Source of the DNA: Sphingobacteriales bacterium 50-39
Lineage (GTDB): Bacteria; Bacteroidota; Bacteroidia; Chitinophagales; Chitinophagaceae
Assembly: GCA_001898505.1 (NCBI GenBank)
Contig: MKTZ01000026.1
Location: 62,001-126,000, forward strand
Direction: 5' to 3'
Length of the DNA: 64,000 bases
Part shown: positions 1 to 64,000 of the stretch, in pieces
Numbering within the stretch: the first letter of the stretch is position 1
Layout of the letters: every line of letters begins with the position of its first letter
Program-made: the position numbers and the translations under genes
The notes under the pieces: generated by a model
Told to the model about the DNA's origin: nothing
Database searches by the model: none
Seen by the model: the letters and a program-made list of their open reading frames with translations, nothing else

Positions 1-1715
1 CCTTTTTCCGTAAAGAACAGCATGGTATGGTGAGTGGAGGCCACAAAGAGATGTTCGATAAAGTCTTCGTCCCGGGTTTTGCCGCCGATGGCGCCGCGGC
101 CGCCACGACGTTGCTGGCGGTATTCAGTGGCGGAAGTGCGTTTGATATAGCCCATGTGGGAAATGGTGATGACCACATCCTCTTCACGGATGAGGTCTTT
201 GATACTGACCTCATCGTCCAGATAGGTGATCTCCGTCTTGCGCTCGTCCCCGAATTTTTCTTTTACTTCCAGCAGCTCCCCGCGGATGACCTCGAAACGT
301 TTGCCTTCATCGGCCAGCAGCTCTTTCAAATGGGCGATGAGCTGCATCAGCTGGTCGTATTCCTCGCGGATCTTTTCCCTTTCCATGCCGGTGAGGCGTT
401 GCAGACGGAGTTCCAGGATAGCTTTGGCCTGTATCTCGTCCAGCCCCCAGCCGGCGTTGATCAGGCTGTCTTTTGCTATTTCCGGCGTCGAGGAGGCCCG
501 GATCAGAGCAATGACCTCATCCAGGTGATCCAGGGCAATAAGGTAGCCCTGCAGGATATGGGCCTTCTTTTCGGCCTCTTTAAGCTCGAATATCGTACGG
601 CGGGTGACGACGTCCATGCGGAACTCAACGAATTCGGAGATCATCTCTCGAATATTGAGGGTCCTGGGTCTCCCTTTCACCAGCGCTACGTTGTTGATAC
701 CATAGGAGGTCTGTAGTTCCGAATGTTTGTACAGTTGGTTGATCACCACATTGGCGATAGCGTCCCTTTTCAGGTCGATGACGATACGGGTGCCTTCCCG
801 CTTATTGGATTCGTTGTTGATATGAGCTATGCCTTCAATGATCTTTTCATTCACCAGCTGGCCGATGCGATCGCAGAGCGCATCCCTGTTGACCTGGTAA
901 GGAACTTCCGTGATGATGATCTGTTCCCTGCCGCTGGCTTTTGTGTCAACATGGAGCTTGCCGCGAAGGACGACGCGTCCTCTGCCGAAGTGCATGGCTG
1001 CCTTGACACCTTCCATGCCGTAGATGATGCCTCCTGTCGGGAAGTCGGGCGCCTTGACATGCTTGATCAGCTCTTCGATAGTGATATCCTTATTGTCGAT
1101 ATAGGCAACGCAGCCGTCGATGACCTCGGAGAGATTATGCGGCATCATATTGGTAGCCATACCGACGGCAATACCGCTGGAGCCATTCACCAGCAGTTGT
1201 GGTATCCGGGTGGGCAGTACGGTCGGCTCCTTGAGAGAGTCATCGAAATTGAGCTGGAAGTCCACGGTATCCTTCTCTATGTCTTCCAGCATATATTCGG
1301 CCAGACGCTGAAGACGGGCTTCGATGTACCGCATGGCCGCGGGACCGTCACCGTCCTGGTTACCGAAATTTCCCTGACCGTCGACCAGTAAATAGCGCAT
1401 GCTCCATGGCTGGGCCATACGGACCATTGCATCGAAGATGGAGGCATCTCCATGTGGATGGTATTTACCCATCACCTCTCCCACGATACGGGCGGCTTTC
1501 TTATAAGGCTTGTTGCTGTTGTTACCCAGCTCGTTCATACCATGCAGGATACGGCGATGCACAGGCTTCATACCGTCGCGGACATCGGGCAGTGCGCGGC
1601 CCACAATCACCGACATGGAATAGTCGATATAGGCTGTCTTCATCTGCTCTTCAATATTCACCGGGACTATACGATTATTGTCTTGCGTTTCCAATGGCGT
1701 GCTGTTATCTTCCAT
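1..1715 (-). CDS. gyrA: DNA gyrase subunit A, 3' end beyond window
   Basis: Breakage-reunion subunit of gyrase, which introduces negative supercoils with GyrB. About 571 codons are visible from the ATG at 1715, and the C-terminus lies off the left edge. Landmarks: the YSMSVIVGRALPDVRDG start of the winged-helix domain, the quinolone-resistance region KYHPHGDASIFD at residues 84-95, and the catalytic Tyr at about residue 130 in AAMRYIEARLQ. The GyrA box QRRGGRG near residues 530-545 separates gyrase from ParC. The position equivalent to E. coli Ser83 is Ala91. The gene is cut at the window edge, so only shadow frames on the plus strand appear as complete ORFs. Confidence 0.97.
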   Translation of the reverse strand, partial: MEDNSTPLETQDNNRIVPVNIEEQMKTAYIDYSMSVIVGRALPDVRDGMKPVHRRILHGMNELGNNSNKPYKKAARIVGEVMGKYHPHGDASIFDAMVRMAQPWSMRYLLVDGQGNFGNQDGDGPAAMRYIEARLQRLAEYMLEDIEKDTVDFQLNFDDSLKEPTVLPTRIPQLLVNGSSGIAVGMATNMMPHNLSEVIDGCVAYIDNKDITIEELIKHVKAPDFPTGGIIYGMEGVKAAMHFGRGRVVLRGKLHVDTKASGREQIIITEVPYQVNRDALCDRIGQLVNEKIIEGIAHINNESNKREGTRIVIDLKRDAIANVVINQLYKHSELQTSYGINNVALVKGRPRTLNIREMISEFVEFRMDVVTRRTIFELKEAEKKAHILQGYLIALDHLDEVIALIRASSTPEIAKDSLINAGWGLDEIQAKAILELRLQRLTGMEREKIREEYDQLMQLIAHLKELLADEGKRFEVIRGELLEVKEKFGDERKTEITYLDDEVSIKDLIREEDVVITISHMGYIKRTSATEYRQQRRGGRGAIGGKTRDEDFIEHLFVASTHHTMLFFTEK

Positions 1716-1767
1716 ACTGTATTTTAGGCGATTTACATATACGGGAAACTATCTCCCGAAGGGATGG

Positions 1768-1775
1768 CAAATTTA
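1768..1775 (-). promoter_or_regulatory. gyrA promoter -7 box (TAAATTTG)
   Basis: Read on the minus strand this is TAAATTTG, a match to the Bacteroidota -7 consensus TAnnTTTG, 53 nt upstream of the gyrA ATG. A clear -33 TTTG at the usual distance is not visible, only a T-rich stretch. The leader between box and start contains a small CCCTTCGGG hairpin. Confidence 0.45.
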
Positions 1776-1855
1776 CCTCTTTTAAGGCTGAAAACCTGAT
1801 GCTTTTAGGGGTTTTTAACACCCTTTTTTCCACGAATGTTAGTAAGAATCCGGGC

Positions 1856-2392
1856 CTATTCCAGCCAGGCGCCTTTCACCTCATCGCCCTCCACTTCCAC
1901 GTAAATATGCTCCTGTAAGGTCGTGGAAAGGGATAGCCCGATGTAGTCGGGATGGACGGGGAAGGCCTTATGGGTACGACCTACCAGGACCAGGCACTCA
2001 ATTTTGCGCGGGTAGGCTTCCAGAAAGGGTTTCATGGCATAAAGGAGGGTTTTGCCGCTGCTGGCTACATCGTCTATGACAATGACCACCTGGTCATCAA
2101 ACGGCGCTAATGTCTGTCCTTCGGACAACGAACCTCCGGTTCGTTCGGTTTCGCTCAAGATGACCTCACGGGGCATCCTTTTATCCAGAGCAATGGAGAT
2201 AAGCCGGGTGGTCAGTCTGCCGTCAGTGATCTCCTGCAGGAGGCGTTGGATGGTGCGGGCAATAGCGCTGCCGTTGTCCCGGATGCCGGCCAGGATGAGG
2301 TGGGTCTCTCCCGCATTATGCTCCAGGATCTCATAGGCCATACGCCGCAGCTTTTTTTCGGCCACCTGTTGGGTAAGAATATAATTCTTCAT
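1856..2392 (-). CDS. pyrR: PyrR-like phosphoribosyltransferase
   Basis: A type I phosphoribosyltransferase-fold protein of 178 residues. The PRPP-binding loop VVIVIDDVASSGKT lies at residues 102-115. Family members act as uracil phosphoribosyltransferase and/or attenuation regulator of pyrimidine genes; which applies here cannot be read from the sequence. The start is the ATG at 2392; the longer frame from 2401 would use TTG. A TTAATTTG box sits just upstream. Residues about 78-95 are encoded by a palindromic segment and look like an insertion between the core strands and the PRPP loop. It does not belong to a pyr operon here; its neighbours are gyrA and a divergent Fe-S gene. Confidence 0.8.
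   Translation of the reverse strand: MKNYILTQQVAEKKLRRMAYEILEHNAGETHLILAGIRDNGSAIARTIQRLLQEITDGRLTTRLISIALDKRMPREVILSETERTGGSLSEGQTLAPFDDQVVIVIDDVASSGKTLLYAMKPFLEAYPRKIECLVLVGRTHKAFPVHPDYIGLSLSTTLQEHIYVEVEGDEVKGAWLE
2112..2165 (-). repeat. palindromic repeat-like element inside pyrR
   Basis: A compact segment with two adjacent palindromes, GTCCTTCGGAC (2116-2126) and CGAACCTCCGGTTCG (2129-2143), followed on the minus strand side by GTCATCTTGAGCGAA. The whole is read in frame as the loop SETERTGGSLSEGQ of PyrR. Base composition and symmetry resemble short dispersed intergenic palindromes rather than coding DNA. Its multicopy nature is inferred, not shown; no second full copy is visible in the window. 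Confidence 0.5.
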
Positions 2393-2453
2393 GGGGGGCA
2401 AATTAAGTCAATAAGACCAAATCACTTATCTTCACCCGGAGAAATAATTTCCT

Positions 2454-3773
2454 ATGACGATGCTTTTCCAGATTGTCTTTGTCCTGGCCCTGGCGTCAGC
2501 CATTTGGCTCTTCAGCCGGAACGCAGGGCGTATCCGCCGCAATATACTTTTAGGTAAAGATGAAGCGTACAATGACCAGCCAGGCCTGCGCTGGAAGAAT
2601 GTCCTGCTACTCGCCTTTGGCCAGAAAAAGATGTTCCGCAATCCTCTGGTGGCCCTAATGCATTTTGTGATCTATGCCGGATTTATCATCATCAACCTGG
2701 AAGTGCTGGAGATCATTTTAGATGGCATATTTGGCACACACAGGCTGTTCGCAGGTCCTTTGGGGATGCTATACAGCTGGCTGATCAATGCCTTCGAGCT
2801 GCTGGCCATCGGGGTGTTCACGGTCTGTGTCATCTTCCTCTGCCGCAGGAATATCCTGAAGCTGCGGCGTTTTATCAGTCATGATCTGGATGGCTGGCCA
2901 CGCAGCGACGCCAATTATATCCTGCTGACGGAAATAGTGCTGATGACCTTGTTCCTTACCATGAATGCGGCCGATACGCTTCTTCAATCCCGGGGATACG
3001 GTCACTATACCTCGCATCTCACAGGTGACTTTGCCTTTTCCCGCTGGCTGCATCCCCTGCTCAACGGGATGAGTGACGGGAGCCTGGTAGTGCTGGAACG
3101 CACCTGCTGGTGGCTGCATATCCTGGGGATACTGGCCTTTCTCAACTATCTCCCCATTTCCAAGCACCTGCATATCCTGCTGGCTTTTCCCAATGCTTAT
3201 TATGCCCGGTTGGAGCCGGAAGGCAAGCTGCGGAATATGCCCGCCATACAAAAAGAGGTGCTCTACGCTATGCAGCCGGAGACGGCTCCGCCCGCGGGTA
3301 CGGAAACAGCACCGCCAGCGCGCTTTGGCGCCAAGGATGTCTTTGATCTCAGCTGGCGCAATCTGCTGGACGCCTATTCCTGTACGGAATGCGGCCGCTG
3401 CAGCGCCGCCTGTCCAGCCAACATCACCGGAAAAGTCTTATCACCACGAAAAATAATGATGTCCACGCGCGACAGACTCGAAGAGGTAGGCCGAAATATC
3501 GATAAGAATGGAAAATTTCAGGACGATGGGAAGACTCTTTTGAATTATATTTCTGTCGAAGAGTTGAGGGCCTGTACTACCTGCAATGCCTGCGTGGAAG
3601 AATGTCCCGTCAGCATCAGCCCGCTGGAGATCATCGTAGAACTTCGCCGTAGCCTCATCATGGAGGACAGCAACGCGCCGCAGGAATGGAATACTATGTT
3701 CGGGAATGTAGAGAATAACTTCGCTCCCTGGAAATTCAGCCCGGACGACCGGGACAAATGGGCCTCCGAATGA
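2454..3773 (+). CDS. membrane (Fe-S)-binding oxidoreductase subunit, HdrC/GlpC-like
   Basis: A 439-residue protein with an N-terminal membrane part of about four to five helices, resembling a respiratory-nitrate-reductase gamma or heme b module. A cytoplasmic ferredoxin-type domain follows with two [4Fe-4S] motifs, CTECGRCSAACPA and CTTCNACVEECPV, near residues 310-395. Such proteins pass electrons between the membrane quinone pool and a CCG-domain partner; the substrate is unknown. The natural partner gene is at 8487, 4.7 kb away on the same strand, whereas in many Bacteroidota the two are adjacent. Its 3' end overlaps the convergent LysE gene by 38 nt. Confidence 0.85.
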   Translation: MTMLFQIVFVLALASAIWLFSRNAGRIRRNILLGKDEAYNDQPGLRWKNVLLLAFGQKKMFRNPLVALMHFVIYAGFIIINLEVLEIILDGIFGTHRLFAGPLGMLYSWLINAFELLAIGVFTVCVIFLCRRNILKLRRFISHDLDGWPRSDANYILLTEIVLMTLFLTMNAADTLLQSRGYGHYTSHLTGDFAFSRWLHPLLNGMSDGSLVVLERTCWWLHILGILAFLNYLPISKHLHILLAFPNAYYARLEPEGKLRNMPAIQKEVLYAMQPETAPPAGTETAPPARFGAKDVFDLSWRNLLDAYSCTECGRCSAACPANITGKVLSPRKIMMSTRDRLEEVGRNIDKNGKFQDDGKTLLNYISVEELRACTTCNACVEECPVSISPLEIIVELRRSLIMEDSNAPQEWNTMFGNVENNFAPWKFSPDDRDKWASE

Positions 3774-4398
3774 GCTTTGTGAGCTGCACAAGAGCCGTGA
3801 CGGCGAATACTAATCCAATGAGACTATTTACGAGGGACTGGTGCATGGAAAGGGTCTTTACGAAATAATGCCCGCCAAAAATAAAGACCGCATGACCGGT
3901 AAATGTGCCCAGCCCGATGCCCATGATATAAGCATTGTAATGATCGTTACGCGAAAGCAATATCTTCTTCTGAAATAGCAGCGTACTCCATCCAAACCAA
4001 AAAGGTATCTGCAATGGATTGATAGCGCTGAGCAGGATGCCGGTAAGCAATCTGGGGACGGGCGACACGCTGATTGCCCCGATAACTACACCGCTGTGGC
4101 GGCCGGGATTCGCCGCAGCCTGAAAGCTACCCAAAGCCAGTAAAAAAATGGTGATCACCATAAGTCCTTCCAGCACGCGTATCCATTTTTGCCGGCGGCG
4201 TATCCAGCTCATGGCTACCAGGGACAAGCGAACATAGCACATTTCCACCAGCAGGACGCCCAGGGAGAACCACAAGGCTGGAGATACCCCTTCGTTTACG
4301 GCCATCTGGGCAGCCAGCACGTTGAGAGTGCCAAGAGGGAGAGTGCCTATAAAGCTGATAAGCATTCCGGTGCAGTATATCGTCGCAAGACTCTTCAT
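3736..4398 (-). CDS. LysE/RhtB family exporter
   Basis: A 220-residue integral membrane protein with about six hydrophobic segments. It has the LysE-type N-terminus, a helix with the pattern GTLPLGTLNVLAA, and a later NPLQIPFWFGW segment like the NP motif of amino-acid exporters. The family exports amino acids or related small solutes; the substrate is not predictable. It is last in a minus-strand run: its ATG overlaps the stop of the ATP-grasp gene (ATGA at 4395-4398), indicating translational coupling. Its own end overlaps the convergent Fe-S gene. Confidence 0.8.
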   Translation of the reverse strand: MKSLATIYCTGMLISFIGTLPLGTLNVLAAQMAVNEGVSPALWFSLGVLLVEMCYVRLSLVAMSWIRRRQKWIRVLEGLMVITIFLLALGSFQAAANPGRHSGVVIGAISVSPVPRLLTGILLSAINPLQIPFWFGWSTLLFQKKILLSRNDHYNAYIMGIGLGTFTGHAVFIFGGHYFVKTLSMHQSLVNSLIGLVFAVTALVQLTKLIRRPICPGRPG

Positions 4399-5447
4399 TC
4401 GCTCATGGCGGCCAGTTTTTCCGACCAGGCTTTATCTTCTTTGAACATTTGTATCCCCTCCCGGGTACTGAGATAAGAAAATCCACGCTTATGGTTGAGC
4501 CGGCTGATACGCCACAAAATCACCCAATGACGGATAATCTCTTTCCATGCAAAGAAAATGGAATGGACGGGGTCGTAGATATGGGTAGGCTCCGAACCGG
4601 CGCCATTGACCTCGATGACATAGAAATTGCGTCCCTGCCGCAGCTCTTCCCAATCTCTATAGCGAATATCCAGTCTGCCGAAATGAAACTCGGGTATCTG
4701 GCGGCACAACTCGTCGATGACAAGAGTGAGCGCCCCGTCGATGCGATACCCCTCATCTAAAAACTTTGCGCCCCGGGCATGGTTGCCATACGGCACCAAC
4801 TCTCTTACCTCTCCCAGGGCCAACACTTCCTTCATATCAATTCTTCTCTTCAATATATCGTACTGTAGTATGGCTCTTTTATTCTGCTGCATCAGCTGGC
4901 CGATGGTCCTTTTGCCGTCGCCAATGACGCTGAGGAATTCTTTACGCACCACACCGGAGATATGCCCTCTGGCCTCTCCCGGCAGACGATAGTAAAAGAT
5001 GCCGACCTCGTTGGGCAGAGTGATAAATTCCTGGATATGGAAGTCAATAGTGGCATTTTTCGCATAATCCTTTACGGCATCCCATGTGCATAGCTTTTTA
5101 ATACCCCTGCCCCGCGAGCCTAAGTCCGGCTTGCCGATCAGCGGAAGCTCCAGCCCTGCTGTCCGTAATTGTCGCAGGATCTCACATGGATCGGCCTGCA
5201 CGGAGAAAAAGAAGGTCCTTGGATGATGGCAGGCAGGAATAAGAGGGGCGATATCCTTTTTCGACTCGTTGAGGAATCCTCCATTCTTTATGGCCGGGTT
5301 TGAGGCGGCAAAAAAGAAAAAGGAACGAGCCCGGATACAAAGTCCTATCCAAACGATGTATATGGGAACATAAACGGCGCTGAAATTCCAGTACTCCCAA
5401 TGAAACAGCCGTATAAAAAAAGGATGGCGTGCCAGCGTTCGGGTCAT
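4395..5447 (-). CDS. ATP-grasp protein, D-Ala-D-Ala ligase-like
   Basis: 350 residues. The N-terminus has one or two hydrophobic segments (about residues 20-50). An ATP-grasp fold follows: the glycine-rich ATP-binding loop GKPDLGSRGRG near residue 125 and the C-terminal metal-binding signature YVIEVNGAGSEPTH near residues 280-295. ATP-grasp enzymes ligate a carboxylate to an amine or thiol. Annotation pipelines often call this subgroup D-alanine-D-alanine ligase, but membrane anchoring and divergence make another substrate likely. It starts within the stop of the NRDE gene (ATGA, 5444-5447) and ends within the start of the LysE gene, so the three are coupled. Confidence 0.7.
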   Translation of the reverse strand: MTRTLARHPFFIRLFHWEYWNFSAVYVPIYIVWIGLCIRARSFFFFAASNPAIKNGGFLNESKKDIAPLIPACHHPRTFFFSVQADPCEILRQLRTAGLELPLIGKPDLGSRGRGIKKLCTWDAVKDYAKNATIDFHIQEFITLPNEVGIFYYRLPGEARGHISGVVRKEFLSVIGDGKRTIGQLMQQNKRAILQYDILKRRIDMKEVLALGEVRELVPYGNHARGAKFLDEGYRIDGALTLVIDELCRQIPEFHFGRLDIRYRDWEELRQGRNFYVIEVNGAGSEPTHIYDPVHSIFFAWKEIIRHWVILWRISRLNHKRGFSYLSTREGIQMFKEDKAWSEKLAAMSE

Positions 5448-6184
5448 AGACAGGAAGGAGTTAGAAATGATGAGCGATAGGTCCTGCCCGTGGGGATATC
5501 CCGGTAGATCATTTGTATACTGGCGGTCGCATGCTGACCAGCGGGCAGTCCATATTCCAGGCAGGTGATGCTGACTGTAAGCATTTCACCATCCCTGTCC
5601 ATCAGCACATCGTTATGCTTGTCGCCGTCGCCGGCATGCTGGTGAAAACGGTGAATGGCTCCTGCATCCGGCAGCGGATAACCCTCCAGCCAGTCCCTGA
5701 ACCACAGCTCCCTTTTCCGGATGACCTCCGGGGAGTACAAGGTGACGGAAGACCAGATATGCGGCAATGCAGCATCCAGCAGACGATGGTATCTTGTACT
5801 TCCATTCCAGCGGCACACTTGTAATTCTCCATCCTTTACAAGGACTATGGAAAAGGGCTCGATATTGTCCAGATCGATGGAATAGAAGGCCTGCAAGGCA
5901 TCCGGAGAATCCATCAAATCCAGCAGTATCAGTCCTCTGCTGCGGCGATAAGGGGGCTTCGGTATATGTCTTTGAATGGCTCCGTTGAGCAATACGGCGG
6001 CAAAACCTTTCTCATGGGCGGCAAACCAGGTGCCGCCGGCGCTGCTGTCCTTTGGAAAAAGAAGGGCGCCTGTCACACCGGCATGAATATGGGGTGCCAG
6101 AGCCGTAGGGCGGCTTTGTTTTTCATCACGGCTGGAAGTGAGATAAAAACCGTCACGGACAGGTATATAAGTTACTGTGCACAT
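5444..6184 (-). CDS. NRDE (TANGO2-like) family protein
   Basis: 246 residues. It begins MCTVTYIP, with the N-terminal Cys that is expected to act as the nucleophile after Met removal, and has SSRDEK at residues 17-22, the equivalent of the NRDE motif with Asn replaced by Ser. A GGTWFAAHEKGFAAVLLNG segment typical of the Ntn-hydrolase-like fold follows. The biochemical role is not settled; the eukaryotic TANGO2 relative has been linked to heme and lipid metabolism. The gene overlaps the DinB gene upstream by 13 nt and the ATP-grasp gene downstream by 4 nt. Confidence 0.8.
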   Translation of the reverse strand: MCTVTYIPVRDGFYLTSSRDEKQSRPTALAPHIHAGVTGALLFPKDSSAGGTWFAAHEKGFAAVLLNGAIQRHIPKPPYRRSRGLILLDLMDSPDALQAFYSIDLDNIEPFSIVLVKDGELQVCRWNGSTRYHRLLDAALPHIWSSVTLYSPEVIRKRELWFRDWLEGYPLPDAGAIHRFHQHAGDGDKHNDVLMDRDGEMLTVSITCLEYGLPAGQHATASIQMIYRDIPTGRTYRSSFLTPSCL

Positions 6185-6675
6185 TCCCGACGATAGTTGA
6201 GGGTGGATGAAGCGATACCATAGCCTTCCGGCAGTATCAGCAGGCTGTCCAGCTCGCGAATGCCGATACGGATGAGGGCCATGTGATGGATGGTATGCTC
6301 CAGGTTGTATGCTATCTCCCGCCTGTAGTTCGTAGGAATGACTAACGAAGCCGATCCTTGTTCGTCGTAAGTTGCTTCCAGCAGGAGGTCTTTATCGGGG
6401 CGGTCCAGGCCCTCCCCTATCTGTTGCAGCAGGCGGCAGGCCAGAACACTGTCTGTTTCGATGGCCTTGTCTCTTTTTCTCTTCTCGTAATTGACGGTCC
6501 CCCTGTCATAGCCATGCTCCAGGGCCTGGAACAATTCGATGATATGCCGCACATGCTGTCCGACGGTGTGCCCGGACAGGGAGCTGCAAGGGCTGCAGTA
6601 TTCGCCGGCTTTTAATTGGCAAAGAGATCCTGCCAACTGACCAAATATGCTTTGGACAGCTAGTTGTAATTCCAT
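6172..6675 (-). CDS. DinB-like four-helix-bundle protein
   Basis: 167 residues with the DinB/YfiT layout of metal-binding histidines: GQHVRHIIE near residues 39-47 and HTIHHMALIRIG near residues 127-138. Bacteroidota carry many such genes. They are thought to be metal-dependent thiol transferases or stress proteins, and no specific reaction can be assigned. It lies in the minus-strand run between YceI and NRDE and overlaps the latter by 13 nt. Confidence 0.78.
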   Translation of the reverse strand: MELQLAVQSIFGQLAGSLCQLKAGEYCSPCSSLSGHTVGQHVRHIIELFQALEHGYDRGTVNYEKRKRDKAIETDSVLACRLLQQIGEGLDRPDKDLLLEATYDEQGSASLVIPTNYRREIAYNLEHTIHHMALIRIGIRELDSLLILPEGYGIASSTLNYRRECAQ

Positions 6676-6715
6676 GGTTAGACTATTACTTTTCTAAACT
6701 AATATTATTTTTTTA

Positions 6716-7249
6716 TTACTTCCGGGCAAAAACGCTGAAATACACGGTTAAGCTGTTGGAAATCGTGCTGGAGCCGCCGACCTGAAAATCCCTCCTGTTG
6801 AGCTTGAACTCTCCGGTGAAGATATATCCACCGTTCTTAGGGGTGGCGGTAAAGGGAATGGATATCTCCCTGGTGGTATTCTTGATGGTCAGCTGTCCCG
6901 TAACCGTGAAATGCGCGTTCCTGTCCACTGTGACACTGGTAGATACGAAACGGATGCGGGGATAGTTCTGGACATCGAAATAGCCCTCCTCCCGCAGATG
7001 GTTGTCCCGCATATTGTTGTCCGTATTGACCGTATTGGCATCGATGCTGAGGTCGAAGCTGTCCTTTTTAACATCTCCCGGGTCAAAGCCGATCATGCCC
7101 TGCAACCCCGTAAAAGAGCCGCCTGTTTCGAAACCAAAATTCTTTATTGTAAATTTTATCGAAGAGCCTTCGTCTGTGGCCTTGTATTGTTGAGAAAAGG
7201 CAGCTATTCCTATTAGTTGGATCAAACATACGCCGATGAAATGCTTCAT
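6716..7249 (-). CDS. YceI family protein, secreted
   Basis: 177 residues with a Sec signal peptide (about residues 1-19, ending AAFSQQ). The YceI lipocalin-like beta-barrel follows: an F(T/S)I-(K/N)FGF stretch, NNMRDNHLREEGYFDVQNYP near residues 78-97, and an FTGEFKLNRRDFQVGG strand near the C-terminus. YceI proteins bind isoprenoid-type lipids in the periplasm. It sits 10 nt downstream of the DoxX gene, and DoxX-YceI pairs are common in this phylum. Confidence 0.88.
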   Translation of the reverse strand: MKHFIGVCLIQLIGIAAFSQQYKATDEGSSIKFTIKNFGFETGGSFTGLQGMIGFDPGDVKKDSFDLSIDANTVNTDNNMRDNHLREEGYFDVQNYPRIRFVSTSVTVDRNAHFTVTGQLTIKNTTREISIPFTATPKNGGYIFTGEFKLNRRDFQVGGSSTISNSLTVYFSVFARK

Positions 7250-7258
7250 ATGTGTTTT

Positions 7259-7651
7259 TTACGTTTTGACAAGGCCGATACGCTGCAACAGCTCTTTCCG
7301 GCCGGCCACCACCAGCACCGCGCAGGAGACAAACACGATCACAGCGTAGGTGAACAGCGTATAGTCCCCGTCCCATTTGATACCCAGTTTGGTGAGATGG
7401 AAAAAGATAGCGCCGGACATCAGCCCCATTCCCAGCAAGGCTCCATAAGGAGTGGTGCGGGGATAGAGAATAAGGATCGAGGCTATGAGCTCCATTGTCC
7501 CGATACCAATGCGTCCCCAGGGTTCCATACCCAGTGTGGTGAACAGGTGTACCGATTCCGGCTGACCGGTGAATTTAAAATAGAGTGTCTGCAGCATGAT
7601 CAGAGCAGCCAAGATACGGAAGATCCAAAGAATGATGCGGGTCTTATTCAT
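7259..7651 (-). CDS. DoxX-like membrane protein
   Basis: 130 residues with four predicted transmembrane helices and the DoxX pattern: an N-terminal RILAALIMLQTLYFKFTG helix, a GTMELIASILIL helix, and GAIFFHLTKLGI between helices 3 and 4. The family may take part in redox or detoxification modules with thiol or sulfur enzymes; the role is not established. It is probably co-transcribed with yceI. Confidence 0.82.
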   Translation of the reverse strand: MNKTRIILWIFRILAALIMLQTLYFKFTGQPESVHLFTTLGMEPWGRIGIGTMELIASILILYPRTTPYGALLGMGLMSGAIFFHLTKLGIKWDGDYTLFTYAVIVFVSCAVLVVAGRKELLQRIGLVKT

Positions 7652-7704
7652 GACGATGTATTGATAGCATAAAGGTATATGTCCTTATACCCGTCCTCTG
7701 TCGC

Positions 7705-8406
7705 TCAATTGACACTCACCCGTTTTTGTAGTTTTTTAACATCCAGAAAACATATTTCCTGTCTGTCGTAGGACAGGATGCCCTCTATCTCCAGCTCATT
7801 GATCATGGTAGTGACTGTCTGGCGGCTGCTGCCGATGAGGCTGGCGATGTCTTCATGTGTCAGGAAGTTGGGGATACAGAACCCTTCGGCGGTGTTCTCT
7901 CCTAAATTTTGCTCCACCAGCTGCCAGAGAAAATGGAGCAGGCGGGTCTTGACGTCCTTGTTCAGGAGATTCAGCAGCCTGTTCTCTATATTACGGAGCT
8001 TGGCGCCTACCTGTTTGCTATACCGGAGGGCCAGATCGGGTCTGTTCTTCAGCAGTTTTTCGAAATCATCGATGGTGAAGGCGCAGATGCTTACATCGTG
8101 CTTGTATGCCTGGGCGAATTCGCCATGGAGATTGTTCCTTTCCAGGCTGAACTGCCCGAAAAGCTCCCCCTTTTGTATGATCTCTTTTACTTTTTCGTTG
8201 CCTTCTTCATCGATGTACCCGATCTTGATGGTACCTTCCTTGACAAAATATATTTTGTTGTGATTATAGGCTTCGAAATAAATGTATTCGCCCTTGCGTA
8301 CATCGATGACATGGTGCTGGACCTTCAGTTCCTTGTACTCATCTTCGGACAGATGGCACCAGAGATCATAGTTCTTTATCACTAACATATTGTCGTCTCC
8401 CGGCAT
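7705..8406 (-). CDS. Crp/Fnr family transcription regulator
   Basis: An N-terminal cyclic-nucleotide-binding-like beta-roll (KGEYIYFEAYN through KGELFGQFSLE), a long dimerisation helix (LRNIENRLLNLLNKDVKTR) and a winged HTH (THEDIASLIGSSRQTVTTMI). There is no Fnr-type N-terminal cysteine cluster, so an oxygen-sensing Fe-S cluster is unlikely. The start may be 8406 or the second Met at 8388, which is preceded by GGGAG. It is first in the minus-strand run and divergent from the CCG Fe-S gene, so it could regulate both, including the DoxX-YceI pair; that is inference. Confidence 0.88.
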   Translation of the reverse strand: MPGDDNMLVIKNYDLWCHLSEDEYKELKVQHHVIDVRKGEYIYFEAYNHNKIYFVKEGTIKIGYIDEEGNEKVKEIIQKGELFGQFSLERNNLHGEFAQAYKHDVSICAFTIDDFEKLLKNRPDLALRYSKQVGAKLRNIENRLLNLLNKDVKTRLLHFLWQLVEQNLGENTAEGFCIPNFLTHEDIASLIGSSRQTVTTMINELEIEGILSYDRQEICFLDVKKLQKRVSVN

Positions 8407-8438
8407 GGTAACAAATTTTAGCGATTAAAGTTACCAAA

Positions 8439-8471
8439 TTTGGGTTTTGTATAGTGGTTCCTTTACATTTA
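8439..8471 (+). promoter_or_regulatory. promoter of the CCG-domain gene
   Basis: TTTG at 8439-8442, a 21-nt spacer and TACATTTA at 8464-8471 fit the Bacteroidota -33 TTTG / -7 TAnnTTTG promoter with one mismatch at the last base. The gene starts at 8487. A four-codon ATG AAA AAA TAG lies in between and is probably incidental. Confidence 0.5.
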
Positions 8472-8486
8472 TGAAAAAATAGTCCT

Positions 8487-9266
8487 ATGCAGGTACCAAC
8501 CATGGCTGAACTGGCGGCAAAAGGAGAAGTCCCGGATATTTTGTTCTGGGTGGGATGTTCCGGCAGTTATGACCAGCGGGCACAAAAGATCACCCGGGCC
8601 TTTGCTACCATCCTGAATAAGGTGGGGATAAAATATGCTATTTTGGGGAAAGAGGAGCTTTGTAATGGCGATCCGGCGCGCCGGGCCGGGAACGAATTCA
8701 TCTTCCAGATGATGGCCTATCAGAATATACAGGTATTGAATAATTATGGAATAAAAAAGATCGTTACAGCCTGTCCACACTGTTTCAATATTTTCACGAA
8801 TGAATACCCCGAGTTGGGAGGACATTATGAGGTCATTCATCATACCGTACTGTTACAGCAGTTGATTGACGAAGGCAAAATTGTTATAAAAGAAGGCGGC
8901 CCCTTTAAGGGCAAACGTATCACCTATCATGACAGCTGTTACCTGGGAAGGGCCAACCATATATATGATGTCCCGAGAAAGGTATTGGAAGCCCTGGATG
9001 GTGAGCTGGTGGAAATGAAGCGTTGCCGTAGCAAAGGACTTTGTTGCGGGGCCGGGGGTGCGCAGATGTTCAAGGAAGAGGAAAAAGGCGCCACACGGAT
9101 AAATTTCGAACGCAGCGGAGAAGCATTGGATACGGGAGCCGCGATCATTGCAGCAGCCTGCCCCTTTTGTAATACCATGTTGACGGATGGAGTAAAACAT
9201 GCGGAAAAGGAAGATGCGGTGAAGGTGCTGGATATTGCCGAGCTGATCGCGGCGTCCATGGATTGA
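8487..9266 (+). CDS. CCG-domain Fe-S protein, HdrB/LldE-like
   Basis: 259 residues with two CCG cysteine-rich domains. The first carries WVGCSGSYD and ACPHCFNIF, the second HDSCYLGRAN, GLCCGAGGAQMF and AACPFCNTM. In heterodisulfide reductase and related lactate or glycolate oxidases these domains bind a non-cubane Fe-S cluster and act on disulfides or accept electrons. The likely partner is the membrane HdrC-like protein at 2454-3773. The start could also be Met6 at 8502. Confidence 0.88.
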   Translation: MQVPTMAELAAKGEVPDILFWVGCSGSYDQRAQKITRAFATILNKVGIKYAILGKEELCNGDPARRAGNEFIFQMMAYQNIQVLNNYGIKKIVTACPHCFNIFTNEYPELGGHYEVIHHTVLLQQLIDEGKIVIKEGGPFKGKRITYHDSCYLGRANHIYDVPRKVLEALDGELVEMKRCRSKGLCCGAGGAQMFKEEEKGATRINFERSGEALDTGAAIIAAACPFCNTMLTDGVKHAEKEDAVKVLDIAELIAASMD

Positions 9267-9284
9267 ATTGTGTACCTTTGTCGT

Positions 9285-9806
9285 ATGAATACTTCTTATA
9301 CTGAATTGTTACCCGCTGATTTTGCTGGCGATAGCAGGGTCTGGATATATCAGGCATCCCGTCTTTTTACCCTATCGGAGGCTCTGGCGATAGAGGAAAT
9401 GCTGGAAGATTTTGTAAAGGGATGGGCATCGCATGGGACGCCGGTGAAGGGGTATGGCAACCTGTTCTATGGTCAGTTTGTTGTTTTGCTGGCGGATGAG
9501 TCGGCCACGGGAGTCAGTGGATGCAGTACGGACAGTTCCGTGAGGCTAATCAAAGAAATAGAGCAGCAGTTTGGAGTGGCGATGTTCGACAGGCTGAACC
9601 TTGCCTTTTTGGTAAAGGATAAGGTACAGATGGTACCGATGGCGCAGGTGCCTTATGCGCTGGAAAATGGGTTCCTCGATGGAGATAGCCTGTATTTCAA
9701 CAATACTGTGCAGACAAAGGATGAGCTTATGCACAAATGGATCATCCCGATGAAAGACAGCTGGCTGAAAACAAAATTTTTTAGGCCCGAAGGAATTAAA
9801 TCTTAA
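9285..9806 (+). CDS. conserved Bacteroidota hypothetical protein
   Basis: 173 residues, start ATG at 9285; an upstream in-frame GTG at 9270 is less likely. TACCTTTG, a -7-type box, lies at 9273-9280, so the message may have almost no leader. The protein is soluble, with no signal peptide or transmembrane segment. It includes GYGNLFYGQFVVLLADES and VSGCSTDSSVRLIKEIE stretches that are well conserved, as far as I recall, in proteins often annotated misleadingly as ABC transporter ATPase. No Walker motifs are present, so that label is not supported here. Confidence 0.75.
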   Translation: MNTSYTELLPADFAGDSRVWIYQASRLFTLSEALAIEEMLEDFVKGWASHGTPVKGYGNLFYGQFVVLLADESATGVSGCSTDSSVRLIKEIEQQFGVAMFDRLNLAFLVKDKVQMVPMAQVPYALENGFLDGDSLYFNNTVQTKDELMHKWIIPMKDSWLKTKFFRPEGIKS

Positions 9807-9833
9807 ATTTGCCGTCCACGCTTTACGAAGCGT
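9804..9833 (+). promoter_or_regulatory. tRNA-Gly promoter box and leader hairpin
   Basis: TAAATTTG at 9804-9811 overlaps the stop codon of the preceding gene and fits the -7 consensus. A perfect hairpin ACGCTT-TACG-AAGCGT (9818-9833) lies between it and the tRNA and could be a leader element removed during 5' processing. Confidence 0.4.
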
Positions 9834-9842
9834 ATCATATGT

Positions 9843-9915
9843 GCGGAAATAGCTCAGTTGGTAGAGCGACAGCTTCCCAAGCTGTAGGTCGCGGGTTCGA
9901 ACCTCGTTTTCCGCT
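9843..9915 (+). tRNA. tRNA-Gly (anticodon CCC)
   Basis: A 73-nt cloverleaf. The acceptor stem GCGGAAA pairs with TTTCCGC, the D-arm contains AGCTCAGTTGGTAGAGC, and the anticodon stem ACAGC/GCTGT encloses loop TTCCCAA. The T-arm is GCGGG-TTCGAAC-CTCGT and the discriminator base is T. Anticodon CCC reads GGG. The CCA end is not encoded. Confidence 0.95.
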
Positions 9916-9921
9916 CAAAAC

Positions 9922-9949
9922 AAAATCGCCGGCATCTGCCGGCGATTTT
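9922..9949. terminator. bidirectional rho-independent terminator
   Basis: AAAATCGCCGGCA-TC-TGCCGGCGATTTT is a perfect 13-bp hairpin with T/A flanks on both sides. It lies between tRNA-Gly (plus) and the TonB receptor gene (minus) and serves both. Confidence 0.9.
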
Positions 9950-9951
9950 TG

Positions 9952-12900
9952 TTAGAAGATATACCTTATCCCTGCCTGTATCTGCCATCTCGAAGGCAGG
10001 TCGGGGCTGGTGGTAAAGGTCGACTTTTGGGAAGGATCGAATATATAAAGCGCCTGCCCACCCTGCTGTCCCAGGTACTGGATCGGCTGGTAGTAACCCG
10101 TGGCGCTGGCATATTTCCGTAAGCCCCATTTGCTACTGATGAGATTGCCAAGATTCACAATATCCAGGCTGAGCTGGAATGTATGTATGCTGGTGCCCGC
10201 CTTTATCCTGAAGTCCTGCAGCACCCGCATATCCAGCTGACTGAACCAGGGAGTGACGCCCGCATATTTACCCGTATACTGTCCGCGGTGCCCGTTCAGG
10301 TATTTGTCCTGCTGGATGAACGCCTCCAGGGCTGCCTTTTGCGCATTGGCATCCTGGTTGACACCCTGCGCGTCAATAAAGGGCTGGAACTGCATATTAC
10401 CGACTTCAGCCTGTGTCGGAACATATATCAGGTCGTTGAAGCTGGAACCATCGTTATTCACATCACCGGCATAGACATAGGAGAACCTGTTGCCGCTGGT
10501 CCAGTTGCTGAAGAAGGAAACAGTAGTGGCATATTTGCCCCCGCCATAATTGAAGACCTTGACACCCGCCAGCACAAACCGATGAGTATTGCCATACAGG
10601 GAAGGAGTGTTACGGGCTATATTCGCATTGCCCAGCACAGGGTTGCGGTCAAAAGCGTCTCCCGAGATCTCGGCGGAAATGGAGCTGGCGTCTTTCGCCA
10701 CCAGGTAGTTGTAAGAGCCCATGAGGAAGTAGCCTTTTCCAAAGGTCTGTTGCACCTGGAAGCTCATGTCAAAAGAATAGCCCGTATTGGCATTGGTGAA
10801 AACATATGCCGTGGTGCCTTTATCCGAAGCCTGGTATACATCGCGCGTATCACCCGTGCCGGAGCCCAAATGACCGGTGGGAGTCCCTAGGCCATAATTC
10901 CGGACCATCATGGCATGTACATCCTTGGTATAGGCAATATCGACAGTGAGGATGGTTTTGCTGGGTAGTTGATAATCCACGCCCAGATTGGATCGCCATA
11001 TCTGCGGCCAATGGAAGTTCTTTGCCGTGACATTATAATAAAACGAGAAAGGGTTGCCGATGGCATTGCCCAGCCAGACGAATGGGAACCTGCCCGTGAA
11101 CAGTCCGGTCCCGCCCCGCAGCTGTACGGTCCTGTCGTTGCTGACATCCCAATTGAAGCCCATACGGGGCGAGAAAAGTGGCGTGCCCGTGGGCATGCGG
11201 GTATTGTCGATGTCCTTACCCGGTCCGTTGGTCACAGGGTGGCCGTCAGGATCAAATAGGGTCAGGTTGTCGGTATTCAGTACGGTGGGGCTGCTGACCT
11301 TGCCATCGGGGCTGTGATAGCTGGCCTTGGAAGGAAAGTAAAGGGGCTTGTCGATGCGCACGCCATAGGTTAGTTTGAAATTGGGAACTATCTTCCACTC
11401 GTCCTGGATATAGCCAGCCAGCTGTCCTACCGTAAGATAATACCATGTCCACTTGCCAGCCGCAGCCTGGCTCTTGGCATAGGAGACATCGCTGTTCAGG
11501 CTACCGCCAGGGGCATATTTATAAAAAGTGTCGATATCCGTGCTGCCGAATACCGCAAAACCATAACCGGTGAGATTAAAGGAGTTGCCGAATTTGAACG
11601 ACTCATAGCTGGCGCCGATAGTGAGCGTATGTTTGGCCAGAATGATATTGAAATTATCCGTCAACTGGAGCGCATCCTGGTTAAGCACGTTGTTGATGGA
11701 GAAAGGCTCGTGACCGGCAATGATATAAGGAACCCCGTATTTGGAGATGGTGAGAGCCGGGAAGGGCGCAGAGAATGGATTACGATGATCTCTGAAAGTG
11801 GTATATACTGCCCGGAATTTATTGGCATAGTTGTCCCCAAAATTTGATTTCACTTCGAGACCGAAATTATGGAGCTTGTTGACCATCTGATATCCGGAAT
11901 TCCGGTATTGCAACGTAATGGCATCGGGTCCGCGCCGCTGTATAGCGTTGGGGTGTGCAGGCTTGTCCTGGGTAGCGTCCAGGCCATTGTAGGTAAAGGA
12001 AACGCTATGTTTGCTGCTGACCACCCAGTCCAGCTTGGCCAGCCATTTGTAGTTGGTCTGTTTCAGATTGAAGCCCTGGTAAGGACCTGTGTCATAACCA
12101 TAGGTATTTTTGAGAATGGCGCTGACTTGATCCAGGTCGCTCTGTAGCACCCGGGAGGTGGTGAGCTGTCCCACGTTGGAAGCATTCTGCGCACGATAAG
12201 CGCTTTCTTCATCCTTGCGCTGCTCCGTCTCGAAATTGACGAAGTAAAAGAGCTTGCTCTTTATCAGGGCGCCTCCCAGCGAACCACCCACCTGCAGATG
12301 ATTCAGGGTAGGAACGGTGAACTTTGTCCCATTCACTTTATGGCCTGTCATGCCTGTATTGCGATAGAACGCATATACCGTACCGGTGGTCTTGTTGCTG
12401 CCGCTCTTCGTCACCGTGTTGACGCCCGCGCCGGTGAACCCAGATTGGGTAACATCATAAGGCGCGATATTGACCTGGATCTGGTCGATGGCGTCCAGGG
12501 AGATGGGCTGTGCATTGGTCTGCCCGCCGGGCGTGGGGGCATCCAGACCAAAGGGGTTGTTGAATACGGCTCCGTCCAGCGAGAAGTTGTTGTACTGACC
12601 ATTCCTGCCGGCAAAAGAAATACCGTTGTAGGTAGGCGAAGCCGAAGGTGTCAGCCGGGTATAGTCATCGGCCGACCTCGAAATGGTAGGTAGCTGACGG
12701 ATCAGTCTTGAATTGATCTGGGTAGAGGCGCCCGTGCGATGATCGTCGAAGATGGGAGATCTTCCCGTGACAACCACTTCCGCCAGATTGGCGCTGGTCT
12801 CTATAAGCCGGAATTCCAGGCTGGTGCTCTGTCCCAGTTCCAGGTAGATATTGGAGTCTGTCTTTGGAGCGTAGCCCGTATAGCTCACCGTAATAAAATA

Positions 12901-13149
12901 AGGCCCCCCTACCCTCAGATTGGGCAGGACAAAACTTCCATCCGTCTTAGTCGTCAGAGATTTTTGGATACCTGCGTCGGGGAATGCTACCTGTACGGTG
13001 GCGCCTGGTAGCGGTTTGCTATCTTTTTCTCCCATTACGATACCATTGAGTGTTGCGGTCGTCACCTGTGCAGTGGCGCAGAATCCGATGAATAAAATGG
13101 GTAGACACAGAAAGGCTCTTCTGAGTAGTTTTGGTTGGTGTTTTTTCAT
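9952..13149 (-). CDS. Oar-like TonB-dependent receptor
   Basis: An outer-membrane protein of 1065 residues from the ATG at 13149. It has a Sec signal peptide (LPILFIGFCATAQ) and a carboxypeptidase-regulatory-like Ig domain with LNGIVMGEKDSKPLPGATV. The plug region includes STQINSRLIRQLPTISRSADDYTRL and DQIQVNIAPYDVTQSGFTG, and a large 22-strand-type barrel ends in an aromatic residue (YIF). The plug and barrel pattern is that of the Oar group rather than classical SusC. The substrate is unknown. It lies 79 nt downstream of a GH92 gene on the same strand; no SusD lipoprotein is present. Confidence 0.9.
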   Translation of the reverse strand: MKKHQPKLLRRAFLCLPILFIGFCATAQVTTATLNGIVMGEKDSKPLPGATVQVAFPDAGIQKSLTTKTDGSFVLPNLRVGGPYFITVSYTGYAPKTDSNIYLELGQSTSLEFRLIETSANLAEVVVTGRSPIFDDHRTGASTQINSRLIRQLPTISRSADDYTRLTPSASPTYNGISFAGRNGQYNNFSLDGAVFNNPFGLDAPTPGGQTNAQPISLDAIDQIQVNIAPYDVTQSGFTGAGVNTVTKSGSNKTTGTVYAFYRNTGMTGHKVNGTKFTVPTLNHLQVGGSLGGALIKSKLFYFVNFETEQRKDEESAYRAQNASNVGQLTTSRVLQSDLDQVSAILKNTYGYDTGPYQGFNLKQTNYKWLAKLDWVVSSKHSVSFTYNGLDATQDKPAHPNAIQRRGPDAITLQYRNSGYQMVNKLHNFGLEVKSNFGDNYANKFRAVYTTFRDHRNPFSAPFPALTISKYGVPYIIAGHEPFSINNVLNQDALQLTDNFNIILAKHTLTIGASYESFKFGNSFNLTGYGFAVFGSTDIDTFYKYAPGGSLNSDVSYAKSQAAAGKWTWYYLTVGQLAGYIQDEWKIVPNFKLTYGVRIDKPLYFPSKASYHSPDGKVSSPTVLNTDNLTLFDPDGHPVTNGPGKDIDNTRMPTGTPLFSPRMGFNWDVSNDRTVQLRGGTGLFTGRFPFVWLGNAIGNPFSFYYNVTAKNFHWPQIWRSNLGVDYQLPSKTILTVDIAYTKDVHAMMVRNYGLGTPTGHLGSGTGDTRDVYQASDKGTTAYVFTNANTGYSFDMSFQVQQTFGKGYFLMGSYNYLVAKDASSISAEISGDAFDRNPVLGNANIARNTPSLYGNTHRFVLAGVKVFNYGGGKYATTVSFFSNWTSGNRFSYVYAGDVNNDGSSFNDLIYVPTQAEVGNMQFQPFIDAQGVNQDANAQKAALEAFIQQDKYLNGHRGQYTGKYAGVTPWFSQLDMRVLQDFRIKAGTSIHTFQLSLDIVNLGNLISSKWGLRKYASATGYYQPIQYLGQQGGQALYIFDPSQKSTFTTSPDLPSRWQIQAGIRYIF

Positions 13150-13228
13150 GTATATAAAGTTGAAGGATAAAATTCTCAAGCAGCAGTAACAATTTACTGA
13201 AAAAACATCAATCAAAGACGTTTAAACA

Positions 13229-15526
13229 TTATTTCCATTCTTTATTTGGCTTCGGTCCCATCGTGAATATCAGTGTGCTGCCGCCCGTCAGTGCCTCATG
13301 TGAGATGAGCGGATGTTCAATCCTCCGGCCGTCGAGCGTCACCTGTTGAACATATTTATTCTGTTCTGAAAGATGGTTGGCGATAATGGTCAGCGTTTTG
13401 GCCTGGCCATCGACTTTGTAATGCAGTGTCAGTTTCGGGAACTGAGGAGCGCCGATGGCGTACTCACCCGAGGCCGGCGTCACCGGATAAAAGCCCATCA
13501 CGCCAAAAATATACCAGGCAGCCATCTGGCCGCAATCCTCGTTGCCGTTGATGCCGAGGGGCCGGGCGCGGTAATTGAAAGTGGTGTGTTTCCGCACCAG
13601 CTCCTGCGTCTTCCATGGCTGTCCGCAATAATCATACAGATAGATATAATGATGCCCCGGCTCGTTGTCATGATGATAATGCATGCCTTCAAAGTTCTCA
13701 TCCAGCCGCGCCGCAAACCGCTCGTTACCTCCCATCAGCCGGATCATGCCCGGGATATCCTGCATGGCGCCAAAAAGATAGGTCCACTGATCCCCTTCTG
13801 TAAACCCGTCCTGTCGGCCCAGTTTGTCCTTCGGATTGAATTGAAGGAACGAGCCATCCGCCTTTTTAGGGATAAAGAACCCGGAAACAGTATCGTACAA
13901 ATGCCTGTAATTTTTGCTCCAGGCCAGTAATTGCCGATAGTCATTCGTCTTGCCTAGCGCCTCCGCCATTCGCGCCACTGAATAGTCGTCGGAGGCATAT
14001 TCGATGGTACGCGATACGGACTCTGCCGTACGGCCAAACGGCACATATCCTATGGTATTAAATGCAGTGAGTCCGGCCCTTGCTTCAAATCCAGTCCATT
14101 TATCCCTGTCGGCATACGGCAATAAAGTGTCATTATCCGGCGGCACAGTGGCGTCCTTCAGCAATGCAGCATACGCTGTATCGACATTGTAATCCCTAAA
14201 GCCCTTGATATAGGCATCTGCGATCACCGCATCTGCATGCGTGCTGATCATGATGTTCGTTTCAGCAGGATTGGGCCACATGGGCAGCCGTCCTCCCTGT
14301 TCGTACATCTGCAGCAACGATCGGACCATATCATTGACCCTGTCAGGCTGTGTGAAGATCAGTAGAGGATGCAAAGCCCTGTAGGTGTCCCAAAGGGAAT
14401 AATCAGTATAGGAGACCCCTTCATGTACCTTGTCGTCAAAGGCGCTGTAATATTTCCCATATTCCGATAGTTCGCGCGGAAATTGCATCGTGTGGAACAT
14501 CGCCGTATAAAAAATGATCTTTTTCTCTTCCATCACCCCTTCCAGTTTGATATGGCTCAGTTCCCGTTGCCATATGTCGCGTGTCGATGTGACGAGCCTG
14601 TCGAAGTTCCATCCGGGCACTTCTTTTTCAAGGTTGGTCCTGGCTTGCTCCAGGCTGATAAAAGAGGTGGAGATACGAACCTGTACCTTTTCTCCTGCCT
14701 TCGTGGCAAAGTCGACATACGCGCCCATCCTGGTCCCGTACTGCTCTGTGGAACCAGACATTACAGTATTGTTGTCCCAGGTACCGAAGGAAGAGATGGG
14801 TTTGTCAAACTGAATAACAAAATAGCCCTTAAAGGCGGGCAGATCGGGTCCCAGCTGCGCGGACACCCGGTCCGGATTGTATCCCGTGATCTCATTCTTC
14901 TCTTTATCGACCCTCACATATCCTTTCAATTTTCTGATCCTTTCTGTAAGATCATTCGATTCGTCCGCCAATTCGGGGTTCAGGTTAATGCCTTGTATGA
15001 TCAGGTGCGCTCTTTCAGCCGCCGGGAAGGTAAACCGGAAAATGGCGGCCCTCGAGGCTGCGGCAATCTCTGCTTTGATCTTTTGCTGGCCACCGGCATC
15101 CAGCACAACAGAATAATAATAAGGCTTTGTTACCTCATCTGCATGTTCAAACGGCAGCGCCCTGTCATGGGGCAGGGTCTTTAATGCACCTATCTGGGGC
15201 ATAACGGAGACATATCCATAATCACCCATCCAGACCGTCGGCTGATGAGAGGCCAGAAAGCCCATGACCTTCCTGTCTTCATATACATACGAAGTCCTCC
15301 CCATCTTGCTTTCGCCTGTCTGTGGCAGAAAATTCGTCATAGCATATGGCAGGCCCACAGCGGGTATGGTGCCGCCGCCTTCGAGGCCTTCGGCAAAGCC
15401 TGCATAAGGGGTACCGATAATAGTATTGACATAATCGACTTCTTGCCGGGACTGCCGCTGCTGGGCGTTACAAAGATCTGTCAGGGTGATGGTAGTGAGG
15501 ATAAATAACAGGACTGTTTTGCGCAT
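13229..15526 (-). CDS. GH92 family alpha-mannosidase, secreted
   Basis: 765 residues with signal peptide MRKTVLLFILTTITLTDLCNAQ. GH92 hallmarks: VDYVNTIIGT at the start of the N-terminal beta-sandwich, SYTDYSLWDTYRALHPLL in the catalytic alpha/alpha barrel, EGDQWTYLFG with the presumed acid Glu, and GNEDCGQMAAWYIFG near the C-terminus (GNDD in many relatives). GH92 enzymes are calcium-dependent exo-alpha-mannosidases active on N-glycans or fungal mannan. The adjacent TonB receptor suggests, but does not prove, joint glycan or glycoprotein use. Confidence 0.93.
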   Translation of the reverse strand: MRKTVLLFILTTITLTDLCNAQQRQSRQEVDYVNTIIGTPYAGFAEGLEGGGTIPAVGLPYAMTNFLPQTGESKMGRTSYVYEDRKVMGFLASHQPTVWMGDYGYVSVMPQIGALKTLPHDRALPFEHADEVTKPYYYSVVLDAGGQQKIKAEIAAASRAAIFRFTFPAAERAHLIIQGINLNPELADESNDLTERIRKLKGYVRVDKEKNEITGYNPDRVSAQLGPDLPAFKGYFVIQFDKPISSFGTWDNNTVMSGSTEQYGTRMGAYVDFATKAGEKVQVRISTSFISLEQARTNLEKEVPGWNFDRLVTSTRDIWQRELSHIKLEGVMEEKKIIFYTAMFHTMQFPRELSEYGKYYSAFDDKVHEGVSYTDYSLWDTYRALHPLLIFTQPDRVNDMVRSLLQMYEQGGRLPMWPNPAETNIMISTHADAVIADAYIKGFRDYNVDTAYAALLKDATVPPDNDTLLPYADRDKWTGFEARAGLTAFNTIGYVPFGRTAESVSRTIEYASDDYSVARMAEALGKTNDYRQLLAWSKNYRHLYDTVSGFFIPKKADGSFLQFNPKDKLGRQDGFTEGDQWTYLFGAMQDIPGMIRLMGGNERFAARLDENFEGMHYHHDNEPGHHYIYLYDYCGQPWKTQELVRKHTTFNYRARPLGINGNEDCGQMAAWYIFGVMGFYPVTPASGEYAIGAPQFPKLTLHYKVDGQAKTLTIIANHLSEQNKYVQQVTLDGRRIEHPLISHEALTGGSTLIFTMGPKPNKEWK

Positions 15527-15853
15527 GATGCCGGAAATATACCTCTTTTTGGGTTAATCCGTCGCTGTCATCGTATGACGGTAGGCGGATGTGCATGTCC
15601 GGGCGGATGCAGATAATACTTTAAGAATAAGGTATCTGTTTTCTGTGCATCGCTCAGGGCGGGTCATTATACTTACACTGTTCGACTCATGCCAAGGTGG
15701 ACAGGCGTCTATCACCTGAACCCTGCCAAGGCGGAAATGATGTATTTTCCAGTGTTTTATGGGCGGGAAGCCCTTAGGGATGTCAAGATAATGGGAGAAG
15801 GTTTGCAAAGCCGGTGATTTATACTATATTGTATTAACCTAAACAAATATCAT
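15527..15853. other. intergenic region between divergent genes, with plus-strand promoter
   Basis: 327 nt without a convincing gene. A plus-strand promoter is visible: TTTG at 15802-15805, 19-nt spacer, TATATTG at 15825-15831, upstream of the gene at 15854. On the minus strand TATATTTC lies just before the GH92 start as a weaker box. An 84-codon minus frame in the middle has no recognisable feature. Confidence 0.55.
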
Positions 15854-16684
15854 ATGAACTTTTTCACCCGTCTGTCCAATGGTTGGAATCTGGCTATGAA
15901 CAGCTTCACGGTATTGAAGGAAAACCGTCAGTTGATCATATTCCCTATCCTATCCGGCATCTCCATGTTGCTTGTCATCGGCTCATTCATTGTGGCCGTC
16001 CTGGCTGCCGCGGGATGGGATGTTGATAACTTGCAGGGTACGGACACGCATAATGTAGTCAATTACCTGGTACTCTTTCTGTACTATCTGGTAAATTATT
16101 TTGTCATCGTCTTTTTCAATATGGCCCTGGTCCACTGCACTCACTTATATTTTATGGGAGAGGAAGTGACGGTCCGCAAGGGGCTTCAGTTCAGCATGAG
16201 CCGTATCGGGGTTATCTTTGCATGGGCGGCTTTTGCAGCAACGGTGGGAACTCTTTTACGACTGCTGCAGGACAATCTGGGTAAAGTAGGAAAGATCGTC
16301 ATCAGTCTCATCGGCGTGGTATGGAGCGTGACCACCTTCTTTGTGGTGCCCATCATCGCTTATGAAAAACTAGGTCCGCTGGATGCATTTAAACGCAGCG
16401 CAAGCATGATGAAGGAAAAGTGGGGCGAGAGTCTGTCAGCCAGCTTCAGCTTTGGACTGGTGCAGTTCGTATTCTTCCTGGGCGCTGCCTTTGTCTGCTT
16501 CCTGCTGGGGCTTATCAGTCCTATCGTAGGAGTGGTATTGTTCGTACTGTGCGCGTTCTCCATACTGGTAGTGATGAGCGCTACCAAGATGATCTTTGTC
16601 AGCGCGGTATACCACAATATCAACGGCGATCCTATCAAGCACTTCAATCAACAGCTGGCGGATAACTTATTCGAACATAAATAA
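15854..16684 (+). CDS. DUF6159-like integral membrane protein
   Basis: 276 residues with about six transmembrane helices. It has an N-terminal amphipathic segment FFTRLSNGWNLAMNSFTVLK and the sequence TTFFVVPIIAYEKLGPLDAFKRS near residue 165. That last motif, and a following AxxMMKEKWGE stretch, is typical of the DUF6159 or glycerophosphoryl-diester-phosphodiesterase-membrane type. The function is unknown. It is a single gene with its own promoter and a terminator shared with the convergent beta-lactamase gene. Confidence 0.72.
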   Translation: MNFFTRLSNGWNLAMNSFTVLKENRQLIIFPILSGISMLLVIGSFIVAVLAAAGWDVDNLQGTDTHNVVNYLVLFLYYLVNYFVIVFFNMALVHCTHLYFMGEEVTVRKGLQFSMSRIGVIFAWAAFAATVGTLLRLLQDNLGKVGKIVISLIGVVWSVTTFFVVPIIAYEKLGPLDAFKRSASMMKEKWGESLSASFSFGLVQFVFFLGAAFVCFLLGLISPIVGVVLFVLCAFSILVVMSATKMIFVSAVYHNINGDPIKHFNQQLADNLFEHK

Positions 16685-16693
16685 TTTTCAAGA

Positions 16694-16714
16694 CGAGGGG
16701 CCTACGGCCCCTCG
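16694..16714. terminator. terminator between convergent genes
   Basis: Perfect 9-bp hairpin CGAGGGGCC-TAC-GGCCCCTCG, followed by CTTATTT on the plus strand. It overlaps the last codons of the minus-strand beta-lactamase gene, whose stop is at 16702-16704. Confidence 0.75.
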
Positions 16715-17610
16715 CTTATTTCGTATTGGTAGATAATTGCAGAGATGGCCGCCAGGGCATTGGCGCCTGCTTTGTCGTCGGCAAGGTCCTTTGAAAGCAG
16801 CACCAGCACATACTTCTTTCCATCGGGCAGGAACACGATGCCTGAGTCGTGATGTACACCTTTGATCCAGCCTGTTTTGTGGGCTACTTTCGTCCCCGCA
16901 GGCAGACCCGCCGGTATGATATCGTTGAAATGCTGATCCATAAGGATGCGTATCATGTCCTTTGATGCCTGACGGCTTACCAGTCTGCCTTTTGCCATCT
17001 TTTCAAAAAGCTCTGCTAAGCCTGCGGCTGTGACAGTATTGTTCAATCCCTTCTGATAAGCCTTGTTGTCTTCCACCCCCCGAAGCACATGCAGCTCATC
17101 CAATCTCAATTTATGGAGTGTGACACCGATGTTGGCCTGCCCTACCCTGGCAATGAGGAGGTTGGTGGCGAAATTGCTGCTGACGGTGATCATCTGGTAT
17201 ACCAGGTCGTTGATCGAACGTTTTTCGCCCACGTGACGATATAGCTCCGTCTCGCTATCGTCTGTCGAATCCAACTGATAAGCGCTGCTGTCGGCAATGC
17301 TGATAAATTCATTTTTCAGCACAATGGAATCTGTAAGGCTGAGCCGGTGGATCGCTGCCTGTCTGTATATCTCTACCAGCACAGGCGTCTTCATGGTGCT
17401 GGCCGCATGAAAGGTCTCATGTTCGTGGAGAAAAAGCTGCCGGCCAGTTGACAGGTCCTTGAAAGCCAGGGCAAAAGATCCGGGTTGAGAACGAAAGATG
17501 CTGTCGATCTTCTGCAGGCAGGCCCCTTCGGTGAGCTGCTGGGAAAAGCTCCGGCTCGAAAGGAAGAGCAGGCTGATGAATGTCAGGAAAGCGGTTGATC
17601 GTAAACGCAT
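16702..17610 (-). CDS. class A-type serine beta-lactamase homologue
   Basis: 302 residues with signal peptide ending SRSFSQ. Active-site motifs are present in order: S71-T-M-K74 (SxxK), S144-S-N146 (SxN) and K245-T-G247 (KTG). The deacylating Glu166 equivalent is probably Glu180 in GVEDNKAYQKGLNN, but the omega loop is longer and unlike the ExxLN of classical TEM or CTX-M enzymes. It could therefore be a chromosomal beta-lactamase of the PER/CfxA-related branch or a DD-peptidase-like hydrolase. No AmpR-type regulator is adjacent. An 11-bp inverted repeat lies 30 nt upstream of its start. Confidence 0.83.
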   Translation of the reverse strand: MRLRSTAFLTFISLLFLSSRSFSQQLTEGACLQKIDSIFRSQPGSFALAFKDLSTGRQLFLHEHETFHAASTMKTPVLVEIYRQAAIHRLSLTDSIVLKNEFISIADSSAYQLDSTDDSETELYRHVGEKRSINDLVYQMITVSSNFATNLLIARVGQANIGVTLHKLRLDELHVLRGVEDNKAYQKGLNNTVTAAGLAELFEKMAKGRLVSRQASKDMIRILMDQHFNDIIPAGLPAGTKVAHKTGWIKGVHHDSGIVFLPDGKKYVLVLLSKDLADDKAGANALAAISAIIYQYEISEGP

Positions 17611-17639
17611 TAGCAGGGAAGTTTACGCTAAGATAATGT

Positions 17640-17681
17640 GCGGGAATTGGTCTTCCCAGATAAAAATAGCCCAATTCCCGC
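17640..17681. repeat. 11-bp inverted repeat upstream of beta-lactamase gene
   Basis: GCGGGAATTGG (17640-17650) and its exact complement CCAATTCCCGC (17671-17681) are separated by 20 nt, in the leader or promoter zone of the minus-strand beta-lactamase gene. It may be an operator for a dimeric regulator or a transcript hairpin. Confidence 0.6.
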
Positions 17682-17693
17682 AAACCGCTAAAG

Positions 17694-17774
17694 TCTGAGG
17701 CCTTCGTCGGAGCTCCGAGCACTCGCTCCTCCTCGGTCGGGGCCCTCGGTCCTGGACGAGCCGCCTTACGGCTC
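17694..17774. repeat. GC-rich hairpin cluster between divergent genes
   Basis: A GC-rich block, unlike its flanks, with palindromes CGGAGCTCCG (17708-17717) and GAGCCG-CCTTA-CGGCTC (17758-17774). It lies between the beta-lactamase gene and miaB. No T-tract follows on the plus strand. It may be a dispersed palindromic element. Confidence 0.4.
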
Positions 17775-17790
17775 TTGTGATGCTGCCAAC

Positions 17791-17823
17791 TTGTCATTAT
17801 AAAATCTGTTTGTCGTATCTTTG
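17791..17823 (+). promoter_or_regulatory. miaB promoter
   Basis: TATCTTTG at 17816-17823 is an exact match to the -7 consensus. CTTGTC with TTG at 17791-17793, 22 nt upstream, is a plausible -33. The miaB ATG follows at 17845. Confidence 0.6.
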
Positions 17824-17844
17824 TCCCCTAAATTTTTTTACCTC

Positions 17845-19260
17845 ATGTCTGAGACCCTTTCCAGCAGGATACATGATGAAGAGCGTCAGGGGAAGGCTTA
17901 TGCCCCCGTTGTAGAGGACCTGCGGGCCCACCGGAAGAAGTTTTATATAGAAAGCTATGGATGTCAGATGAACTTTGCTGATAGCGAGATTGTTGCGTCT
18001 ATCTTGAACGAAAAGGGGTTTGGCGCCACCGGGAATTATCAGGAGGCGGACCTGGTGTTGCTGAATACCTGCAGCATTCGGGAAAAAGCGGAGCAAACGG
18101 TACGCCATCGGCTGCAGATGTTCCGGCAGGTGAAAGAGAATAAGCCCGGCATGCTCATCGGGGTGTTGGGTTGTATGGCAGAGCGGCTGAAGGGTAAGTT
18201 CCTGGAAGAGGAGAAGCTGGTGGACATTGTCGTAGGACCGGACGCCTATCGAACGCTGCCCGGGCTGATCGAAGAGGCGGAATCCGGCCAGCGGGCGGTT
18301 AATGTGCTGCTGAGTAGAGAGGAGACCTATGCGGATATCTCCCCCATACGCCTGGATAGTAATGGGGTGACTGCTTTTGTCAGCATTATGCGGGGGTGCA
18401 ACAACATGTGTTCTTTTTGTGTTGTGCCTTTTACGAGGGGACGTGAACGGAGCCGGGATGCGGCATCCATTGTCAGGGAATGCGAAGATCTTTTTAAGCG
18501 TGGATATAAGGAGGTGACCTTGTTGGGCCAGAATGTGGACAGCTACTATTATGTAGACGAAGGAAAGGATGAGATCGTCACATTTGCCCGGCTGCTCGAG
18601 AAAGTGGCATTGATAGCCCCGTCGCTGCGGGTGCGTTTTTCCACGTCTCATCCAAAAGACATTACCGATGAGGTGCTCTACATTATGGCGAAGTACGAGA
18701 ATATCTGCAAATATATCCACCTGCCCGTGCAAAGTGGTAGTACCCGGATACTGCAACTGATGAACAGGACCTATACCCGTGAATGGTATATCGCAAGAGT
18801 GGGTCGGATCCGGGAGATATTGCCCGATTGCGGCATCAGCTCGGACATCATCGCGGGTTTTTGCACCGAGACGGAAGAAGATCATCAGGAGACCTTGGCG
18901 CTGATGCAGCACGCCAGGTATGATATGAGCTATATGTTCTTTTATAGCGAACGCCCCGGAACACTGGCAGCACGGCGTTATGCGGATGATGTAGCGGAAG
19001 ATGTAAAGAAAAGGAGACTGGATGAGATAGTCAAATTACAGAACAGTCTCTCGCTGGAGAGCAATCGACAGGACATTGGAAAAATATTCACTGTACTCAT
19101 CGAAGGAGATTCAAAGAAGAGCGCAGCCGACTGGCGAGGGCGTAATAGTCAAAATAAGGTGGTGGTGTTCCCGAAAGAAGGAAACCTGCAAAAAGGAGAT
19201 TATGCGCAGGTGAAGGTGGAAGATTGTACGGGAGCAACACTGATCGGAAAAGTAATCTAA
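17845..19260 (+). CDS. miaB: tRNA-2-methylthio-N6-dimethylallyladenosine synthase
   Basis: 471 residues. MiaB is a radical-SAM methylthiotransferase that converts i6A37 to ms2i6A37 in tRNAs reading UNN codons. Visible parts: the N-terminal UPF0004 domain with [14 protein letters not shown] and further Cys at NTCSIRE and VLGCMAER, the radical-SAM motif CNNMCSFC near residue 190, and a C-terminal TRAM domain ending GATLIGKVI. The ATG at 17845 is preferred over an in-frame TTG at 17821, which would overlap the promoter box. The sigma-54 activator follows 4 nt after its stop. Confidence 0.97.
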
Positions 19261-19264
19261 GATC

Positions 19265-20509
19265 ATGGAAATTCAAAGCATTAAAAATCGTTTTGGTATC
19301 ATCGGTAATTCTCCGGCGCTTAACTACGCGTTGCAGGTGGCTGCACAGGTGGCGAATACGGATCTTACCGTATTGATAGTTGGGGAGAGCGGGGTTGGTA
19401 AAGAGGCTTTTTCATTGGCCATCCATGCCCTTTCAGCACGAAAGCATAATCCATTCATTGCCGTGAACTGCGGGGCCATCCCCGAGGGCACCATCGATTC
19501 GGAGCTCTTTGGTCATGAGAAAGGATCGTTCACCGGCGCAGTGGATTTTAGAAAGGGATATTTCGAGACCGTCAACGGAGGCACCATTTTTCTGGATGAG
19601 ATAGGGGAAATGCCTTTAGGAACACAGGCCCGGTTACTCAGAGTGCTGGAGGCCGGTGAGTTCATACGGGTGGGTTCGTCAAAGGTCCAAAAGACGGATG
19701 TAAGAGTAATTGCCGCAACGAATAAGGATCTGCTGGAGCTGACCGAGAAAGGAAAGTTCCGGGAAGACCTGTACTACCGGCTGAGCACGGTACCAATCCG
19801 GGTGCCTGCGCTGCGGGACAGGACGGAGGATATCCCTCTCCTGTTCCGGAAATTTGCAGTGGATTTTGCGGAACGGTATAAGACCGCTCCCGTCCAGTTG
19901 GATGATGAGGCGAAAAATCTGTTAATTAACTACCCCTGGCCGGGCAATGTCCGTGAATTGAAGAATATTGCGGAGCAGATCTCCGTTCTATCCGAGGATA
20001 AGCAGGTGACGGTGTCCGGGCTCAGGCGTTTTCTCCCGGAAATGGGCAACCGCCTGCCGATGGTGGTCCCCGGTAATGGGCCTATATCCAACGGCAACCA
20101 CGACTTCTCCAATGAAAGGGAGATATTGTATAAGCTCTTTTTTGACATGAAGAAGGATGTGACGGAACTAAAGAAGATGTTCCTGGAAGTAGTACAGAAT
20201 CCTTCTCTCAGCTCAGGTCAGCATGCTGCCTATCTCAACGAGCTGAAGGAATTAAAGCCAGCGGAATCTTCCTTTCAGCCAACCACGATCACCGCTGCAC
20301 AGCCGGTGGTGATCCATAACAATGGCCATGAAGACATTCATCATCATGAAGAGGTGGAAGAGTCCCTGAACATCATGGACAAGGAAAAGGAACTGATCGT
20401 AAAGGCATTGAAAAAGCACAAAGGCAAGAGAAAGGATGCCGCCAGTGATCTGGGTATCAGCGAGCGAACCTTATATCGCAAATTAAAAGAATATGATATC
20501 AGTGAATAA
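19265..20509 (+). CDS. sigma-54-dependent activator without receiver domain
   Basis: 414 residues. An AAA+ enhancer-binding domain starts near residue 10: Walker A GESGVGKE (40-47), the sigma-54 contact loop GSFTGA (87-92, where GAFTGA is most common), Walker B TIFLDEIGE, and arginine-finger region FREDLYYRLST. A long linker and a C-terminal Fis-type HTH follow, KDAASDLGISERTLYRKL. There is no N-terminal receiver, GAF or PAS domain, so activity is probably controlled by expression level or a partner. It lies in an operon with miaB, and lptE overlaps its 3' end by 17 nt. Confidence 0.93.
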   Translation: MEIQSIKNRFGIIGNSPALNYALQVAAQVANTDLTVLIVGESGVGKEAFSLAIHALSARKHNPFIAVNCGAIPEGTIDSELFGHEKGSFTGAVDFRKGYFETVNGGTIFLDEIGEMPLGTQARLLRVLEAGEFIRVGSSKVQKTDVRVIAATNKDLLELTEKGKFREDLYYRLSTVPIRVPALRDRTEDIPLLFRKFAVDFAERYKTAPVQLDDEAKNLLINYPWPGNVRELKNIAEQISVLSEDKQVTVSGLRRFLPEMGNRLPMVVPGNGPISNGNHDFSNEREILYKLFFDMKKDVTELKKMFLEVVQNPSLSSGQHAAYLNELKELKPAESSFQPTTITAAQPVVIHNNGHEDIHHHEEVEESLNIMDKEKELIVKALKKHKGKRKDAASDLGISERTLYRKLKEYDISE

Positions 20510-21029
20510 ATATTTCTTTGGTGCATTAATCCTGTTCATGGCGATGGGGCTGTCATCCTGCAAGGTATATTCCTTTAAGGATGTCTCCATCCCCCCCCAG
20601 GTAAAGAGCATCCATATCGGGTACATCGAGAACAGGGCCCGGTTGGTAAATCCACAACTGGCTCCGCAGCTGAATGACAAGCTGCGCCAGAAGATCAATC
20701 AGCAGGCTTCCAAGTTGTCGCAGATACAGGACCCTGGCGCGGACTACGATGTCAGCGGCAGCATCACCGACTATAACTATACCACTTCGGGTATCTCAAA
20801 CCAGCAGGCGGCGAGCAACCGGCTGAATGTTACTGTGCATATCATTTTTAAAAATCACCTGGACCCCACCGGCAAGACCGTGGCGCCTGCGGACTTCGAG
20901 GCCGATGTGACAAGGAATTTCGACTTTGCCGCCAGTCTCAGCATTACGGATGCGGAGCAGCAGCTGCTGCCCACCATCGTCAGCAATATGACGGATGAGA
21001 TCTTCAACAAACTCTTCTCCAACTGGTAA
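20493..21029 (+). CDS. lptE: LptE-like LPS assembly lipoprotein
   Basis: 178 residues with a lipoprotein signal ending LSSC (Cys23). It matches the Bacteroidota LptE family: early SIHIGYIENRA, then LRQKINQQASKL, DYDVSGSITDYNYT and a C-terminal DEIFNKLFSNW. LptE plugs the LptD barrel and helps deliver LPS to the outer leaflet. The start lies inside the activator gene (17-nt overlap), so translation is probably coupled to it. Confidence 0.85.
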   Translation: MISVNKYFFGALILFMAMGLSSCKVYSFKDVSIPPQVKSIHIGYIENRARLVNPQLAPQLNDKLRQKINQQASKLSQIQDPGADYDVSGSITDYNYTTSGISNQQAASNRLNVTVHIIFKNHLDPTGKTVAPADFEADVTRNFDFAASLSITDAEQQLLPTIVSNMTDEIFNKLFSNW

Positions 21030-21045
21030 ACGCAAATCAACGTAC

Positions 21046-22188
21046 ATGACGCTCCCTACGCAACATATTATCAGACATCTGTTCCGGGTAGATACGCTGG
21101 AAGAAGTGCCTCGTCAACAGTTGGAAGAGCTGGTGGAAGAATACCCTTCCTTTGGCGTAGGCCGATACCTGCTGTCCCGCAAGCTGCAGGCAGAGGCAGC
21201 GGATCGTTTTGGACAGGAGGCACAAAAGACCAATCTATATTTTACCAATCCCTTCTGGCTGCAATTGCTGCTGCAGAATGGGGCGCCCCACCCTGTCCCG
21301 GAATGGAAGGGAGCAGGAGAATGGAATGCCGCGGGAGAGGCGGAGCTTCCGGCTGCGGAAGTGTTTGCCCCTGAGACAGACACGACAGAGGCTACGCTCG
21401 ATACGACTATCCGGCATGAGGAAGAGCCGGATGAAGTGGGCTGGACACCCCCTGCCGAGCCGGATCAACCTGTGGGGCCATCGGCCGCGGACCTGCTTTT
21501 ACAGAGCATCGCAGCTATCCAGGATGAGCGGGAGACGCAACGCCAGGAGTCGGAAACGGCAGATGTCCAGAATATCACGTCTGTCCATGAAGCCCCGGAA
21601 CCTCCCGTAAGCATTGCCGGGTTGGCGCTGGAGCAAGTGGAATTAGAGGAAAAAGTCCCTGAAGAGATACCAGCCCCGGAGATCTTCCCCGAGACAGCTA
21701 CTCCGGAGGCAGTAACTCCTGAAACAGCCCGTATCCCCGAAACACCCCCCCCAGTTGAAATAGCTGTCCCCGAAGTTTCAGCGCCCGAGACCCCGACCCC
21801 GGAAGAAGAGGCCCCGGCGCCTATTTTCGAGCCCTTTCATACGGTGGATTATTTTGCTTCACAGGGTATTCGCCTGGTACTGGAGGAAAATCCCAGCGAC
21901 AAGCTGGGCAAGCAATTAAAGAGCTTTACGGATTGGCTAAAGGTCATGCGCAAGCTGCCTCAGAAGAATAGGGAGATCGTCCCCGATATAGCCGCGGAAC
22001 GCCAGGTACAAGCCATCGCCGCCCATTCCATCGAAAGCAGGGAGATCATTACCGAAGCCATGGCAGAGGTGCTGGCCAAACAGGGCATGCGGGAAAAAGC
22101 CACGGAAATGTACCGTAAATTAAGTTTGTTGGAACCTGAGAAAAGTGCGTATTTTGCAACCAAGATCGAACAATTAAAAATAATCTGA
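21046..22188 (+). CDS. acidic, Pro/Glu-rich conserved protein between lptE and secG
   Basis: 380 residues. The N-terminal part (1-75) is helical: IRHLFRVDTLEEVPRQQLEE followed by YLLSRKL. A long low-complexity stretch rich in Pro, Glu, Ala and Thr runs from about 110 to 265 with repeated PE(T/V)xxPE units. A conserved helical C-terminus includes GKQLKSFTDWLKVMRKLP and a TPR-like KQGMREKATEMYRKLSLLEP. There is no signal peptide. The function is unknown. The position next to secG looks recurrent in this phylum, as far as I recall. ATG 21046 is chosen; an upstream in-frame start would overlap lptE. Confidence 0.75.
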   Translation: MTLPTQHIIRHLFRVDTLEEVPRQQLEELVEEYPSFGVGRYLLSRKLQAEAADRFGQEAQKTNLYFTNPFWLQLLLQNGAPHPVPEWKGAGEWNAAGEAELPAAEVFAPETDTTEATLDTTIRHEEEPDEVGWTPPAEPDQPVGPSAADLLLQSIAAIQDERETQRQESETADVQNITSVHEAPEPPVSIAGLALEQVELEEKVPEEIPAPEIFPETATPEAVTPETARIPETPPPVEIAVPEVSAPETPTPEEEAPAPIFEPFHTVDYFASQGIRLVLEENPSDKLGKQLKSFTDWLKVMRKLPQKNREIVPDIAAERQVQAIAAHSIESREIITEAMAEVLAKQGMREKATEMYRKLSLLEPEKSAYFATKIEQLKII

Positions 22189-22189
22189 T

Positions 22190-22477
22190 ATGACCTTTTT
22201 ACTGGTGTTACTGATCATTGTGGCCTGTGTGTTCTTAGGCCTTATCATTTTGGTACAGAATCCTAAAGGCGGCGGCCTCGCTGGGAATGTAGGCGGATTC
22301 AGCAACCAGCTGATGGGTGTCAAGCAAACGACGGACGTATTGGAAAAAGGGACATGGATCCTGGCTGTCGTAGTAAGCCTCCTTTGCCTGTTTTCCGCTC
22401 TTTTTGTTCCAAAAGCCTCCGCATCCAGCCAGCGCGGCGGCCAGGTTACAGTGCCGGCACAACCTGTTAAACAGTAG
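22190..22477 (+). CDS. secG: preprotein translocase subunit SecG
   Basis: 95 residues with two transmembrane helices, about 3-22 and 54-75, joined by the conserved loop VQNPKGGGLAGNVGG. SecG associates with SecYE and stimulates SecA-driven export. The gene starts 1 nt after the preceding stop, and a strong terminator follows it, so it closes the miaB-lptE-secG operon. Confidence 0.93.
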   Translation: MTFLLVLLIIVACVFLGLIILVQNPKGGGLAGNVGGFSNQLMGVKQTTDVLEKGTWILAVVVSLLCLFSALFVPKASASSQRGGQVTVPAQPVKQ

Positions 22478-22498
22478 GTTGATTTAAAATATTTTCAA

Positions 22499-22527
22499 CC
22501 CTGCCACTATAAATGGCAGGGTTTTTT
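22499..22527 (+). terminator. rho-independent terminator after secG
   Basis: CCCTGCCA-CTATAAA-TGGCAGGG (8-bp stem) followed by TTTTTT at 22522-22527. Confidence 0.92.
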
Positions 22528-22558
22528 ATATAGCTTACAGCACCAATCGAATATACCT

Positions 22559-23602
22559 ATGAAGAGGATCGTCCTTATCACAGCTGCCGTGCTCATCCTG
22601 GTATTAGGTTTTGCTGCCTGGCGTCTGCTGGGTCCCGCCACCGCTTTTCACCGTGACAAATATGAGCTGTACATCCGCACAGGAATGAACTATGAACAGC
22701 TGCTGGCCTTACTGGAAAAGGACACGGTAATAAAAAGCCCTGCTTTTTTCAACTGGATGGCTGGAAGGCTGGACCTCCGGGAAAATGTAAAAGCCGGCAA
22801 ATACGAGATACCCAGGGGTATGGGCCTTTTCAGCATGATCCGCATGTTGCACAATGGTCATCAGACACCGGTGCATTTCACCATCGCCAAGCTGCGCACG
22901 CGTGAAGGCCTCGCCGGCATGGTGGCAAGAAAGCTCGAATGCGATTCTACCCAAATGATCCAATTTTCAGAGAACAACGACTCGCTGGCTGCTTTTGGAG
23001 TAGATTCCAATACTTTTATGACCCTGATTCTTCCCAATACTTTTACTTTTTTCTGGAATACTACGCCCTCTAACGTCCTGAAAAAAATGGCGGCTTATTC
23101 CAAAGCATGGTGGACACCCGAACGGGCCCGGCAGGCCGAAGAAAAAGGGCTCACTCCTACACAAGCCTATATTCTGGCCTCCATTGTGGAAGAAGAGACC
23201 AATATGCAGTCCGACAAAGGCAAGATCGCCAGCGTCTATCTCAACAGGATGGCCAAAGGCATGAAGCTGGGAGCAGACCCCACCGTCAAATATGCCCTGC
23301 GGGACTTTGAAATGAAACAGGTCTATTTCAACTCACTAAAGACCCCATCCCCCTATAATACCTATCTTCATGCCGGATTGCCTCCCGGACCTATCTGTAC
23401 CCCCAGCCAGCAGACTTTGCAGGCGGTACTGGATGCGCCAAAGACGGACTATCTGTTCTTTGCAGCCAAACCCGATTTTTCAGGGTATTCCAACTTTTCA
23501 TCCACGTTCAAGGAGCATCTGACCAATGCCAACGAATATCGAAAGAGCCTGCATGAACAGATCGCCATCCGGGATTCCCTTATCAAGAAGAAGAAGCATT
23601 GA
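22559..23602 (+). CDS. mltG: endolytic transglycosylase MltG
   Basis: 347 residues. One N-terminal transmembrane helix (4-23), a LysM-like region, and the YceG/MltG catalytic domain with ILASIVEEETNMQSDKGKIA, in which the first Glu of EEET is the catalytic residue. KLGADPTVKYAL, SPYNTYLHAGLPPGPI and YLFFAAKPDFSGYSNF complete the conserved core. It cleaves nascent glycan strands and sets chain length. The YihY-family gene follows after 24 nt. Confidence 0.95.
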   Translation: MKRIVLITAAVLILVLGFAAWRLLGPATAFHRDKYELYIRTGMNYEQLLALLEKDTVIKSPAFFNWMAGRLDLRENVKAGKYEIPRGMGLFSMIRMLHNGHQTPVHFTIAKLRTREGLAGMVARKLECDSTQMIQFSENNDSLAAFGVDSNTFMTLILPNTFTFFWNTTPSNVLKKMAAYSKAWWTPERARQAEEKGLTPTQAYILASIVEEETNMQSDKGKIASVYLNRMAKGMKLGADPTVKYALRDFEMKQVYFNSLKTPSPYNTYLHAGLPPGPICTPSQQTLQAVLDAPKTDYLFFAAKPDFSGYSNFSSTFKEHLTNANEYRKSLHEQIAIRDSLIKKKKH

Positions 23603-23626
23603 TTGAACCACTATAGCAACCCCTAC

Positions 23627-24592
23627 ATGATCAAGCTTGAAAGGAAAATATACAACAGCCGTCCCGTACGCTGGGTAGTGAAGAAGAGCAAAAAGATCAT
23701 CCTTCCCGGATTCGAGGGTATCCCCTTATATGAGGTAGCAATTTTTTTCAATGGCCAGGTAAAAAAAGTGGGATTGGTCGATAGGGCCCGAAGCATTGCA
23801 TTCAGTTTCCTCACAGCCATACCTGCCGCCACCATCTTTATCTGTACTCTTATCCCCTACCTCCCCGTCGCACAACAGATCAAGCGACAGCTATTATTCC
23901 TGACCCGCGATATAACGCCTAACCAAAATACCTACCTGCTGGTAAGCAAGTTCCTGGAAGACTTTCTCGACAAGCCCAGGGTGGGTTTGCTGTCCTTTGG
24001 CTTTGTCCTGGCCCTTTTCTATTCTTCCAATGCCATGATAGGCATCATGCGCAGCTTTAACAAATCCCTTATCTACAATACCAAGCGGAATGCGCTGGAG
24101 ACACGTTGGATGGCCATAAAATTGACATTGCTGGTATTATGCATGGTCATCGGCTCCGTCACGATACTCGTTACACAGGCGGAGCTGCTGCGCTCCCTCC
24201 TGAAATGGATGCATATCCAGGGTCGCAATGCACGCTGGCTTTTCAAGACCGTACGCTGGGTGATCGTCATCCCATTGTTCTATTTCGCCATTGCATTCAT
24301 CTATAAATACGGACCGGCGGTGCACAAACGATGGAAGCTTCTGTCCCCGGGTACCTTTCTTGCCACGGCGCTGACGATCATCATTACCATCGCCTTTTCC
24401 TATTGGGTAAACTATTTCAGCACTTACAACAAAGTGTATGGCTCCATCGGCACCGTGATGATCCTGATGCTCATGATTTATTTTAATTCTCTTATACTAT
24501 TAATTGGATATGAGCTAAATGTCAGCATCCATCACCTTCGTGTCCTTGCTCACGAAAGAGCTTCGAAGGGTGGAAAAAAAGAAGCCATATAA
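23627..24592 (+). CDS. YihY/BrkB family membrane protein
   Basis: 321 residues from ATG 23627; an upstream TTG at 23603 is less likely. About six transmembrane segments. Family signatures include LSFGFVLALFYSSNAMIGIM and the C-terminal SPGTFLATALTIIITIAFSYWVNYFSTYNKVYGSIGTVMILMLMIYFNSLILLIGYELN block, which is given by position rather than function. These proteins were once called RNase BN in error and are now thought to be envelope transporters of unknown substrate. Confidence 0.87.
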   Translation: MIKLERKIYNSRPVRWVVKKSKKIILPGFEGIPLYEVAIFFNGQVKKVGLVDRARSIAFSFLTAIPAATIFICTLIPYLPVAQQIKRQLLFLTRDITPNQNTYLLVSKFLEDFLDKPRVGLLSFGFVLALFYSSNAMIGIMRSFNKSLIYNTKRNALETRWMAIKLTLLVLCMVIGSVTILVTQAELLRSLLKWMHIQGRNARWLFKTVRWVIVIPLFYFAIAFIYKYGPAVHKRWKLLSPGTFLATALTIIITIAFSYWVNYFSTYNKVYGSIGTVMILMLMIYFNSLILLIGYELNVSIHHLRVLAHERASKGGKKEAI

Positions 24593-24665
24593 TGGTTACC
24601 CCGGCTGTGGAAAAGCCGTAGGTTTTTCAGTGGTTTTTACGTAAACTTTGGTAAAACCGATAAGT

Positions 24666-25271
24666 ATGAAGTCGACATTAGCATGCCTGGCCCTTGCCGC
24701 TCTGGGGCTTTTATCCTTCTCTTCTCTCAACGCTCCGGGCATTCCCATCGGAGCCGCCATTCCCAAAGCTGACGTCCGGGTAAAAGATGTCACCGGCAAA
24801 GAACTGACGCTGCAGGAAGCCAGACAGGCCAATGGTCTGCTGGTCATGTTCACCTGCAATACCTGTCCTTACGTCATCCGTAATCAATCTCGTACCAAAG
24901 ACATCTGTTCCTACGCCCAGTCCAGCAAGATAGGGGTCGTACTGCTGAATTCCAATGAGGGTGACAGGCAAGGAGGCAACTCCTTCGAAGAGATGCAGTC
25001 CTATGCCAAATCCCAGGGGTACCAGTGGTACTACGCCGTGGACAGCAAGAGCGTGATGGCCGATGCATTTGGCGCTAGCCGCACTCCTGAATGCTATCTG
25101 TTCGACAAAGGCGGGAAGCTGGTGTATCATGGCGCCATCGATGACAGCCCCGGCGACGCCGGCCGGGTGAAACGCCATCATCTAAAAGAGGCCATCCAGG
25201 AAATGATGCAAGGCCGGGAAGTCACGGTCAAAGAGACAAGATCGGTGGGATGTTCGATCAACCGGGGTTGA
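24666..25271 (+). CDS. secreted thioredoxin-fold protein
   Basis: 201 residues from ATG 24666. Signal peptide about 1-22 (CLALAALGLLSFSSLNA). Redoxin domain with redox pair CNTCPYV near residue 70 and the cis-Pro motif SRTPECYLFD. The CxxC with two residues between the cysteines and the following PYV resemble the AhpC/TSA-like thiol-disulfide family of Bacteroidota. Probably a periplasmic thiol oxidoreductase. Its 3' end overlaps the convergent TlpA gene by 14 nt. Confidence 0.82.
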   Translation: MKSTLACLALAALGLLSFSSLNAPGIPIGAAIPKADVRVKDVTGKELTLQEARQANGLLVMFTCNTCPYVIRNQSRTKDICSYAQSSKIGVVLLNSNEGDRQGGNSFEEMQSYAKSQGYQWYYAVDSKSVMADAFGASRTPECYLFDKGGKLVYHGAIDDSPGDAGRVKRHHLKEAIQEMMQGREVTVKETRSVGCSINRG

Positions 25272-25749
25272 TCATTTCACGTATAGCGGGCTCTACCTGC
25301 TGATCCGTAAGTTGTCTGTCATAGAACCGATGGTAATGTGTCTTATTGTTTACAAATAAGGAAGAAGGTATGCCTCCCGTCCAGCTTTTGTCGATGCGCG
25401 GACAGAAGTAGTCGGCATCCGTCTCATTGAGCCAGGCGAGGGTGGCACGATATCCATGCTCACCGGCAAATTTCGCGATACGGGCCGGGTAATAATCGGG
25501 CAGGTCCAGGCTGACGAGGATCAGCTCTACCCCCTGCTGTTTATATTTTTCCACGGTGCTTTGGAAATAAGGGATCTCCTTATTGCAGGGAGCGCAGAAA
25601 GTAGCCCAGAAGTTCACAATAAGAGGATGGTCGGCCTTGGAGATATAGGCTTCCAGGTCGGTGAGCTTCCATTTGTGGACCACCGGTGCGTCGGCTGCGG
25701 GACGGAGAGCCAGCAGGGCGAGAGATAGTATGACGATAGGGCCTTTCAT
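25258..25749 (-). CDS. TlpA-like thiol-disulfide oxidoreductase, secreted
   Basis: 163 residues with signal peptide MKGPIVILSLALLALRPAADA, thioredoxin fold with FWATFCAPCNKEIPYF (CAPC active site) and cis-Pro in GGIPSSLFV. A periplasmic reductase of the TlpA/ResA type. It starts within the stop of the TrmH gene (ATGA, 25746-25749) and converges with another thioredoxin-fold gene. Confidence 0.87.
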   Translation of the reverse strand: MKGPIVILSLALLALRPAADAPVVHKWKLTDLEAYISKADHPLIVNFWATFCAPCNKEIPYFQSTVEKYKQQGVELILVSLDLPDYYPARIAKFAGEHGYRATLAWLNETDADYFCPRIDKSWTGGIPSSLFVNNKTHYHRFYDRQLTDQQVEPAIREMINPG

Positions 25750-26336
25750 TTTAGCATGCCTCTACTCCACTCTTTAGCTAATTGCTTATATTGTGTCTCC
25801 GGCAGGCTGCGCTGGGTGTAATGACCGGCTGTATCCTTCTGGCGGAAGGCTTCGTAAAGGCTCACAGCACAAGCTACGGAAATATTCAGGGATTTGATAA
25901 TACCGACCTGGGGGATGATAAAATTACCATCGGACAGCGCTCTTATCTCCTCGCTGACACCGGAGTGTTCATTGCCAAAGACCAGGGCTACGCGCTGGGT
26001 CAGATCGAGGTCATAAAGGCCGACGGCCTCGCTGTCCAGATGGGTGGCATATATCTTATCATACCTGCTGCGCAGCTGGGCAAAACACGCCGCCGCATCC
26101 GAGAACTGGTGAATGGTGAGCCAGCTGGCGGCGCTACTGCTGCTCTTAGCCCCCCATTTCTTATGACGGGGGATACGGGTATTGAGCACATATATCTCCT
26201 GTACGCCCACCGCATCACAGGTACGCATGACGGCCGAGATATTATGCGGGTCGAAAACATTCTCGAGGACCACGGTGATGCTGTCCTGTCTTTTATCCAG
26301 CACCTGTAATATTCTTTCTTCTCTTTCGGGGGTCAT
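25746..26336 (-). CDS. TrmH family tRNA/rRNA 2'-O-methyltransferase
   Basis: 196 residues of the SPOUT superfamily. Motif 1 is VLENVFDPHNISAVMRTCDA, motif 2 VALVFGNEHSGVSEE and motif 3 IPQVGIIKSLNISVACAV, which forms the SAM-binding knot. This is the TrmH (tRNA G18) subgroup by length and motifs, though an rRNA substrate is possible. It is co-translated with the TlpA gene. Confidence 0.9.
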   Translation of the reverse strand: MTPEREERILQVLDKRQDSITVVLENVFDPHNISAVMRTCDAVGVQEIYVLNTRIPRHKKWGAKSSSSAASWLTIHQFSDAAACFAQLRSRYDKIYATHLDSEAVGLYDLDLTQRVALVFGNEHSGVSEEIRALSDGNFIIPQVGIIKSLNISVACAVSLYEAFRQKDTAGHYTQRSLPETQYKQLAKEWSRGMLK

Positions 26337-26436
26337 AGGTCACAAAATTACGCTAAATCCCACTGTGCGGGGTTGCCCGATTTTGCATATCTAATATTTT
26401 CCGCTATTTTAGCCGCACTCTAATATCCTGCTGACT

Positions 26437-29142
26437 ATGTTAAAAAAAATACTCAAGATCACGGGCATCACGCTGTTGGTGCTGATCATCGCCGCCATCG
26501 CTCTTCCCTTTTTCTTCAAGGGGAAAATCACCAGTCTCGTCAAGGATCAGATCAACAAGCACATCGCTGCCAAAGTCGATTTTTCGGATGTGGACCTTTC
26601 CCTGTTCCGCAATTTCCCCCGCCTGTCGGTGGCCCTGGATAGTCTCCGGGTAACGGGTCTCGACGAATTCTCCGAGGACACGCTGGTGTCTGCCCAACGG
26701 ATCAATGTAGCGCTGGACCTTTTCAGTGTTTTTGGCAGTGAAATGAAAATCCACTCCATTGCCGTGGACAGACCGCGGGTGCACGCCATCATGCATAAGA
26801 ACGGGCATGCCAACTGGTCCATAACCTTGCCCGACACGGCATCGGCCAGTCCGGGAGCGCCGTCGGCATCCAAGCCTTTTAAGATGGCCCTTCAAAAATA
26901 CTCCATCACCGATGGCTATATCAGCTACCAGGACGACAGCAGTCATATGAGCTGTGAGATCTCCGGGCTCAACCATTCCGGCAAAGGGGATTTTACCTCG
27001 GATGAGTTCACCTTGCAAACCAGCACCCAAACGGTCGCGCTCAGCTTCACCTATGGAGGCATCCCCTATCTGATCCGTAGCCGGACGAATGTAGGCGCAG
27101 ATTTTCATATCGACAACAAAGTCAACAAATACACATTCAAAGTAGATGACCTGTCCATCAATGACCTGAAGCTGCATACAGAGGGATTCTTCCAGCTGGT
27201 GAATGACAGCACCTATGATATGGACATTAAATTCAATGGACCTTCGCTGGATTTTAAGAGCATCCTGTCTCTGATACCAGCCATGTATACAAAGGATTTT
27301 GCAGGCATCAAGACCAGCGGACAGGCCAGTCTGTCGGGATCTATAAAAGGAAGATACGACAGCCAACACATCCCTGCCTATCATGTGGACCTGGAAGTAA
27401 AGAACGGGTTCTTTCAATATCCGGACCTGCCCCGTCCTGTGAAGAACATAAATCTGGTGGTAAAGACGGACAATCCCGATGGCGTCACCGACCATACTGT
27501 AGTAGATATTCCGCAGGCGCACCTGGAAATGGAAGAGACGCCATTCGATTTTCGGCTCCTGTTAAAGACGCCTGTCAGCGACCCCTATATCGATGCAGCC
27601 GCAAAAGGCCGGCTGGACCTGGCTAAAATTGTTCAGTTCGTAAAACTGGACGGCGGTACCCGTCTGGCCGGCTTGCTGAATGCGGATATGCATACGCGTG
27701 GCAACCTCTCCGCCATTCAAAAACAACAGTATGACAAGTTCGAGGCGGGTGGCACGCTGGGGCTTACAGGATTCACCTATACTTCCACGGCCTACCCAAC
27801 TCCTGTCAACATTGACGACCTGCTGATGAGCTTTAACCCAAAGAACATCACGCTCAATCAGCTTAAAGGCGGATATGGAAAGACCCATTTCGAAGCCGGT
27901 GGCGTATTGAATAATTTGTTGGCCTATATGTTGAAACATCAGACGCTGGATGGCTCGCTGACTGTTAAGGCCGACATGGTTGACCTGGATCAGCTCATGG
28001 GGACCAGCGGGACCGCAGCGCCTGCTGCCAAGACAGACACAACAACTACAAAGCCAGGTACGACAGCTCCAAGCAGCGCTTTTGCCATACCGGACAATAT
28101 CCATTTCTCCCTGCATGCAGGAGTAGATCAGCTGCACTATGGCAATCTGGACCTGCATCAGGTATCGGGGGATGTGCTGATCGCAGACGAGACAGTGAAG
28201 CTGAACAATATAAAGGCGGAAGGGCTGGACGGAGTGATGATATTGAACGGCGCCTATTCCACGAAGATCAGCAAGAAGACGCCAGTCTTTGCCATGTCCT
28301 ACGACCTGCAGAAGCTGGACGTGCAAAAGACCTTCTATGCCTTTAATACGGTGCAAAAGCTCATGCCTGCCGGCAAATATATCGCGGGCAAGTTCAGCAG
28401 CAAATTATCGGTGGATGGGATACTGGGAGGGGATATGAAGCCCGATCTGAACTCTCTTAACGGGAATGGCAACCTGCTGCTGGTGGATGGGGCGCTGAAG
28501 GATTTTGCCCCAACGGATAAGCTGTCGCAAGCATTACATTTAGATCAATTGAAAGATATACCCGTCAAAGACATTAAAACCGCCTTTTCATTCAAGAACG
28601 GAAGAATGGTGGTGGACCCCTTCCATGTGAAAGTAAAGGACATCGACATGGAGGTAGGCGGTTCGCACGGATTTGATCAGACGCTGGACTATGATGTGGC
28701 CATGAAGCTGCCGCGCAGCCTGCTGGGCGGCCAGGCTAACAATGCAGTGAATGATCTGGTCTCCAAAGCCGGATCGCAGGGAGTTGCCATAAAGATGGAT
28801 GACCAGGTGAATCTACCGGTGAAGATCGGCGGTACGCTGACCAACCCCGTGCTGAAAATGGACCTGAAGAGCGCTCTCAGCAGCACGGCAGGAAGTCTCA
28901 AGCAGCAGGCCACCGACCTGGTAAAGGCCAAAGTGGACAGCGCCAAACAACAGCTGCGTGATACGGTCCAGTCGGTGGGCAAGCAGGCGTTGAAAGACGC
29001 CGGTGATGCGTTGAAGAACCAACTGCTTGGCAATAAAGATACCACGGGGACGAAAGCAGGAGGTCTGGATGATACTAAGAAAAAAGTACAGGATGCCGGG
29101 AAAGGGTTATTGAATGGGTTGCTGAAAAAGAAGGCTGGATAG
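26437..29142 (+). CDS. AsmA-like envelope protein
   Basis: 901 residues. One N-terminal helix (about 6-27) anchors it in the inner membrane. It is followed by the AsmA N-terminal pattern FKGKITSLVKDQINKHI, SDVDLSLFRNFPRLSV and IHSIAVDRPRV, and a long beta-rich body with several NIKAEGLDG-like strands. The C-terminal 100 residues are helical and rich in Ala, Lys, Gln and Asp. AsmA-family proteins are thought to form lipid-conducting bridges or to affect outer-membrane assembly. It is monocistronic, with a -7 box for clpS just after the stop. Confidence 0.87.
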   Translation: MLKKILKITGITLLVLIIAAIALPFFFKGKITSLVKDQINKHIAAKVDFSDVDLSLFRNFPRLSVALDSLRVTGLDEFSEDTLVSAQRINVALDLFSVFGSEMKIHSIAVDRPRVHAIMHKNGHANWSITLPDTASASPGAPSASKPFKMALQKYSITDGYISYQDDSSHMSCEISGLNHSGKGDFTSDEFTLQTSTQTVALSFTYGGIPYLIRSRTNVGADFHIDNKVNKYTFKVDDLSINDLKLHTEGFFQLVNDSTYDMDIKFNGPSLDFKSILSLIPAMYTKDFAGIKTSGQASLSGSIKGRYDSQHIPAYHVDLEVKNGFFQYPDLPRPVKNINLVVKTDNPDGVTDHTVVDIPQAHLEMEETPFDFRLLLKTPVSDPYIDAAAKGRLDLAKIVQFVKLDGGTRLAGLLNADMHTRGNLSAIQKQQYDKFEAGGTLGLTGFTYTSTAYPTPVNIDDLLMSFNPKNITLNQLKGGYGKTHFEAGGVLNNLLAYMLKHQTLDGSLTVKADMVDLDQLMGTSGTAAPAAKTDTTTTKPGTTAPSSAFAIPDNIHFSLHAGVDQLHYGNLDLHQVSGDVLIADETVKLNNIKAEGLDGVMILNGAYSTKISKKTPVFAMSYDLQKLDVQKTFYAFNTVQKLMPAGKYIAGKFSSKLSVDGILGGDMKPDLNSLNGNGNLLLVDGALKDFAPTDKLSQALHLDQLKDIPVKDIKTAFSFKNGRMVVDPFHVKVKDIDMEVGGSHGFDQTLDYDVAMKLPRSLLGGQANNAVNDLVSKAGSQGVAIKMDDQVNLPVKIGGTLTNPVLKMDLKSALSSTAGSLKQQATDLVKAKVDSAKQQLRDTVQSVGKQALKDAGDALKNQLLGNKDTTGTKAGGLDDTKKKVQDAGKGLLNGLLKKKAG

Positions 29143-29162
29143 TTTTTCGTAACTTTGTACAA

Positions 29163-29486
29163 ATGAACAGTCACATGCATTATCAGCTGCACGACCCGCG
29201 TCCTATCCAATATGAGGAAGCAGATACGGATGTGCTCACTACCCCCGATGATCCATTCAGTCTCATCGTTTGGAACGACGAGGTAAATACCTTTGAATGG
29301 GTTATACAGACCCTGATGGAGGTATGTGGGCACTCTTTGGAGCAGGCTGAACAATGTGCGATGATCATACATACAAAAGGTAAGTATGCTGTCAAACGGG
29401 GCTCCTATGACGAGCTAAAACCTCAATGCGATGCGATCACGGAGCGTGGCATCGGAGCTACCATCGAAGAGATAGCAGGTACCTGA
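29163..29486 (+). CDS. clpS: ClpS adaptor protein
   Basis: 107 residues. The ClpS core: LIVWNDEVNTFEWVIQTL near residues 34-51, then the helix GHSLEQAEQCAMIIHTKG and KRGSYDEL. ClpS binds N-terminal destabilising residues and delivers substrates to ClpAP-type proteases. TAACTTTG at 29150-29157 is a -7-type box only 6 nt before the ATG, implying a very short leader. The aat gene follows 18 nt downstream, forming an N-degron operon. Confidence 0.93.
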   Translation: MNSHMHYQLHDPRPIQYEEADTDVLTTPDDPFSLIVWNDEVNTFEWVIQTLMEVCGHSLEQAEQCAMIIHTKGKYAVKRGSYDELKPQCDAITERGIGATIEEIAGT

Positions 29487-29503
29487 TCCCAGATCCCATT
29501 ATT

Positions 29504-30148
29504 ATGCTATTTGCACTAGACCAGGAGCTGATCTTTCCCCCTGTCTCACTAGCAGAACCAGACGGCCTCCTGGCTGTAGGCGGGGATCTTTCCATGCAGC
29601 GACTATTACTCGCCTATCACAATGGCATTTTTCCCTGGTACGAGGGGAAACATATTCTCTGGTGGTGTCCCGACCCCCGATTTGTACTTTTCCCTGAAGA
29701 ACTGAAAGTGAGCAAAAGCATGCGGCAGCTCATTCGCCGGGAAAGCTTTGTCTTTACTATCAACAAGGCTTTTGACGAAGTCATCGGCAATTGCAAGACC
29801 ATTGCCCGAAGAGGTCAGGATGGCACCTGGATCACCGATGAGGTAAAGGAGGCTTATGGCCGGCTGCACCGGGACGGTTATGCTCATAGTGCGGAAACCT
29901 GGCTCAATGGGGAGCTGGTAGGCGGTCTTTATGGAGTTCGGCTGGGACGGGTCTTTTTTGGGGAAAGCATGTTCAGTAAGGCAAGTAACGCCAGTAAATA
30001 TGCCTTTATCTGCTATGTAGAGCAGCTGCGCAGAGAAGGGGTGGAACTGATCGACTGTCAGGTATACACGGAACACCTGGAAAGCATGGGGGCCCGCATG
30101 ATACCCAGAACTGAATTTATTGAACGTATACAGGCCCTGGGAGTGTAA
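29504..30148 (+). CDS. aat: leucyl/phenylalanyl-tRNA-protein transferase
   Basis: 214 residues from ATG 29504; upstream in-frame codons overlap clpS. Aat adds Leu or Phe from aminoacyl-tRNA to N-terminal Lys or Arg of proteins. Family blocks: FPPVSLAEPDGLLAVGGDLS, FPWYEGKHILWWCPDPRFVL, QDGTWITDEVKEAY, HSAETWLNGELVGGLYGV and FGESMFSKASNASK. Together with ClpS just upstream it creates and reads N-degrons. Confidence 0.96.
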   Translation: MLFALDQELIFPPVSLAEPDGLLAVGGDLSMQRLLLAYHNGIFPWYEGKHILWWCPDPRFVLFPEELKVSKSMRQLIRRESFVFTINKAFDEVIGNCKTIARRGQDGTWITDEVKEAYGRLHRDGYAHSAETWLNGELVGGLYGVRLGRVFFGESMFSKASNASKYAFICYVEQLRREGVELIDCQVYTEHLESMGARMIPRTEFIERIQALGV

Positions 30149-30150
30149 GG

Positions 30151-31548
30151 TCAGACAGAGGAGCCGAGATTGATCCGCTTGGCCGGCCATTGTTCGGCAT
30201 GCTGATACACCAATCCCCGCATGTAATCGTTCTCAGGATAAGGGGTCAGAAAAGCTTTTAGCTCTCCGGCGTCTATGGAACCATTGTCCCGGCTCCAGGA
30301 CTGATCGGCAGGCAGGTAGCCCATACCGTAAAATCGGCCTTGTTCCACCAGGATACAGCTTTTTTCGTCGGGGTGACGGCCCTCATCCACCAGTGTAAAG
30401 CTGGGAAGGCTTTTTATCAATCCATCGACAGCCTCCTGCACCCGTAAGTTGTACATTGCCGGAGATTCCTTGTGCTCACAAGCTCCGTGACAGTAGTGTT
30501 CTTTTATTCCTTGGCAAGGGCCCTCCCCTTTCTCGATAAAACACAGCTTGGGACAGAGCTCGTATTGCCGGATCAGCTTCCAGAGAATATTCTGCCCTTC
30601 CCATAATAACGAAACTGTGAATACCGGCGTCAGCTGTCTTTTCTTTTTTTCCAATACCAGTCTCATGTAGCCGCCACGGTCCTCGAAGATATAGAGCCCA
30701 TACGTCTGCTGAAAACGTTTTAAGCTGCGATTATAGATAGGCCAGAGACGGCGGATCTCGATACATTCCAGGAGGAAAGCCATCAGTTCAGTGCCAGTGG
30801 ATTCATGAGAGATGGAGTAGATATTCCGGAGGAACTCCTGCTTCTGACGGCCAGGCTTGTTGTTGGAAAAATGGCTGCTTACACGGTGACGTATGTTCTT
30901 GGCCTTACCCACATAGATCACCTTCCCCTTCTGATCATGGAAATAATATACCCCAGGTGTCTCCGGAAGCCCTTTCAACTGCCCGGCGGGGAGGTTGGCG
31001 GGGAGATATTGCTCCCTACTGTTGGATTTGAGCATACCCCGGATATGTTCCAGACCGCCTGCCTTCAGTATCTTTTCAAAGAGCAGTATGGTAGCGTCGG
31101 CATCACCACCGGCACGATGCCGGTTTGGTATGGAAATACCCAGGTGACGGCAAATGTTCCCCAGGCTGTAGCTGGGGGCTCCGGGGAAAGTCTTCCGGCT
31201 GAGACGCACGGTACAAAGCTTTTTGGCGTCCAGATCGAAACCGCAGGCCTTCAGCTGATGGTTGAGAAAGGAATAATCGAAATTGACATTGTGCGCCACA
31301 AAGATGGCTCCGGACAGCCATTCATGTACAATAGGCGCTATTTCATTGAAATAAGGGGCATTGGCCACCATTTCATCATTGATGCCAGTGAGGGCCTGTA
31401 CATAACGGGGGATGACCATCCCGGGGTTGACCAGGGTCTCGTAACGCTTGATCTCCCGGTTTCCATCATGTAACACAATAGCAACTTCTGTTATAGCGTT
31501 ATTCGAAGCATAACCGCCGGTGGTTTCTATATCAACTATCGCGTACAT
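30151..31548 (-). CDS. DnaQ-like exonuclease fused to GIY-YIG (UvrC N-terminal-like) nuclease
   Basis: 465 residues. An N-terminal DEDDh exonuclease: VDIETTGG (residues 5-12), HNVNFDYSFL and HRAGGDADAT. It is joined to a GIY-YIG endonuclease near residue 195: PGVYYFHDQKGKVIYVGKAKN and FLLECIEIRRLWP. The C-terminal part carries Cys/His residues (CPKLCFIEKGEGPCQGIKEHYCHGACEHK region). It resembles Cho/UvrC-type repair nucleases fused to a proofreading exonuclease and is probably a DNA repair enzyme. Its stop is 3 nt from the convergent aat stop. Confidence 0.88.
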   Translation of the reverse strand: MYAIVDIETTGGYASNNAITEVAIVLHDGNREIKRYETLVNPGMVIPRYVQALTGINDEMVANAPYFNEIAPIVHEWLSGAIFVAHNVNFDYSFLNHQLKACGFDLDAKKLCTVRLSRKTFPGAPSYSLGNICRHLGISIPNRHRAGGDADATILLFEKILKAGGLEHIRGMLKSNSREQYLPANLPAGQLKGLPETPGVYYFHDQKGKVIYVGKAKNIRHRVSSHFSNNKPGRQKQEFLRNIYSISHESTGTELMAFLLECIEIRRLWPIYNRSLKRFQQTYGLYIFEDRGGYMRLVLEKKKRQLTPVFTVSLLWEGQNILWKLIRQYELCPKLCFIEKGEGPCQGIKEHYCHGACEHKESPAMYNLRVQEAVDGLIKSLPSFTLVDEGRHPDEKSCILVEQGRFYGMGYLPADQSWSRDNGSIDAGELKAFLTPYPENDYMRGLVYQHAEQWPAKRINLGSSV

Positions 31549-31672
31549 TGTTCCGGATACCTTTTGTGCTCTGAATTGTGAGGTTGTATAAAGGTAAAAG
31601 AAAGTCGGTTACCCCATCGATCCCTCCTCCACGAAAACTTGTATTAATTTACTAACCCTAAATCCAGTCCAC

Positions 31673-31786
31673 ATGGAAAAAATGCACACTATTCATGCAA
31701 GGGAGAGTATGGTGCTGACGATCATTACGGCGTTGCTGTACTTCTCCACGATCATGATGTTTGCTTATTTATTTACGATGTCCTGA
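31673..31786 (+). CDS. 37-residue single-helix membrane protein (first of two)
   Basis: An ORF of 37 codons plus stop. Polar N-terminus MEKMHTIHARES, then a hydrophobic helix of about 23 residues (VLTIITALLYFSTIMMFAYL). It resembles the ORF at 32093 in length, charge pattern and position of the helix. No family is recognised. Support is the similarity to the second ORF and the absence of another gene here. Confidence 0.5.
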   Translation: MEKMHTIHARESMVLTIITALLYFSTIMMFAYLFTMS

Positions 31787-32092
31787 TAGGTACACCGGAA
31801 GAATCCTTGCCCAACTTGTTGATTAAGAGGGGAAAGGGCCTAAAATGGGTCGATTTTGGCTTAAAATTGCCCAAAAACCCTTTGAAAAGTTTTAGAATCT
31901 GGAAAATCAGGCTATCTTTGTATATAGATAGTCGACTACTCCTTACAACAACTGTAGCACGAGCCAAAATTTTCCGACTGGCATTCTTCTTCGCCAAGAT
32001 CTTCCGAGAAACCAATCACGTACCGCGTAAATTCCGATCCCCTACGAATTCCACCTTTTAATCAGCTTGGTTTCACCCTAAAAATTACTTTT
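31787..32092 (+). promoter_or_regulatory. intergenic region with promoter box and long leader
   Basis: 306 nt without a convincing gene. TATCTTTG at 31913-31920 is an exact -7 box, which would give the next small ORF a leader of about 165 nt. No good -33 is seen; only a TTTTAG stretch is near. An 84-codon plus-strand frame across it has basic, low-confidence sequence. Confidence 0.45.
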
Positions 32093-32206
32093 ATGAAAAA
32101 GATCACTTCTTCTTTCCATCTTAGCGAAACTGCCAAAACCATCTTGTTAGCCGTAGGATTCATTGGTTTGGTTATGTTCTTGTCTTACCTCTATTGGTTT
32201 GCATAA
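32093..32206 (+). CDS. 37-residue single-helix membrane protein (second of two)
   Basis: 37 codons plus stop. Basic, polar N-terminus MKKITSSFHLSETAK followed by a hydrophobic helix ILLAVGFIGLVMFLSYLYWF. A strong terminator 40 nt downstream supports a real transcript. Same length and layout as the ORF at 31673. Function unknown; it may be a small regulator of a membrane complex. Confidence 0.55.
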   Translation: MKKITSSFHLSETAKTILLAVGFIGLVMFLSYLYWFA

Positions 32207-32246
32207 GCGCTGAGTCTGTCGATATATATTCTTTCAATGATTATAG

Positions 32247-32274
32247 AATTCCCCACTAGCGTGGGGAATTTTTT
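32247..32274 (+). terminator. rho-independent terminator before valS
   Basis: Perfect 10-bp stem AATTCCCCAC-TAGC-GTGGGGAATT followed by TTTT. It ends the small-ORF transcript. The T-tract runs straight into TATATTTG (32274-32281), a candidate -7 box for valS. Confidence 0.85.
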
Positions 32275-32288
32275 ATATTTGCAGCCCC

Positions 32289-34952
32289 ATGGAATTAAGT
32301 AAGAACTATATCCCCGCCGAGACAGAGGAAAAATGGAATGCACATTGGCTCCAGCAACGATATTTTAACAGCCAGCCGGATGAACGGCCTCCTTTTACGG
32401 TCGTCATCCCCCCTCCCAACGTAACAGGGGTGCTGCATATGGGGCATGTGCTGAATGGGACCGTCCAGGACATCCTGGTAAGAAAGGCCCGTATGAGCGG
32501 CTATAACGCCTGCTGGGTGCCGGGCAGCGACCACGCCTCCATCGCCACGGAAGCCAGGGTCGTCAAAATGCTGAAAGATCAGGGCATCGACAAGAACCAG
32601 CTGACGCGTCCCGAATTCATGAAATATGCTTATGAATGGAAGGACAAATATGGCGGCATCATCTACTCACAGATACGCAAACTGGGTTGCAGTGTGGATT
32701 GGGACAGGGTGGCTTTCACCATGGACCCCGATTACTATGCCTCTGTCATCCATATCTTCATAGAACTGTACAAAGATGGGCTCATCTACAGGGGCGCCCG
32801 TATGATCAACTGGGACCCACTCGCAAGAACAGCGCTCAGCGACGAAGAAGTAGAGTACAAGGAAGAGCAGGGTACTTTATATTATGTCCAATACAAGATC
32901 GTCAATGCCGACGGAACCCCGGACACGGACACAAAGACACCGCTGGTCATCGCAACACAACGTCCCGAGACCATCATGGGGGATACAGCTGTCTGTGTGA
33001 ACCCTACCGATGAGCGCTACCTGGGGCTGGCGGGCAAATTCGCCGTCATACCGCTGGTCAACCGCCGCGTGCCTGTCATCTTTGACGAATATGTGGATCC
33101 TGCTTTTGGTACCGGCGCCCTGAAAGTAACCCCGGCGCACGATATCAATGACTATAACCTGGGTTTGAAACACGGGCTGCCCATCATCGATACATTGAAC
33201 GCCGACGGTACGCTCAGCGCCGCAGCCGAGGTCTTTGTCGGAATGGAACGATTTGCTGCCCGCAAGGCGGTCGTCGAAAAGCTTCGGCAAGAAGGGCTGC
33301 TGGTAAAGGAAGAAACCCATATGACCCGCATCGGGTTCTCCCAGCGGACGAGTTGCGTCGTTGAACCCCGTATCTCCACGCAATGGTTCGTAAAAATGAA
33401 AGACCTCGCCGAACCTGCCCTTAAGGCAGTAACGGAAGGGCATATCCGTATCCATCCTGGGGACAAGTTCTTGGCCACTTATAAATACTGGCTGGAGAAT
33501 GTAAAGGACTGGTGTATCTCACGTCAACTATGGTGGGGGCAGCAGATCCCTGCATGGTATGCTCCCGACGGCGCCTTCCAGGTAGCCGCCAGCAGAGAGG
33601 AGGCTTACAAGCTGTTCAAAGCGCCTTCCTTTACCATCGATGAGCTGAAACAGGATGAAGATGTGCTGGATACCTGGTTCTCCTCCTGGTTGTGGCCAAT
33701 AGAAGTGTTTAAAGGGGTCACTAACCCCGGCAATCCGGACATATCCTACTATTATCCCACCTCTGTACTGGTGACAGGACAGGATATCATCTTTTTTTGG
33801 GTAGCCCGTATGATCATGGCAGGACTGTATTTCTACAAGGACGATACACCCATGGAAAAACGCATTCCTTTCCGGGATGTTTATTTCACGGGTATGGTAC
33901 GGGATAAACAGGGGCGTAAAATGAGCAAAAGCCTTGGCAACTCCCCCGATGTCCTGGAACTGATGGACAAATACGGAGCGGATGCATTGCGCTTTGGCAT
34001 CATGATCTCCTCCCCCGCCGGCAACGACCTGCTATACGACGAGTCCTCACTCGAACAGGGGCGCAATTTCAATAACAAGATGTGGAATGCGCTCAAGCTG
34101 GTAAAAGGCTGGGAAGGGCGCCAAAAAGACGCCAATGCTCTATCATCTGATGCAAGCTTTGCCGTCAAATGGTTCGAGCACCGTCTGCGGGAGGCCCGGG
34201 CCGATATCGAGCAGCTTTATAAGGAGTTCCGGCTGAGCGAAGCATTGAAAGTACTGTATTCGCTGATATGGGATGATTTCTGCAGCTGGTACCTGGAATG
34301 GGTAAAACCAGGTTTTGAACAGCCTATCGATGCTGTCGTCTATCGTCATACGATCGACTTTTTCGGACAGCTGATGCAGCTGCTGCATCCTTTTATGCCT
34401 TTTGTAACAGAGGAAGTGTATCATCTGCTGTCGCAACGTACAGACGACCTCTGCGTCCGCCCGTATGCCACTATCGAAAAGCCCGATACGGCTGTCCTCG
34501 CACAGGGTACGCTGCTAAAGGAAGCCATTACCGCCATACGCGATGCCCGTAATAAGGCGCAGATCAAGCCTAAGGAATCGATAGACCTTTCCATCCAGTC
34601 CGGCCAGGGGAAATCTTACGAAGAGGTCCGGTCTATCCTTGTCCGCCAGGTGAATGCCAAGACAGCCGTCCTAACACAGGAAATGGTACCGGGCGCCCTG
34701 ACAGTGGTCTCAGGTAAGGACAAGTTCTATATAGCCACCGAAAAAGGGATGGATACCGGTCACCAGAAAGACGAGCTTCAGAAAGAACTGACCTATCTGA
34801 GAGGCTTTTTGGAATCCGTCGACAAGAAGTTGGGGAACGAACGCTTTGTCCAAAATGCAAAGCCCGAGGTCGTAGCCATCGAGCGGAAGAAAAGAGAGGA
34901 TGCCGTTGCCAAGATCAAGACCATCGAAGAAAGCCTGGCGCATATCGGATGA
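32289..34952 (+). CDS. valS: valyl-tRNA synthetase
   Basis: 887 residues, class Ia synthetase. HIGH-type motif PPPNVTGVLHMGHVL near residues 39-53, editing (CP1) domain with GTGALKVTPAHD, KMSKS motif DKQGRKMSKSLGNSPD near residue 540, an anticodon-binding helical domain, and a C-terminal coiled-coil arm rich in Lys and Glu (residues about 820-885). The start is ATG 32289. A TATATTTG box 8 nt upstream implies a nearly leaderless message. Confidence 0.97.
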   Translation: MELSKNYIPAETEEKWNAHWLQQRYFNSQPDERPPFTVVIPPPNVTGVLHMGHVLNGTVQDILVRKARMSGYNACWVPGSDHASIATEARVVKMLKDQGIDKNQLTRPEFMKYAYEWKDKYGGIIYSQIRKLGCSVDWDRVAFTMDPDYYASVIHIFIELYKDGLIYRGARMINWDPLARTALSDEEVEYKEEQGTLYYVQYKIVNADGTPDTDTKTPLVIATQRPETIMGDTAVCVNPTDERYLGLAGKFAVIPLVNRRVPVIFDEYVDPAFGTGALKVTPAHDINDYNLGLKHGLPIIDTLNADGTLSAAAEVFVGMERFAARKAVVEKLRQEGLLVKEETHMTRIGFSQRTSCVVEPRISTQWFVKMKDLAEPALKAVTEGHIRIHPGDKFLATYKYWLENVKDWCISRQLWWGQQIPAWYAPDGAFQVAASREEAYKLFKAPSFTIDELKQDEDVLDTWFSSWLWPIEVFKGVTNPGNPDISYYYPTSVLVTGQDIIFFWVARMIMAGLYFYKDDTPMEKRIPFRDVYFTGMVRDKQGRKMSKSLGNSPDVLELMDKYGADALRFGIMISSPAGNDLLYDESSLEQGRNFNNKMWNALKLVKGWEGRQKDANALSSDASFAVKWFEHRLREARADIEQLYKEFRLSEALKVLYSLIWDDFCSWYLEWVKPGFEQPIDAVVYRHTIDFFGQLMQLLHPFMPFVTEEVYHLLSQRTDDLCVRPYATIEKPDTAVLAQGTLLKEAITAIRDARNKAQIKPKESIDLSIQSGQGKSYEEVRSILVRQVNAKTAVLTQEMVPGALTVVSGKDKFYIATEKGMDTGHQKDELQKELTYLRGFLESVDKKLGNERFVQNAKPEVVAIERKKREDAVAKIKTIEESLAHIG

Positions 34953-34973
34953 TGTCGCAGGCGCGACAAGGCA

Positions 34974-37838
34974 TTAATTCACCGGAGTTACATGCCGGGC
35001 GCTATATCCCTGCGATAATATATTCAGCGGCAGGATCAACTCCCATTGATTCGGCCCCAGTCTTTCAAGAGCCCCGTCCACCAGGCGGCTGTAGCGGATG
35101 CCAAAGCTAATGGGCAGTTGGTTCCACCATTTGGTATCGAAGTACATTTCCATTCCATAGCTCCGGAAGGGGAACCAGGCAACGTCACCATTCCTGTTGA
35201 TAAAGGCGTTGGCTTTCATATAATCGTAAAAAGCGTTGGCACGTATACGTAATAAATAGACCATGTTGGCGATGCCTGCGTCCGGATATAGTAACGGGAA
35301 ATGATAGTTGGCTGTCACCCGCCACATCTGGTAAAAATTATAGGCAGTATATCCCCTGGCCCAGGGAAAGGAATTGGAAAAAGTGCCCACCGTAGCCTTA
35401 TCGCTGCCCTGCCAGGCGGCGCCCAGTTGCAGGCTGTGTGTGAGATCGACGCCAGGCAGGTACAGATATCCGCTGGCCAGGAACTGATGGCTGCCCGTCG
35501 ATACGGACTGATCATATAACAGGTAAAGGGTCTGGGCCAGCCGGGGATAGATCTGGGCATTGGCCCGTTGTATCTGGTTCGTAAAGCTGACATAATTACG
35601 CAGGTAGGTAGTATGATAATCCAGCCCGGAGTCCTTATATAAGCCCGTAAACATATGCCGGGAATAGACGAGGTCGGTGCCGAACTGCAGGCCAGTGATA
35701 CTCCGTCCCCGCACCCAGCTCAACGGGATGCTATATCCGAGATAGGCGTTGGCTTCATTGAAGTAAATCTTACCGGATGTACTAAGCAGATTGCGATCGA
35801 ACACATAATTTACCCCTATGTCAAGCCAGGGGAAAAGAGCGCCATACGTAGCGTCTACCCCTACCTGTTTGTATTTCTCATTCCTGTTATAATCAAAGAA
35901 CAGCTCCGACTGGAGGGTATTTAGCACATTCTCGCTCACCAGGGAGAACGTATAGTCAGGATCCGATATATAAGGCCTCCAGCTATGGAAGTTGAAAATA
36001 TGAAAGGAAGCCGGGTATTTGTTCACGGGGTAACTGGCTTTGCCGATATTGTCCAACAGGTGGGCGGGTCCCCTATCCAGGGCGTCGATGCCCTGGTTGA
36101 CCAACGGCATCTCCCACTGATCAGCTGACAATGGCTCCAGGCTGAGCTGGCTGTTGGTAGTTGTATCGGTCCGATAGCCAACGGCTGTAAAAGAGCTCCA
36201 GGCATAACGGCCATCGGCAGCATGGAACGCATAATCGCCCGTGGCAGGCTCGCCATGGGGCAGCCGGACGCGGAAAAGCCGGGTACCGGTGAAACAATAG
36301 ATCCTATCCTCATTTTGACGGGTAGCTGTAAACCAGACGGTGTCGCCATGGACGGAGGGGAAGGCAATGGCCTGAAAGCTAAAAGGCAGCAGCTTGTCAA
36401 CGGAGCCGTCCGGTATATGCACCAGGGCCAAGGTCATTTCGCCCCGGGTATTACGCACGGCCGTGACGATCTTGTCCTTCCCATAGAATGTGGGGTAGGT
36501 ATAAAATAACGAGTCTGTGTTGGGCAACTGGAGCTCCACCGTCCCGGTGGCAGCATTCAGCAGATGGAGGGAACATTGGCCGGCCGTGGTTACCTGCACA
36601 GCTACAATCTTTTGCCCATCGGGCGAGATACCAGGTGCGAAATATTTACTTTTTGACGTGAGGCGGGTGTCCTCGCCCGTTGTCACATCCATGACACGGA
36701 TGACGCTATAGTCCCTCCATCCCCAGCGCGGGTCCGTCTCGTAGGCGGCATATACGATCTTATTATTGCCATAGGAGAAATAGTTATCGATGGCGATAGC
36801 GCGGGTGCGGAGGGTATGTTCCCTACCCTGCTGCAGGTCGCGGATCACAAAGGCGGGTATGCGCCTGTAGCTGCTGCTGAGATAGAGGAGGCTGTCCTGT
36901 CCGATGAATTGAGGAAATTGCCTGTCTCCTGCAAAATGACGGTGAGCGCGGGCATATTCGTCGGCCGCAGCCATTGTCGAATGGGAAGGCGCTGTTTGTT
37001 GAAAATGCGTCAGCGCATCCTGCCGGAATTGAGAAAAGGGGACGGAGGCATATCTTTTGATGGCTGTCTGGAGAGGAAAGAACAACCCTTTGAACGCGGC
37101 GGCATCCCGGGTAACCTTTTTCCAGAAGTCATCGCCATAACGTTCGCGACCATAGGCTACCAGCATATACCCCAGCGGATAATGGTCCGGAACATAGTCC
37201 CGGTAGGAGCCGTTACGCAATTTCATCCAGGAGTAGTGCTTGTTGCCGGCCCAGAGGCTGCGGTAGCTATTGAAGAAAAAAGGGAGACGTCCTCTCCCCT
37301 GGTCGCTTACCAGTGTCTCCTGGTATACGGCGTCGCCTTCAAAGAACCAGTTGGGGACAGAGAGACTATTGGCCAGGGCCTGCCCGCCCTCTCCAAAAAG
37401 GTAAAAAAAGCCTTTGGAAAGGCCTACGCGAAAATTATTATACTGTTGTACGTGACGGTATTCGTGTATGGCCAGCATTTTTTGCCAGGGAAGGCTGCCC
37501 ATCTCGAAGCTGTTTTGCTCAGGAGTGAGCTGAAATTCGCTGCGGAAAGGAGCCAGTTGTACATAGCCATTTGAAATAGTGGTCTGATTTTGGAATACGA
37601 CGTTGACCTTCCTTTGTTGACCGCCAATGGTAGGCAGGGTACGCTGGCTAAGGCGATGTATGATGGCGGCCACCTGCTGCGCCTGCTGATCCATGCCACG
37701 GGGAAAGATGATCCGTGCTGTATCCGTATTGATCTGCTGCCAATGGAGGGAAGGCAGATTACCTCCAAATTGCTGGGCAGACAGGCCTGTCGTCAGGAGC
37801 AGTGCGAAGATGGATGCCAACAGGCGATGAGATCTCAT
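34974..37838 (-). CDS. secreted HExxH metalloprotease with beta-propeller and barrel-like C-terminus
   Basis: 954 residues with signal peptide about 1-21 (FALLLTTGLSAQ). The N-terminal third resembles a gluzincin-type protease: H125-E-Y-R-H129 and a third-ligand candidate Glu168 in WFFEGDAVY. The middle (about 290-590) has TolB/WD-like repeats (YFAPGISPDGQKIVAVQV). The C-terminal 330 residues alternate aromatic strands with loops (EKYKQVGVDATYG, LGYSIPLSWVRGRSITGLQFG) like an outer-membrane barrel. Conserved large proteins of this kind occur in Bacteroidota. The substrate is unknown. Convergent with valS. Confidence 0.72.
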   Translation of the reverse strand: MRSHRLLASIFALLLTTGLSAQQFGGNLPSLHWQQINTDTARIIFPRGMDQQAQQVAAIIHRLSQRTLPTIGGQQRKVNVVFQNQTTISNGYVQLAPFRSEFQLTPEQNSFEMGSLPWQKMLAIHEYRHVQQYNNFRVGLSKGFFYLFGEGGQALANSLSVPNWFFEGDAVYQETLVSDQGRGRLPFFFNSYRSLWAGNKHYSWMKLRNGSYRDYVPDHYPLGYMLVAYGRERYGDDFWKKVTRDAAAFKGLFFPLQTAIKRYASVPFSQFRQDALTHFQQTAPSHSTMAAADEYARAHRHFAGDRQFPQFIGQDSLLYLSSSYRRIPAFVIRDLQQGREHTLRTRAIAIDNYFSYGNNKIVYAAYETDPRWGWRDYSVIRVMDVTTGEDTRLTSKSKYFAPGISPDGQKIVAVQVTTAGQCSLHLLNAATGTVELQLPNTDSLFYTYPTFYGKDKIVTAVRNTRGEMTLALVHIPDGSVDKLLPFSFQAIAFPSVHGDTVWFTATRQNEDRIYCFTGTRLFRVRLPHGEPATGDYAFHAADGRYAWSSFTAVGYRTDTTTNSQLSLEPLSADQWEMPLVNQGIDALDRGPAHLLDNIGKASYPVNKYPASFHIFNFHSWRPYISDPDYTFSLVSENVLNTLQSELFFDYNRNEKYKQVGVDATYGALFPWLDIGVNYVFDRNLLSTSGKIYFNEANAYLGYSIPLSWVRGRSITGLQFGTDLVYSRHMFTGLYKDSGLDYHTTYLRNYVSFTNQIQRANAQIYPRLAQTLYLLYDQSVSTGSHQFLASGYLYLPGVDLTHSLQLGAAWQGSDKATVGTFSNSFPWARGYTAYNFYQMWRVTANYHFPLLYPDAGIANMVYLLRIRANAFYDYMKANAFINRNGDVAWFPFRSYGMEMYFDTKWWNQLPISFGIRYSRLVDGALERLGPNQWELILPLNILSQGYSARHVTPVN

Positions 37839-37903
37839 GAATAGTCGCTTTTGGTAGGCTTGAAATTACGTATAAGTTTGGAAGTAACTCTTATTTTTGA
37901 TCT

Positions 37904-39421
37904 ATGCGCCGACCCAATTCTTTTATACGGGAGATCGACTCATTGGTTGCTGCGATCGCCGGTTTTTTGTTGATCTATGTCTGGACACGCCACAGCGGCA
38001 TCGGGGTGTCGCCAGACTCCATCGTATATATGAGCACGGCCGCCAATATGCGGCATCATGGCGTTATCAATGACTTCACCGGCATGCCGATGATGGACTT
38101 TCCCGCCGGGTACCCTGTTTTTCTCGGCCTGGTCATGCTGGTGACAGGGCTGGAACCCATGCAATTCGCACCGATATTGAATGGCCTTCTATTCGGGGGT
38201 CTGATCTTTCTATCCGGGTGGATCATGGAAAGGTTCAGCTATCCCTCCAGGTGGTATAAATGGGCCATGCTGAGCATTATCGTGCTCAGCCCCTGTCTGC
38301 TGGAAATATACTCCATGTTGTGGTCCGAGACCCTGTTCCTTATACTGACGCTATTCTTTTTTCTGGCAGCCCGGCGCTATCATCTTGCCCATGACTGGAA
38401 GGGCGTGGTATTGATGGGGGCCATTGCGGCCGTGGCCGGCGTCGTCCGATATGCCGGCGTTAGCCTGATCGGATTGGGCGTCTTTCTCATGCTCACCGAC
38501 TTTTCAATGCCCTGGAAAAAGAAGCTGTGGCACATACTGGCCTTTGGGCCGATCAGCATCTCGCTGATCGTACTGAATGTATACCGCAATCATCACGTCA
38601 CCGGCACATTGACCGGCTATAGGGAAAAAGCCATCACCGGCCTGGGCCAAAATTTAAAACATTTCGGCAATGTCTTTTGCGACTGGCTGCCTTTTTTTGA
38701 TGACCCTTACAAATACCCGGCCCTGGTAGGTGTCGTCTGCCTGCTGGTCTGCCTGGCTGCCTGGCTTTATCGGCTGATACGGCAACACGATGAATATTCC
38801 TATGACCAGATAGCCAGCGCCCATTTTATTGTCTATGCTCTTTTCATCCTTGTAGTAGCCAGCATCTCGCGGTTCCAGACCCTGGACAGCCGCCTCCTGT
38901 CCCCGCTGTTCATATCGTGGCTCTGGGGCAGCAGCAGCTGGGTATTGCCCCAGTTCAAGCGGGCGGGTAAAAACGTACGCACCGGGCTTGCGGTACTGGG
39001 CCTGGGAGCAGTTGCGTCTATGTTATATGGACAGCTGGTCCTATACAAATTCAATTGGGAGGGCATCAAATATGCCGGTATCCCTGGCTATACGGAAGAT
39101 CAATGGACAGGATCCCAAACAATGGATTTCATACGGCATAGTCCCGAGCTGCACAAGCCGGGGGTTCCCATTTACTCCAACGCTTTTGAAGGCATCTGGT
39201 TCCTCACGGGAGTGGTATCGGACCTTATACCGCATAAGGACCTGCCGTGGGATGTAAAGGATATGATGAAGGAAGACCATTTTTATATCGTCTGGTTTGA
39301 TGACGCCACCAATGCAGACCTGCTAACCATCGAAGCCATCGGGCAAATCAAGCATAAAGAGAAGGAATACCACTTCAACGACGGGGCTGTTTATTATTTC
39401 ACCACACCAGAGGCGCACTGA
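37904..39421 (+). CDS. GT-C-fold-like polytopic membrane protein
   Basis: 505 residues with about ten to eleven transmembrane helices. The first periplasmic loop contains GIGVSPDSIVYMSTAANMR with an acidic residue in the position used by GT39/GT87-like glycosyltransferases, followed by DFPAGYPVFLGL. The C-terminal soluble tail is about 100 residues. It probably transfers sugars from a lipid carrier, but this is unproved. PrsW starts in its stop codon (TGATG at 39419-39423). Confidence 0.65.
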   Translation: MRRPNSFIREIDSLVAAIAGFLLIYVWTRHSGIGVSPDSIVYMSTAANMRHHGVINDFTGMPMMDFPAGYPVFLGLVMLVTGLEPMQFAPILNGLLFGGLIFLSGWIMERFSYPSRWYKWAMLSIIVLSPCLLEIYSMLWSETLFLILTLFFFLAARRYHLAHDWKGVVLMGAIAAVAGVVRYAGVSLIGLGVFLMLTDFSMPWKKKLWHILAFGPISISLIVLNVYRNHHVTGTLTGYREKAITGLGQNLKHFGNVFCDWLPFFDDPYKYPALVGVVCLLVCLAAWLYRLIRQHDEYSYDQIASAHFIVYALFILVVASISRFQTLDSRLLSPLFISWLWGSSSWVLPQFKRAGKNVRTGLAVLGLGAVASMLYGQLVLYKFNWEGIKYAGIPGYTEDQWTGSQTMDFIRHSPELHKPGVPIYSNAFEGIWFLTGVVSDLIPHKDLPWDVKDMMKEDHFYIVWFDDATNADLLTIEAIGQIKHKEKEYHFNDGAVYYFTTPEAH

Positions 39422-40140
39422 TGCTATTGTTATTATTATCCTTAGCCATCGCCCCGGGCATCGCCATCAGCCTGTTCATCTATTCCTTCCGGAAGATGGG
39501 CGGAACATCTGTACGGCAGCTGATCATCTCCTTTCTGCTGGGCATGTGTGCGACCATACCTCCTTTTCTTATACAGCTGGCAACGGGAGATGTACGTGAC
39601 GAGCCTTACAGGCATTCCATCCTTTCCTTTGCCTGGTTTGCTTTTGTCATTGTCGCCCTCACCGAAGAGGGGAGCAAATACCTGGTAGTCCGATGGTATG
39701 CGTATCCTTTGGATCAGTTCCAGGAGCCTTTCGACGGGGTGATCTATTCCGTGATCACCGGAATGGGCTTCGCCACAGTAGAGAACATCGAATATGTATG
39801 GAAGTTTGGAGTGGAGACGGGGGTGGCGCGAATGTTCCTTTCCGTGCCCGCTCATGCCGCCTTTGCCGTACTGATGGGGTATAATATTGGGCTGGCGAAG
39901 TTCCAGCCCGAGCGGAAACGGTGGCTGATGGCGAAGGCGTTATTGATCGTTGTGCTATTGCACGGGAGCTTTGACTTCTTCCTTTTTCTAAAGCAAAGCC
40001 AGACCGCACTTGAACATGTATCGGATGGCATGCTATCTTTTTGCGCCTTCACCAGCTTTTATATAGCCATCCGGCAGGCCTGGAAAGCCATTCGGCTGCA
40101 TACTGTCCGGGAACATGATGATGATCAGGAGGTAAATTAG
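39421..40140 (+). CDS. PrsW family intramembrane metalloprotease
   Basis: 239 residues with about seven transmembrane helices. The conserved glutamates and histidines are visible: TEEGSKYLVV (EExxK), GMGFATVENIEY, VPAHAAFAVLMGY and LLHGSFDFFLF. PrsW in Bacillus cuts the anti-sigma factor RsiW. Here the target is unknown, and no anti-sigma gene is adjacent. The 1-nt overlap with the preceding gene suggests co-translation. Confidence 0.9.
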   Translation: MLLLLLSLAIAPGIAISLFIYSFRKMGGTSVRQLIISFLLGMCATIPPFLIQLATGDVRDEPYRHSILSFAWFAFVIVALTEEGSKYLVVRWYAYPLDQFQEPFDGVIYSVITGMGFATVENIEYVWKFGVETGVARMFLSVPAHAAFAVLMGYNIGLAKFQPERKRWLMAKALLIVVLLHGSFDFFLFLKQSQTALEHVSDGMLSFCAFTSFYIAIRQAWKAIRLHTVREHDDDQEVN

Positions 40141-40171
40141 CCCCGAGGTCGTATCTTTGACCCGGCAAATT

Positions 40172-40675
40172 ATGGAACCATCGCTTTCTTTTCGTTTTGC
40201 GGACCTGGATGATATCAATACCATTGGATTTCTGGCACAACAGATCTGGCCTGTGACCTATGGGGAAATACTTTCCTCCATCCAGCTGGATTACATGCTG
40301 AAATTATTTTATAATCCTGCCTCGCTGCGTAAGCAAATGACGGAGGACAAGCACCAGTTTGTCATGGTGGAAGAAGAAGACGAAGCCATCGGTTTCGCGT
40401 CCTGGAGTCCCACGGGAGAGCCCGGGGTGTTCAAGCTGCATAAGCTGTATGTACTCCCCGGCAGACAGGGTAAGGGCATGGGGAGGGCCATCCTGAATTT
40501 TATCATTGACGATGTCCGGGAGCAAGGAGGCAGTATCTTACGGCTGAATGTCAACCGGTACAATAAAGCCCGTCAGTTTTATGAGAAAATGGGATTTGCC
40601 GTCGTCCGTGAGGAAGATGTCCCCATCGGGAATAATTATTTCATGAATGACTATGTGATGGAAGCGCCAGTGTAG
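40172..40675 (+). CDS. GNAT family N-acetyltransferase
   Basis: 167 residues from ATG 40172. Acetyl-CoA binding motif A is LYVLPGRQGKGMGRAIL (residues about 93-109). The later NVNRYNKARQFYEKMGFAVV is motif B. The substrate is not predictable. TATCTTTG at 40152-40159 is a -7 box of its own, so it may be transcribed independently of prsW. Confidence 0.9.
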   Translation: MEPSLSFRFADLDDINTIGFLAQQIWPVTYGEILSSIQLDYMLKLFYNPASLRKQMTEDKHQFVMVEEEDEAIGFASWSPTGEPGVFKLHKLYVLPGRQGKGMGRAILNFIIDDVREQGGSILRLNVNRYNKARQFYEKMGFAVVREEDVPIGNNYFMNDYVMEAPV

Positions 40676-40684
40676 GCGGCTCTC

Positions 40685-41467
40685 CTATTCATTGGACAAT
40701 CCCATGGCCGCCTGTTTCATCTTATGGGTCGTCTCATGGCCTAAATACTTTTCGATACGCCGTTCCATCAGATAGATCAGGGGTGTAAGAACAATGGCCA
40801 TCGTAAATTTATAGATGTAGTTCACCAGGCAAATGGCCAGCACCTGCTGCCAGCTCCAGTTGTTACCTAACTTAAATGCGATATAAAGGACTATAAAGCT
40901 GTCCACCAGCTGGGAGATGACAGTGGAGCCGGTAGCCCTTAACCAAACCCATTTCTCTCCCGTATGCTTCTTTATCTTGTGAAAGACCGTCACGTCTACG
41001 ATCTGGCTGACGAGGAAGGCGGTGAGCGATCCTAAAATAATCCACATCCCCTGTCCAAATATTCCGTTGAAAGCATCCTGCATATCCGGGATATTGCTGT
41101 CTGTCTTGGTCTTTATCCAAAAGTCGGCAGGAGGAATATGTATGGCTGCGTAGAACATGAGAAAGGCATATGAAATAAGTCCGACGGCAATATAGGATAT
41201 CCGCCGAACGGCCTTGGGACCATAATATTCATTGACGACATCCGTCATGACAAATTCCAGCGGCCATAACAATACGCCACAGGTAAGGTTAAAGGAGAGG
41301 TTCTTTTCTCCGAAAAAGGTAAAATGAGCAGGCTGCAATCCGATGAGCTTCTCCAGGGAGAATATCTTCCCACCGATGCATTCCGCGATAAGCGCATTGG
41401 CAACAAAAAAGGCGGTAAAGAATATAAACAGACGGGTGGGCTTGTCCTTAAGAATTCCGTGGATCAT
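40685..41467 (-). CDS. queuosine precursor transporter (VUT family)
   Basis: 260 residues with about six transmembrane helices. The YhhQ/VUT signatures are present: NALIAECIGGKIFSL, LLWPLEFVMTDVVNEYYGPK and SQIVDVTVFHKIKKHTGEKW. The family imports preQ0/preQ1 for queuosine synthesis. It overlaps the end of the upstream membrane gene by 20 nt. Confidence 0.9.
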   Translation of the reverse strand: MIHGILKDKPTRLFIFFTAFFVANALIAECIGGKIFSLEKLIGLQPAHFTFFGEKNLSFNLTCGVLLWPLEFVMTDVVNEYYGPKAVRRISYIAVGLISYAFLMFYAAIHIPPADFWIKTKTDSNIPDMQDAFNGIFGQGMWIILGSLTAFLVSQIVDVTVFHKIKKHTGEKWVWLRATGSTVISQLVDSFIVLYIAFKLGNNWSWQQVLAICLVNYIYKFTMAIVLTPLIYLMERRIEKYLGHETTHKMKQAAMGLSNE

Positions 41468-41753
41468 GAGTGAGAAATAAGATGGTGGTCAATTGAGCCA
41501 GTAAAAATATAAAATTAACGATTAGGAGCCAGCGGGGAACCTGCAATGCCCCTTTTCTAAAAGACCATACGACCAGCGCCCAGAGATTCACCAGTATATT
41601 CACTATGATGGCCATAATCCAGCCCAGAACGATAATAGTTGAGAGAATGTCGTTGTTCGAAAGTATGGGCGGTCCATAGCGGGCCAGAGAGGTCAGCAGA
41701 TAGCAGATATTACAAATAAAAGCGACCCTCGAAAAGAATCTTAACAATCCCAT
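41448..41753 (-). CDS. small four-helix-type membrane protein
   Basis: 101 residues if it starts at ATG 41753 (MGLLRFFSRVAFICNICYLL). An earlier ATG at 41813 would overlap the divergent yfhO-like gene's leader. Three predicted transmembrane helices. A conserved Bacteroidota protein of unknown function that often neighbours VUT genes, as I recall. It overlaps the VUT gene by 20 nt. Confidence 0.65.
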   Translation of the reverse strand: MGLLRFFSRVAFICNICYLLTSLARYGPPILSNNDILSTIIVLGWIMAIIVNILVNLWALVVWSFRKGALQVPRWLLIVNFIFLLAQLTTILFLTHDPRNS

Positions 41754-41821
41754 ATTTGACCAAAAATCTGTATTTCTGGGCAAAAAACCATTATTTTGCC
41801 GGGAATAATTCATCCGATAAT

Positions 41822-44338
41822 ATGAACTCTGCCTTCTTGAAAAAAGCGTTGCCGCATATCATAGCCATCGTCCTGTTTTTAGTGGTTGCCATCATTTACT
41901 GCAAACCTGCCTTACAGGGTATGGTTGTTAACCAGCAGGATACGCAACAGTACCGGGGTATGGCGCAGCAATCCGTGGAGTATAGGGAAAAATACGGGCA
42001 CTATCCTTTATGGACTGAAAGTATGTTCGGAGGCATGCCTGCCTATGTGATCGCCCTGGAGCAGCGGAGTCCTATATTGTTGGGCTATCTGATGAGCGTG
42101 CTGACCTTGGGATTGCCAGGGCCCATCGGTCTCTTTTTTATGGCTTGTGTTTGCATGTATATCCTCACGCAGGTGTTACGCATAAATCCATGGCTGGGGG
42201 CGTTGGCCGCTCTGGCATATGCTTATTCGACCTATGACGCCGTCATTATAGTCGTAGGTCATATCACCAAGATGCAGGCCCTTGCTCTTGCACCCGGTGT
42301 GATTGCCAGCCTGCTGTTGATCTTTCAGCGCAAATGGTTATGGGGAGCCGCCCTGCTTACCTGCTTTTTTTGCTTTCAGGTAGGAACAAACCACCTGCAG
42401 GTAGTGTATTATACGGTGATCAGCGCTGGCTTTCTCACCTTATATTATCTTATCGATGGCTGGAAAGAGAAAAAGCAAAAGGACGTTCTTATTGGCGCCG
42501 TCATCGCTGCATGCTCCTGTACCATCGGGTTTTTGACCATTGCTGTCAGCAACCTGCCAACAGCGGAATATGCCAAGGAGACCATGCGGGGCGGAAGGAC
42601 AGAATTGAAAGGCGCCAGCAAAACAGGAGAGACCATCGGTGAAGGCGGCTTGAGCAAGGGATATGCCTTTAACTGGAGCTATGGCATACCGGAAACGATA
42701 ACTCTGCTGATCCCCAACGGGCAAGGCGGTGGTTCAGATGCCAGGATGATCACAGGCAATTCCAAATTCGTGGACAAGCTCGCGGAAGTTGGCGTACCGG
42801 AAGATAATGCCCTGGGGCAAGTCAATTACTTTGCCTACTGGGGAGAACAACCCAATACCGCGGGAGCTCCTTATCTGGGGGCTGTCTGCTGGCTTCTTTT
42901 CATGCTGGGTCTGGTCTATGTCAAAGGGTGGCGCAAGTGGTGGCTGGTGAGCGTAGCCATCACAGGTACGGTACTCGCGTGGGGCAGTAATTTTGCCACC
43001 GTAAACAATTTCCTCTTCGATCATCTCCCTTATTATAATAAATTCCGCGCGCCGACCATCGCACTGATCATGCCGCAATTTGCCATACCGTTACTGGGTG
43101 CGCTGGGGTTGGATGAACTGCTCAAATCCCAGGACAGCAAGGAAGTCATCTGGAAGAAATTCAAAAGGGGCTTGATCTATACGGCGGGATTGCTGGTGGT
43201 TGCCATTGGGTTTTATTTCACGGCCAGTTACAAAGGAGGGAAGGATGCGTCGACACAACAACGCTTTGTGCAGATGGCCGGCGGCGGTCAATCCAATCCT
43301 CAGGCACAGCAACAGGCTGCCTCATTTGCCAGTTCCCTGATGGGAGCTTTGCGGGCGGACAGGCAATCGCTTTATGGCAGCGATCTGCTTCGTACCATTA
43401 TATTGATAGCTCTCTCGGCGGGGCTGATCTTGCTCTATCTGAAAGGGAAGTACAAACAGCAAATGATCCTGCTGGGAGGTCTGCTGGTGCTCAGCTCCTT
43501 TGATCTGCTGGCTGTAGGCAAACGGTACCTCACAGACGATGTCTATGTCGACAAGACGGAATTCGATAGCAATATCGCGCCACCTTCAGCAGCGGATCAG
43601 CGGATCATGGCTGATCCGGAGAAAGGTTTCCGCGTTTATGACGAAGCATCCGGCGACCCTTACAACAGTGCCCGCGCTTCTTATCATCACAATTCCGTCG
43701 GCGGATACAGCCCAGCCAAAATGGGTTTGTACCAGGATATCATCGAACATCAGCTATCCAGGGGTAATATGGGCGTATTCGATATGCTGAATACCAAGTA
43801 TTTTATTCAACCCAATCCGGCCAACGGACAGCCGGAAGCAAGGATCAATCCCGGTGCGAATGGCCCCTGCTGGCTGGTAAAATCCATCCATTATGTCAAG
43901 GATGGCAATGAGGAGATGAAGGCGCTGGACAGCATCAATCTGAAAGATACTGTCGTCATCCAGCAGGTGTTCAAGCCGCAGGTAAAATCCGAGCCGGTGG
44001 AGGATTCGACAGCCAAAATATCGCTTATAGACAACCGTAACGACACCATCGACTATAAGTTCTCCGCCAGGACCAATCAATTTGCCGTCTTTAGCGAGAT
44101 ATACTACGACAAGGGCTGGGATGCCTACATCGACGGCAAAAAGGCAGATTATGTGCGTGTGGATTATATTCTGCGGGGCATGTCCATACCAGCAGGAGAT
44201 CATACCATTGAATTCCGCTTTGAGCCGCACTCATACTGGCTGGGAGATAAGTTGTCCAATTGGTTTAGCTTATTGGGCTACCTGTTGCTTTTAACGGCAT
44301 TGGGCGTTGAATTGAGGAAAAGGGTTCGTAAAGCCTGA
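41822..44338 (+). CDS. YfhO family membrane protein
   Basis: 838 residues from ATG 41822. A long N-terminal membrane domain of about 12 helices: VVAIIYCKPALQGMVVNQQD opening and SMFGGMPAYVIALEQRSP, then YNKFRAPTIALIMPQFAIPLL. A large periplasmic beta-rich domain follows with DKGWDAYIDGKKADYVRVDY near residue 770, and a last helix. YfhO proteins act in glycosylation of lipoteichoic acid in Firmicutes; in Bacteroidota they are probably GT-C-type enzymes in surface polymer or glycan synthesis. The GT4 gene follows after 3 nt. Confidence 0.87.
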   Translation: MNSAFLKKALPHIIAIVLFLVVAIIYCKPALQGMVVNQQDTQQYRGMAQQSVEYREKYGHYPLWTESMFGGMPAYVIALEQRSPILLGYLMSVLTLGLPGPIGLFFMACVCMYILTQVLRINPWLGALAALAYAYSTYDAVIIVVGHITKMQALALAPGVIASLLLIFQRKWLWGAALLTCFFCFQVGTNHLQVVYYTVISAGFLTLYYLIDGWKEKKQKDVLIGAVIAACSCTIGFLTIAVSNLPTAEYAKETMRGGRTELKGASKTGETIGEGGLSKGYAFNWSYGIPETITLLIPNGQGGGSDARMITGNSKFVDKLAEVGVPEDNALGQVNYFAYWGEQPNTAGAPYLGAVCWLLFMLGLVYVKGWRKWWLVSVAITGTVLAWGSNFATVNNFLFDHLPYYNKFRAPTIALIMPQFAIPLLGALGLDELLKSQDSKEVIWKKFKRGLIYTAGLLVVAIGFYFTASYKGGKDASTQQRFVQMAGGGQSNPQAQQQAASFASSLMGALRADRQSLYGSDLLRTIILIALSAGLILLYLKGKYKQQMILLGGLLVLSSFDLLAVGKRYLTDDVYVDKTEFDSNIAPPSAADQRIMADPEKGFRVYDEASGDPYNSARASYHHNSVGGYSPAKMGLYQDIIEHQLSRGNMGVFDMLNTKYFIQPNPANGQPEARINPGANGPCWLVKSIHYVKDGNEEMKALDSINLKDTVVIQQVFKPQVKSEPVEDSTAKISLIDNRNDTIDYKFSARTNQFAVFSEIYYDKGWDAYIDGKKADYVRVDYILRGMSIPAGDHTIEFRFEPHSYWLGDKLSNWFSLLGYLLLLTALGVELRKRVRKA

Positions 44339-44341
44339 CAG

Positions 44342-45451
44342 ATGACCAGGTGTATCAGCATAGTTCCTTACCGGTGGCTGCCCGCGGATACGGGAGGGCA
44401 CAGGGCGGTGGCGTTATTCTACAAGTATTTATCCCTTCACTGGCAGCTAGTGTGCGCTGGCACTACTGACAACGACGTATCTGCTGCTGATGGGTATGAG
44501 GTGCTGCGCGTGTTCAGGCCGTCACCCCTGAGGTATATCAATCCCCTGTACATTTTCAGGCTTCGCCGGATCATCCGGGCGAAGAAAATCACCCATCTGA
44601 TACTGGAACACCCTTATTATGGCTGGCTGGGTGTGAGCTTAAAGCTGATCTGCGGAATTAAGCTCATCGTCCGCTCGCATAACATCGAAGGTCTCCGTTG
44701 GAAGTCCCTTGGCAAATGGTGGTGGCGGATATTGTGGTATTACGAGCGCTGGGTGCACAGACGTGCCGACCGCAACCTGTTCATCCAGGATGAGGAGAGG
44801 CAATATGCCATTGAACACTGGTCGCTAGACCCCGGGCGCTGTTTTACCATGACCTATGGGGTTGAGCGCGACCAGGCGCCGGCCCCTTCAGCTATTGCAG
44901 ATGCCAGGCAACTGATCAGACAACAGTATGGGATCGCTGGCGACAGTACCGTTCTTTGTTTTAACGGCGCTTTTGGCTACCGTCCCAACCTGGACGCCCT
45001 GCATACGATCCTGGAGACCATCCTGCCTCTCCTGGAAAGAATACCGGATCTCTCATTTACGATCCTTGTTTGTGGCAAGGATATCCCCGGGGATCTGATG
45101 CATAGAAACTATCCCAGGGTCATTTTCGCCGGCTTTGTACCGGATATTGTGCCCTATCTGCTGGCGTCAGATGTATTCCTGAACCCTGTCATGGACGGGG
45201 GAGGTATCAAAACCAAGCTGGTGGAAGCGCTGGGATACAACCTGAATGCCGTATCGGTACGCAACGGGGCCGTAGGGATCGACCCTGCATGGTGCAATGG
45301 CAAGCTGCTGGTATGCGACAACGGAGATTGGCCCGCATTTGCCCGCCTGGTCGTGGAAGCCAGCCGGATCAAAGGGGATATCCCTCCTTTGTATTTCAAA
45401 CATTTTTACTGGGGTTCCATTGCCCGGGCAGCAGCGGCCTTTATGGAATAA
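44342..45451 (+). CDS. GT4 family glycosyltransferase
   Basis: 369 residues, GT-B fold. N-terminal acceptor domain with YRWLPADTGGHRAVALF. Conserved C-terminal donor-site motif MDGGGIKTKLVEALGYNL, the equivalent of the GT4 EPFG..EA signature. SHNIEGLRWKSLGKWWW is typical of one Bacteroidota subgroup. Probably an envelope polysaccharide or glycan transferase; the sugar is unknown. It is second in an operon with the YfhO-like gene. Confidence 0.87.
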   Translation: MTRCISIVPYRWLPADTGGHRAVALFYKYLSLHWQLVCAGTTDNDVSAADGYEVLRVFRPSPLRYINPLYIFRLRRIIRAKKITHLILEHPYYGWLGVSLKLICGIKLIVRSHNIEGLRWKSLGKWWWRILWYYERWVHRRADRNLFIQDEERQYAIEHWSLDPGRCFTMTYGVERDQAPAPSAIADARQLIRQQYGIAGDSTVLCFNGAFGYRPNLDALHTILETILPLLERIPDLSFTILVCGKDIPGDLMHRNYPRVIFAGFVPDIVPYLLASDVFLNPVMDGGGIKTKLVEALGYNLNAVSVRNGAVGIDPAWCNGKLLVCDNGDWPAFARLVVEASRIKGDIPPLYFKHFYWGSIARAAAAFME

Positions 45452-45457
45452 CATGAA

Positions 45458-45484
45458 AAAAGCCCCGGTTATGGGGCTATAATA
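45458..45484. terminator. terminator between convergent genes
   Basis: AGCCCC-GGTTAT-GGGGCT with A-rich flanks on the left, which give a T-tract (TTTTTT) on the minus strand. It mainly ends the minus-strand PUR-type gene. Confidence 0.8.
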
Positions 45485-45505
45485 AGATACAGGAAAGTGA
45501 ACGAC

Positions 45506-45919
45506 TTACCATTTGTCCACTTCTTCACCCGCTGCGGTATTAGGGGTGGCTGTTGGGGTATGGCGAACTTCTTCAATGATGTCATCAGCAATGCTGCTGC
45601 CTCCGTCCTGTCCCTCACTTTCTGCAACAGTGTCGTGGTTATAGGCGTCGAAGTCAAAGTCTGGCATTAATTCCGTCTTCACGTAATCCACAGCCTCAGT
45701 GAGCGCTTTCAGGAACTTGTTGAAGTCTTCCTTGTACAGGAAGATCTTGTGCCTGTCGTACCCATCCTCGTTGAATTTCTTACGGCTTTCGGTAATAGTC
45801 AGATAGTAGTCATTACTACGTGTTGCCCTCACATCAAAGAAGTACGTTCTGCGCTTGCCAGCCCTGATGCGCCTGCTGTAAACGCTTTCCATTCTTTTTT
45901 CGTTGTTGTCGTACGCCAC
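45506..45919 (-). CDS. DUF3276/PUR-type nucleic-acid-binding protein
   Basis: 137 residues. A PUR-repeat-like domain: YSRRIRAGKRRTYFFDVRAT, DYYLTITESRKKF, then HKIFLYKEDFNKFLKALTEA, followed by an acidic, Gly/Thr-rich tail. Relatives in Spirochaetes (BpuR) bind DNA and RNA and regulate expression. It has a very clear promoter upstream. Confidence 0.88.
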   Translation of the reverse strand: MAYDNNEKRMESVYSRRIRAGKRRTYFFDVRATRSNDYYLTITESRKKFNEDGYDRHKIFLYKEDFNKFLKALTEAVDYVKTELMPDFDFDAYNHDTVAESEGQDGGSSIADDIIEEVRHTPTATPNTAAGEEVDKW

Positions 45920-45964
45920 AATAAAGTTTTTTTGTCAGTTGAAAATAACGATTTGTACCGGACA

Positions 45965-45994
45965 CAAATATAGTATTGTTTTCGAATTGGCAAA
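45965..45994 (-). promoter_or_regulatory. promoter of the PUR-type gene
   Basis: On the minus strand TTTG (45994-45991), an 18-nt spacer and TATATTTG (45972-45965) nearly match the Bacteroidota consensus (spacing usually 19-21). The expected leader is about 40 nt. Confidence 0.75.
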
Positions 45995-46160
45995 ATTCGT
46001 AAAAGAATTTATATCACCGATTTAGGCCAATACCAGCCTGCTTTTCACGGCGGGGCATTAAAATCGGCCGGGATATTGACCATTTTGTGAAGCGGTATAA
46101 CCAGACAAGGCGAAAAGCCCCTTTCGTTTCCCGTTATGAGACAGGACAAGGCGGTTGGGA

Positions 46161-48068
46161 CTATGCTTCCTCCTTTTCCCGTTGCTGTTGTTCGTACAAG
46201 TAGGTGTAATAGCCATTGAGTGCAAGCAGCTCCTGATGGGTGCCCGTCTCTACAATTCGGCCTTCTTCCAGGACGATGATCCTGTCGAAATCCAGGAGGG
46301 AGAAGATGCGGTGGGTGATGATGACGGCTGTTTTGTGATGAAGATATTGATGTAAGTTTGCAAGTATTTCCTTTTCAGTCTTAGCATCTACGGCACTGAG
46401 ACAATCGTCAAACACAACGATCTCAGGGTCTTTGACCAGGCTGCGGGCGATGGATATCCGTTGTTTTTGTCCGCCACTGAGGGTCACGCCCCTCTCTCCT
46501 ATCATGGTATTGTATTTATCGGCAAAACCTTCTATCTCTTTGTCGACGGCGGCATAATGGGCTGCGCGGCGTACTTTTTCCTCGTCGGGCTTTTCCAGGC
46601 CGAACTGGATATTACCGGTGACAGTATCGCTGAAAAGGAAGGTATCCTGGGGGGTGTAGCTGATCTGACGACGAAGGTCCTGCAGATCAAATTGACGAAT
46701 ATCAATTCCGTCGATGAGAATGCGGCCTTTTCCGGGATCGTACATGCGGAGAAGCAGTTGAGCTACCGTGGTTTTTCCACTACCTGTCCTCCCGATGATG
46801 ACCACTTTTTCCCCTTTCCGGATGTCCAGGTGAAAGTCCTTGAGGGCGTGGATGCCGGTGTTGGGATATATAAAGTCGATGTGCTCGAAGCTGATATTTC
46901 CCTGTAGGTGATGTTGCAGTGGAGTGTCCGGGTTTCGGATATCGGGTACAGTATCCAGGAATTCATTCAGTCTCTTTTGGGAGGCGGAGGCTCTTTGTAT
47001 GATGCTGGCCACCCAGCCGATGGCGCTCACGGGAAAGGTGAGCATGGTAATATAAATAACGAATTCTGTGATGGTGCCGAGGTCCGTATTGTGACGGCCA
47101 TATATGGAATAGAGACCGCCGATCATGATGGCAAGAAGGGTGCTGAGGCCGATCATTAAGCCCATGGAGGGGAAGTAGATGGATTCGACCTTGGCCAGCC
47201 CAACGGCATTTTTGCGGTATTCTTCGCTGTTGTGGGTGAAAAAGCGAAGCATGGCATTCTCCTGGACGAATGATTTGATGACACGTATGCCGCTGTAGGA
47301 TTCCTGGGCATTGGTGGTGAGGTTGCTCAGGAGGGCCTGGATATGTTCGCTCCTTTTGTGGATGATGGTGTTGACATAATAAATGGTAATAGCCAGGATG
47401 GGCAGGGGGGTCAATACGTAAAAGCTAAGGAGGGGGTCTTTTTTCAGCATGAAGAACAGGCTGAAAGCGATGGTAGCAAGGAGGTTGACAAGGTACATGA
47501 CGGCGGGGCCTGTGAACATGCGGACACGGCTGACGTCCTCAGCCATACGGCTCATCAGGTCGCCGGTAGAATGTATCTTATAGAAATTAGCGTCCAATAG
47601 CTGGTAGTGGTCGTAGATCTCCTTTTTCTGGTCGTATTCGATGTGACGGCTCATGACGATGATGGTCTGGCGCATGAGGAACATGAAGAAGCCGCCTACC
47701 AGGGCCAGTACGAGCAGCGTGATGCCGCAGATGGCGACCTTGGTTCCAAAGGAGGGTTTGGCCTCATCCAGCCGGCGGATGAATTTCTTCACGAGTATAT
47801 CGTAGTTGGCGGTGTCTTTTTTATCCTGAAGGGCTTGGCTACCTGTCGTCTGGGGCTGTGTTGCGGTACCTTGTGAGGGCATGGTGAGCCGGGAGGTCTT
47901 GAAAGCGATGCTGTCCCGTAGTTCTTTTTCAACGGAATTGACTACATATCCGGTGACCTGGGGGGTGAGGATGCGGAAATAGTTGGAGAGAATGATGAAT
48001 ACCAGGCCCCAGAAGAAGCGCATACGGTATTTCCAGAAATATTTATTGACAGCTCTAAGGTGTTTCAT
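46161..48068 (-). CDS. ABC exporter half-transporter with noncanonical Walker B
   Basis: 635 residues from ATG 48068; the open frame extends upstream but would run through tRNA-Ser. N-terminal six-helix exporter domain (MRFFWGLVFIILSNYF start), then an ATPase domain: Walker A GRTGSGKT, signature LSGGQKQRISIARSL, Walker B IVVFDDCLSAVD, H-loop VIITHRI. Asp replaces the catalytic Glu after Walker B, a feature of the degenerate half in heterodimeric exporters such as the BmrC/MdlA type. A partner is therefore expected but is not adjacent. Substrate unknown. Confidence 0.9.
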   Translation of the reverse strand: MKHLRAVNKYFWKYRMRFFWGLVFIILSNYFRILTPQVTGYVVNSVEKELRDSIAFKTSRLTMPSQGTATQPQTTGSQALQDKKDTANYDILVKKFIRRLDEAKPSFGTKVAICGITLLVLALVGGFFMFLMRQTIIVMSRHIEYDQKKEIYDHYQLLDANFYKIHSTGDLMSRMAEDVSRVRMFTGPAVMYLVNLLATIAFSLFFMLKKDPLLSFYVLTPLPILAITIYYVNTIIHKRSEHIQALLSNLTTNAQESYSGIRVIKSFVQENAMLRFFTHNSEEYRKNAVGLAKVESIYFPSMGLMIGLSTLLAIMIGGLYSIYGRHNTDLGTITEFVIYITMLTFPVSAIGWVASIIQRASASQKRLNEFLDTVPDIRNPDTPLQHHLQGNISFEHIDFIYPNTGIHALKDFHLDIRKGEKVVIIGRTGSGKTTVAQLLLRMYDPGKGRILIDGIDIRQFDLQDLRRQISYTPQDTFLFSDTVTGNIQFGLEKPDEEKVRRAAHYAAVDKEIEGFADKYNTMIGERGVTLSGGQKQRISIARSLVKDPEIVVFDDCLSAVDAKTEKEILANLHQYLHHKTAVIITHRIFSLLDFDRIIVLEEGRIVETGTHQELLALNGYYTYLYEQQQREKEEA

Positions 48069-48112
48069 CCGTCGACATTCATTTTTTGGGGGTCGGATCA
48101 GCGGGAATGCCA

Positions 48113-48120
48113 CAAAGGTA
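48113..48120 (-). promoter_or_regulatory. -7 box of the ABC exporter gene
   Basis: TACCTTTG on the minus strand, 45 nt upstream of the exporter ATG. It is an exact TAnnTTTG match; a -33 box is unclear. Confidence 0.5.
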
Positions 48121-48173
48121 CGTATCCTATTATTTTTTTGGCTGTATGGCGGCAGAGCCTTTATTTTGCGCCC

Positions 48174-48258
48174 GGAGAGATGGCAGAGCGGTCGAATGCG
48201 GCGGTCTTGAAAACCGTTGAGGTGAAAGCCTCCGGGGGTTCGAATCCCTCTCTCTCCG
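48174..48258 (+). tRNA. tRNA-Ser (anticodon TGA)
   Basis: 85 nt. Acceptor stem GGAGAGA/TCTCTCC, anticodon stem GCGGT/ACCGT with loop CTTGAAA (anticodon TGA), a long variable arm (about 48219-48236), T-arm GGGGG-TTCGAAT-CCCTC, discriminator G. CCA is not encoded. Its 3' end is the likely attachment site for the integrase just downstream. Confidence 0.95.
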
Positions 48259-48303
48259 CTCAGTTTTATTGAAATACAGTACTGACAAGGCATTGCGGAG
48301 ACG

Positions 48304-48354
48304 TCGATGTAAAACTCAAATAAAAACTCAAATAGAGTTTTTGCTAAACATCGA
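48304..48354. repeat. tandem and inverted repeats before the integrase gene
   Basis: Two exact tandem copies of AAAACTCAAATA (48311-48322 and 48323-48334) are followed by GAGTTTT (48335-48341), which can pair with AAAACTC. They are enclosed by TCGATGT (48304-48310) and its complement ACATCGA (48348-48354), which ends at the integrase start codon. Direct repeats beside an att site fit arm-type integrase binding sites; the inverted pair may also form a hairpin that masks the start. Confidence 0.65.
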
Positions 48355-49646
48355 TGAATATGCCAGCAGTAACGTACACGGAACCCAGGCTTTGTGACTA
48401 TAAAGGCGACGTCACAAAGCCCTGGTTTGTCTATTTTGACATCACTAACCCGGTCACAAATCAGACCATCTCCAAACAATTTCGTTCCGGCATTAACTAC
48501 TATCATGACACAGACGAGAGGCGAAAGGCAGGCTTGGCCCTTGCCAAAACCTGGCTCAAGAAACTTGAAACCGGCTGGAATCCCTGGGGGCTCACGGATG
48601 ACCCTTCACCTTCATCTGCCGTCACCGCTCTGGAGAAGCTGTCTTTCATTGGCGCGCTGGAATTTGCCCTTAAGAGCTATAAGGCATCCTCGGCCACCAT
48701 CAGAGCTTACAGAACGACGGTGAATGATTTGAAGAGAGCCGCCCGGTCCTTGTCTCTTCATGATGTTACAGCTAAAGACTTTCGGCGGCAGCATGTCAAG
48801 CTCCTGCTGGATTGCTGTCTTACCTCGAAAAATATTCCGAAGGGCAGGCAGGTCTGGACAAATGCTGCTCATAATAAAAATCTCACATACCTACATGCCC
48901 TATGCGAGTATCTCATCGAATGGGAAGTTCTGGAGTATAACCCAGCGCATAAGATAAAGCCCTTGCCGGTGGCTGAGACGGAAAAGTATGTCCCACTGAC
49001 CGAAAAGGAAAAGAAGGACCTGTACGAATTTCTCGTTATTAATCACTACAAATTTTTCGTATACCTGATGGTACTCTATCACACCGGCATTCGCCCCAAA
49101 GAGATCCTTTCCTTAAAGATCCGCGATATCGACCTCACTAAACCAGAGATCAAAATCATTCCCATCCTGGAAGAAGAAAACTCGAAGGTCAAAAAGATAC
49201 GATACATTCCAATAAACAACCACTTACTCCCTTTCCTGCGTGAAATGAACCTGGAGGAATATTCCCAGGACTATTATGTTTTCGGGAGCCCCTTTGTTTC
49301 CGGCAAGGGTAATAGAGGAGGTGGGTCTTCTACTGGTGGCGTGATTGGAGCCGCAAGGCCCGAATACTTTAGCCCCTCCCCGACCCGTATAAAACGTGAT
49401 ACGGTAACGAAGCTATGGAAGAGTTTGATAAAGGAGAAGCTCGGCATCGACAAACACCAGTATGCAATGAAGCGTACTGGTGGGGACGACAAGATCCTTG
49501 CCGGCATGGAGCTGGATGAGCTGCGAGAACTGTATGGTCATGGCAGTAAGTACATGACAGAGAAATATGCCAAAGTTGTGAAGGAAGTGTATAAAAAGAG
49601 GATTATCGAGAATTCGCCTTCCTTCCTTCCAGCTGCCGAAAAATAG
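48354..49646 (+). CDS. phage tyrosine integrase
   Basis: 430 residues. SAM-like core-binding domain at about 95-200 (EFALKSYKASSATIRAYRTTV) and a catalytic domain from about 210. Catalytic Arg247 is in HTGIRPKEILSL. The box II position reads YAMKRT (370-375) where HxLRHT is usual. His396 lies in LYGHGSKYM and the nucleophile Tyr405 follows at the canonical 9-residue spacing. It catalyses integration at tRNA-Ser immediately upstream. A stem-loop, GGCCCTG/CAGGGCC (49647-49672), follows the stop. Confidence 0.94.
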   Translation: MNMPAVTYTEPRLCDYKGDVTKPWFVYFDITNPVTNQTISKQFRSGINYYHDTDERRKAGLALAKTWLKKLETGWNPWGLTDDPSPSSAVTALEKLSFIGALEFALKSYKASSATIRAYRTTVNDLKRAARSLSLHDVTAKDFRRQHVKLLLDCCLTSKNIPKGRQVWTNAAHNKNLTYLHALCEYLIEWEVLEYNPAHKIKPLPVAETEKYVPLTEKEKKDLYEFLVINHYKFFVYLMVLYHTGIRPKEILSLKIRDIDLTKPEIKIIPILEEENSKVKKIRYIPINNHLLPFLREMNLEEYSQDYYVFGSPFVSGKGNRGGGSSTGGVIGAARPEYFSPSPTRIKRDTVTKLWKSLIKEKLGIDKHQYAMKRTGGDDKILAGMELDELRELYGHGSKYMTEKYAKVVKEVYKKRIIENSPSFLPAAEK

Positions 49647-49750
49647 GGCCCTGTCCTGTTGCGGCCAGGGCCACTCACCTGGAAAGGTGGCTACGAGAAC
49701 CTTACCAAAAATTAGGTTTTGGGAAAGAGGAGTATATCACAAATATAGCG

Positions 49751-49969
49751 TCAAAACTGTCGTATCTTTTTTATTATCGCCTTCAGTTTCTCTACAGCCT
49801 GCGAATCACCTGGCCTATCGAGAAGATAGATTGGATCTACCGTGTTATAAATTTGAGAAGAGAGCCCCGGGTATAACATTTTCAAGGCTTCCAGTTCATC
49901 CAATTCTGCCTTTGAAATGGTACCCGACATTTCACGAAGAATTAAGTATTGCAGGGGATCCACCACCAT
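49751..49969 (-). CDS. small protein resembling a FecR N-terminal anti-sigma domain
   Basis: 72 residues. LREMSGTISKAELDELEALK followed by a YPGLSSQIYN helix and a C-terminal LKAIIKKIRQF matches the helical cytosolic domain of FecR-type anti-sigma factors (the xxLSGEAxxEExxEL pattern). There is no transmembrane helix or periplasmic part, so it is either a free anti-sigma-like protein or a remnant. A plus-strand frame over the same bases shows no features. A terminator-type hairpin lies 15 nt upstream of its start. Assignment is by pattern only. Confidence 0.55.
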   Translation of the reverse strand: MVVDPLQYLILREMSGTISKAELDELEALKMLYPGLSSQIYNTVDPIYLLDRPGDSQAVEKLKAIIKKIRQF

Positions 49970-49983
49970 TTTGATAGATTAAA

Positions 49984-50007
49984 AAGCCGCCCCTGTGAGA
50001 GCGGCTT
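49984..50007 (-). terminator. terminator or attenuator before the FecR-like small gene
   Basis: AAGCCGC-CCCTGTGAGA-GCGGCTT hairpin, followed on the minus strand by TTTTT. It would stop transcripts coming from the XRE genes just before the start of the gene at 49969. Confidence 0.6.
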
Positions 50008-50132
50008 ATTCCACGTTTTGCATTCTTGGCACTTACCTTGGCTCCTGCGCCTGTAGGAGTGCTATAATCAGAGTTCCCTTAGCCTTTAAACCTTATCCTT
50101 GGATGTGAAGATAAGTAATTTATTTATACCAT

Positions 50133-50150
50133 GTAGGCGTATACGCATAC
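50133..50150. promoter_or_regulatory. palindromic operator candidate
   Basis: The 18-bp sequence GTAGGCGTATACGCATAC is palindromic except for one mismatched pair, with a perfect GCGTATACGC core. It lies 34 nt upstream of the XRE gene at 50184. Likely an operator for one of the two XRE repressors; this is inference from position and symmetry. Confidence 0.55.
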
Positions 50151-50183
50151 AAAATTTTCTATGGTTTCGTTCATCTTGCCGTA

Positions 50184-50423
50184 ATGGAAGGTGCAGATTC
50201 CCAGCAAATTATTCAACAATTTGGCGAAAACTTGGAAAAAATTCGAATGGCGAAAGGTTTGAGCCTTCGTGACCTCGCACATATAGCCGACATTGATCAT
50301 AGCACCATTCACCGAATAGAGAAAGGTATTGCGAATCCGATGCTTACCATGATAATAACCCTTGCCAATGCTCTTGAAGTTGATCCTGCCGAAATGCTGG
50401 CGCCATTCAGAGGGAAAAAATAA
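50184..50423 (+). CDS. XRE family HTH repressor
   Basis: 79 residues, a single Cro/CI-type HTH: FGENLEKIRMAKGLSLRDLA, then DHSTIHRIEKGIANPMLTMI. There is no oligomerisation or peptidase domain. Similar in layout to the convergent XRE protein at 50474. Probably a phage-type repressor or Cro-like regulator acting at the palindrome upstream. Confidence 0.88.
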   Translation: MEGADSQQIIQQFGENLEKIRMAKGLSLRDLAHIADIDHSTIHRIEKGIANPMLTMIITLANALEVDPAEMLAPFRGKK

Positions 50424-50469
50424 TGAACGAGGCTTGTTCTCTCAATCATCCGTTATAGCTAACGGCGGA

Positions 50470-50494
50470 AACCTCACCTTTTTTTGGTGGGGTT
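50470..50494. terminator. terminator between two convergent XRE genes
   Basis: AACCTCACC-TTTTTTT-GGTGGGGTT stem (one G-T pair) followed on the plus strand by TTCTTTT. It overlaps the last codons of the minus-strand XRE gene. Confidence 0.75.
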
Positions 50495-50737
50495 TTCTTT
50501 TGGAGGGTGAAGGTCCGGCGGGAAAAATTCAATGGGGCTGATATCGAAGGCTTCAGCGAGGAGGATTATTGCCAGGAAAGACGGGTTCGATTGGGCCTTT
50601 TCCAGCTTATCTATGTAGCTCGGTTCCAGTCCTGCTTCTGCCGCCAGGTTCCTTAAACTCCACTCCCGCTCCTTGCGCAGCCGTTTTAAGACCTTGCCGA
50701 AGTGAAGTAAGAGTTTTTTGTCCCTGCCTGTATCCAT
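50474..50737 (-). CDS. XRE family HTH repressor
   Basis: 87 residues: FGKVLKRLRKEREWSLRNLA, then EPSYIDKLEKAQSNPSFLAI, with a charged Pro/Lys-rich tail. Together with the plus-strand XRE gene it may form an opposed lysogeny switch, although the two genes converge rather than diverge, unlike a classical CI/Cro pair. Confidence 0.86.
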   Translation of the reverse strand: MDTGRDKKLLLHFGKVLKRLRKEREWSLRNLAAEAGLEPSYIDKLEKAQSNPSFLAIILLAEAFDISPIEFFPPDLHPPKENPTKKR

Positions 50738-50905
50738 CCGCGAAAGGTCAAATAATGGCTCATAATTTTTGTACTACTATAGAGGACAGTAATTAAAAAA
50801 ACTTTGTATATTAGCATGAAGCAATAAACTCGTCATCTTCCTAACAGGGATGACGAACGTTTGGGCCCCTTCTTTTCTAAGAGGGTTCATTTTCAAGACA
50901 CTCAA

Positions 50906-51196
50906 ATGAAATACCTTCTCTTCCTTCTGATGTTTGGGCATAAATGGGGCCCCTTCGTCCATTGCCATGATAGGACTGCCCGCCAGGTAATGGAAGAAAT
51001 CGCTCATCACTATGGCGCAAAGGTTCAATACGAGTCCCCTTTCAATGGACCCTGCGAGAAAATTATTGGATATGGTGACATTGGACTCGATTTACCCCCT
51101 GAGCGGCTTGCTCGATTATTGACAAGTAGTAGACTGCTTATTTCTTACCGGGATGGGTGTTTCTATTGTGAGGAATTGGATCCGTCCTTAAAGTAA
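50906..51196 (+). CDS. small protein resembling the FecR C-terminal/STN-type domain
   Basis: 96 residues from ATG 50906. A short hydrophobic start MKYLLFLLMF, then RTARQVMEEIAHHYGAKVQY, GYGDIGLDLPPERLARLL and LLISYRDGCFY. This order (a VMEEIAxxYG helix, a beta strand, LxxxLARLL) resembles the small alpha/beta domain at the C-terminus of FecR proteins and the STN domain of TonB receptors. No other part of such proteins is present. A competing minus-strand frame (50777-51028) has no recognisable features. Tentative. Confidence 0.5.
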   Translation: MKYLLFLLMFGHKWGPFVHCHDRTARQVMEEIAHHYGAKVQYESPFNGPCEKIIGYGDIGLDLPPERLARLLTSSRLLISYRDGCFYCEELDPSLK

Positions 51197-51209
51197 TTCC
51201 AAGCGCTAC

Positions 51210-51599
51210 CTATCTCTTAACCTGATCTTTCTTGCCAGGCTCATGTTGAAAATAATCTATCGAACCTCGATGCTTTGCGTCATATAGGGTCAATTTTTTT
51301 ACATCAACCTTTCCCCCAAGCTCTATCATTAAATAATGGTCAAAGACAAGGGCCATGAATTCTTCGATTTCAATTTGCATCCACTTAGCCATCAGCCTGT
51401 AATGCCAGAGCGAGAATACACTCTCATCATTAAGCGCATCTGCGAATCTATCAGTTTTCATCCCTAAATCGGTGGCTACCACTGTTCGCGGAATTGTCCG
51501 AAAGATGTCAAGGAAAGTCTTTATGCGACCAGATTTTAAGAAGAATTCTACGTCCTTATAACGAGGGTCAGTTCCTGCTGTATCTCGAATGGTAGCCAT
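51210..51599 (-). CDS. helical conserved hypothetical protein of mobile elements
   Basis: 129 residues, no signal or membrane segment. MATIRDTAGTDPRYKDVEF and RTIPRTVVATDLGMKTDRFA, then FSLWHYRLMAKWMQIEIEEF. The pattern 'PRTVVATDLGMKTDRFADAL' looks like a degenerate XRE/HTH fold. I recall similar proteins in Bacteroidota genomes but no established function. It converges with the gene at 50906. Confidence 0.6.
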   Translation of the reverse strand: MATIRDTAGTDPRYKDVEFFLKSGRIKTFLDIFRTIPRTVVATDLGMKTDRFADALNDESVFSLWHYRLMAKWMQIEIEEFMALVFDHYLMIELGGKVDVKKLTLYDAKHRGSIDYFQHEPGKKDQVKR

Positions 51600-51706
51600 A
51601 TAAAATCGGTTTTCTCACATCAAAAATAAGGAACTGCGGTCAGATTTGCCAAATAATTTAGTTTACTAATGCTAACTATATTAGTTTTGTGTTAAAAATC
51701 AATATT

Positions 51707-52048
51707 ATGGAATGGTTTAAAAATAAGTTTCTGGATCCCGGTGATCCAACCGTTGATGTCGATGGCTATAATACGCTCATCGTCCATTTACATTACCCCT
51801 TATGCCTTATCAGAATTGTTCTTGAAGGTAAAGGCGGTCCCGATTGGAAAGAGCCTGTCGGCGTAGTAAAGAAGTATGAGCAGGTTATCCCAGAAGATGA
51901 AAGAGCCGAGGATTACCCATCGATTTGGAAATATACACTATGGATATTCCGTCCCGAGCATATCCCGGATGAAGAACGCTCCAAATATGAGGCTATTCTG
52001 GACGCCGCCTGGCGATATTATATAGAAGGCGCATATGAGGAAGATTGA
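51707..52048 (+). CDS. uncharacterised acidic protein, first of an overlapping pair
   Basis: 113 residues from ATG 51707. TAGTTTTG at 51682-51689 matches the -7 box. Mixed alpha/beta sequence rich in Trp and Tyr with an acidic C-terminus (WRYYIEGAYEED). No family recognised. The following gene overlaps its 3' end by 14 nt, giving a two-gene unit in the early region between repressors and the methylase, a usual place for phage accessory genes. Confidence 0.6.
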   Translation: MEWFKNKFLDPGDPTVDVDGYNTLIVHLHYPLCLIRIVLEGKGGPDWKEPVGVVKKYEQVIPEDERAEDYPSIWKYTLWIFRPEHIPDEERSKYEAILDAAWRYYIEGAYEED

Positions 52049-52268
52049 ATTCACCGGGAACCTAGCTGGCGAGAAGTTAAAGGTGTTTCTCACCGACCCC
52101 CATCCAAATGGAAGCCATTGGCAGGTGCTAATTGACCATTATTATCATGGAACCATCACTAAGAGAGATGGCAAATGGATAGGCCACCTTAACCCAAACA
52201 GCGATCTGCAGGCAGACGATATTCAAATTTTGGGAGGGTGGGTTGACCATTACTATCCTCAAGGATAA
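52035..52268 (+). CDS. uncharacterised small protein, second of an overlapping pair
   Basis: 77 residues: MRKIEFTGNLAGEKLKVFL, then HYYHGTITKRDGKWIGHL and GGWVDHYYPQG. It looks like a small beta-rich fold. No family recognised. Translationally coupled to the gene at 51707; a GC-rich hairpin follows its stop. Confidence 0.6.
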   Translation: MRKIEFTGNLAGEKLKVFLTDPHPNGSHWQVLIDHYYHGTITKRDGKWIGHLNPNSDLQADDIQILGGWVDHYYPQG

Positions 52269-52272
52269 ATGC

Positions 52273-52290
52273 CCCCGGAAAAGCCCGGGG
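52273..52290. terminator. GC hairpin between convergent genes
   Basis: CCCCGG-AAAAGC-CCGGGG 6-bp stem just after the stop of the plus-strand pair and 12 nt from the end of the methylase gene. No clear T-tract. Confidence 0.45.
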
Positions 52291-52301
52291 ACATAGGGAT
52301 G

Positions 52302-53102
52302 TTATATAGCATAATTTGCGGTCATTACCTCAATTTTCTTTCTCCCCGTCGATCCTTTATTTACCGAAATAGGCTGCTCAAAGGATACCGTCATCCACCC
52401 ATTCGCACGAGTGTACTCCTGCAGCTCCTGAGAAGGGTAGCTCGAAAGAAGAAACCTTCCTTTGATCCTGGACAGTGTTTGCAGAAGCCGGACAAAGTCT
52501 TCCTTGGTGTACCCGCCGTAATGGCCACAATCGGAGTTAAAGTAGGGAGGATCGCAATAAAAAAAACTATCCTTGGTGTCCCGTGACTGGATAATATAGA
52601 GTGCATCCGCACATTCCAGCTGGACATTCTGCAGACGGATGGCATACTCTTCCGTGAATGATACCTTCTTGCTATCTACCTTCTTCGTTGTCTGGTTCCT
52701 CTTTTTATCATATCCCCAGGTTCCATCCAGCATACTGGAGAAGCTCTGGGTGGCCAGTATCCAGACGGCCCAGGCCCGCTTGATATCAGAAAATAGATGA
52801 GGATTGTTGTAGATGACAGCGGCATCCTGGTGCATGGAGCGGGAGTGCAGGCTGATATTGATCATCTTCTCCAGGTCGAGGAACTTTGCTTTGACGATCT
52901 GGTAAAAATTCATGATCTCTTTGTTGGTGTCGTTTAAGATCTCTATCTCGGACGGCCCTTTCGCGAAAAATTCGGCGGCGCCGCCGGCAAAAACTGAACC
53001 ATAACAAATGTGGTCGGCTGGGATCCGGGAGACGATCTCTCCAGCCAGGCGCTGTTTGCCGCCGTAGTACGTGAGTGGCGGCCTCATTCGAATAATGGAC
53101 AT
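52302..53102 (-). CDS. D12-class DNA adenine N6-methyltransferase, orphan
   Basis: 266 residues from ATG 53102. SAM-binding motif LTYYGGKQRLAGEI (residues 10-23), FAGGAAEFF (38-46) in the place of FxGxGxxF, catalytic DPPY (184-187) and a Dam-type C-terminus with GRKKIEV. It methylates adenine in a short site that cannot be read from the sequence. No restriction endonuclease gene is adjacent, so it is an orphan phage methylase, possibly protecting phage DNA or changing host regulation. Confidence 0.92.
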   Translation of the reverse strand: MSIIRMRPPLTYYGGKQRLAGEIVSRIPADHICYGSVFAGGAAEFFAKGPSEIEILNDTNKEIMNFYQIVKAKFLDLEKMINISLHSRSMHQDAAVIYNNPHLFSDIKRAWAVWILATQSFSSMLDGTWGYDKKRNQTTKKVDSKKVSFTEEYAIRLQNVQLECADALYIIQSRDTKDSFFYCDPPYFNSDCGHYGGYTKEDFVRLLQTLSRIKGRFLLSSYPSQELQEYTRANGWMTVSFEQPISVNKGSTGRKKIEVMTANYAI

Positions 53103-53147
53103 GGTCTTGGCTATTTTATTTGAAAGATATATTGCTTGTTCCCTCAA

Positions 53148-53179
53148 ATAAAAGCCCCGGGTGTAGACACACCCCGGGC
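53148..53179 (-). terminator. terminator upstream of the methylase gene
   Basis: Strong GC-rich stem (CCCGGGTGT...ACACCCCGGG, one mismatch) around loop AGAC, followed on the minus strand by CTTTTATTT. It ends the late operon before the separately transcribed methylase gene. Confidence 0.8.
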
Positions 53180-53226
53180 CCAAAACTAACTGCTTATGAG
53201 AAAACTCCGCGACTGTGCGGAAAAAG

Positions 53227-53541
53227 TTATTCTTCGGGATACTTCCAGTGGGCCTGGCCATCGGATTTGTTTGACTCGTGGGGCACACTGGATTTGCAGA
53301 CGGGTGCCGCTCCGTCAGGGAAAACGGTAAGGTTTACCATCGGAATTACCCGACGGTCGCTCCCACCCCACTGCCGGGTGATCACAGCTGCAATCGGCCC
53401 TTCAGCATTATCATTGGTGGTTACATCCGCATCCGGGCTTTCGACCTTTTTAGCAAAGGGGTTGGCAGGATCCGGTGTCGATGGTGTTGGTTTTGCCGGA
53501 TAATAAAGTACCGGCTCGCCTACTTTCGGTTGTCTTTCCAT
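53227..53541 (-). CDS. small phage protein, tail-region type
   Basis: 104 residues. MERQPKVGEPVLYYPAKP start, a Pro/Asp/Asn-rich middle, then GPIAAVITRQWGG, MVNLTVFPDGAAP and a C-terminal AHWKYPEE. The pattern VGxxVLYY...AAVITxxW...VNLxVFPDG...WxxPE is, as I recall, common in small phage proteins of unknown role. Last gene of the late operon. Confidence 0.65.
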   Translation of the reverse strand: MERQPKVGEPVLYYPAKPTPSTPDPANPFAKKVESPDADVTTNDNAEGPIAAVITRQWGGSDRRVIPMVNLTVFPDGAAPVCKSSVPHESNKSDGQAHWKYPEE

Positions 53542-53607
53542 GAAGTAAAATTAAAATGATGAAGAGGAAGGAGCCCTGCCAAGGACAGGGTCCTATAAAT
53601 TTGCTGA

Positions 53608-54117
53608 TTATTCCGCTACATCGGTAGTAGCTACGTCCAGCTGCATGCCGAGATCTACGGCCTCTGTATCGACATCGCCTCCGCCTGCATTAGAGTCATC
53701 GACCAATACCAGCTGCAGAATACCTGGTACATCTTTTCCGGAAAGGGATTTGCCGTTGCCCGTGAGTATAACAGAGCCAGGTCCGACCCATTTGATCGCG
53801 AACGTCCTAAAACTGGTAAGCCCGATCATGGCTACGTTTTCGTCGGAGGAAGAATAGCTGAGCGTTCCTGTTGTATCCAGGTCCACCGGCGCTCCCTTGG
53901 CATTAACTGGACTGATCTTTCCAGTCACTACTAAATTGCCATTGCCGTCATCGACAAACTGGCTTTTCAAAACTTGTTTTTTCATTCCGTCAAAAGTTAT
54001 ATAGTTAACAAAAAGGGTGAATGTGAGGCGTTGACGCGGCCCCGTCGATATCCGGCGGTCCTGGATCACCTGGAGGTAAAAACCGATGCCAACCACGAGG
54101 ATAAGAATAGCAATCAT
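53608..54117 (-). CDS. phage-region protein with optional membrane start
   Basis: 169 residues if read from ATG 54117, which gives an N-terminal transmembrane helix (MIAILILVVGIGFYLQVI). It begins 3 nt after the endolysin stop. An internal ATG at 53985 (MKKQVLKSQFVDDG) would give a 125-residue soluble protein with an Ig-like stretch TGTLSYSSSDENVAMIG. The latter looks like the conserved unit. Both starts are possible; two products from one frame are also possible. Confidence 0.55.
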   Translation of the reverse strand: MIAILILVVGIGFYLQVIQDRRISTGPRQRLTFTLFVNYITFDGMKKQVLKSQFVDDGNGNLVVTGKISPVNAKGAPVDLDTTGTLSYSSSDENVAMIGLTSFRTFAIKWVGPGSVILTGNGKSLSGKDVPGILQLVLVDDSNAGGGDVDTEAVDLGMQLDVATTDVAE

Positions 54118-54120
54118 AGG

Positions 54121-54699
54121 CTATGCGGTTAAAGAAAATTGTCCAAATGCCCTGCGGATCCAGCCGGCCATGAACTCTTCCTGGCTCGCCCTGTTCTCCG
54201 CTATTCCTATATACCGAGCGCCCTGCAGGGCGACGATACATTTGAGCACGTCCTTTTGATTTGCCTTAGCCAGGGCATTCAGCGTCCCAGCACCGACAAC
54301 ACCATCGACAACAATATCAGGATAGAATTTCCCCTGCTTGTTGAGCACGTTGAGAGAGCGTTGAAGAAACAGCGCAGCGATCTTGGAGCTGCAGTTAACA
54401 GCAAGGTCGAACAGCTCGTTCGCTATCGGCTGGTCCTGCACCTGGTTGAGCCTGAGAACATCCCAGAAGTTGACCTGGTAGAAGCCCCTCATTGCAGCCT
54501 GGAGGTCCTTGTTGGCCTGAAGTGCAGCCCCAAAGCCGGGCTTGCCTTTCAATTCGTCAATGATCTTCCAGCCACTCCATTGTGGCCAGTTGTTGCGAGA
54601 AACGCCGCCATATGTCTCTCCTCCAGTGTCGTTGGGATTATTAGCATATCCTCGTTCTACGCGGATGGTGGCTTTATAAGCTATTTCAAAATCTGCCAT
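54121..54699 (-). CDS. GH108-type endolysin (lysozyme)
   Basis: 192 residues. A GH108 catalytic segment with VERGYANNPNDTGGETYGGVSRNNW (Glu at about residue 14 as the presumed acid) and a C-terminal peptidoglycan-binding-3-like domain: FYQVNFWDVLRLNQ, VDGVVGAGTLNALA, then GWIRRAF. It cleaves the glycan backbone. There is no signal peptide, so holin-dependent release is expected. It overlaps the upstream membrane protein by 14 nt. Confidence 0.9.
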   Translation of the reverse strand: MADFEIAYKATIRVERGYANNPNDTGGETYGGVSRNNWPQWSGWKIIDELKGKPGFGAALQANKDLQAAMRGFYQVNFWDVLRLNQVQDQPIANELFDLAVNCSSKIAALFLQRSLNVLNKQGKFYPDIVVDGVVGAGTLNALAKANQKDVLKCIVALQGARYIGIAENRASQEEFMAGWIRRAFGQFSLTA

Positions 54700-55120
54700 A
54701 AAACTGATTTAATAGGTTAGAAGCAATAAGAATAAGGAAGAAGATGATCGTCTTCCTGATGGCCCCCTGCTGGCCGAAGAGCTTTACGAGCTGCCGGTCT
54801 ACCCATGCCGTCCCACCCAGGTAGTAGATGGACAAGGAAGACCAATGGTTGAAGGGAATATCGAAGAACACCAGCCGGATCAATCCGCAGGCAAGACAAG
54901 TTTTCCACCAGGCAGCAGGCTGCAGGTTAAATATTGGCTGCATCTTCAGCAAGGGCAACAAAAAGAGCACAGCCAGGATCAGACCATCGCGGTGCCAGCG
55001 TCTTACGCGCACGGCAGACAGCGCATTGTCATTCTTATCCTTCAGCTGGTAGCTATCAGCGTCCTTGCCTGCCAGGACAAGCGTGCAGATGATATAATAT
55101 GCCTGGAAGACGTAGATCAT
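54686..55120 (-). CDS. phage membrane protein next to endolysin
   Basis: 144 residues with about three to four hydrophobic segments (MIYVFQAYYIICTLVLAG, LILAVLFLLPLL, TIIFFLILIASNLL). No family recognised. Its place between endolysin and lipoprotein genes suggests a lysis role, but also other envelope functions. Overlaps both neighbours by 4 to 14 nt. Confidence 0.6.
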   Translation of the reverse strand: MIYVFQAYYIICTLVLAGKDADSYQLKDKNDNALSAVRVRRWHRDGLILAVLFLLPLLKMQPIFNLQPAAWWKTCLACGLIRLVFFDIPFNHWSSLSIYYLGGTAWVDRQLVKLFGQQGAIRKTIIFFLILIASNLLNQFYGRF

Positions 55121-55653
55121 AACGGTACGACATTTTTCCAGAGAACAGCCGGAGTTTGATCTGCTTTCATGACACTGTCAAAGGTGATCTGTTTGACCTC
55201 CAGGTGGGTCCGCCATCGTTTACTATCCAGGACACAATAGGCGCCAACCCAAATGACCGCCCATACAATAAATACCAATAAAGGCATCCACCATTGAGCG
55301 GGTCGCTTCATCGTTACCGCTTTACCCGCACCTATGCCCGCTGCGGGTCCCAGGAACGCCAGTAGCCAGAACCATTTGTATGTGTGGTCCTCCTCAGCCC
55401 ATTCCTTTGCCTGCCACCAGGTAGCCTCGAAACGCAGCCAATAATCCTGGATAAGGGGATTGCCATCAACAGTGCGGTCAATGTGGGTGTATCCAGCACG
55501 CTCCAATTGTAGCAAGCTATCCGTGACCGGCCTAAATTTGCCGCGTAGCTCGGGATACCTCCCATCCGGCTCTGTGTTATAGTGCTGCCCACAGGCGGTG
55601 AAAAGAATCGCGACGATGAGCATCAAGCCCCATCTGGACTTGAAAATTTTCAT
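55117..55653 (-). CDS. phage lipoprotein with internal membrane helices
   Basis: 178 residues. Lipoprotein signal with LFTAC lipobox (Cys21), then a periplasmic segment DGRYPELRGKFRPVTDSLLQ, two hydrophobic helices (WFWLLAFLGPAAGIGAG and WWMPLLVFIVWAVIWVGAY) and a polar C-terminus. Function unknown. Starts 2 nt after the spanin candidate's stop. Confidence 0.6.
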   Translation of the reverse strand: MKIFKSRWGLMLIVAILFTACGQHYNTEPDGRYPELRGKFRPVTDSLLQLERAGYTHIDRTVDGNPLIQDYWLRFEATWWQAKEWAEEDHTYKWFWLLAFLGPAAGIGAGKAVTMKRPAQWWMPLLVFIVWAVIWVGAYCVLDSKRWRTHLEVKQITFDSVMKADQTPAVLWKNVVPL

Positions 55654-55655
55654 AA

Positions 55656-56348
55656 TCAGATATTTAAAAGTTTTTTAATAATGTTTTTTATGATCACCGG
55701 TTTCTTTAACCAGGTGCAAATAATCCCGATGATGGCGAGAATAAGCAGGAGCCAAAGACTCATCTGGACCAAACCAGGCATTCCCTCATGGGCGACCTCC
55801 TTGCTCTTCGACTCCTCCGTCGTGTGTAGATCCGTTTGAGCGGCGTCGTGGCCTGCTGTGCTATCCACCTTCTCGTTGAATGTTGTGCCGCTGTTTATTC
55901 TCCCAATATCAATCTCGACTTCCGCAGGGATTTGACCTGGTAGGCTGGTAGCGGAGATTGCTTTCTGTACGGCACGAGCGATGTCGGTAATTGCTGATGC
56001 CGGCGCTGTCGTTGTTTTTGTGCCCGGACTTGCTTTCCCAGCGATATTTTGCTCTCGGGCAATGCTACCTGCTGACGATGTCTGTTCACTGTCGCCACTG
56101 GAAACCGGCCATTGGGTATACAGGCTCCGGATATAAGCCGCCATTGCCGAATCGAGCGGCTTGTAGCTGATCTTTACATGCACGTCCTGCACCTCGATAT
56201 TGCTGCTATGATTCACCTCCCTGGTGACATGATCCGTGTCCCGGCTGACAGTTGCCGTACTATCTGCCGTCCTCTGCTGACTTTGTTTGAGCTTATGCGA
56301 GGCGCCGCAGCTGGCCAGTAAGAAAATGAGGGGGATGAGTAGTTTCAT
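55656..56348 (-). CDS. candidate unimolecular spanin
   Basis: 230 residues. The N-terminus is a lipoprotein signal with LLASC (Cys14), so the protein would be anchored in the outer membrane. The C-terminus has one transmembrane helix (MSLWLLLILAIIGIICTWL, about 195-213) with a basic cytoplasmic tail. The part between is a periplasmic Ser/Thr-rich span of about 180 residues. This two-membrane layout is that of u-spanins such as T1 gp11, which disrupt the outer membrane in the last step of lysis. Assignment is by topology and neighbours, not sequence. Confidence 0.65.
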   Translation of the reverse strand: MKLLIPLIFLLASCGASHKLKQSQQRTADSTATVSRDTDHVTREVNHSSNIEVQDVHVKISYKPLDSAMAAYIRSLYTQWPVSSGDSEQTSSAGSIAREQNIAGKASPGTKTTTAPASAITDIARAVQKAISATSLPGQIPAEVEIDIGRINSGTTFNEKVDSTAGHDAAQTDLHTTEESKSKEVAHEGMPGLVQMSLWLLLILAIIGIICTWLKKPVIIKNIIKKLLNI

Positions 56349-56358
56349 GATGAATGGG

Positions 56359-56694
56359 TTATGATTGAGGATCTTTGTTGCCGGCCATCCTGGTCCACCA
56401 CTTCAAAACTGGTTGTAGCAGCAATTCATAGAAGCTGGTAGCGAAGAAGTAGCTTACGAAGGACTGCACCCACGCAATAGGCGCTGTCTTATCCTGTAAG
56501 TGCAGGAGAAGCACATAGATCGTGCTTGCAATGGATGAGAGCGCCAAGGTCTTGATCGCTGAATCATGTGATTTACTTGTCCTATTCCAGGGGGTATATA
56601 GATACCTCTTTTGGAAAAAACCCGCACCCAGTACCAACAGGACAATAACTAGGTCGATGTTGAATTTGTCTTTGAAGAAGTCGAGGAGTTCCAT
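56359..56694 (-). CDS. holin candidate
   Basis: 111 residues with three hydrophobic helices (about 13-27, 47-65, 76-95) and a polar C-terminus. Size and topology fit a class I holin. It is located with the endolysin and spanin candidates. No sequence family recognised. Confidence 0.6.
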   Translation of the reverse strand: MELLDFFKDKFNIDLVIVLLVLGAGFFQKRYLYTPWNRTSKSHDSAIKTLALSSIASTIYVLLLHLQDKTAPIAWVQSFVSYFFATSFYELLLQPVLKWWTRMAGNKDPQS

Positions 56695-56701
56695 ATAATG
56701 A

Positions 56702-56992
56702 CTATTTTTTAAATGCGTAATGAAGAATTTCCAGGAATATGGCCATTACCACTGTGCCGCCTAGTCCCCATATCCATTTGATGTACAGCTCTGCCTTGAT
56801 GTTCTTACGCTCGATTCGATCGATCCTTTCGTGTAGCGTCTCTGCTTCTTTCTCGCAGTCTATTACACGCTGGATGAGGCCGCCATCCTTGGCGAGACTA
56901 TTGCCAATAAGCGCATAGTGAACATCGCATACCTTGTCGGTTAAGTCGCGGACTTGCTCTTTGAGCTGCTGGATATCAGTGCTTTCAGGCAT
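56702..56992 (-). CDS. coiled-coil protein with C-terminal membrane helix
   Basis: 96 residues from ATG 56992. A heptad-rich coiled coil (TDIQQLKEQVRDLTDKVCDV to LHERIDRIERK) followed by a transmembrane helix WIWGLGGTVVMAIFLEI. The layout resembles XhlA-type holin accessory proteins. The longer frame to 57103 adds a basic stretch overlapping the next gene and is unlikely. Confidence 0.6.
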   Translation of the reverse strand: MPESTDIQQLKEQVRDLTDKVCDVHYALIGNSLAKDGGLIQRVIDCEKEAETLHERIDRIERKNIKAELYIKWIWGLGGTVVMAIFLEILHYAFKK

Positions 56993-57002
56993 GGGTAATT
57001 GC

Positions 57003-57314
57003 TTATTTTTTGGGTGTTGCTTTGGAGGTATCGGCCTTGTTTTTCGGAAGGTCGAGGGGCCATTGCTGTCGCTTCGTAGCTTCGATCTTTGCCTGGAGCT
57101 CATCGCATATATCCATGATAGCTTTGGCCTTTTGATGGGCCAGGTTCGAATTGTCGGTCAAATACTTCGCATTGTCGAGCTGCGCCTGCAGCTGCGCAAC
57201 CTCCAGCTCGGACAGGTTCAGGATAAGGCGTTTCTCCGCGGAGTCCCTTTTTGCTTGAGCATAGGAGGCCATGGTGGCCAGCAGGGCGATGATGAGCAGT
57301 TTTGTTTTTTTCAT
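57003..57314 (-). CDS. small exported coiled-coil protein
   Basis: 103 residues from ATG 57314. A Sec signal peptide (MKKTKLLIIALLATMASYAQA) and a helical, coiled-coil-prone mature part (EKRLILNLSELEVAQLQAQL), then a Lys/Pro-rich tail. No family recognised. It is one of three proteins in this late operon that carry Sec signals. Confidence 0.6.
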   Translation of the reverse strand: MKKTKLLIIALLATMASYAQAKRDSAEKRLILNLSELEVAQLQAQLDNAKYLTDNSNLAHQKAKAIMDICDELQAKIEATKRQQWPLDLPKNKADTSKATPKK

Positions 57315-57339
57315 TTTGTAGTGTGTATTGGTTAAAAAA

Positions 57340-60123
57340 TCAATTGTCGGTGATGATGAGGACATTGGTCCCCTTGCGTATGTGCACCTCGATAACGGTC
57401 GGTTGCGGCTGGGACACTGTGACCGTGACCGTATCGTTGGCTGTTTGGCTGTTGCTATCCGTCGCCGTCAGCTTGAAGGTATAGGTACCGGCGATCAGGC
57501 CGGCCACTACCGTGGACAAGGAGCTGGGTGTCCGGATCGTGGCGGTGTTCGGGCCGCTCACCTGGCTCCAGCTGGTGGACGTGATCGTGGCGCCGCTATT
57601 ACCGGAAGCCGTCCCGGTAAGCGTGGCTGAGTCTTTAGGGAGGGTCGTTGACTGGTTAATGCCGGCATAAACGGTTGGCGGTACGCCTGCCTGGTTGACA
57701 ATGACCTGCACTTGGGAAGTATCCTGGCCGGTATTGTTATCCGTAGCCAGGACCTGGAAGACATATGTGCCATTAACCATCCCCGTGACAGACGTGCTCT
57801 TAGAGGAAGGCGAGACGATTGTCGGATTGTTCGGCCCGCTGACCTTAGTCCAGGCATAGGATATCCACCAATAACCGACCGTATCTACACCGTTTGGAGC
57901 TGGGCGTATCTGTGATATTACAAGGGCAGGATTGCCCGTAGCTGTCAATGTTGTTGAGGTAGATGTTATCGTCTTATTCGCCCCAGCCGAGAGAGTGGGA
58001 GCCGTAAAGTTATAGGTAGTAAATCGGGCTGTCAGAGGTGTTACCCTCTTTGGGACCAAAACATCAAGCGTATTCGGATGATACTGATCTGTTTCGCTGG
58101 TACTTCCATACCCGTTACCCAGCGCCAAGGCTTTGTTGCGCCCCCATGAATAGATACTGTCGTTGAGATCCTGCGCATACTTGTACAGGCCGAACCAGGT
58201 GGTAGACCAAATATGCTTAAACAGCGTACCTGGCTTTATCTGCACGGGTATACCAGACGGATTCTCGTAATTGATAAGCGACCAGCCATATCCCGGATAG
58301 CCAGGATAATAGTATTTATTAACGAACTCCTGCCCGTTGCCTACTTCCCCAAAAGAGTTAAAGCCGCAACCCCACATTCTGCCAAGACTATCTATATAGT
58401 GAATGGTATTCCAATCCACCGAGATCTCCTTTATGGGAACTGTGATGTTCCAAAGGGCCTTAATTGAAGTTGGCTGTGAATATGCCGGACCTCCGCCATA
58501 CATGCTGGTGGTACCACCCCAAACATATGGGTAACCCATTGTCTGTGAACCGAAGACATCGGGAATAATGCAGCCTTGTAGGTTGAGGGCGGAGATAAAA
58601 ATATCAATGGCTGGCCTGGGTGTAGAGTATAAGGTTGGGGTCTTACTCCCACCGTTCGACCATTTGTATACCTTACCGTCCGTCGTCAGAGCCAGGATGC
58701 CAGGACCGCCGCATACCACCTTCTTAAATTTCAATCCAGCCGGGGAAAGTTGGGTGAACTTCATGACCTGGCCCACACTGGTCACAGTTGAGCCGCCAGG
58801 ATAAAACAGGCTATAGACGTCTTTCCCGCCATACCAGATTGATGAATCCGATCGGATTGTTAAAATGGCATTGCTGTACCCGTCGACGTAAATGTTACCG
58901 CTGAATGCCCCTCCAGTTGTGTCTGTGTCGACCCTGTAGGTGTTGGTGGTGATGTCGAAATTAAAAGCCTTTGTTTGCCAGACATAACCCAGATCATCAA
59001 GTGCATTGAAGATGTTAAAGCCACCAAATACAAAGCACCATTTCCGCCCAGACGGCGGAGCGTACTGCACCGGATAAGCGCTGGAATTATTATAACCCCA
59101 TATCGTGCTGTCAGACAAATAATACCAAGTCCTGTATTCTGATACCACGACCTTTTTTACAACCCGGGGAGAAGGCGTTGCGACACCTACTAAACTGGTA
59201 TCCCCCTGCCGTAGCATCCATTGAAAGATGCTGGATTGGGCGAAATACGTACCCATCGTATTTTTCCCCACCTGCGAGGGCGCATTGTTTGGCCCTAACG
59301 TGCCTACGCAGGTCCAGTTGGTTGCGTTCGGATCATACATACTATTCCAGCAGCAGTGTGCTCCCCCGCCCAGATTCTCATAACTAAAATAGGCGCAGCC
59401 TGGCAGGGTGTCATTCATTGCTACTGAGTAGTGCCAGCCGTCGCGGAAATTGTCAGACCCGCTGCCTTCCAGGTAGAAGTACTTGCCGCCATATTTCTTT
59501 GCCCAAACCTTGTACGCAACAGTGTCTCTATCCCACCCGTTATATGGAGAAGGCAATGCCCCTGGTGTACCCTCCAGAGCAGCAAAGGAAGTTACCAGCT
59601 TCATACCCGTTTCAGCCCCTGCCGTCATTTCAAATTTGATAAGCTCCCCCGTCGTCATGGCCCCCTGAGATAGACCCGTAAAATGTACCGCGTTACGTTT
59701 GATGTGATAGGTATTTAACAGGTAGGTAAGCAACGTGTAATACTGAGGGGCTGTGGGAGAGACATTGTTGATATAGGCCGCCGTAATAAGAATGGGATAG
59801 TGTTTACCATTGCCCAATTGCAACCCGCCGTCCCACCCGTGGTTTAACCAGTAATGGGGCCCATATGCCACTAATTTATTGGTATCCGATGTACCTTGCT
59901 CCCCTTGTCCAGGCATCATAATAATGGCAGGTCTGGAAGCAGTGTCCGGATCATTGGTTACAAACATCTTAGCTGGTCGAGAGATTCTAACATTCCAGTG
60001 ATCGGCAGAAAATGGCCCGGTTGTGAAATTAATAACAGTGTCGTAGGTGACGAAGTTGTGGGTCTCTGATTGTCCGACTGCTAAGAGCGGCAGCAGGGCG
60101 AGAATGGTAAATAACTTTCTCAT
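57340..60123 (-). CDS. exported alpha/beta-hydrolase, RCC1-like and Ig/PKD fusion protein
   Basis: 927 residues. Sec signal peptide (MRKLFTILALLPLLAVGQS). Residues about 40-310 resemble an alpha/beta hydrolase of the esterase or depolymerase type: nucleophile Ser152 in FTGLSQGAMT, GGGAHCCW later. The middle (about 340-700) has RCC1-like propeller units (IWGYNNSSAYP, MWGCGFNSFGEVGNG, IYSWGRNKALALGNG). The last 200 residues hold two Ig/PKD-like domains with matching SGPN...SS...TSV/TVV...GTY(V/T)F segments. It begins in the stop of the upstream gene (TAATG). Presumably acts at the cell surface on a polysaccharide or ester. Confidence 0.72.
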   Translation of the reverse strand: MRKLFTILALLPLLAVGQSETHNFVTYDTVINFTTGPFSADHWNVRISRPAKMFVTNDPDTASRPAIIMMPGQGEQGTSDTNKLVAYGPHYWLNHGWDGGLQLGNGKHYPILITAAYINNVSPTAPQYYTLLTYLLNTYHIKRNAVHFTGLSQGAMTTGELIKFEMTAGAETGMKLVTSFAALEGTPGALPSPYNGWDRDTVAYKVWAKKYGGKYFYLEGSGSDNFRDGWHYSVAMNDTLPGCAYFSYENLGGGAHCCWNSMYDPNATNWTCVGTLGPNNAPSQVGKNTMGTYFAQSSIFQWMLRQGDTSLVGVATPSPRVVKKVVVSEYRTWYYLSDSTIWGYNNSSAYPVQYAPPSGRKWCFVFGGFNIFNALDDLGYVWQTKAFNFDITTNTYRVDTDTTGGAFSGNIYVDGYSNAILTIRSDSSIWYGGKDVYSLFYPGGSTVTSVGQVMKFTQLSPAGLKFKKVVCGGPGILALTTDGKVYKWSNGGSKTPTLYSTPRPAIDIFISALNLQGCIIPDVFGSQTMGYPYVWGGTTSMYGGGPAYSQPTSIKALWNITVPIKEISVDWNTIHYIDSLGRMWGCGFNSFGEVGNGQEFVNKYYYPGYPGYGWSLINYENPSGIPVQIKPGTLFKHIWSTTWFGLYKYAQDLNDSIYSWGRNKALALGNGYGSTSETDQYHPNTLDVLVPKRVTPLTARFTTYNFTAPTLSAGANKTITSTSTTLTATGNPALVISQIRPAPNGVDTVGYWWISYAWTKVSGPNNPTIVSPSSKSTSVTGMVNGTYVFQVLATDNNTGQDTSQVQVIVNQAGVPPTVYAGINQSTTLPKDSATLTGTASGNSGATITSTSWSQVSGPNTATIRTPSSLSTVVAGLIAGTYTFKLTATDSNSQTANDTVTVTVSQPQPTVIEVHIRKGTNVLIITDN

Positions 60124-61124
60124 TATTCTTTTATGAAGATTGCGTAAGAAATGAGGGCGCAGTCCGTTCCGCCAGTTGTGTTGGTTTTACCAACATAGAT
60201 TACAATAGTGCCATTGGAATCCGACACCACACCAGGGAAACTCAGCTCGGTAGATGTGTTGGGCGATCCGTTGTAGTTTGCAAGGGTCTGAACGGTTTGC
60301 AAAGTGGTACCCTTAACGTTATAGTTCCCTTTGGCAGCGACGTTATACTGGGTCGTGCCTGAAAGCTTGACTGTATAGCTGGTATTGGGAAGCAGCCCGT
60401 TCAACGTTATCTGTGGATTGGTTGTCTGATAGGTGGCTCCCTGGACAAACCCTTCTCGCATGACACCTGTGTAGCCCGTCGGTATGGTGGCGTTCGTTAT
60501 GCCATTGGATGGACCGATACACGCGCCGGCGAAGAACGTCCAGTTCGACGTCGGACCTGTGGTGGCTGAAATGGTCGTGCCTGAAAGCGATGCAGTTATG
60601 GTATGCTTGCCGGGGTCTCCCCTCAGTACAAGGAAAGGCGATACGTCAAAGGCGACAGTTGTATCCATCTGAATGCGAACCGTATCCGGTGTGGTGAGAA
60701 CGTCCCCGTCCAGAGTGACTGTCTTTGTTGTCGCACCTGTGCTCGTAAGGTTGGCAACTTCATTATGGTGCCCCGCAGTAGCGGATGACTTTAAACGCCA
60801 ATAGACGTTTGTCGGAGAGACGGTACCGCCGGACTGTGTCAAGGTTACGCTCGAAGTATATCCGCTGGCCAAGGAAAGGGATACCTCATAGTTCGTCGTA
60901 GCATTACAAACAATGTCCGCCGTGAGGTTGGTACCTGAAATGCTCGATGATTGGCCGGTGCTTGCAGTACCCAGCGTTGTGGAAAATCCTGACAGTGTGG
61001 ATGGAGTGCGGGTAATCGTTGGTCCTGTCCCACCGGTGCTTCCAATATTCACTCCGAATACATAGGTCTGGGCCTGCAGGAAGCAGGGCAAAAGGAGGGC
61101 TATAATTAAAAGATGTCTTTTCAT
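60123..61124 (-). CDS. exported beta-rich, fibre-associated protein
   Basis: 333 residues. Sec signal (LLIIALLLPCFLQAQ), then a Thr/Ser/Gly-rich Ig-like mature part with GFSTTLGTASTGQSSSISG and a C-terminal domain of about 130 residues (FFAGACIGPSNGI, LPNTSYTVKLSGTTQYN, SNGTIVIYVG). No family recognised. It lies 5 nt after the SGNH fibre gene and shares 1 nt with the next gene, so it is part of the fibre module. Confidence 0.65.
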   Translation of the reverse strand: MKRHLLIIALLLPCFLQAQTYVFGVNIGSTGGTGPTITRTPSTLSGFSTTLGTASTGQSSSISGTNLTADIVCNATTNYEVSLSLASGYTSSVTLTQSGGTVSPTNVYWRLKSSATAGHHNEVANLTSTGATTKTVTLDGDVLTTPDTVRIQMDTTVAFDVSPFLVLRGDPGKHTITASLSGTTISATTGPTSNWTFFAGACIGPSNGITNATIPTGYTGVMREGFVQGATYQTTNPQITLNGLLPNTSYTVKLSGTTQYNVAAKGNYNVKGTTLQTVQTLANYNGSPNTSTELSFPGVVSDSNGTIVIYVGKTNTTGGTDCALISYAIFIKE

Positions 61125-61129
61125 GAACC

Positions 61130-64000
61130 TTATTTTATTGTGTAGGTAAAAGAGTAGTTAAGAGTGGTCGATGATGTTGTGCTGGGCGCGGTAAAGTGTA
61201 GCCGTGCCATGTCTGTCGTGTTATTTGCAGTTATTCCGCCTCCCGTAAAAGGCCCATTATTTTCGATATTCGAGCCACCTACGCAGTCTAGTGAGTTTGT
61301 CAGGTTGGATGCGACCGGCAGACTGATTTCCAGATAACATTCGCCAATTGATGTAGCCAAAGGGTTGATTGTTCCCCATACAGTTACTTCATTGCCTATC
61401 CTAAGCCAATGGGATAAATTGCCGCTGGCAGTACAGTTCGTTAGATTGGAAATAGTAGGAGTATAGGTACTCGAGGTAACGACGGTCGAAAAATTGCCAT
61501 CTCCTCCATACACAAGCGTGGCATCTCCAGGCAGCTTTTTCATGTACCCGTGTGCGGACGTGCTTGCATTGCCGGTGGTAACATCCGAAAAGGCCACATC
61601 GGCGTCTGTGATGGCCGCCCAGGCAGGCGCTGCAGATACGGAACCGGTACCCGCCTGATTGAGGAACTTCTTCGTCGTGGTCGTATTGCCGGCCAGTTTT
61701 GACAATGCCGTCGTCCCGGATGCATATAGGAGGTCTCCCAGGGTATAGGACGAAATGCCTGTCCCACCGTCGCCTACGGCCACATCTGTGCTGCCTGGCG
61801 CATAATAATCCGTACCGGCTGTCGCCGCGCTGTAGTTCATACCATTGCCTTTCACCATTCCATTCAATACAGCGGTGAGCCCGGTGCCGCCTTTGGAGAT
61901 GGGAATCGCAGTTGCATTCCATGATCCTGTAGCAATTGTTCCGACAGTGACAATATTGGCTGAACCGGGCCAGGTGGATAGAGCTGTATTTTCGACGTTG
62001 CCAAGGTTCAGATCACTCTTAGTTATGGCTCTCCAGGTTGGAGCAGTGGCTGCAGATCCGGAGCCTATGGAGGACAGGACCTGGAGGGCCGTTGATGTGT
62101 TTCCAGCCAGCCGGGCGGTCACATTGCTGGCATTCCGGATAATAATATCACCGATGGTTGTCATAGGATCGGCAAAGCCCGATGAAGGGGGCGCCCATGC
62201 GTAGTCGTAGTTCGAGCTCGTGTTCTTCGTCAGGACCTGGCCTGCCGTGCCCCCGGTAGGCACTCCGCCCTTGCTTGTGCTTATTGCCGTCGCATTCCAG
62301 GTCCCAGTTGTAATAGTGCCTACTGCGGTAATGTCGGTACCGACCAGTTTAGAAGCGGCGATGCTACCGGCCAGCATCCCGTTGGTTACTTTTCCAGACC
62401 CTATGGCCCCGACTCCAGCTGTGCTGATGGTGAAGTCTCCTGTGATAGGATGATTCACCCACGTCGTGTCGGAAGCTCTATAAAAGAGTATGTCTCCATC
62501 AGTTGGAGACGTCAGACTCATTTTTGTAGCCTTATACCATGTGCGGACACCATTCTGGGATGCATAGACTCTGTAATCGACCAGCGAAGAACTATCACCG
62601 ATCAGGTCGACTACACCGGCGACCTGCCTTACGCTATTGGGGAATGTATAACTTCCACCGCCTCCGCCCCATGTCGGCGTATACTTCACAAACTTGCTCC
62701 CATTCCAAATGGGGATATCGTTGACAGCTATGCCTGTCAGGTCGATATTGACACTGGGCTTATTTACCCAGGCAGCACCCAATTTTATAAGCAAATCTCC
62801 ATCGGCTGGAGACGTAATGTTGGCGATCAGAGCCGGCCTGTTAACAAAGATTCCGGCGTCCCGGACCAGGATGTCCCCATCTTCTGGGGCAGAGAGGTTG
62901 GCCACCAGCCCCGGTGTGTTCCCCCATTTACCAGTACCATTTCGGGTGAGTATATCATTTTCCTGTGGCGTTGAAATGGCCACGTCGGTCAGCGCCGCCA
63001 GCTGTGAGGCGCCGCCGCTATTCGGGAAATCGATCACAGAGGCCCAAGCTTTGGCCAGCTGCGCATAGCCCACGTTGCCGGGATGCAGCCCGTCGCCCGT
63101 ACCAGAAGTGGTAATATTGAGAAAATTTTCTGTTGGAACGGTGGCCACAGGAAAGCCCAGGGTGCGGAAATAGTTCACCACCGTATCGATGTTGGCATTG
63201 GCCGTATCGGTGACAGCATCGCTGGAATTGGTATCACCATAGGCCACATATCCAGCCGGGGTACATTTGGTAATATGGGCAACGAGGGCTGACGAGCAGT
63301 TATCCACAGTCATGAACTTAGCGACATAATCAAAGTCCGTCTCCGCGTTGTCCAGTAGCGTGATGGTAACAGCGTGCGTCCCCGCCCCCAGCCCCGTGAA
63401 TATAAAGACTATAGGCTGACGGTAGTCATACGTGCCGATGTTGCTCTGATGGTCAGAACAAAGGTCCCGTCCTGAATACGTTCCCTTATTAATCCCGTCG
63501 ACAGTCACCGAGAACCTGCCGAGGTTATGGTATCCCTGCCAGGCGTACGTTCCGATGATCATATTGTCATCTGTCCATAGGAATGTCAGGGTATTACCCG
63601 CTGTAGAGCTCTTCATGGGGTTTCCCAAGCTCTTTGCCACGCTTTTGGATGTCAGGTTCGATGCCGTGAAATTGGACCAGGATCCGTTCTTCGTAAACTT
63701 CGCATTACTGATCGCCCAGATGCTGTCGACAAACTGGTTGGCGATGATAACGCGCAGGGCCTCACGGACGGCTGGTTGTTTGGTACCCAGGGGATCCTGG
63801 CGCAGGTTGTTGGTACCCATCATTATCGACAAAGACGTACTCACCTTGGTGGCTGCTGCGTTGCTGAATTGCCGGGAAATGACATCGCGGACGGAGGAAT
63901 TACTGACAGCAGTGTTGACGTAACTCACCCCGTACTGTGCATATAATAATGCCGGGTAACCATGTACCGTATCTGTCGCACCGGCAGACGCCGTGATACT
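61130..64000 (-). CDS. tail fibre with N-terminal SGNH hydrolase, 5' end beyond window
   Basis: At least 956 residues; the frame stays open to the right edge, and the apparent start at 63928 is an internal GTG. The first visible codons read SITASAGATDTVHGYPALLY, which fits GDSIT with the window ending just after GD, so the catalytic Ser would be the first visible residue. Block III is MMGTNNLRQD and block V GDGLHPGNVGYAQLAKAW. A run of about four 25-residue repeats follows (SAPEDGDILVRDAG, SPADGDLLIKLGAAW). Fibre repeats include TITTGTWNATAIS and TIATGSWNATAIP, ending in a C-terminal beta domain. Probably hydrolyses O-acetyl groups of a surface polysaccharide during adsorption. Confidence 0.8.
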   Translation of the reverse strand, partial: SITASAGATDTVHGYPALLYAQYGVSYVNTAVSNSSVRDVISRQFSNAAATKVSTSLSIMMGTNNLRQDPLGTKQPAVREALRVIIANQFVDSIWAISNAKFTKNGSWSNFTASNLTSKSVAKSLGNPMKSSTAGNTLTFLWTDDNMIIGTYAWQGYHNLGRFSVTVDGINKGTYSGRDLCSDHQSNIGTYDYRQPIVFIFTGLGAGTHAVTITLLDNAETDFDYVAKFMTVDNCSSALVAHITKCTPAGYVAYGDTNSSDAVTDTANANIDTVVNYFRTLGFPVATVPTENFLNITTSGTGDGLHPGNVGYAQLAKAWASVIDFPNSGGASQLAALTDVAISTPQENDILTRNGTGKWGNTPGLVANLSAPEDGDILVRDAGIFVNRPALIANITSPADGDLLIKLGAAWVNKPSVNIDLTGIAVNDIPIWNGSKFVKYTPTWGGGGGSYTFPNSVRQVAGVVDLIGDSSSLVDYRVYASQNGVRTWYKATKMSLTSPTDGDILFYRASDTTWVNHPITGDFTISTAGVGAIGSGKVTNGMLAGSIAASKLVGTDITAVGTITTGTWNATAISTSKGGVPTGGTAGQVLTKNTSSNYDYAWAPPSSGFADPMTTIGDIIIRNASNVTARLAGNTSTALQVLSSIGSGSAATAPTWRAITKSDLNLGNVENTALSTWPGSANIVTVGTIATGSWNATAIPISKGGTGLTAVLNGMVKGNGMNYSAATAGTDYYAPGSTDVAVGDGGTGISSYTLGDLLYASGTTALSKLAGNTTTTKKFLNQAGTGSVSAAPAWAAITDADVAFSDVTTGNASTSAHGYMKKLPGDATLVYGGDGNFSTVVTSSTYTPTISNLTNCTASGNLSHWLRIGNEVTVWGTINPLATSIGECYLEISLPVASNLTNSLDCVGGSNIENNGPFTGGGITANNTTDMARLHFTAPSTTSSTTLNYSFTYTIK

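Follow-up and report, generated by a model that had tools for sequence, protein, structure and literature searches.

Signal-bearing genes at the prophage locus

In the window (the whole 64,000-nt stretch of DNA analysed), four consecutive minus-strand genes formed a tightly packed block, with intergenic gaps of 5, −1 and 25 bases; the gap preceding each of the second and third genes was 5 bases or fewer. The first gene encodes a protein resembling an SGNH tail fibre or depolymerase (full length, 1219 aa; Pfam Lipase_GDSL_2, 2e-8) that is cut by the window edge, its 3′ part lying at 61130 to 64000 and its true start at window coordinate 64789, beyond the window; SGNH is a phage-type receptor-binding/depolymerase domain. 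It is followed by a predicted exported, Ig-like/adhesin-like protein of 333 aa (60123 to 61124), with relatives at the same place in loci L002 and L005, and by a predicted exported protein of 927 aa (57340 to 60123), which combines an alpha/beta-hydrolase-like part (GxSxG and a conserved HCCWN) with RCC1 repeats and PKD domains and has no T9SS sorting domain. The last gene (57003 to 57314) encodes a small, predicted exported protein of 103 aa, borders the lysis genes and is possibly a lysis-side factor; L005, L099, L101 and L108 also have a small signal-bearing protein close to this position.

The block is part of a 56.8-kb prophage. An att repeat corresponding to the 3′ end of a tRNA-Ser (48233 to 48259, plus strand) has an exact copy at the other prophage end (C26:166984-167010), and the tyrosine integrase is encoded at 48354 to 49646 on the plus strand (PF00589, 2e-15). 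The phage has a tail-tip protein of 521 aa and a collar-type fibre of 451 aa that bears no signal. The block lies downstream of this fibre and upstream of the lysis genes, and such a position between tail-tip/adaptor and lysis genes is that of tail fibres and tailspikes.

All four block proteins had a predicted Sec/SPI signal peptide (n-, h- and c-region, SPI site) with Gln at +1, as in the Q-rule of Bacteroidetes; predictions were made with our own scorer, not SignalP. The SGNH fibre starts with MKPIQKILLLLSCFIAGRAAA, followed by QAP. The signal peptide of the 333-aa protein is MKRHLLIIALLLPCFLQA (18 aa, 61071 to 61124, minus strand, LQA/QTY) and that of the 927-aa protein is MRKLFTILALLPLLAVG (17 aa, 60073 to 60123, minus strand, AVG/QSE). 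For the 103-aa protein, the longest ORF starts at 57365 and was scored as transmembrane (TM) from there, not as a signal; the signal, MKKTKLLIIALLATMASYA (19 aa, 57258 to 57314, minus strand, SYA/QAK), starts at the ATG at 57314. We confirmed the signal peptides of the window block as genuine: those that the earlier note had read on the genes starting at 57314, 60123 and 61124 are real and each has Gln at +1, its grouping of these genes with the SGNH fibre as a unit is right, and the observation is larger than first noted. With the tail-tip gene as the divide, an SPI signal with +1 Gln was found among minus-strand prophage genes of at least 90 aa in 0 of 32 on the head, tape-measure and early side and in 5 of 14 on the fibre/lysis side.

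The lysis region (54121 to 57103, minus strand) comprises a coiled-coil/TM protein (56702-57103), a TM protein (56359-56694), two lipoprotein-like proteins (55656-56348 and 55117-55653), a second TM protein (54686-55120) and a GH108 endolysin (54121-54699). The endolysin alone had a strong family match, the others being assigned by position and by TM segments or a lipobox. The gene at 55117, the fifth SPI scorer on the fibre/lysis side, resembles a lysis-region lipoprotein.

Signal peptides in related phage loci

The tail-tip protein, itself signal-free, was used as the query for a census of 36 IMG/VR loci (4 of them near-copies of others), in which tail-strand genes of at least 90 aa were scored. 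SPI signals with +1 Gln were absent from the 305 genes upstream of the tail-tip gene and present in 29 of 152 same-strand genes downstream (Fisher test, 2e-15). When residue +1 was hidden from the scorer, Gln occupied this position in 50 of the 69 signal peptides (72%) of blocks whose limits were drawn by hand, and positions +2 to +8 in 3–13%; the species average for host exported proteins is 71% at +1 (available text of PMC5837995). The Q-blind test and the upstream control ruled out chance hydrophobic N-termini. On the minus strand of the census loci, outside the tail-strand counts, 1 of 61 ORFs scored as SPI with +1 Gln (L113:4035). One scorer error was seen downstream of lysis genes, where L005:19370 was scored as SPI with +1 Gln yet looks cytoplasmic. 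None of nine fibre-region proteins in five non-Bacteroidota phages had a signal peptide.

Tailed phages are thought to complete their particles in the cytoplasm, and classical tail assembly there would suit an explanation in which the N-terminal segments have no role in export: the proteins would fold in the cytoplasm and enter the virion unprocessed or trimmed by a phage protease. The presence of such proteins in virions by MS/MS (see below) would suit it too, as would a precedent from Porphyromonas phages, whose major capsid proteins have predicted signal peptides that the authors of that work took to be cut by the prohead protease (available text of PMC10367356); a signal on a virion protein therefore does not necessarily mean export. 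We nevertheless consider this explanation improbable, since the +1 Gln frequency is close to that of host exported proteins and far from that of neighbouring positions, the signals are restricted to the fibre side of the tail-tip gene, and the non-Bacteroidota fibre regions were signal-free.

Similar blocks were found in siphophages, T4-like phages (L002, L103), Mu/P2-like phages (L005, L104) and other phages, so the recurrence that the earlier note had proposed to look for does exist. A single tip domain was common to six distinct signal-bearing fibres across tail types, namely the C-terminal tip of the SGNH fibre and those of five others. Bacteroidota start sites lack a strong Shine-Dalgarno signal and are therefore hard to prove, which leaves some room for translation starting downstream of the signal. 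Such an artefact is nonetheless scarcely credible, and the signal-free downstream starts raised in the earlier note found no support: a Met within 30 residues past the cleavage site occurred in 15 of 51 proteins, against 32% expected by chance, and the signal with its cleavage site was found again in divergent phages.

Of 15 phages whose tail-tip protein is short, 13 had a block; of 11 in which it is long, 1 did, with cut-offs set after the table was seen. On this count it is as if exported fibres stand in for fused ones. Block proteins were modular fibres in architecture, combining repeats and tips of phage type, and their enzymes and domains (SGNH, pectate lyase, polysaccharide lyase, metalloprotease and lectin-like) fit receptor/depolymerase proteins. 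PHROG tail-fibre or minor-tail matches were obtained for some block relatives and none for the window's own fibre, and the L002 fibre had a short stretch similar to Klebsiella phage depolymerases. Tailspikes and depolymerases of tailed phages, such as a Klebsiella phage KLPN1 protein and the Cellulophaga phi17:2 spike, share catalytic domains, fibre repeats and exchangeable parts with the block, but the N-termini of those checked are signal-free, whereas the large block members here have a Sec/SPI signal. No match to the 1219-, 333- or 927-aa proteins was obtained by tblastn against 50,697 phage records, no relative of the 1219- or 103-aa protein by exact peptide patterns in IMG/VR, and no solved-structure relative for the esterase profile or the 1219-aa fibre. 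AlphaFold models were poor (pLDDT of 40.2 for the 333-aa protein and 40.9 for the esterase domain).

Virion proteins and host homologues

Like the window, the Cellulophaga phages phi10:1, phi19:1, phi18:3, phi19:3, phi46:3, phi13:2, Nekkels and Ingeline have three to five grouped fibre/pectate-lyase genes, and their signal peptides mostly follow the Q-rule. In phi10:1, phi19:1 and phi18:3, 11 of the 12 signal-bearing fibre-block proteins are annotated in GenBank as virion proteins from MS/MS, the exception being phi10:1 gp095; 0 of 18 other Cellulophaga structural proteins scored had a signal. These annotations make doubtful the premise of the earlier note that tail proteins of a phage assembled in the cytoplasm should not be exported, and the annotated virion presence, in lab-isolated phages, of signal-bearing fibre sets with the same layout suggests, by analogy, that the fibres are finished outside the cytoplasm. 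The Cellulophaga fibres had no significant sequence similarity to the window proteins, profile comparison gave no significant link, and no shared tip domain was found between block and Cellulophaga fibres; the bridge between them is one of architecture, not homology.

The exported and processed proteins might instead act free in the periplasm or lysate, co-purifying with particles only; stripping of receptors or capsule, blocking of re-adsorption or superinfection, and help in release are the roles proposed. The block is rich in enzymes and adjoins the lysis genes, the window phage has a separate signal-free fibre, and block esterases were mixed among host secreted ones on the tree. In addition, phi10:1 gp093 and phi19:3 gp088 are 97% identical although their phages belong to the Assiduviridae and Pachyviridae, respectively, and core genes of the latter include a sheath (available text of PMC8776804). 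Against free action speak the structural annotation from MS/MS that 11 of 12 such proteins carry, the modular fibre build, and the lack of a block in most phages whose tail-tip protein is long and fused. We regard free action as rather unlikely but worth serious consideration.

Secreted esterase/RCC1/PKD proteins encoded by hosts of the same genus have homologous domains (at most 59% identity over the RCC1-PKD part) and Sec signals too, but end in a T9SS C-terminal sorting domain (TIGR04183; 6 of 6 scanned, serving as positive control), which was found in 0 of 8 phage block proteins, including the three large ones of the window. Of 17 further block proteins, one had a weak match (E 0.0017), and by eye none of the 17 resembled a sorting domain in its last 75 residues. 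Export of the window proteins should therefore halt in the periplasm. T9SS surface display was rejected, and the surface-displayed cargo considered in the earlier note is disfavoured. Lysogenic-conversion proteins shown on the lysogen surface would account for the signal peptides in a temperate prophage and for the T9SS domains on host homologues, but the window proteins lack that domain, the genes occupy a late-operon site between tail and lysis genes, and similar blocks in isolates are annotated as structural; we judge this very unlikely.

The earlier interpretation is partly supported. It stands for the signals, the unit with the SGNH fibre and the recurrence; its non-export premise is doubtful and the surface cargo disfavoured. 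Of its options, a particle assembled at or beyond the membrane survives best.

Precedents and a possible assembly route

A PMC search of titles and abstract openings, covering few subscription papers, retrieved none on signal peptides of Bacteroidota-phage tail fibres. The coat proteins of filamentous phages are virion proteins that pass Sec, and their assembly takes place in the inner membrane as the particle is extruded; the window element differs in being a tailed phage that carries lysis genes. Two signal peptides are reported for Bacteroides phage phiBrb01 and one for phiBrb02, and the authors considered cleavage and host-membrane interaction of these proteins possible (available text of PMC5723332). 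Phage DGR target proteins are without signal peptides in the accessible part of PMC6199706, and the term "signal peptide" is absent from the main text of the paper on Nekkels and Ingeline (PMC8776804). Porphyromonas phages have five Q-rule genes of unknown function that, like those of the window, use host Sec/SPI with +1 Gln; the available text of PMC10367356 gives no tie to fibres or virions.

We put at about even chances that export takes the fibres and depolymerases to the periplasm, where they mature before joining particles at lysis, cleavage and attachment being putative. The block would supply a temperate siphophage with its variable fibres, which bind receptors and cleave glycans or esters. 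Tail, tail tip and collar-type fibre would be made in the cytoplasm. The 333-aa adhesin and the 927-aa esterase would, together with the SGNH fibre, pass through Sec and be cleaved by signal peptidase I. Capped by pyroglutamate, the folded fibres would be held in the periplasm because the T9SS tail that leads to the surface is missing. When the adjoining lysis genes open the cell, the fibres would meet released particles and either dock on them or work alongside on the capsule. We infer the processing, the periplasmic storage, the docking at lysis and the likeness of the window phage to the isolates. The exported set could be accessory, since the window phage also has its signal-free fibre.

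More tentatively, and with somewhat less confidence, some Bacteroidota tailed phages may assemble in two compartments, heads and tails in the cytoplasm and fibres or depolymerases in the periplasm after Sec, cleavage and pyroglutamate formation, the halves joining at lysis. Fibre completion outside the cytoplasm is an unexpected route for tailed phages. If the fibres do use Sec, several Bacteroidota phage groups break the rule of cytoplasmic completion, SPI or glutaminyl cyclase would be host factors for infectivity, and fibre engineering and host-range prediction must allow for export and processing.

Within the two-compartment reading, fibres of some phage groups are perhaps O-glycosylated. 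The motif D(S/T)(A/I/L/M/T/V), reported for Tannerella (available text of PMC6120980), was enriched 2.43-fold in window and metagenomic block proteins (non-signal controls, 0.99) and depleted in the Cellulophaga block (0.37-fold; controls, 0.88). As a reason for export, O-glycosylation is a lead that lends no support to the main reading. In host exported proteins without block homology, the motif was 1.38-fold enriched, compared with 1.12 in non-signal proteins.

Signal peptides in the prophage fibre block

Signal-bearing fibre modules are a real and recurrent feature, and no prior description of them in Bacteroidota phages was found in the literature searched, mostly titles and abstracts. In the window they belong to a prophage of about 56.8 kb bounded by a 27-bp repeat of the tRNA-Ser 3′ end (att; window 48233-48259, within 48174-48259, and C26:166984-167010 on the same contig, C26, of which the window covers 62001-126000), with a tyrosine integrase at 48354-49646 adjoining the tRNA gene. 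Beyond the window, PHROG matches mark a terminase, a portal and a major head protein; a 1381-aa gene with the size and place of a tape measure lies there too, as does the gene of the 521-aa tail tip, a protein that matches Prophage_tail (PF06605) and whose named relatives are from Bacteroidota or their phages except for one record labelled Shigella phage. From these relatives, and from the T9SS domains in homologous secreted proteins of its genus, the host is taken to be a member of the Bacteroidota. The tail tip is followed by a 451-aa collar-type fibre without a signal, a 1219-aa SGNH fibre, a 333-aa adhesin-like protein, a 927-aa esterase/RCC1/PKD protein and a 103-aa protein, and then by the lysis genes, including a GH108 endolysin. 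The run of signal-bearing genes between tail tip and lysis genes is called the block.

Predicted Sec/signal peptidase I signals with Gln as the first residue after the cleavage site (+1 Gln, the Q-rule) were found in 0/32 minus-strand prophage genes on the head/early side and in 5/14 on the fibre/lysis side; Gln occupied +1 in all four block proteins (1219, 333, 927 and 103 aa). The earlier note had listed three proteins with signal peptides, all of which were borne out, but its list was one short, since the 1219-aa fibre, truncated by the window edge, likewise bears a signal peptide. Two IMG/VR contigs (L107 and L109) matched the prophage with 100% DNA identity over 7919 and 6113 bp, the same phage caught in metagenomes. 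A D12 adenine methyltransferase gene was observed near the lysis end (52302-53288), and similar-looking genes come after the block in loci L104 and L129.

Instead of SignalP, signals were scored with our own program, which makes some errors and whose second version is blind to residue +1. The test set for this version comprised 73 block genes from 27 loci, each 190 aa or longer, with duplicate N-termini removed and block limits drawn by hand; a signal peptide was found in 69. Of the four negatives, L127:16084 was positive with the first version, and the other three are possibly not genes. Gln stood at +1 in 50 of the 69 signal peptides and in 3-13% at +2 to +8; a host species mean of 71% at +1 is given in PMC5837995, and PMC10653852 describes exported Porphyromonas proteins as stabilised by pyroglutamate. 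Downstream starts without a signal, raised in the earlier note against export, are unlikely, because Met occurred within 30 residues of the cleavage site in 15/51 proteins (32% expected). No signal was detected in nine fibre-region proteins from five non-Bacteroidota phages, although five of these nine proteins have a domain that a signal-bearing fibre matches. As a caution, signal-like N-termini of Porphyromonas phage capsid proteins have been attributed to the prohead protease (PMC10367356).

Recurrence downstream of the tail tip

With the esterase as query in IMG/VR, the order large fibre, adhesin and esterase, with an optional small gene after the adhesin, the esterase or both, and all signal-bearing, was recovered in L002, L005, L099, L101 and L104 (L003 and L004 are seemingly the same phage as L002, and L007 the same as L005; L100 is much like L101). 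The L103 block has a different adhesin-like gene plus one signal-less ORF in between, and that of L006 comprises fibre and esterase only. Signal peptides thus recur in other phages; the earlier note had proposed such a check for homologous prophages. Judging by neighbouring genes and in part by known motifs, the block-bearing loci include phages with a T4-like sheath gene and phages with Mu/P2-like baseplate genes. By sequence, fibre modules in several groups of Bacteroidota phages are predicted Sec/signal peptidase I substrates.

A census independent of the signal criterion used a tail-tip alignment as query and returned 36 loci, 4 of them near-copies of others. On the tail strand, signals with +1 Gln were found in 0/305 genes upstream vs. 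29/152 genes downstream of the tail-tip gene. In 20 of the 36 loci the sequence runs on for 3.5 kb or more past the tail-tip gene; of these, a gene with such a signal was present in 12/13 with a tail tip of up to 650 aa and in 1/7 with a longer one; in an enlarged set (the window and further loci under the same rule, L072 dropped as the same phage as L132), the values were 13/15 and 1/11, with cut-offs set after viewing the table and counts that ignore kinship. The exceptions were L133 and G109 (L079), with a short tip and no block, and L138, with a long tip and a block. L138 has two signal-bearing genes at 15109-18539 despite a 1247-aa tail-tip protein. No downstream block was found in five phages sharing the tail tip (Elizabethkingia TCUEAP3, Porphyromonas 005b, Bacteroides Versailles and p00, Riemerella RAP44), two of which have less than 3.5 kb downstream. 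In p00 (L077), a 128-aa gene (4611-4997) by the lysin, away from fibre blocks, has a Q-rule-like signal (TFA|QTG).

Virion annotation and probable destination of export

Cellulophaga isolates show the same block layout, and in three of them such signal-bearing proteins are annotated as virion proteins. In phi10:1, gp091-gp094 carry Q-rule signals and the text "structural protein, annotation based on experimental MS/MS proteomics analysis", which is absent from gp095, a signal-bearing pectate lyase. All of phi19:1 gp101-gp104 and phi18:3 gp085-gp087 are so annotated; the signal of phi19:1 gp104 lacks +1 Gln. Thus 11/12 signal-bearing block proteins have this status, as taken from the annotation text of the records, not from the original proteomics data, and no signal was seen in the remaining structural proteins scored in phi10:1 and phi19:1 (0/18). 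The main rival explanation is that these are free periplasmic or lysate enzymes co-purifying with particles. The most economical mechanism predicted is that the fibres would be exported via Sec, would mature in the periplasm and would join particles upon lysis.

The Cellulophaga fibres resemble those of the window in position, signals, enzyme content and modularity, with no detectable homology between them. The gp093 protein of phi10:1 (Assiduviridae) is 97% identical over its full length to a phi19:3 (Pachyviridae) protein, and its catalytic pectate-lyase part occurs in phi46:3 (L162, 3356-8124) behind a different signal-bearing N-terminus; this is domain swapping between two putatively exported anchors, a modularity expected of fibres. 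Residues 119-773 of gp093 are 49% identical to the signal-less spike of phi17:2. Signal-bearing fibre blocks were absent from phi14:2 and phi38:1.

A type A sorting domain of T9SS, which carries host proteins to the surface, was found in all six scanned host homologues of the esterase and/or RCC1-PKD parts (5/6 beating the curated cut-off; a seventh homologue, which did not translate, was left out) and in 0/8 phage block proteins scanned (4 esterases; 3 window proteins). Export of the block proteins would therefore probably end in the periplasm, not at the surface. In a 20-row esterase tree (L104 was missed by the motif), phage and host rows were mixed, forcing at least four changes; genes therefore move between phage and chromosome. 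Several more esterase/RCC1/PKD copies were observed on host contigs C6, C7 and C15; some of them lie at the end of a contig, and one is interrupted by stops.

Domains of the block proteins

The esterase has GxSxG and HCCWN motifs in 4/4 aligned sequences, the latter invariant. Pfam matches in 23 large signal-bearing fibres were SGNH/GDSL (three) and pectate lyase or PKD (single members); in 17 other block proteins, including 4 esterases, they were PKD (six), RCC1 (two) and single polysaccharide lyase, metalloprotease and laminin-G-like domains. PHROG matches included tail fibre and minor tail protein, and a short stretch of the L002 fibre (residues 283-369) is 36% identical to Klebsiella phage depolymerases. 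A tip domain is common to six distinct signal-bearing fibres of sipho-, T4-like and Mu-like phages; in a set of 1732 ORFs, the only signal-less ones with this domain were truncated copies of the window fibre. When signal-bearing block proteins were set against controls, the motif D(S/T)(AILVMT) for O-glycosylation showed 2.43-fold enrichment in window and metagenomic block proteins and depletion (0.37-fold) in the Cellulophaga block. The 333-aa protein and its L002, L099 and L101 relatives end similarly (IFIKE, IKITKH, IIIRKH and IIIRKH), possibly a conserved C-terminal patch.
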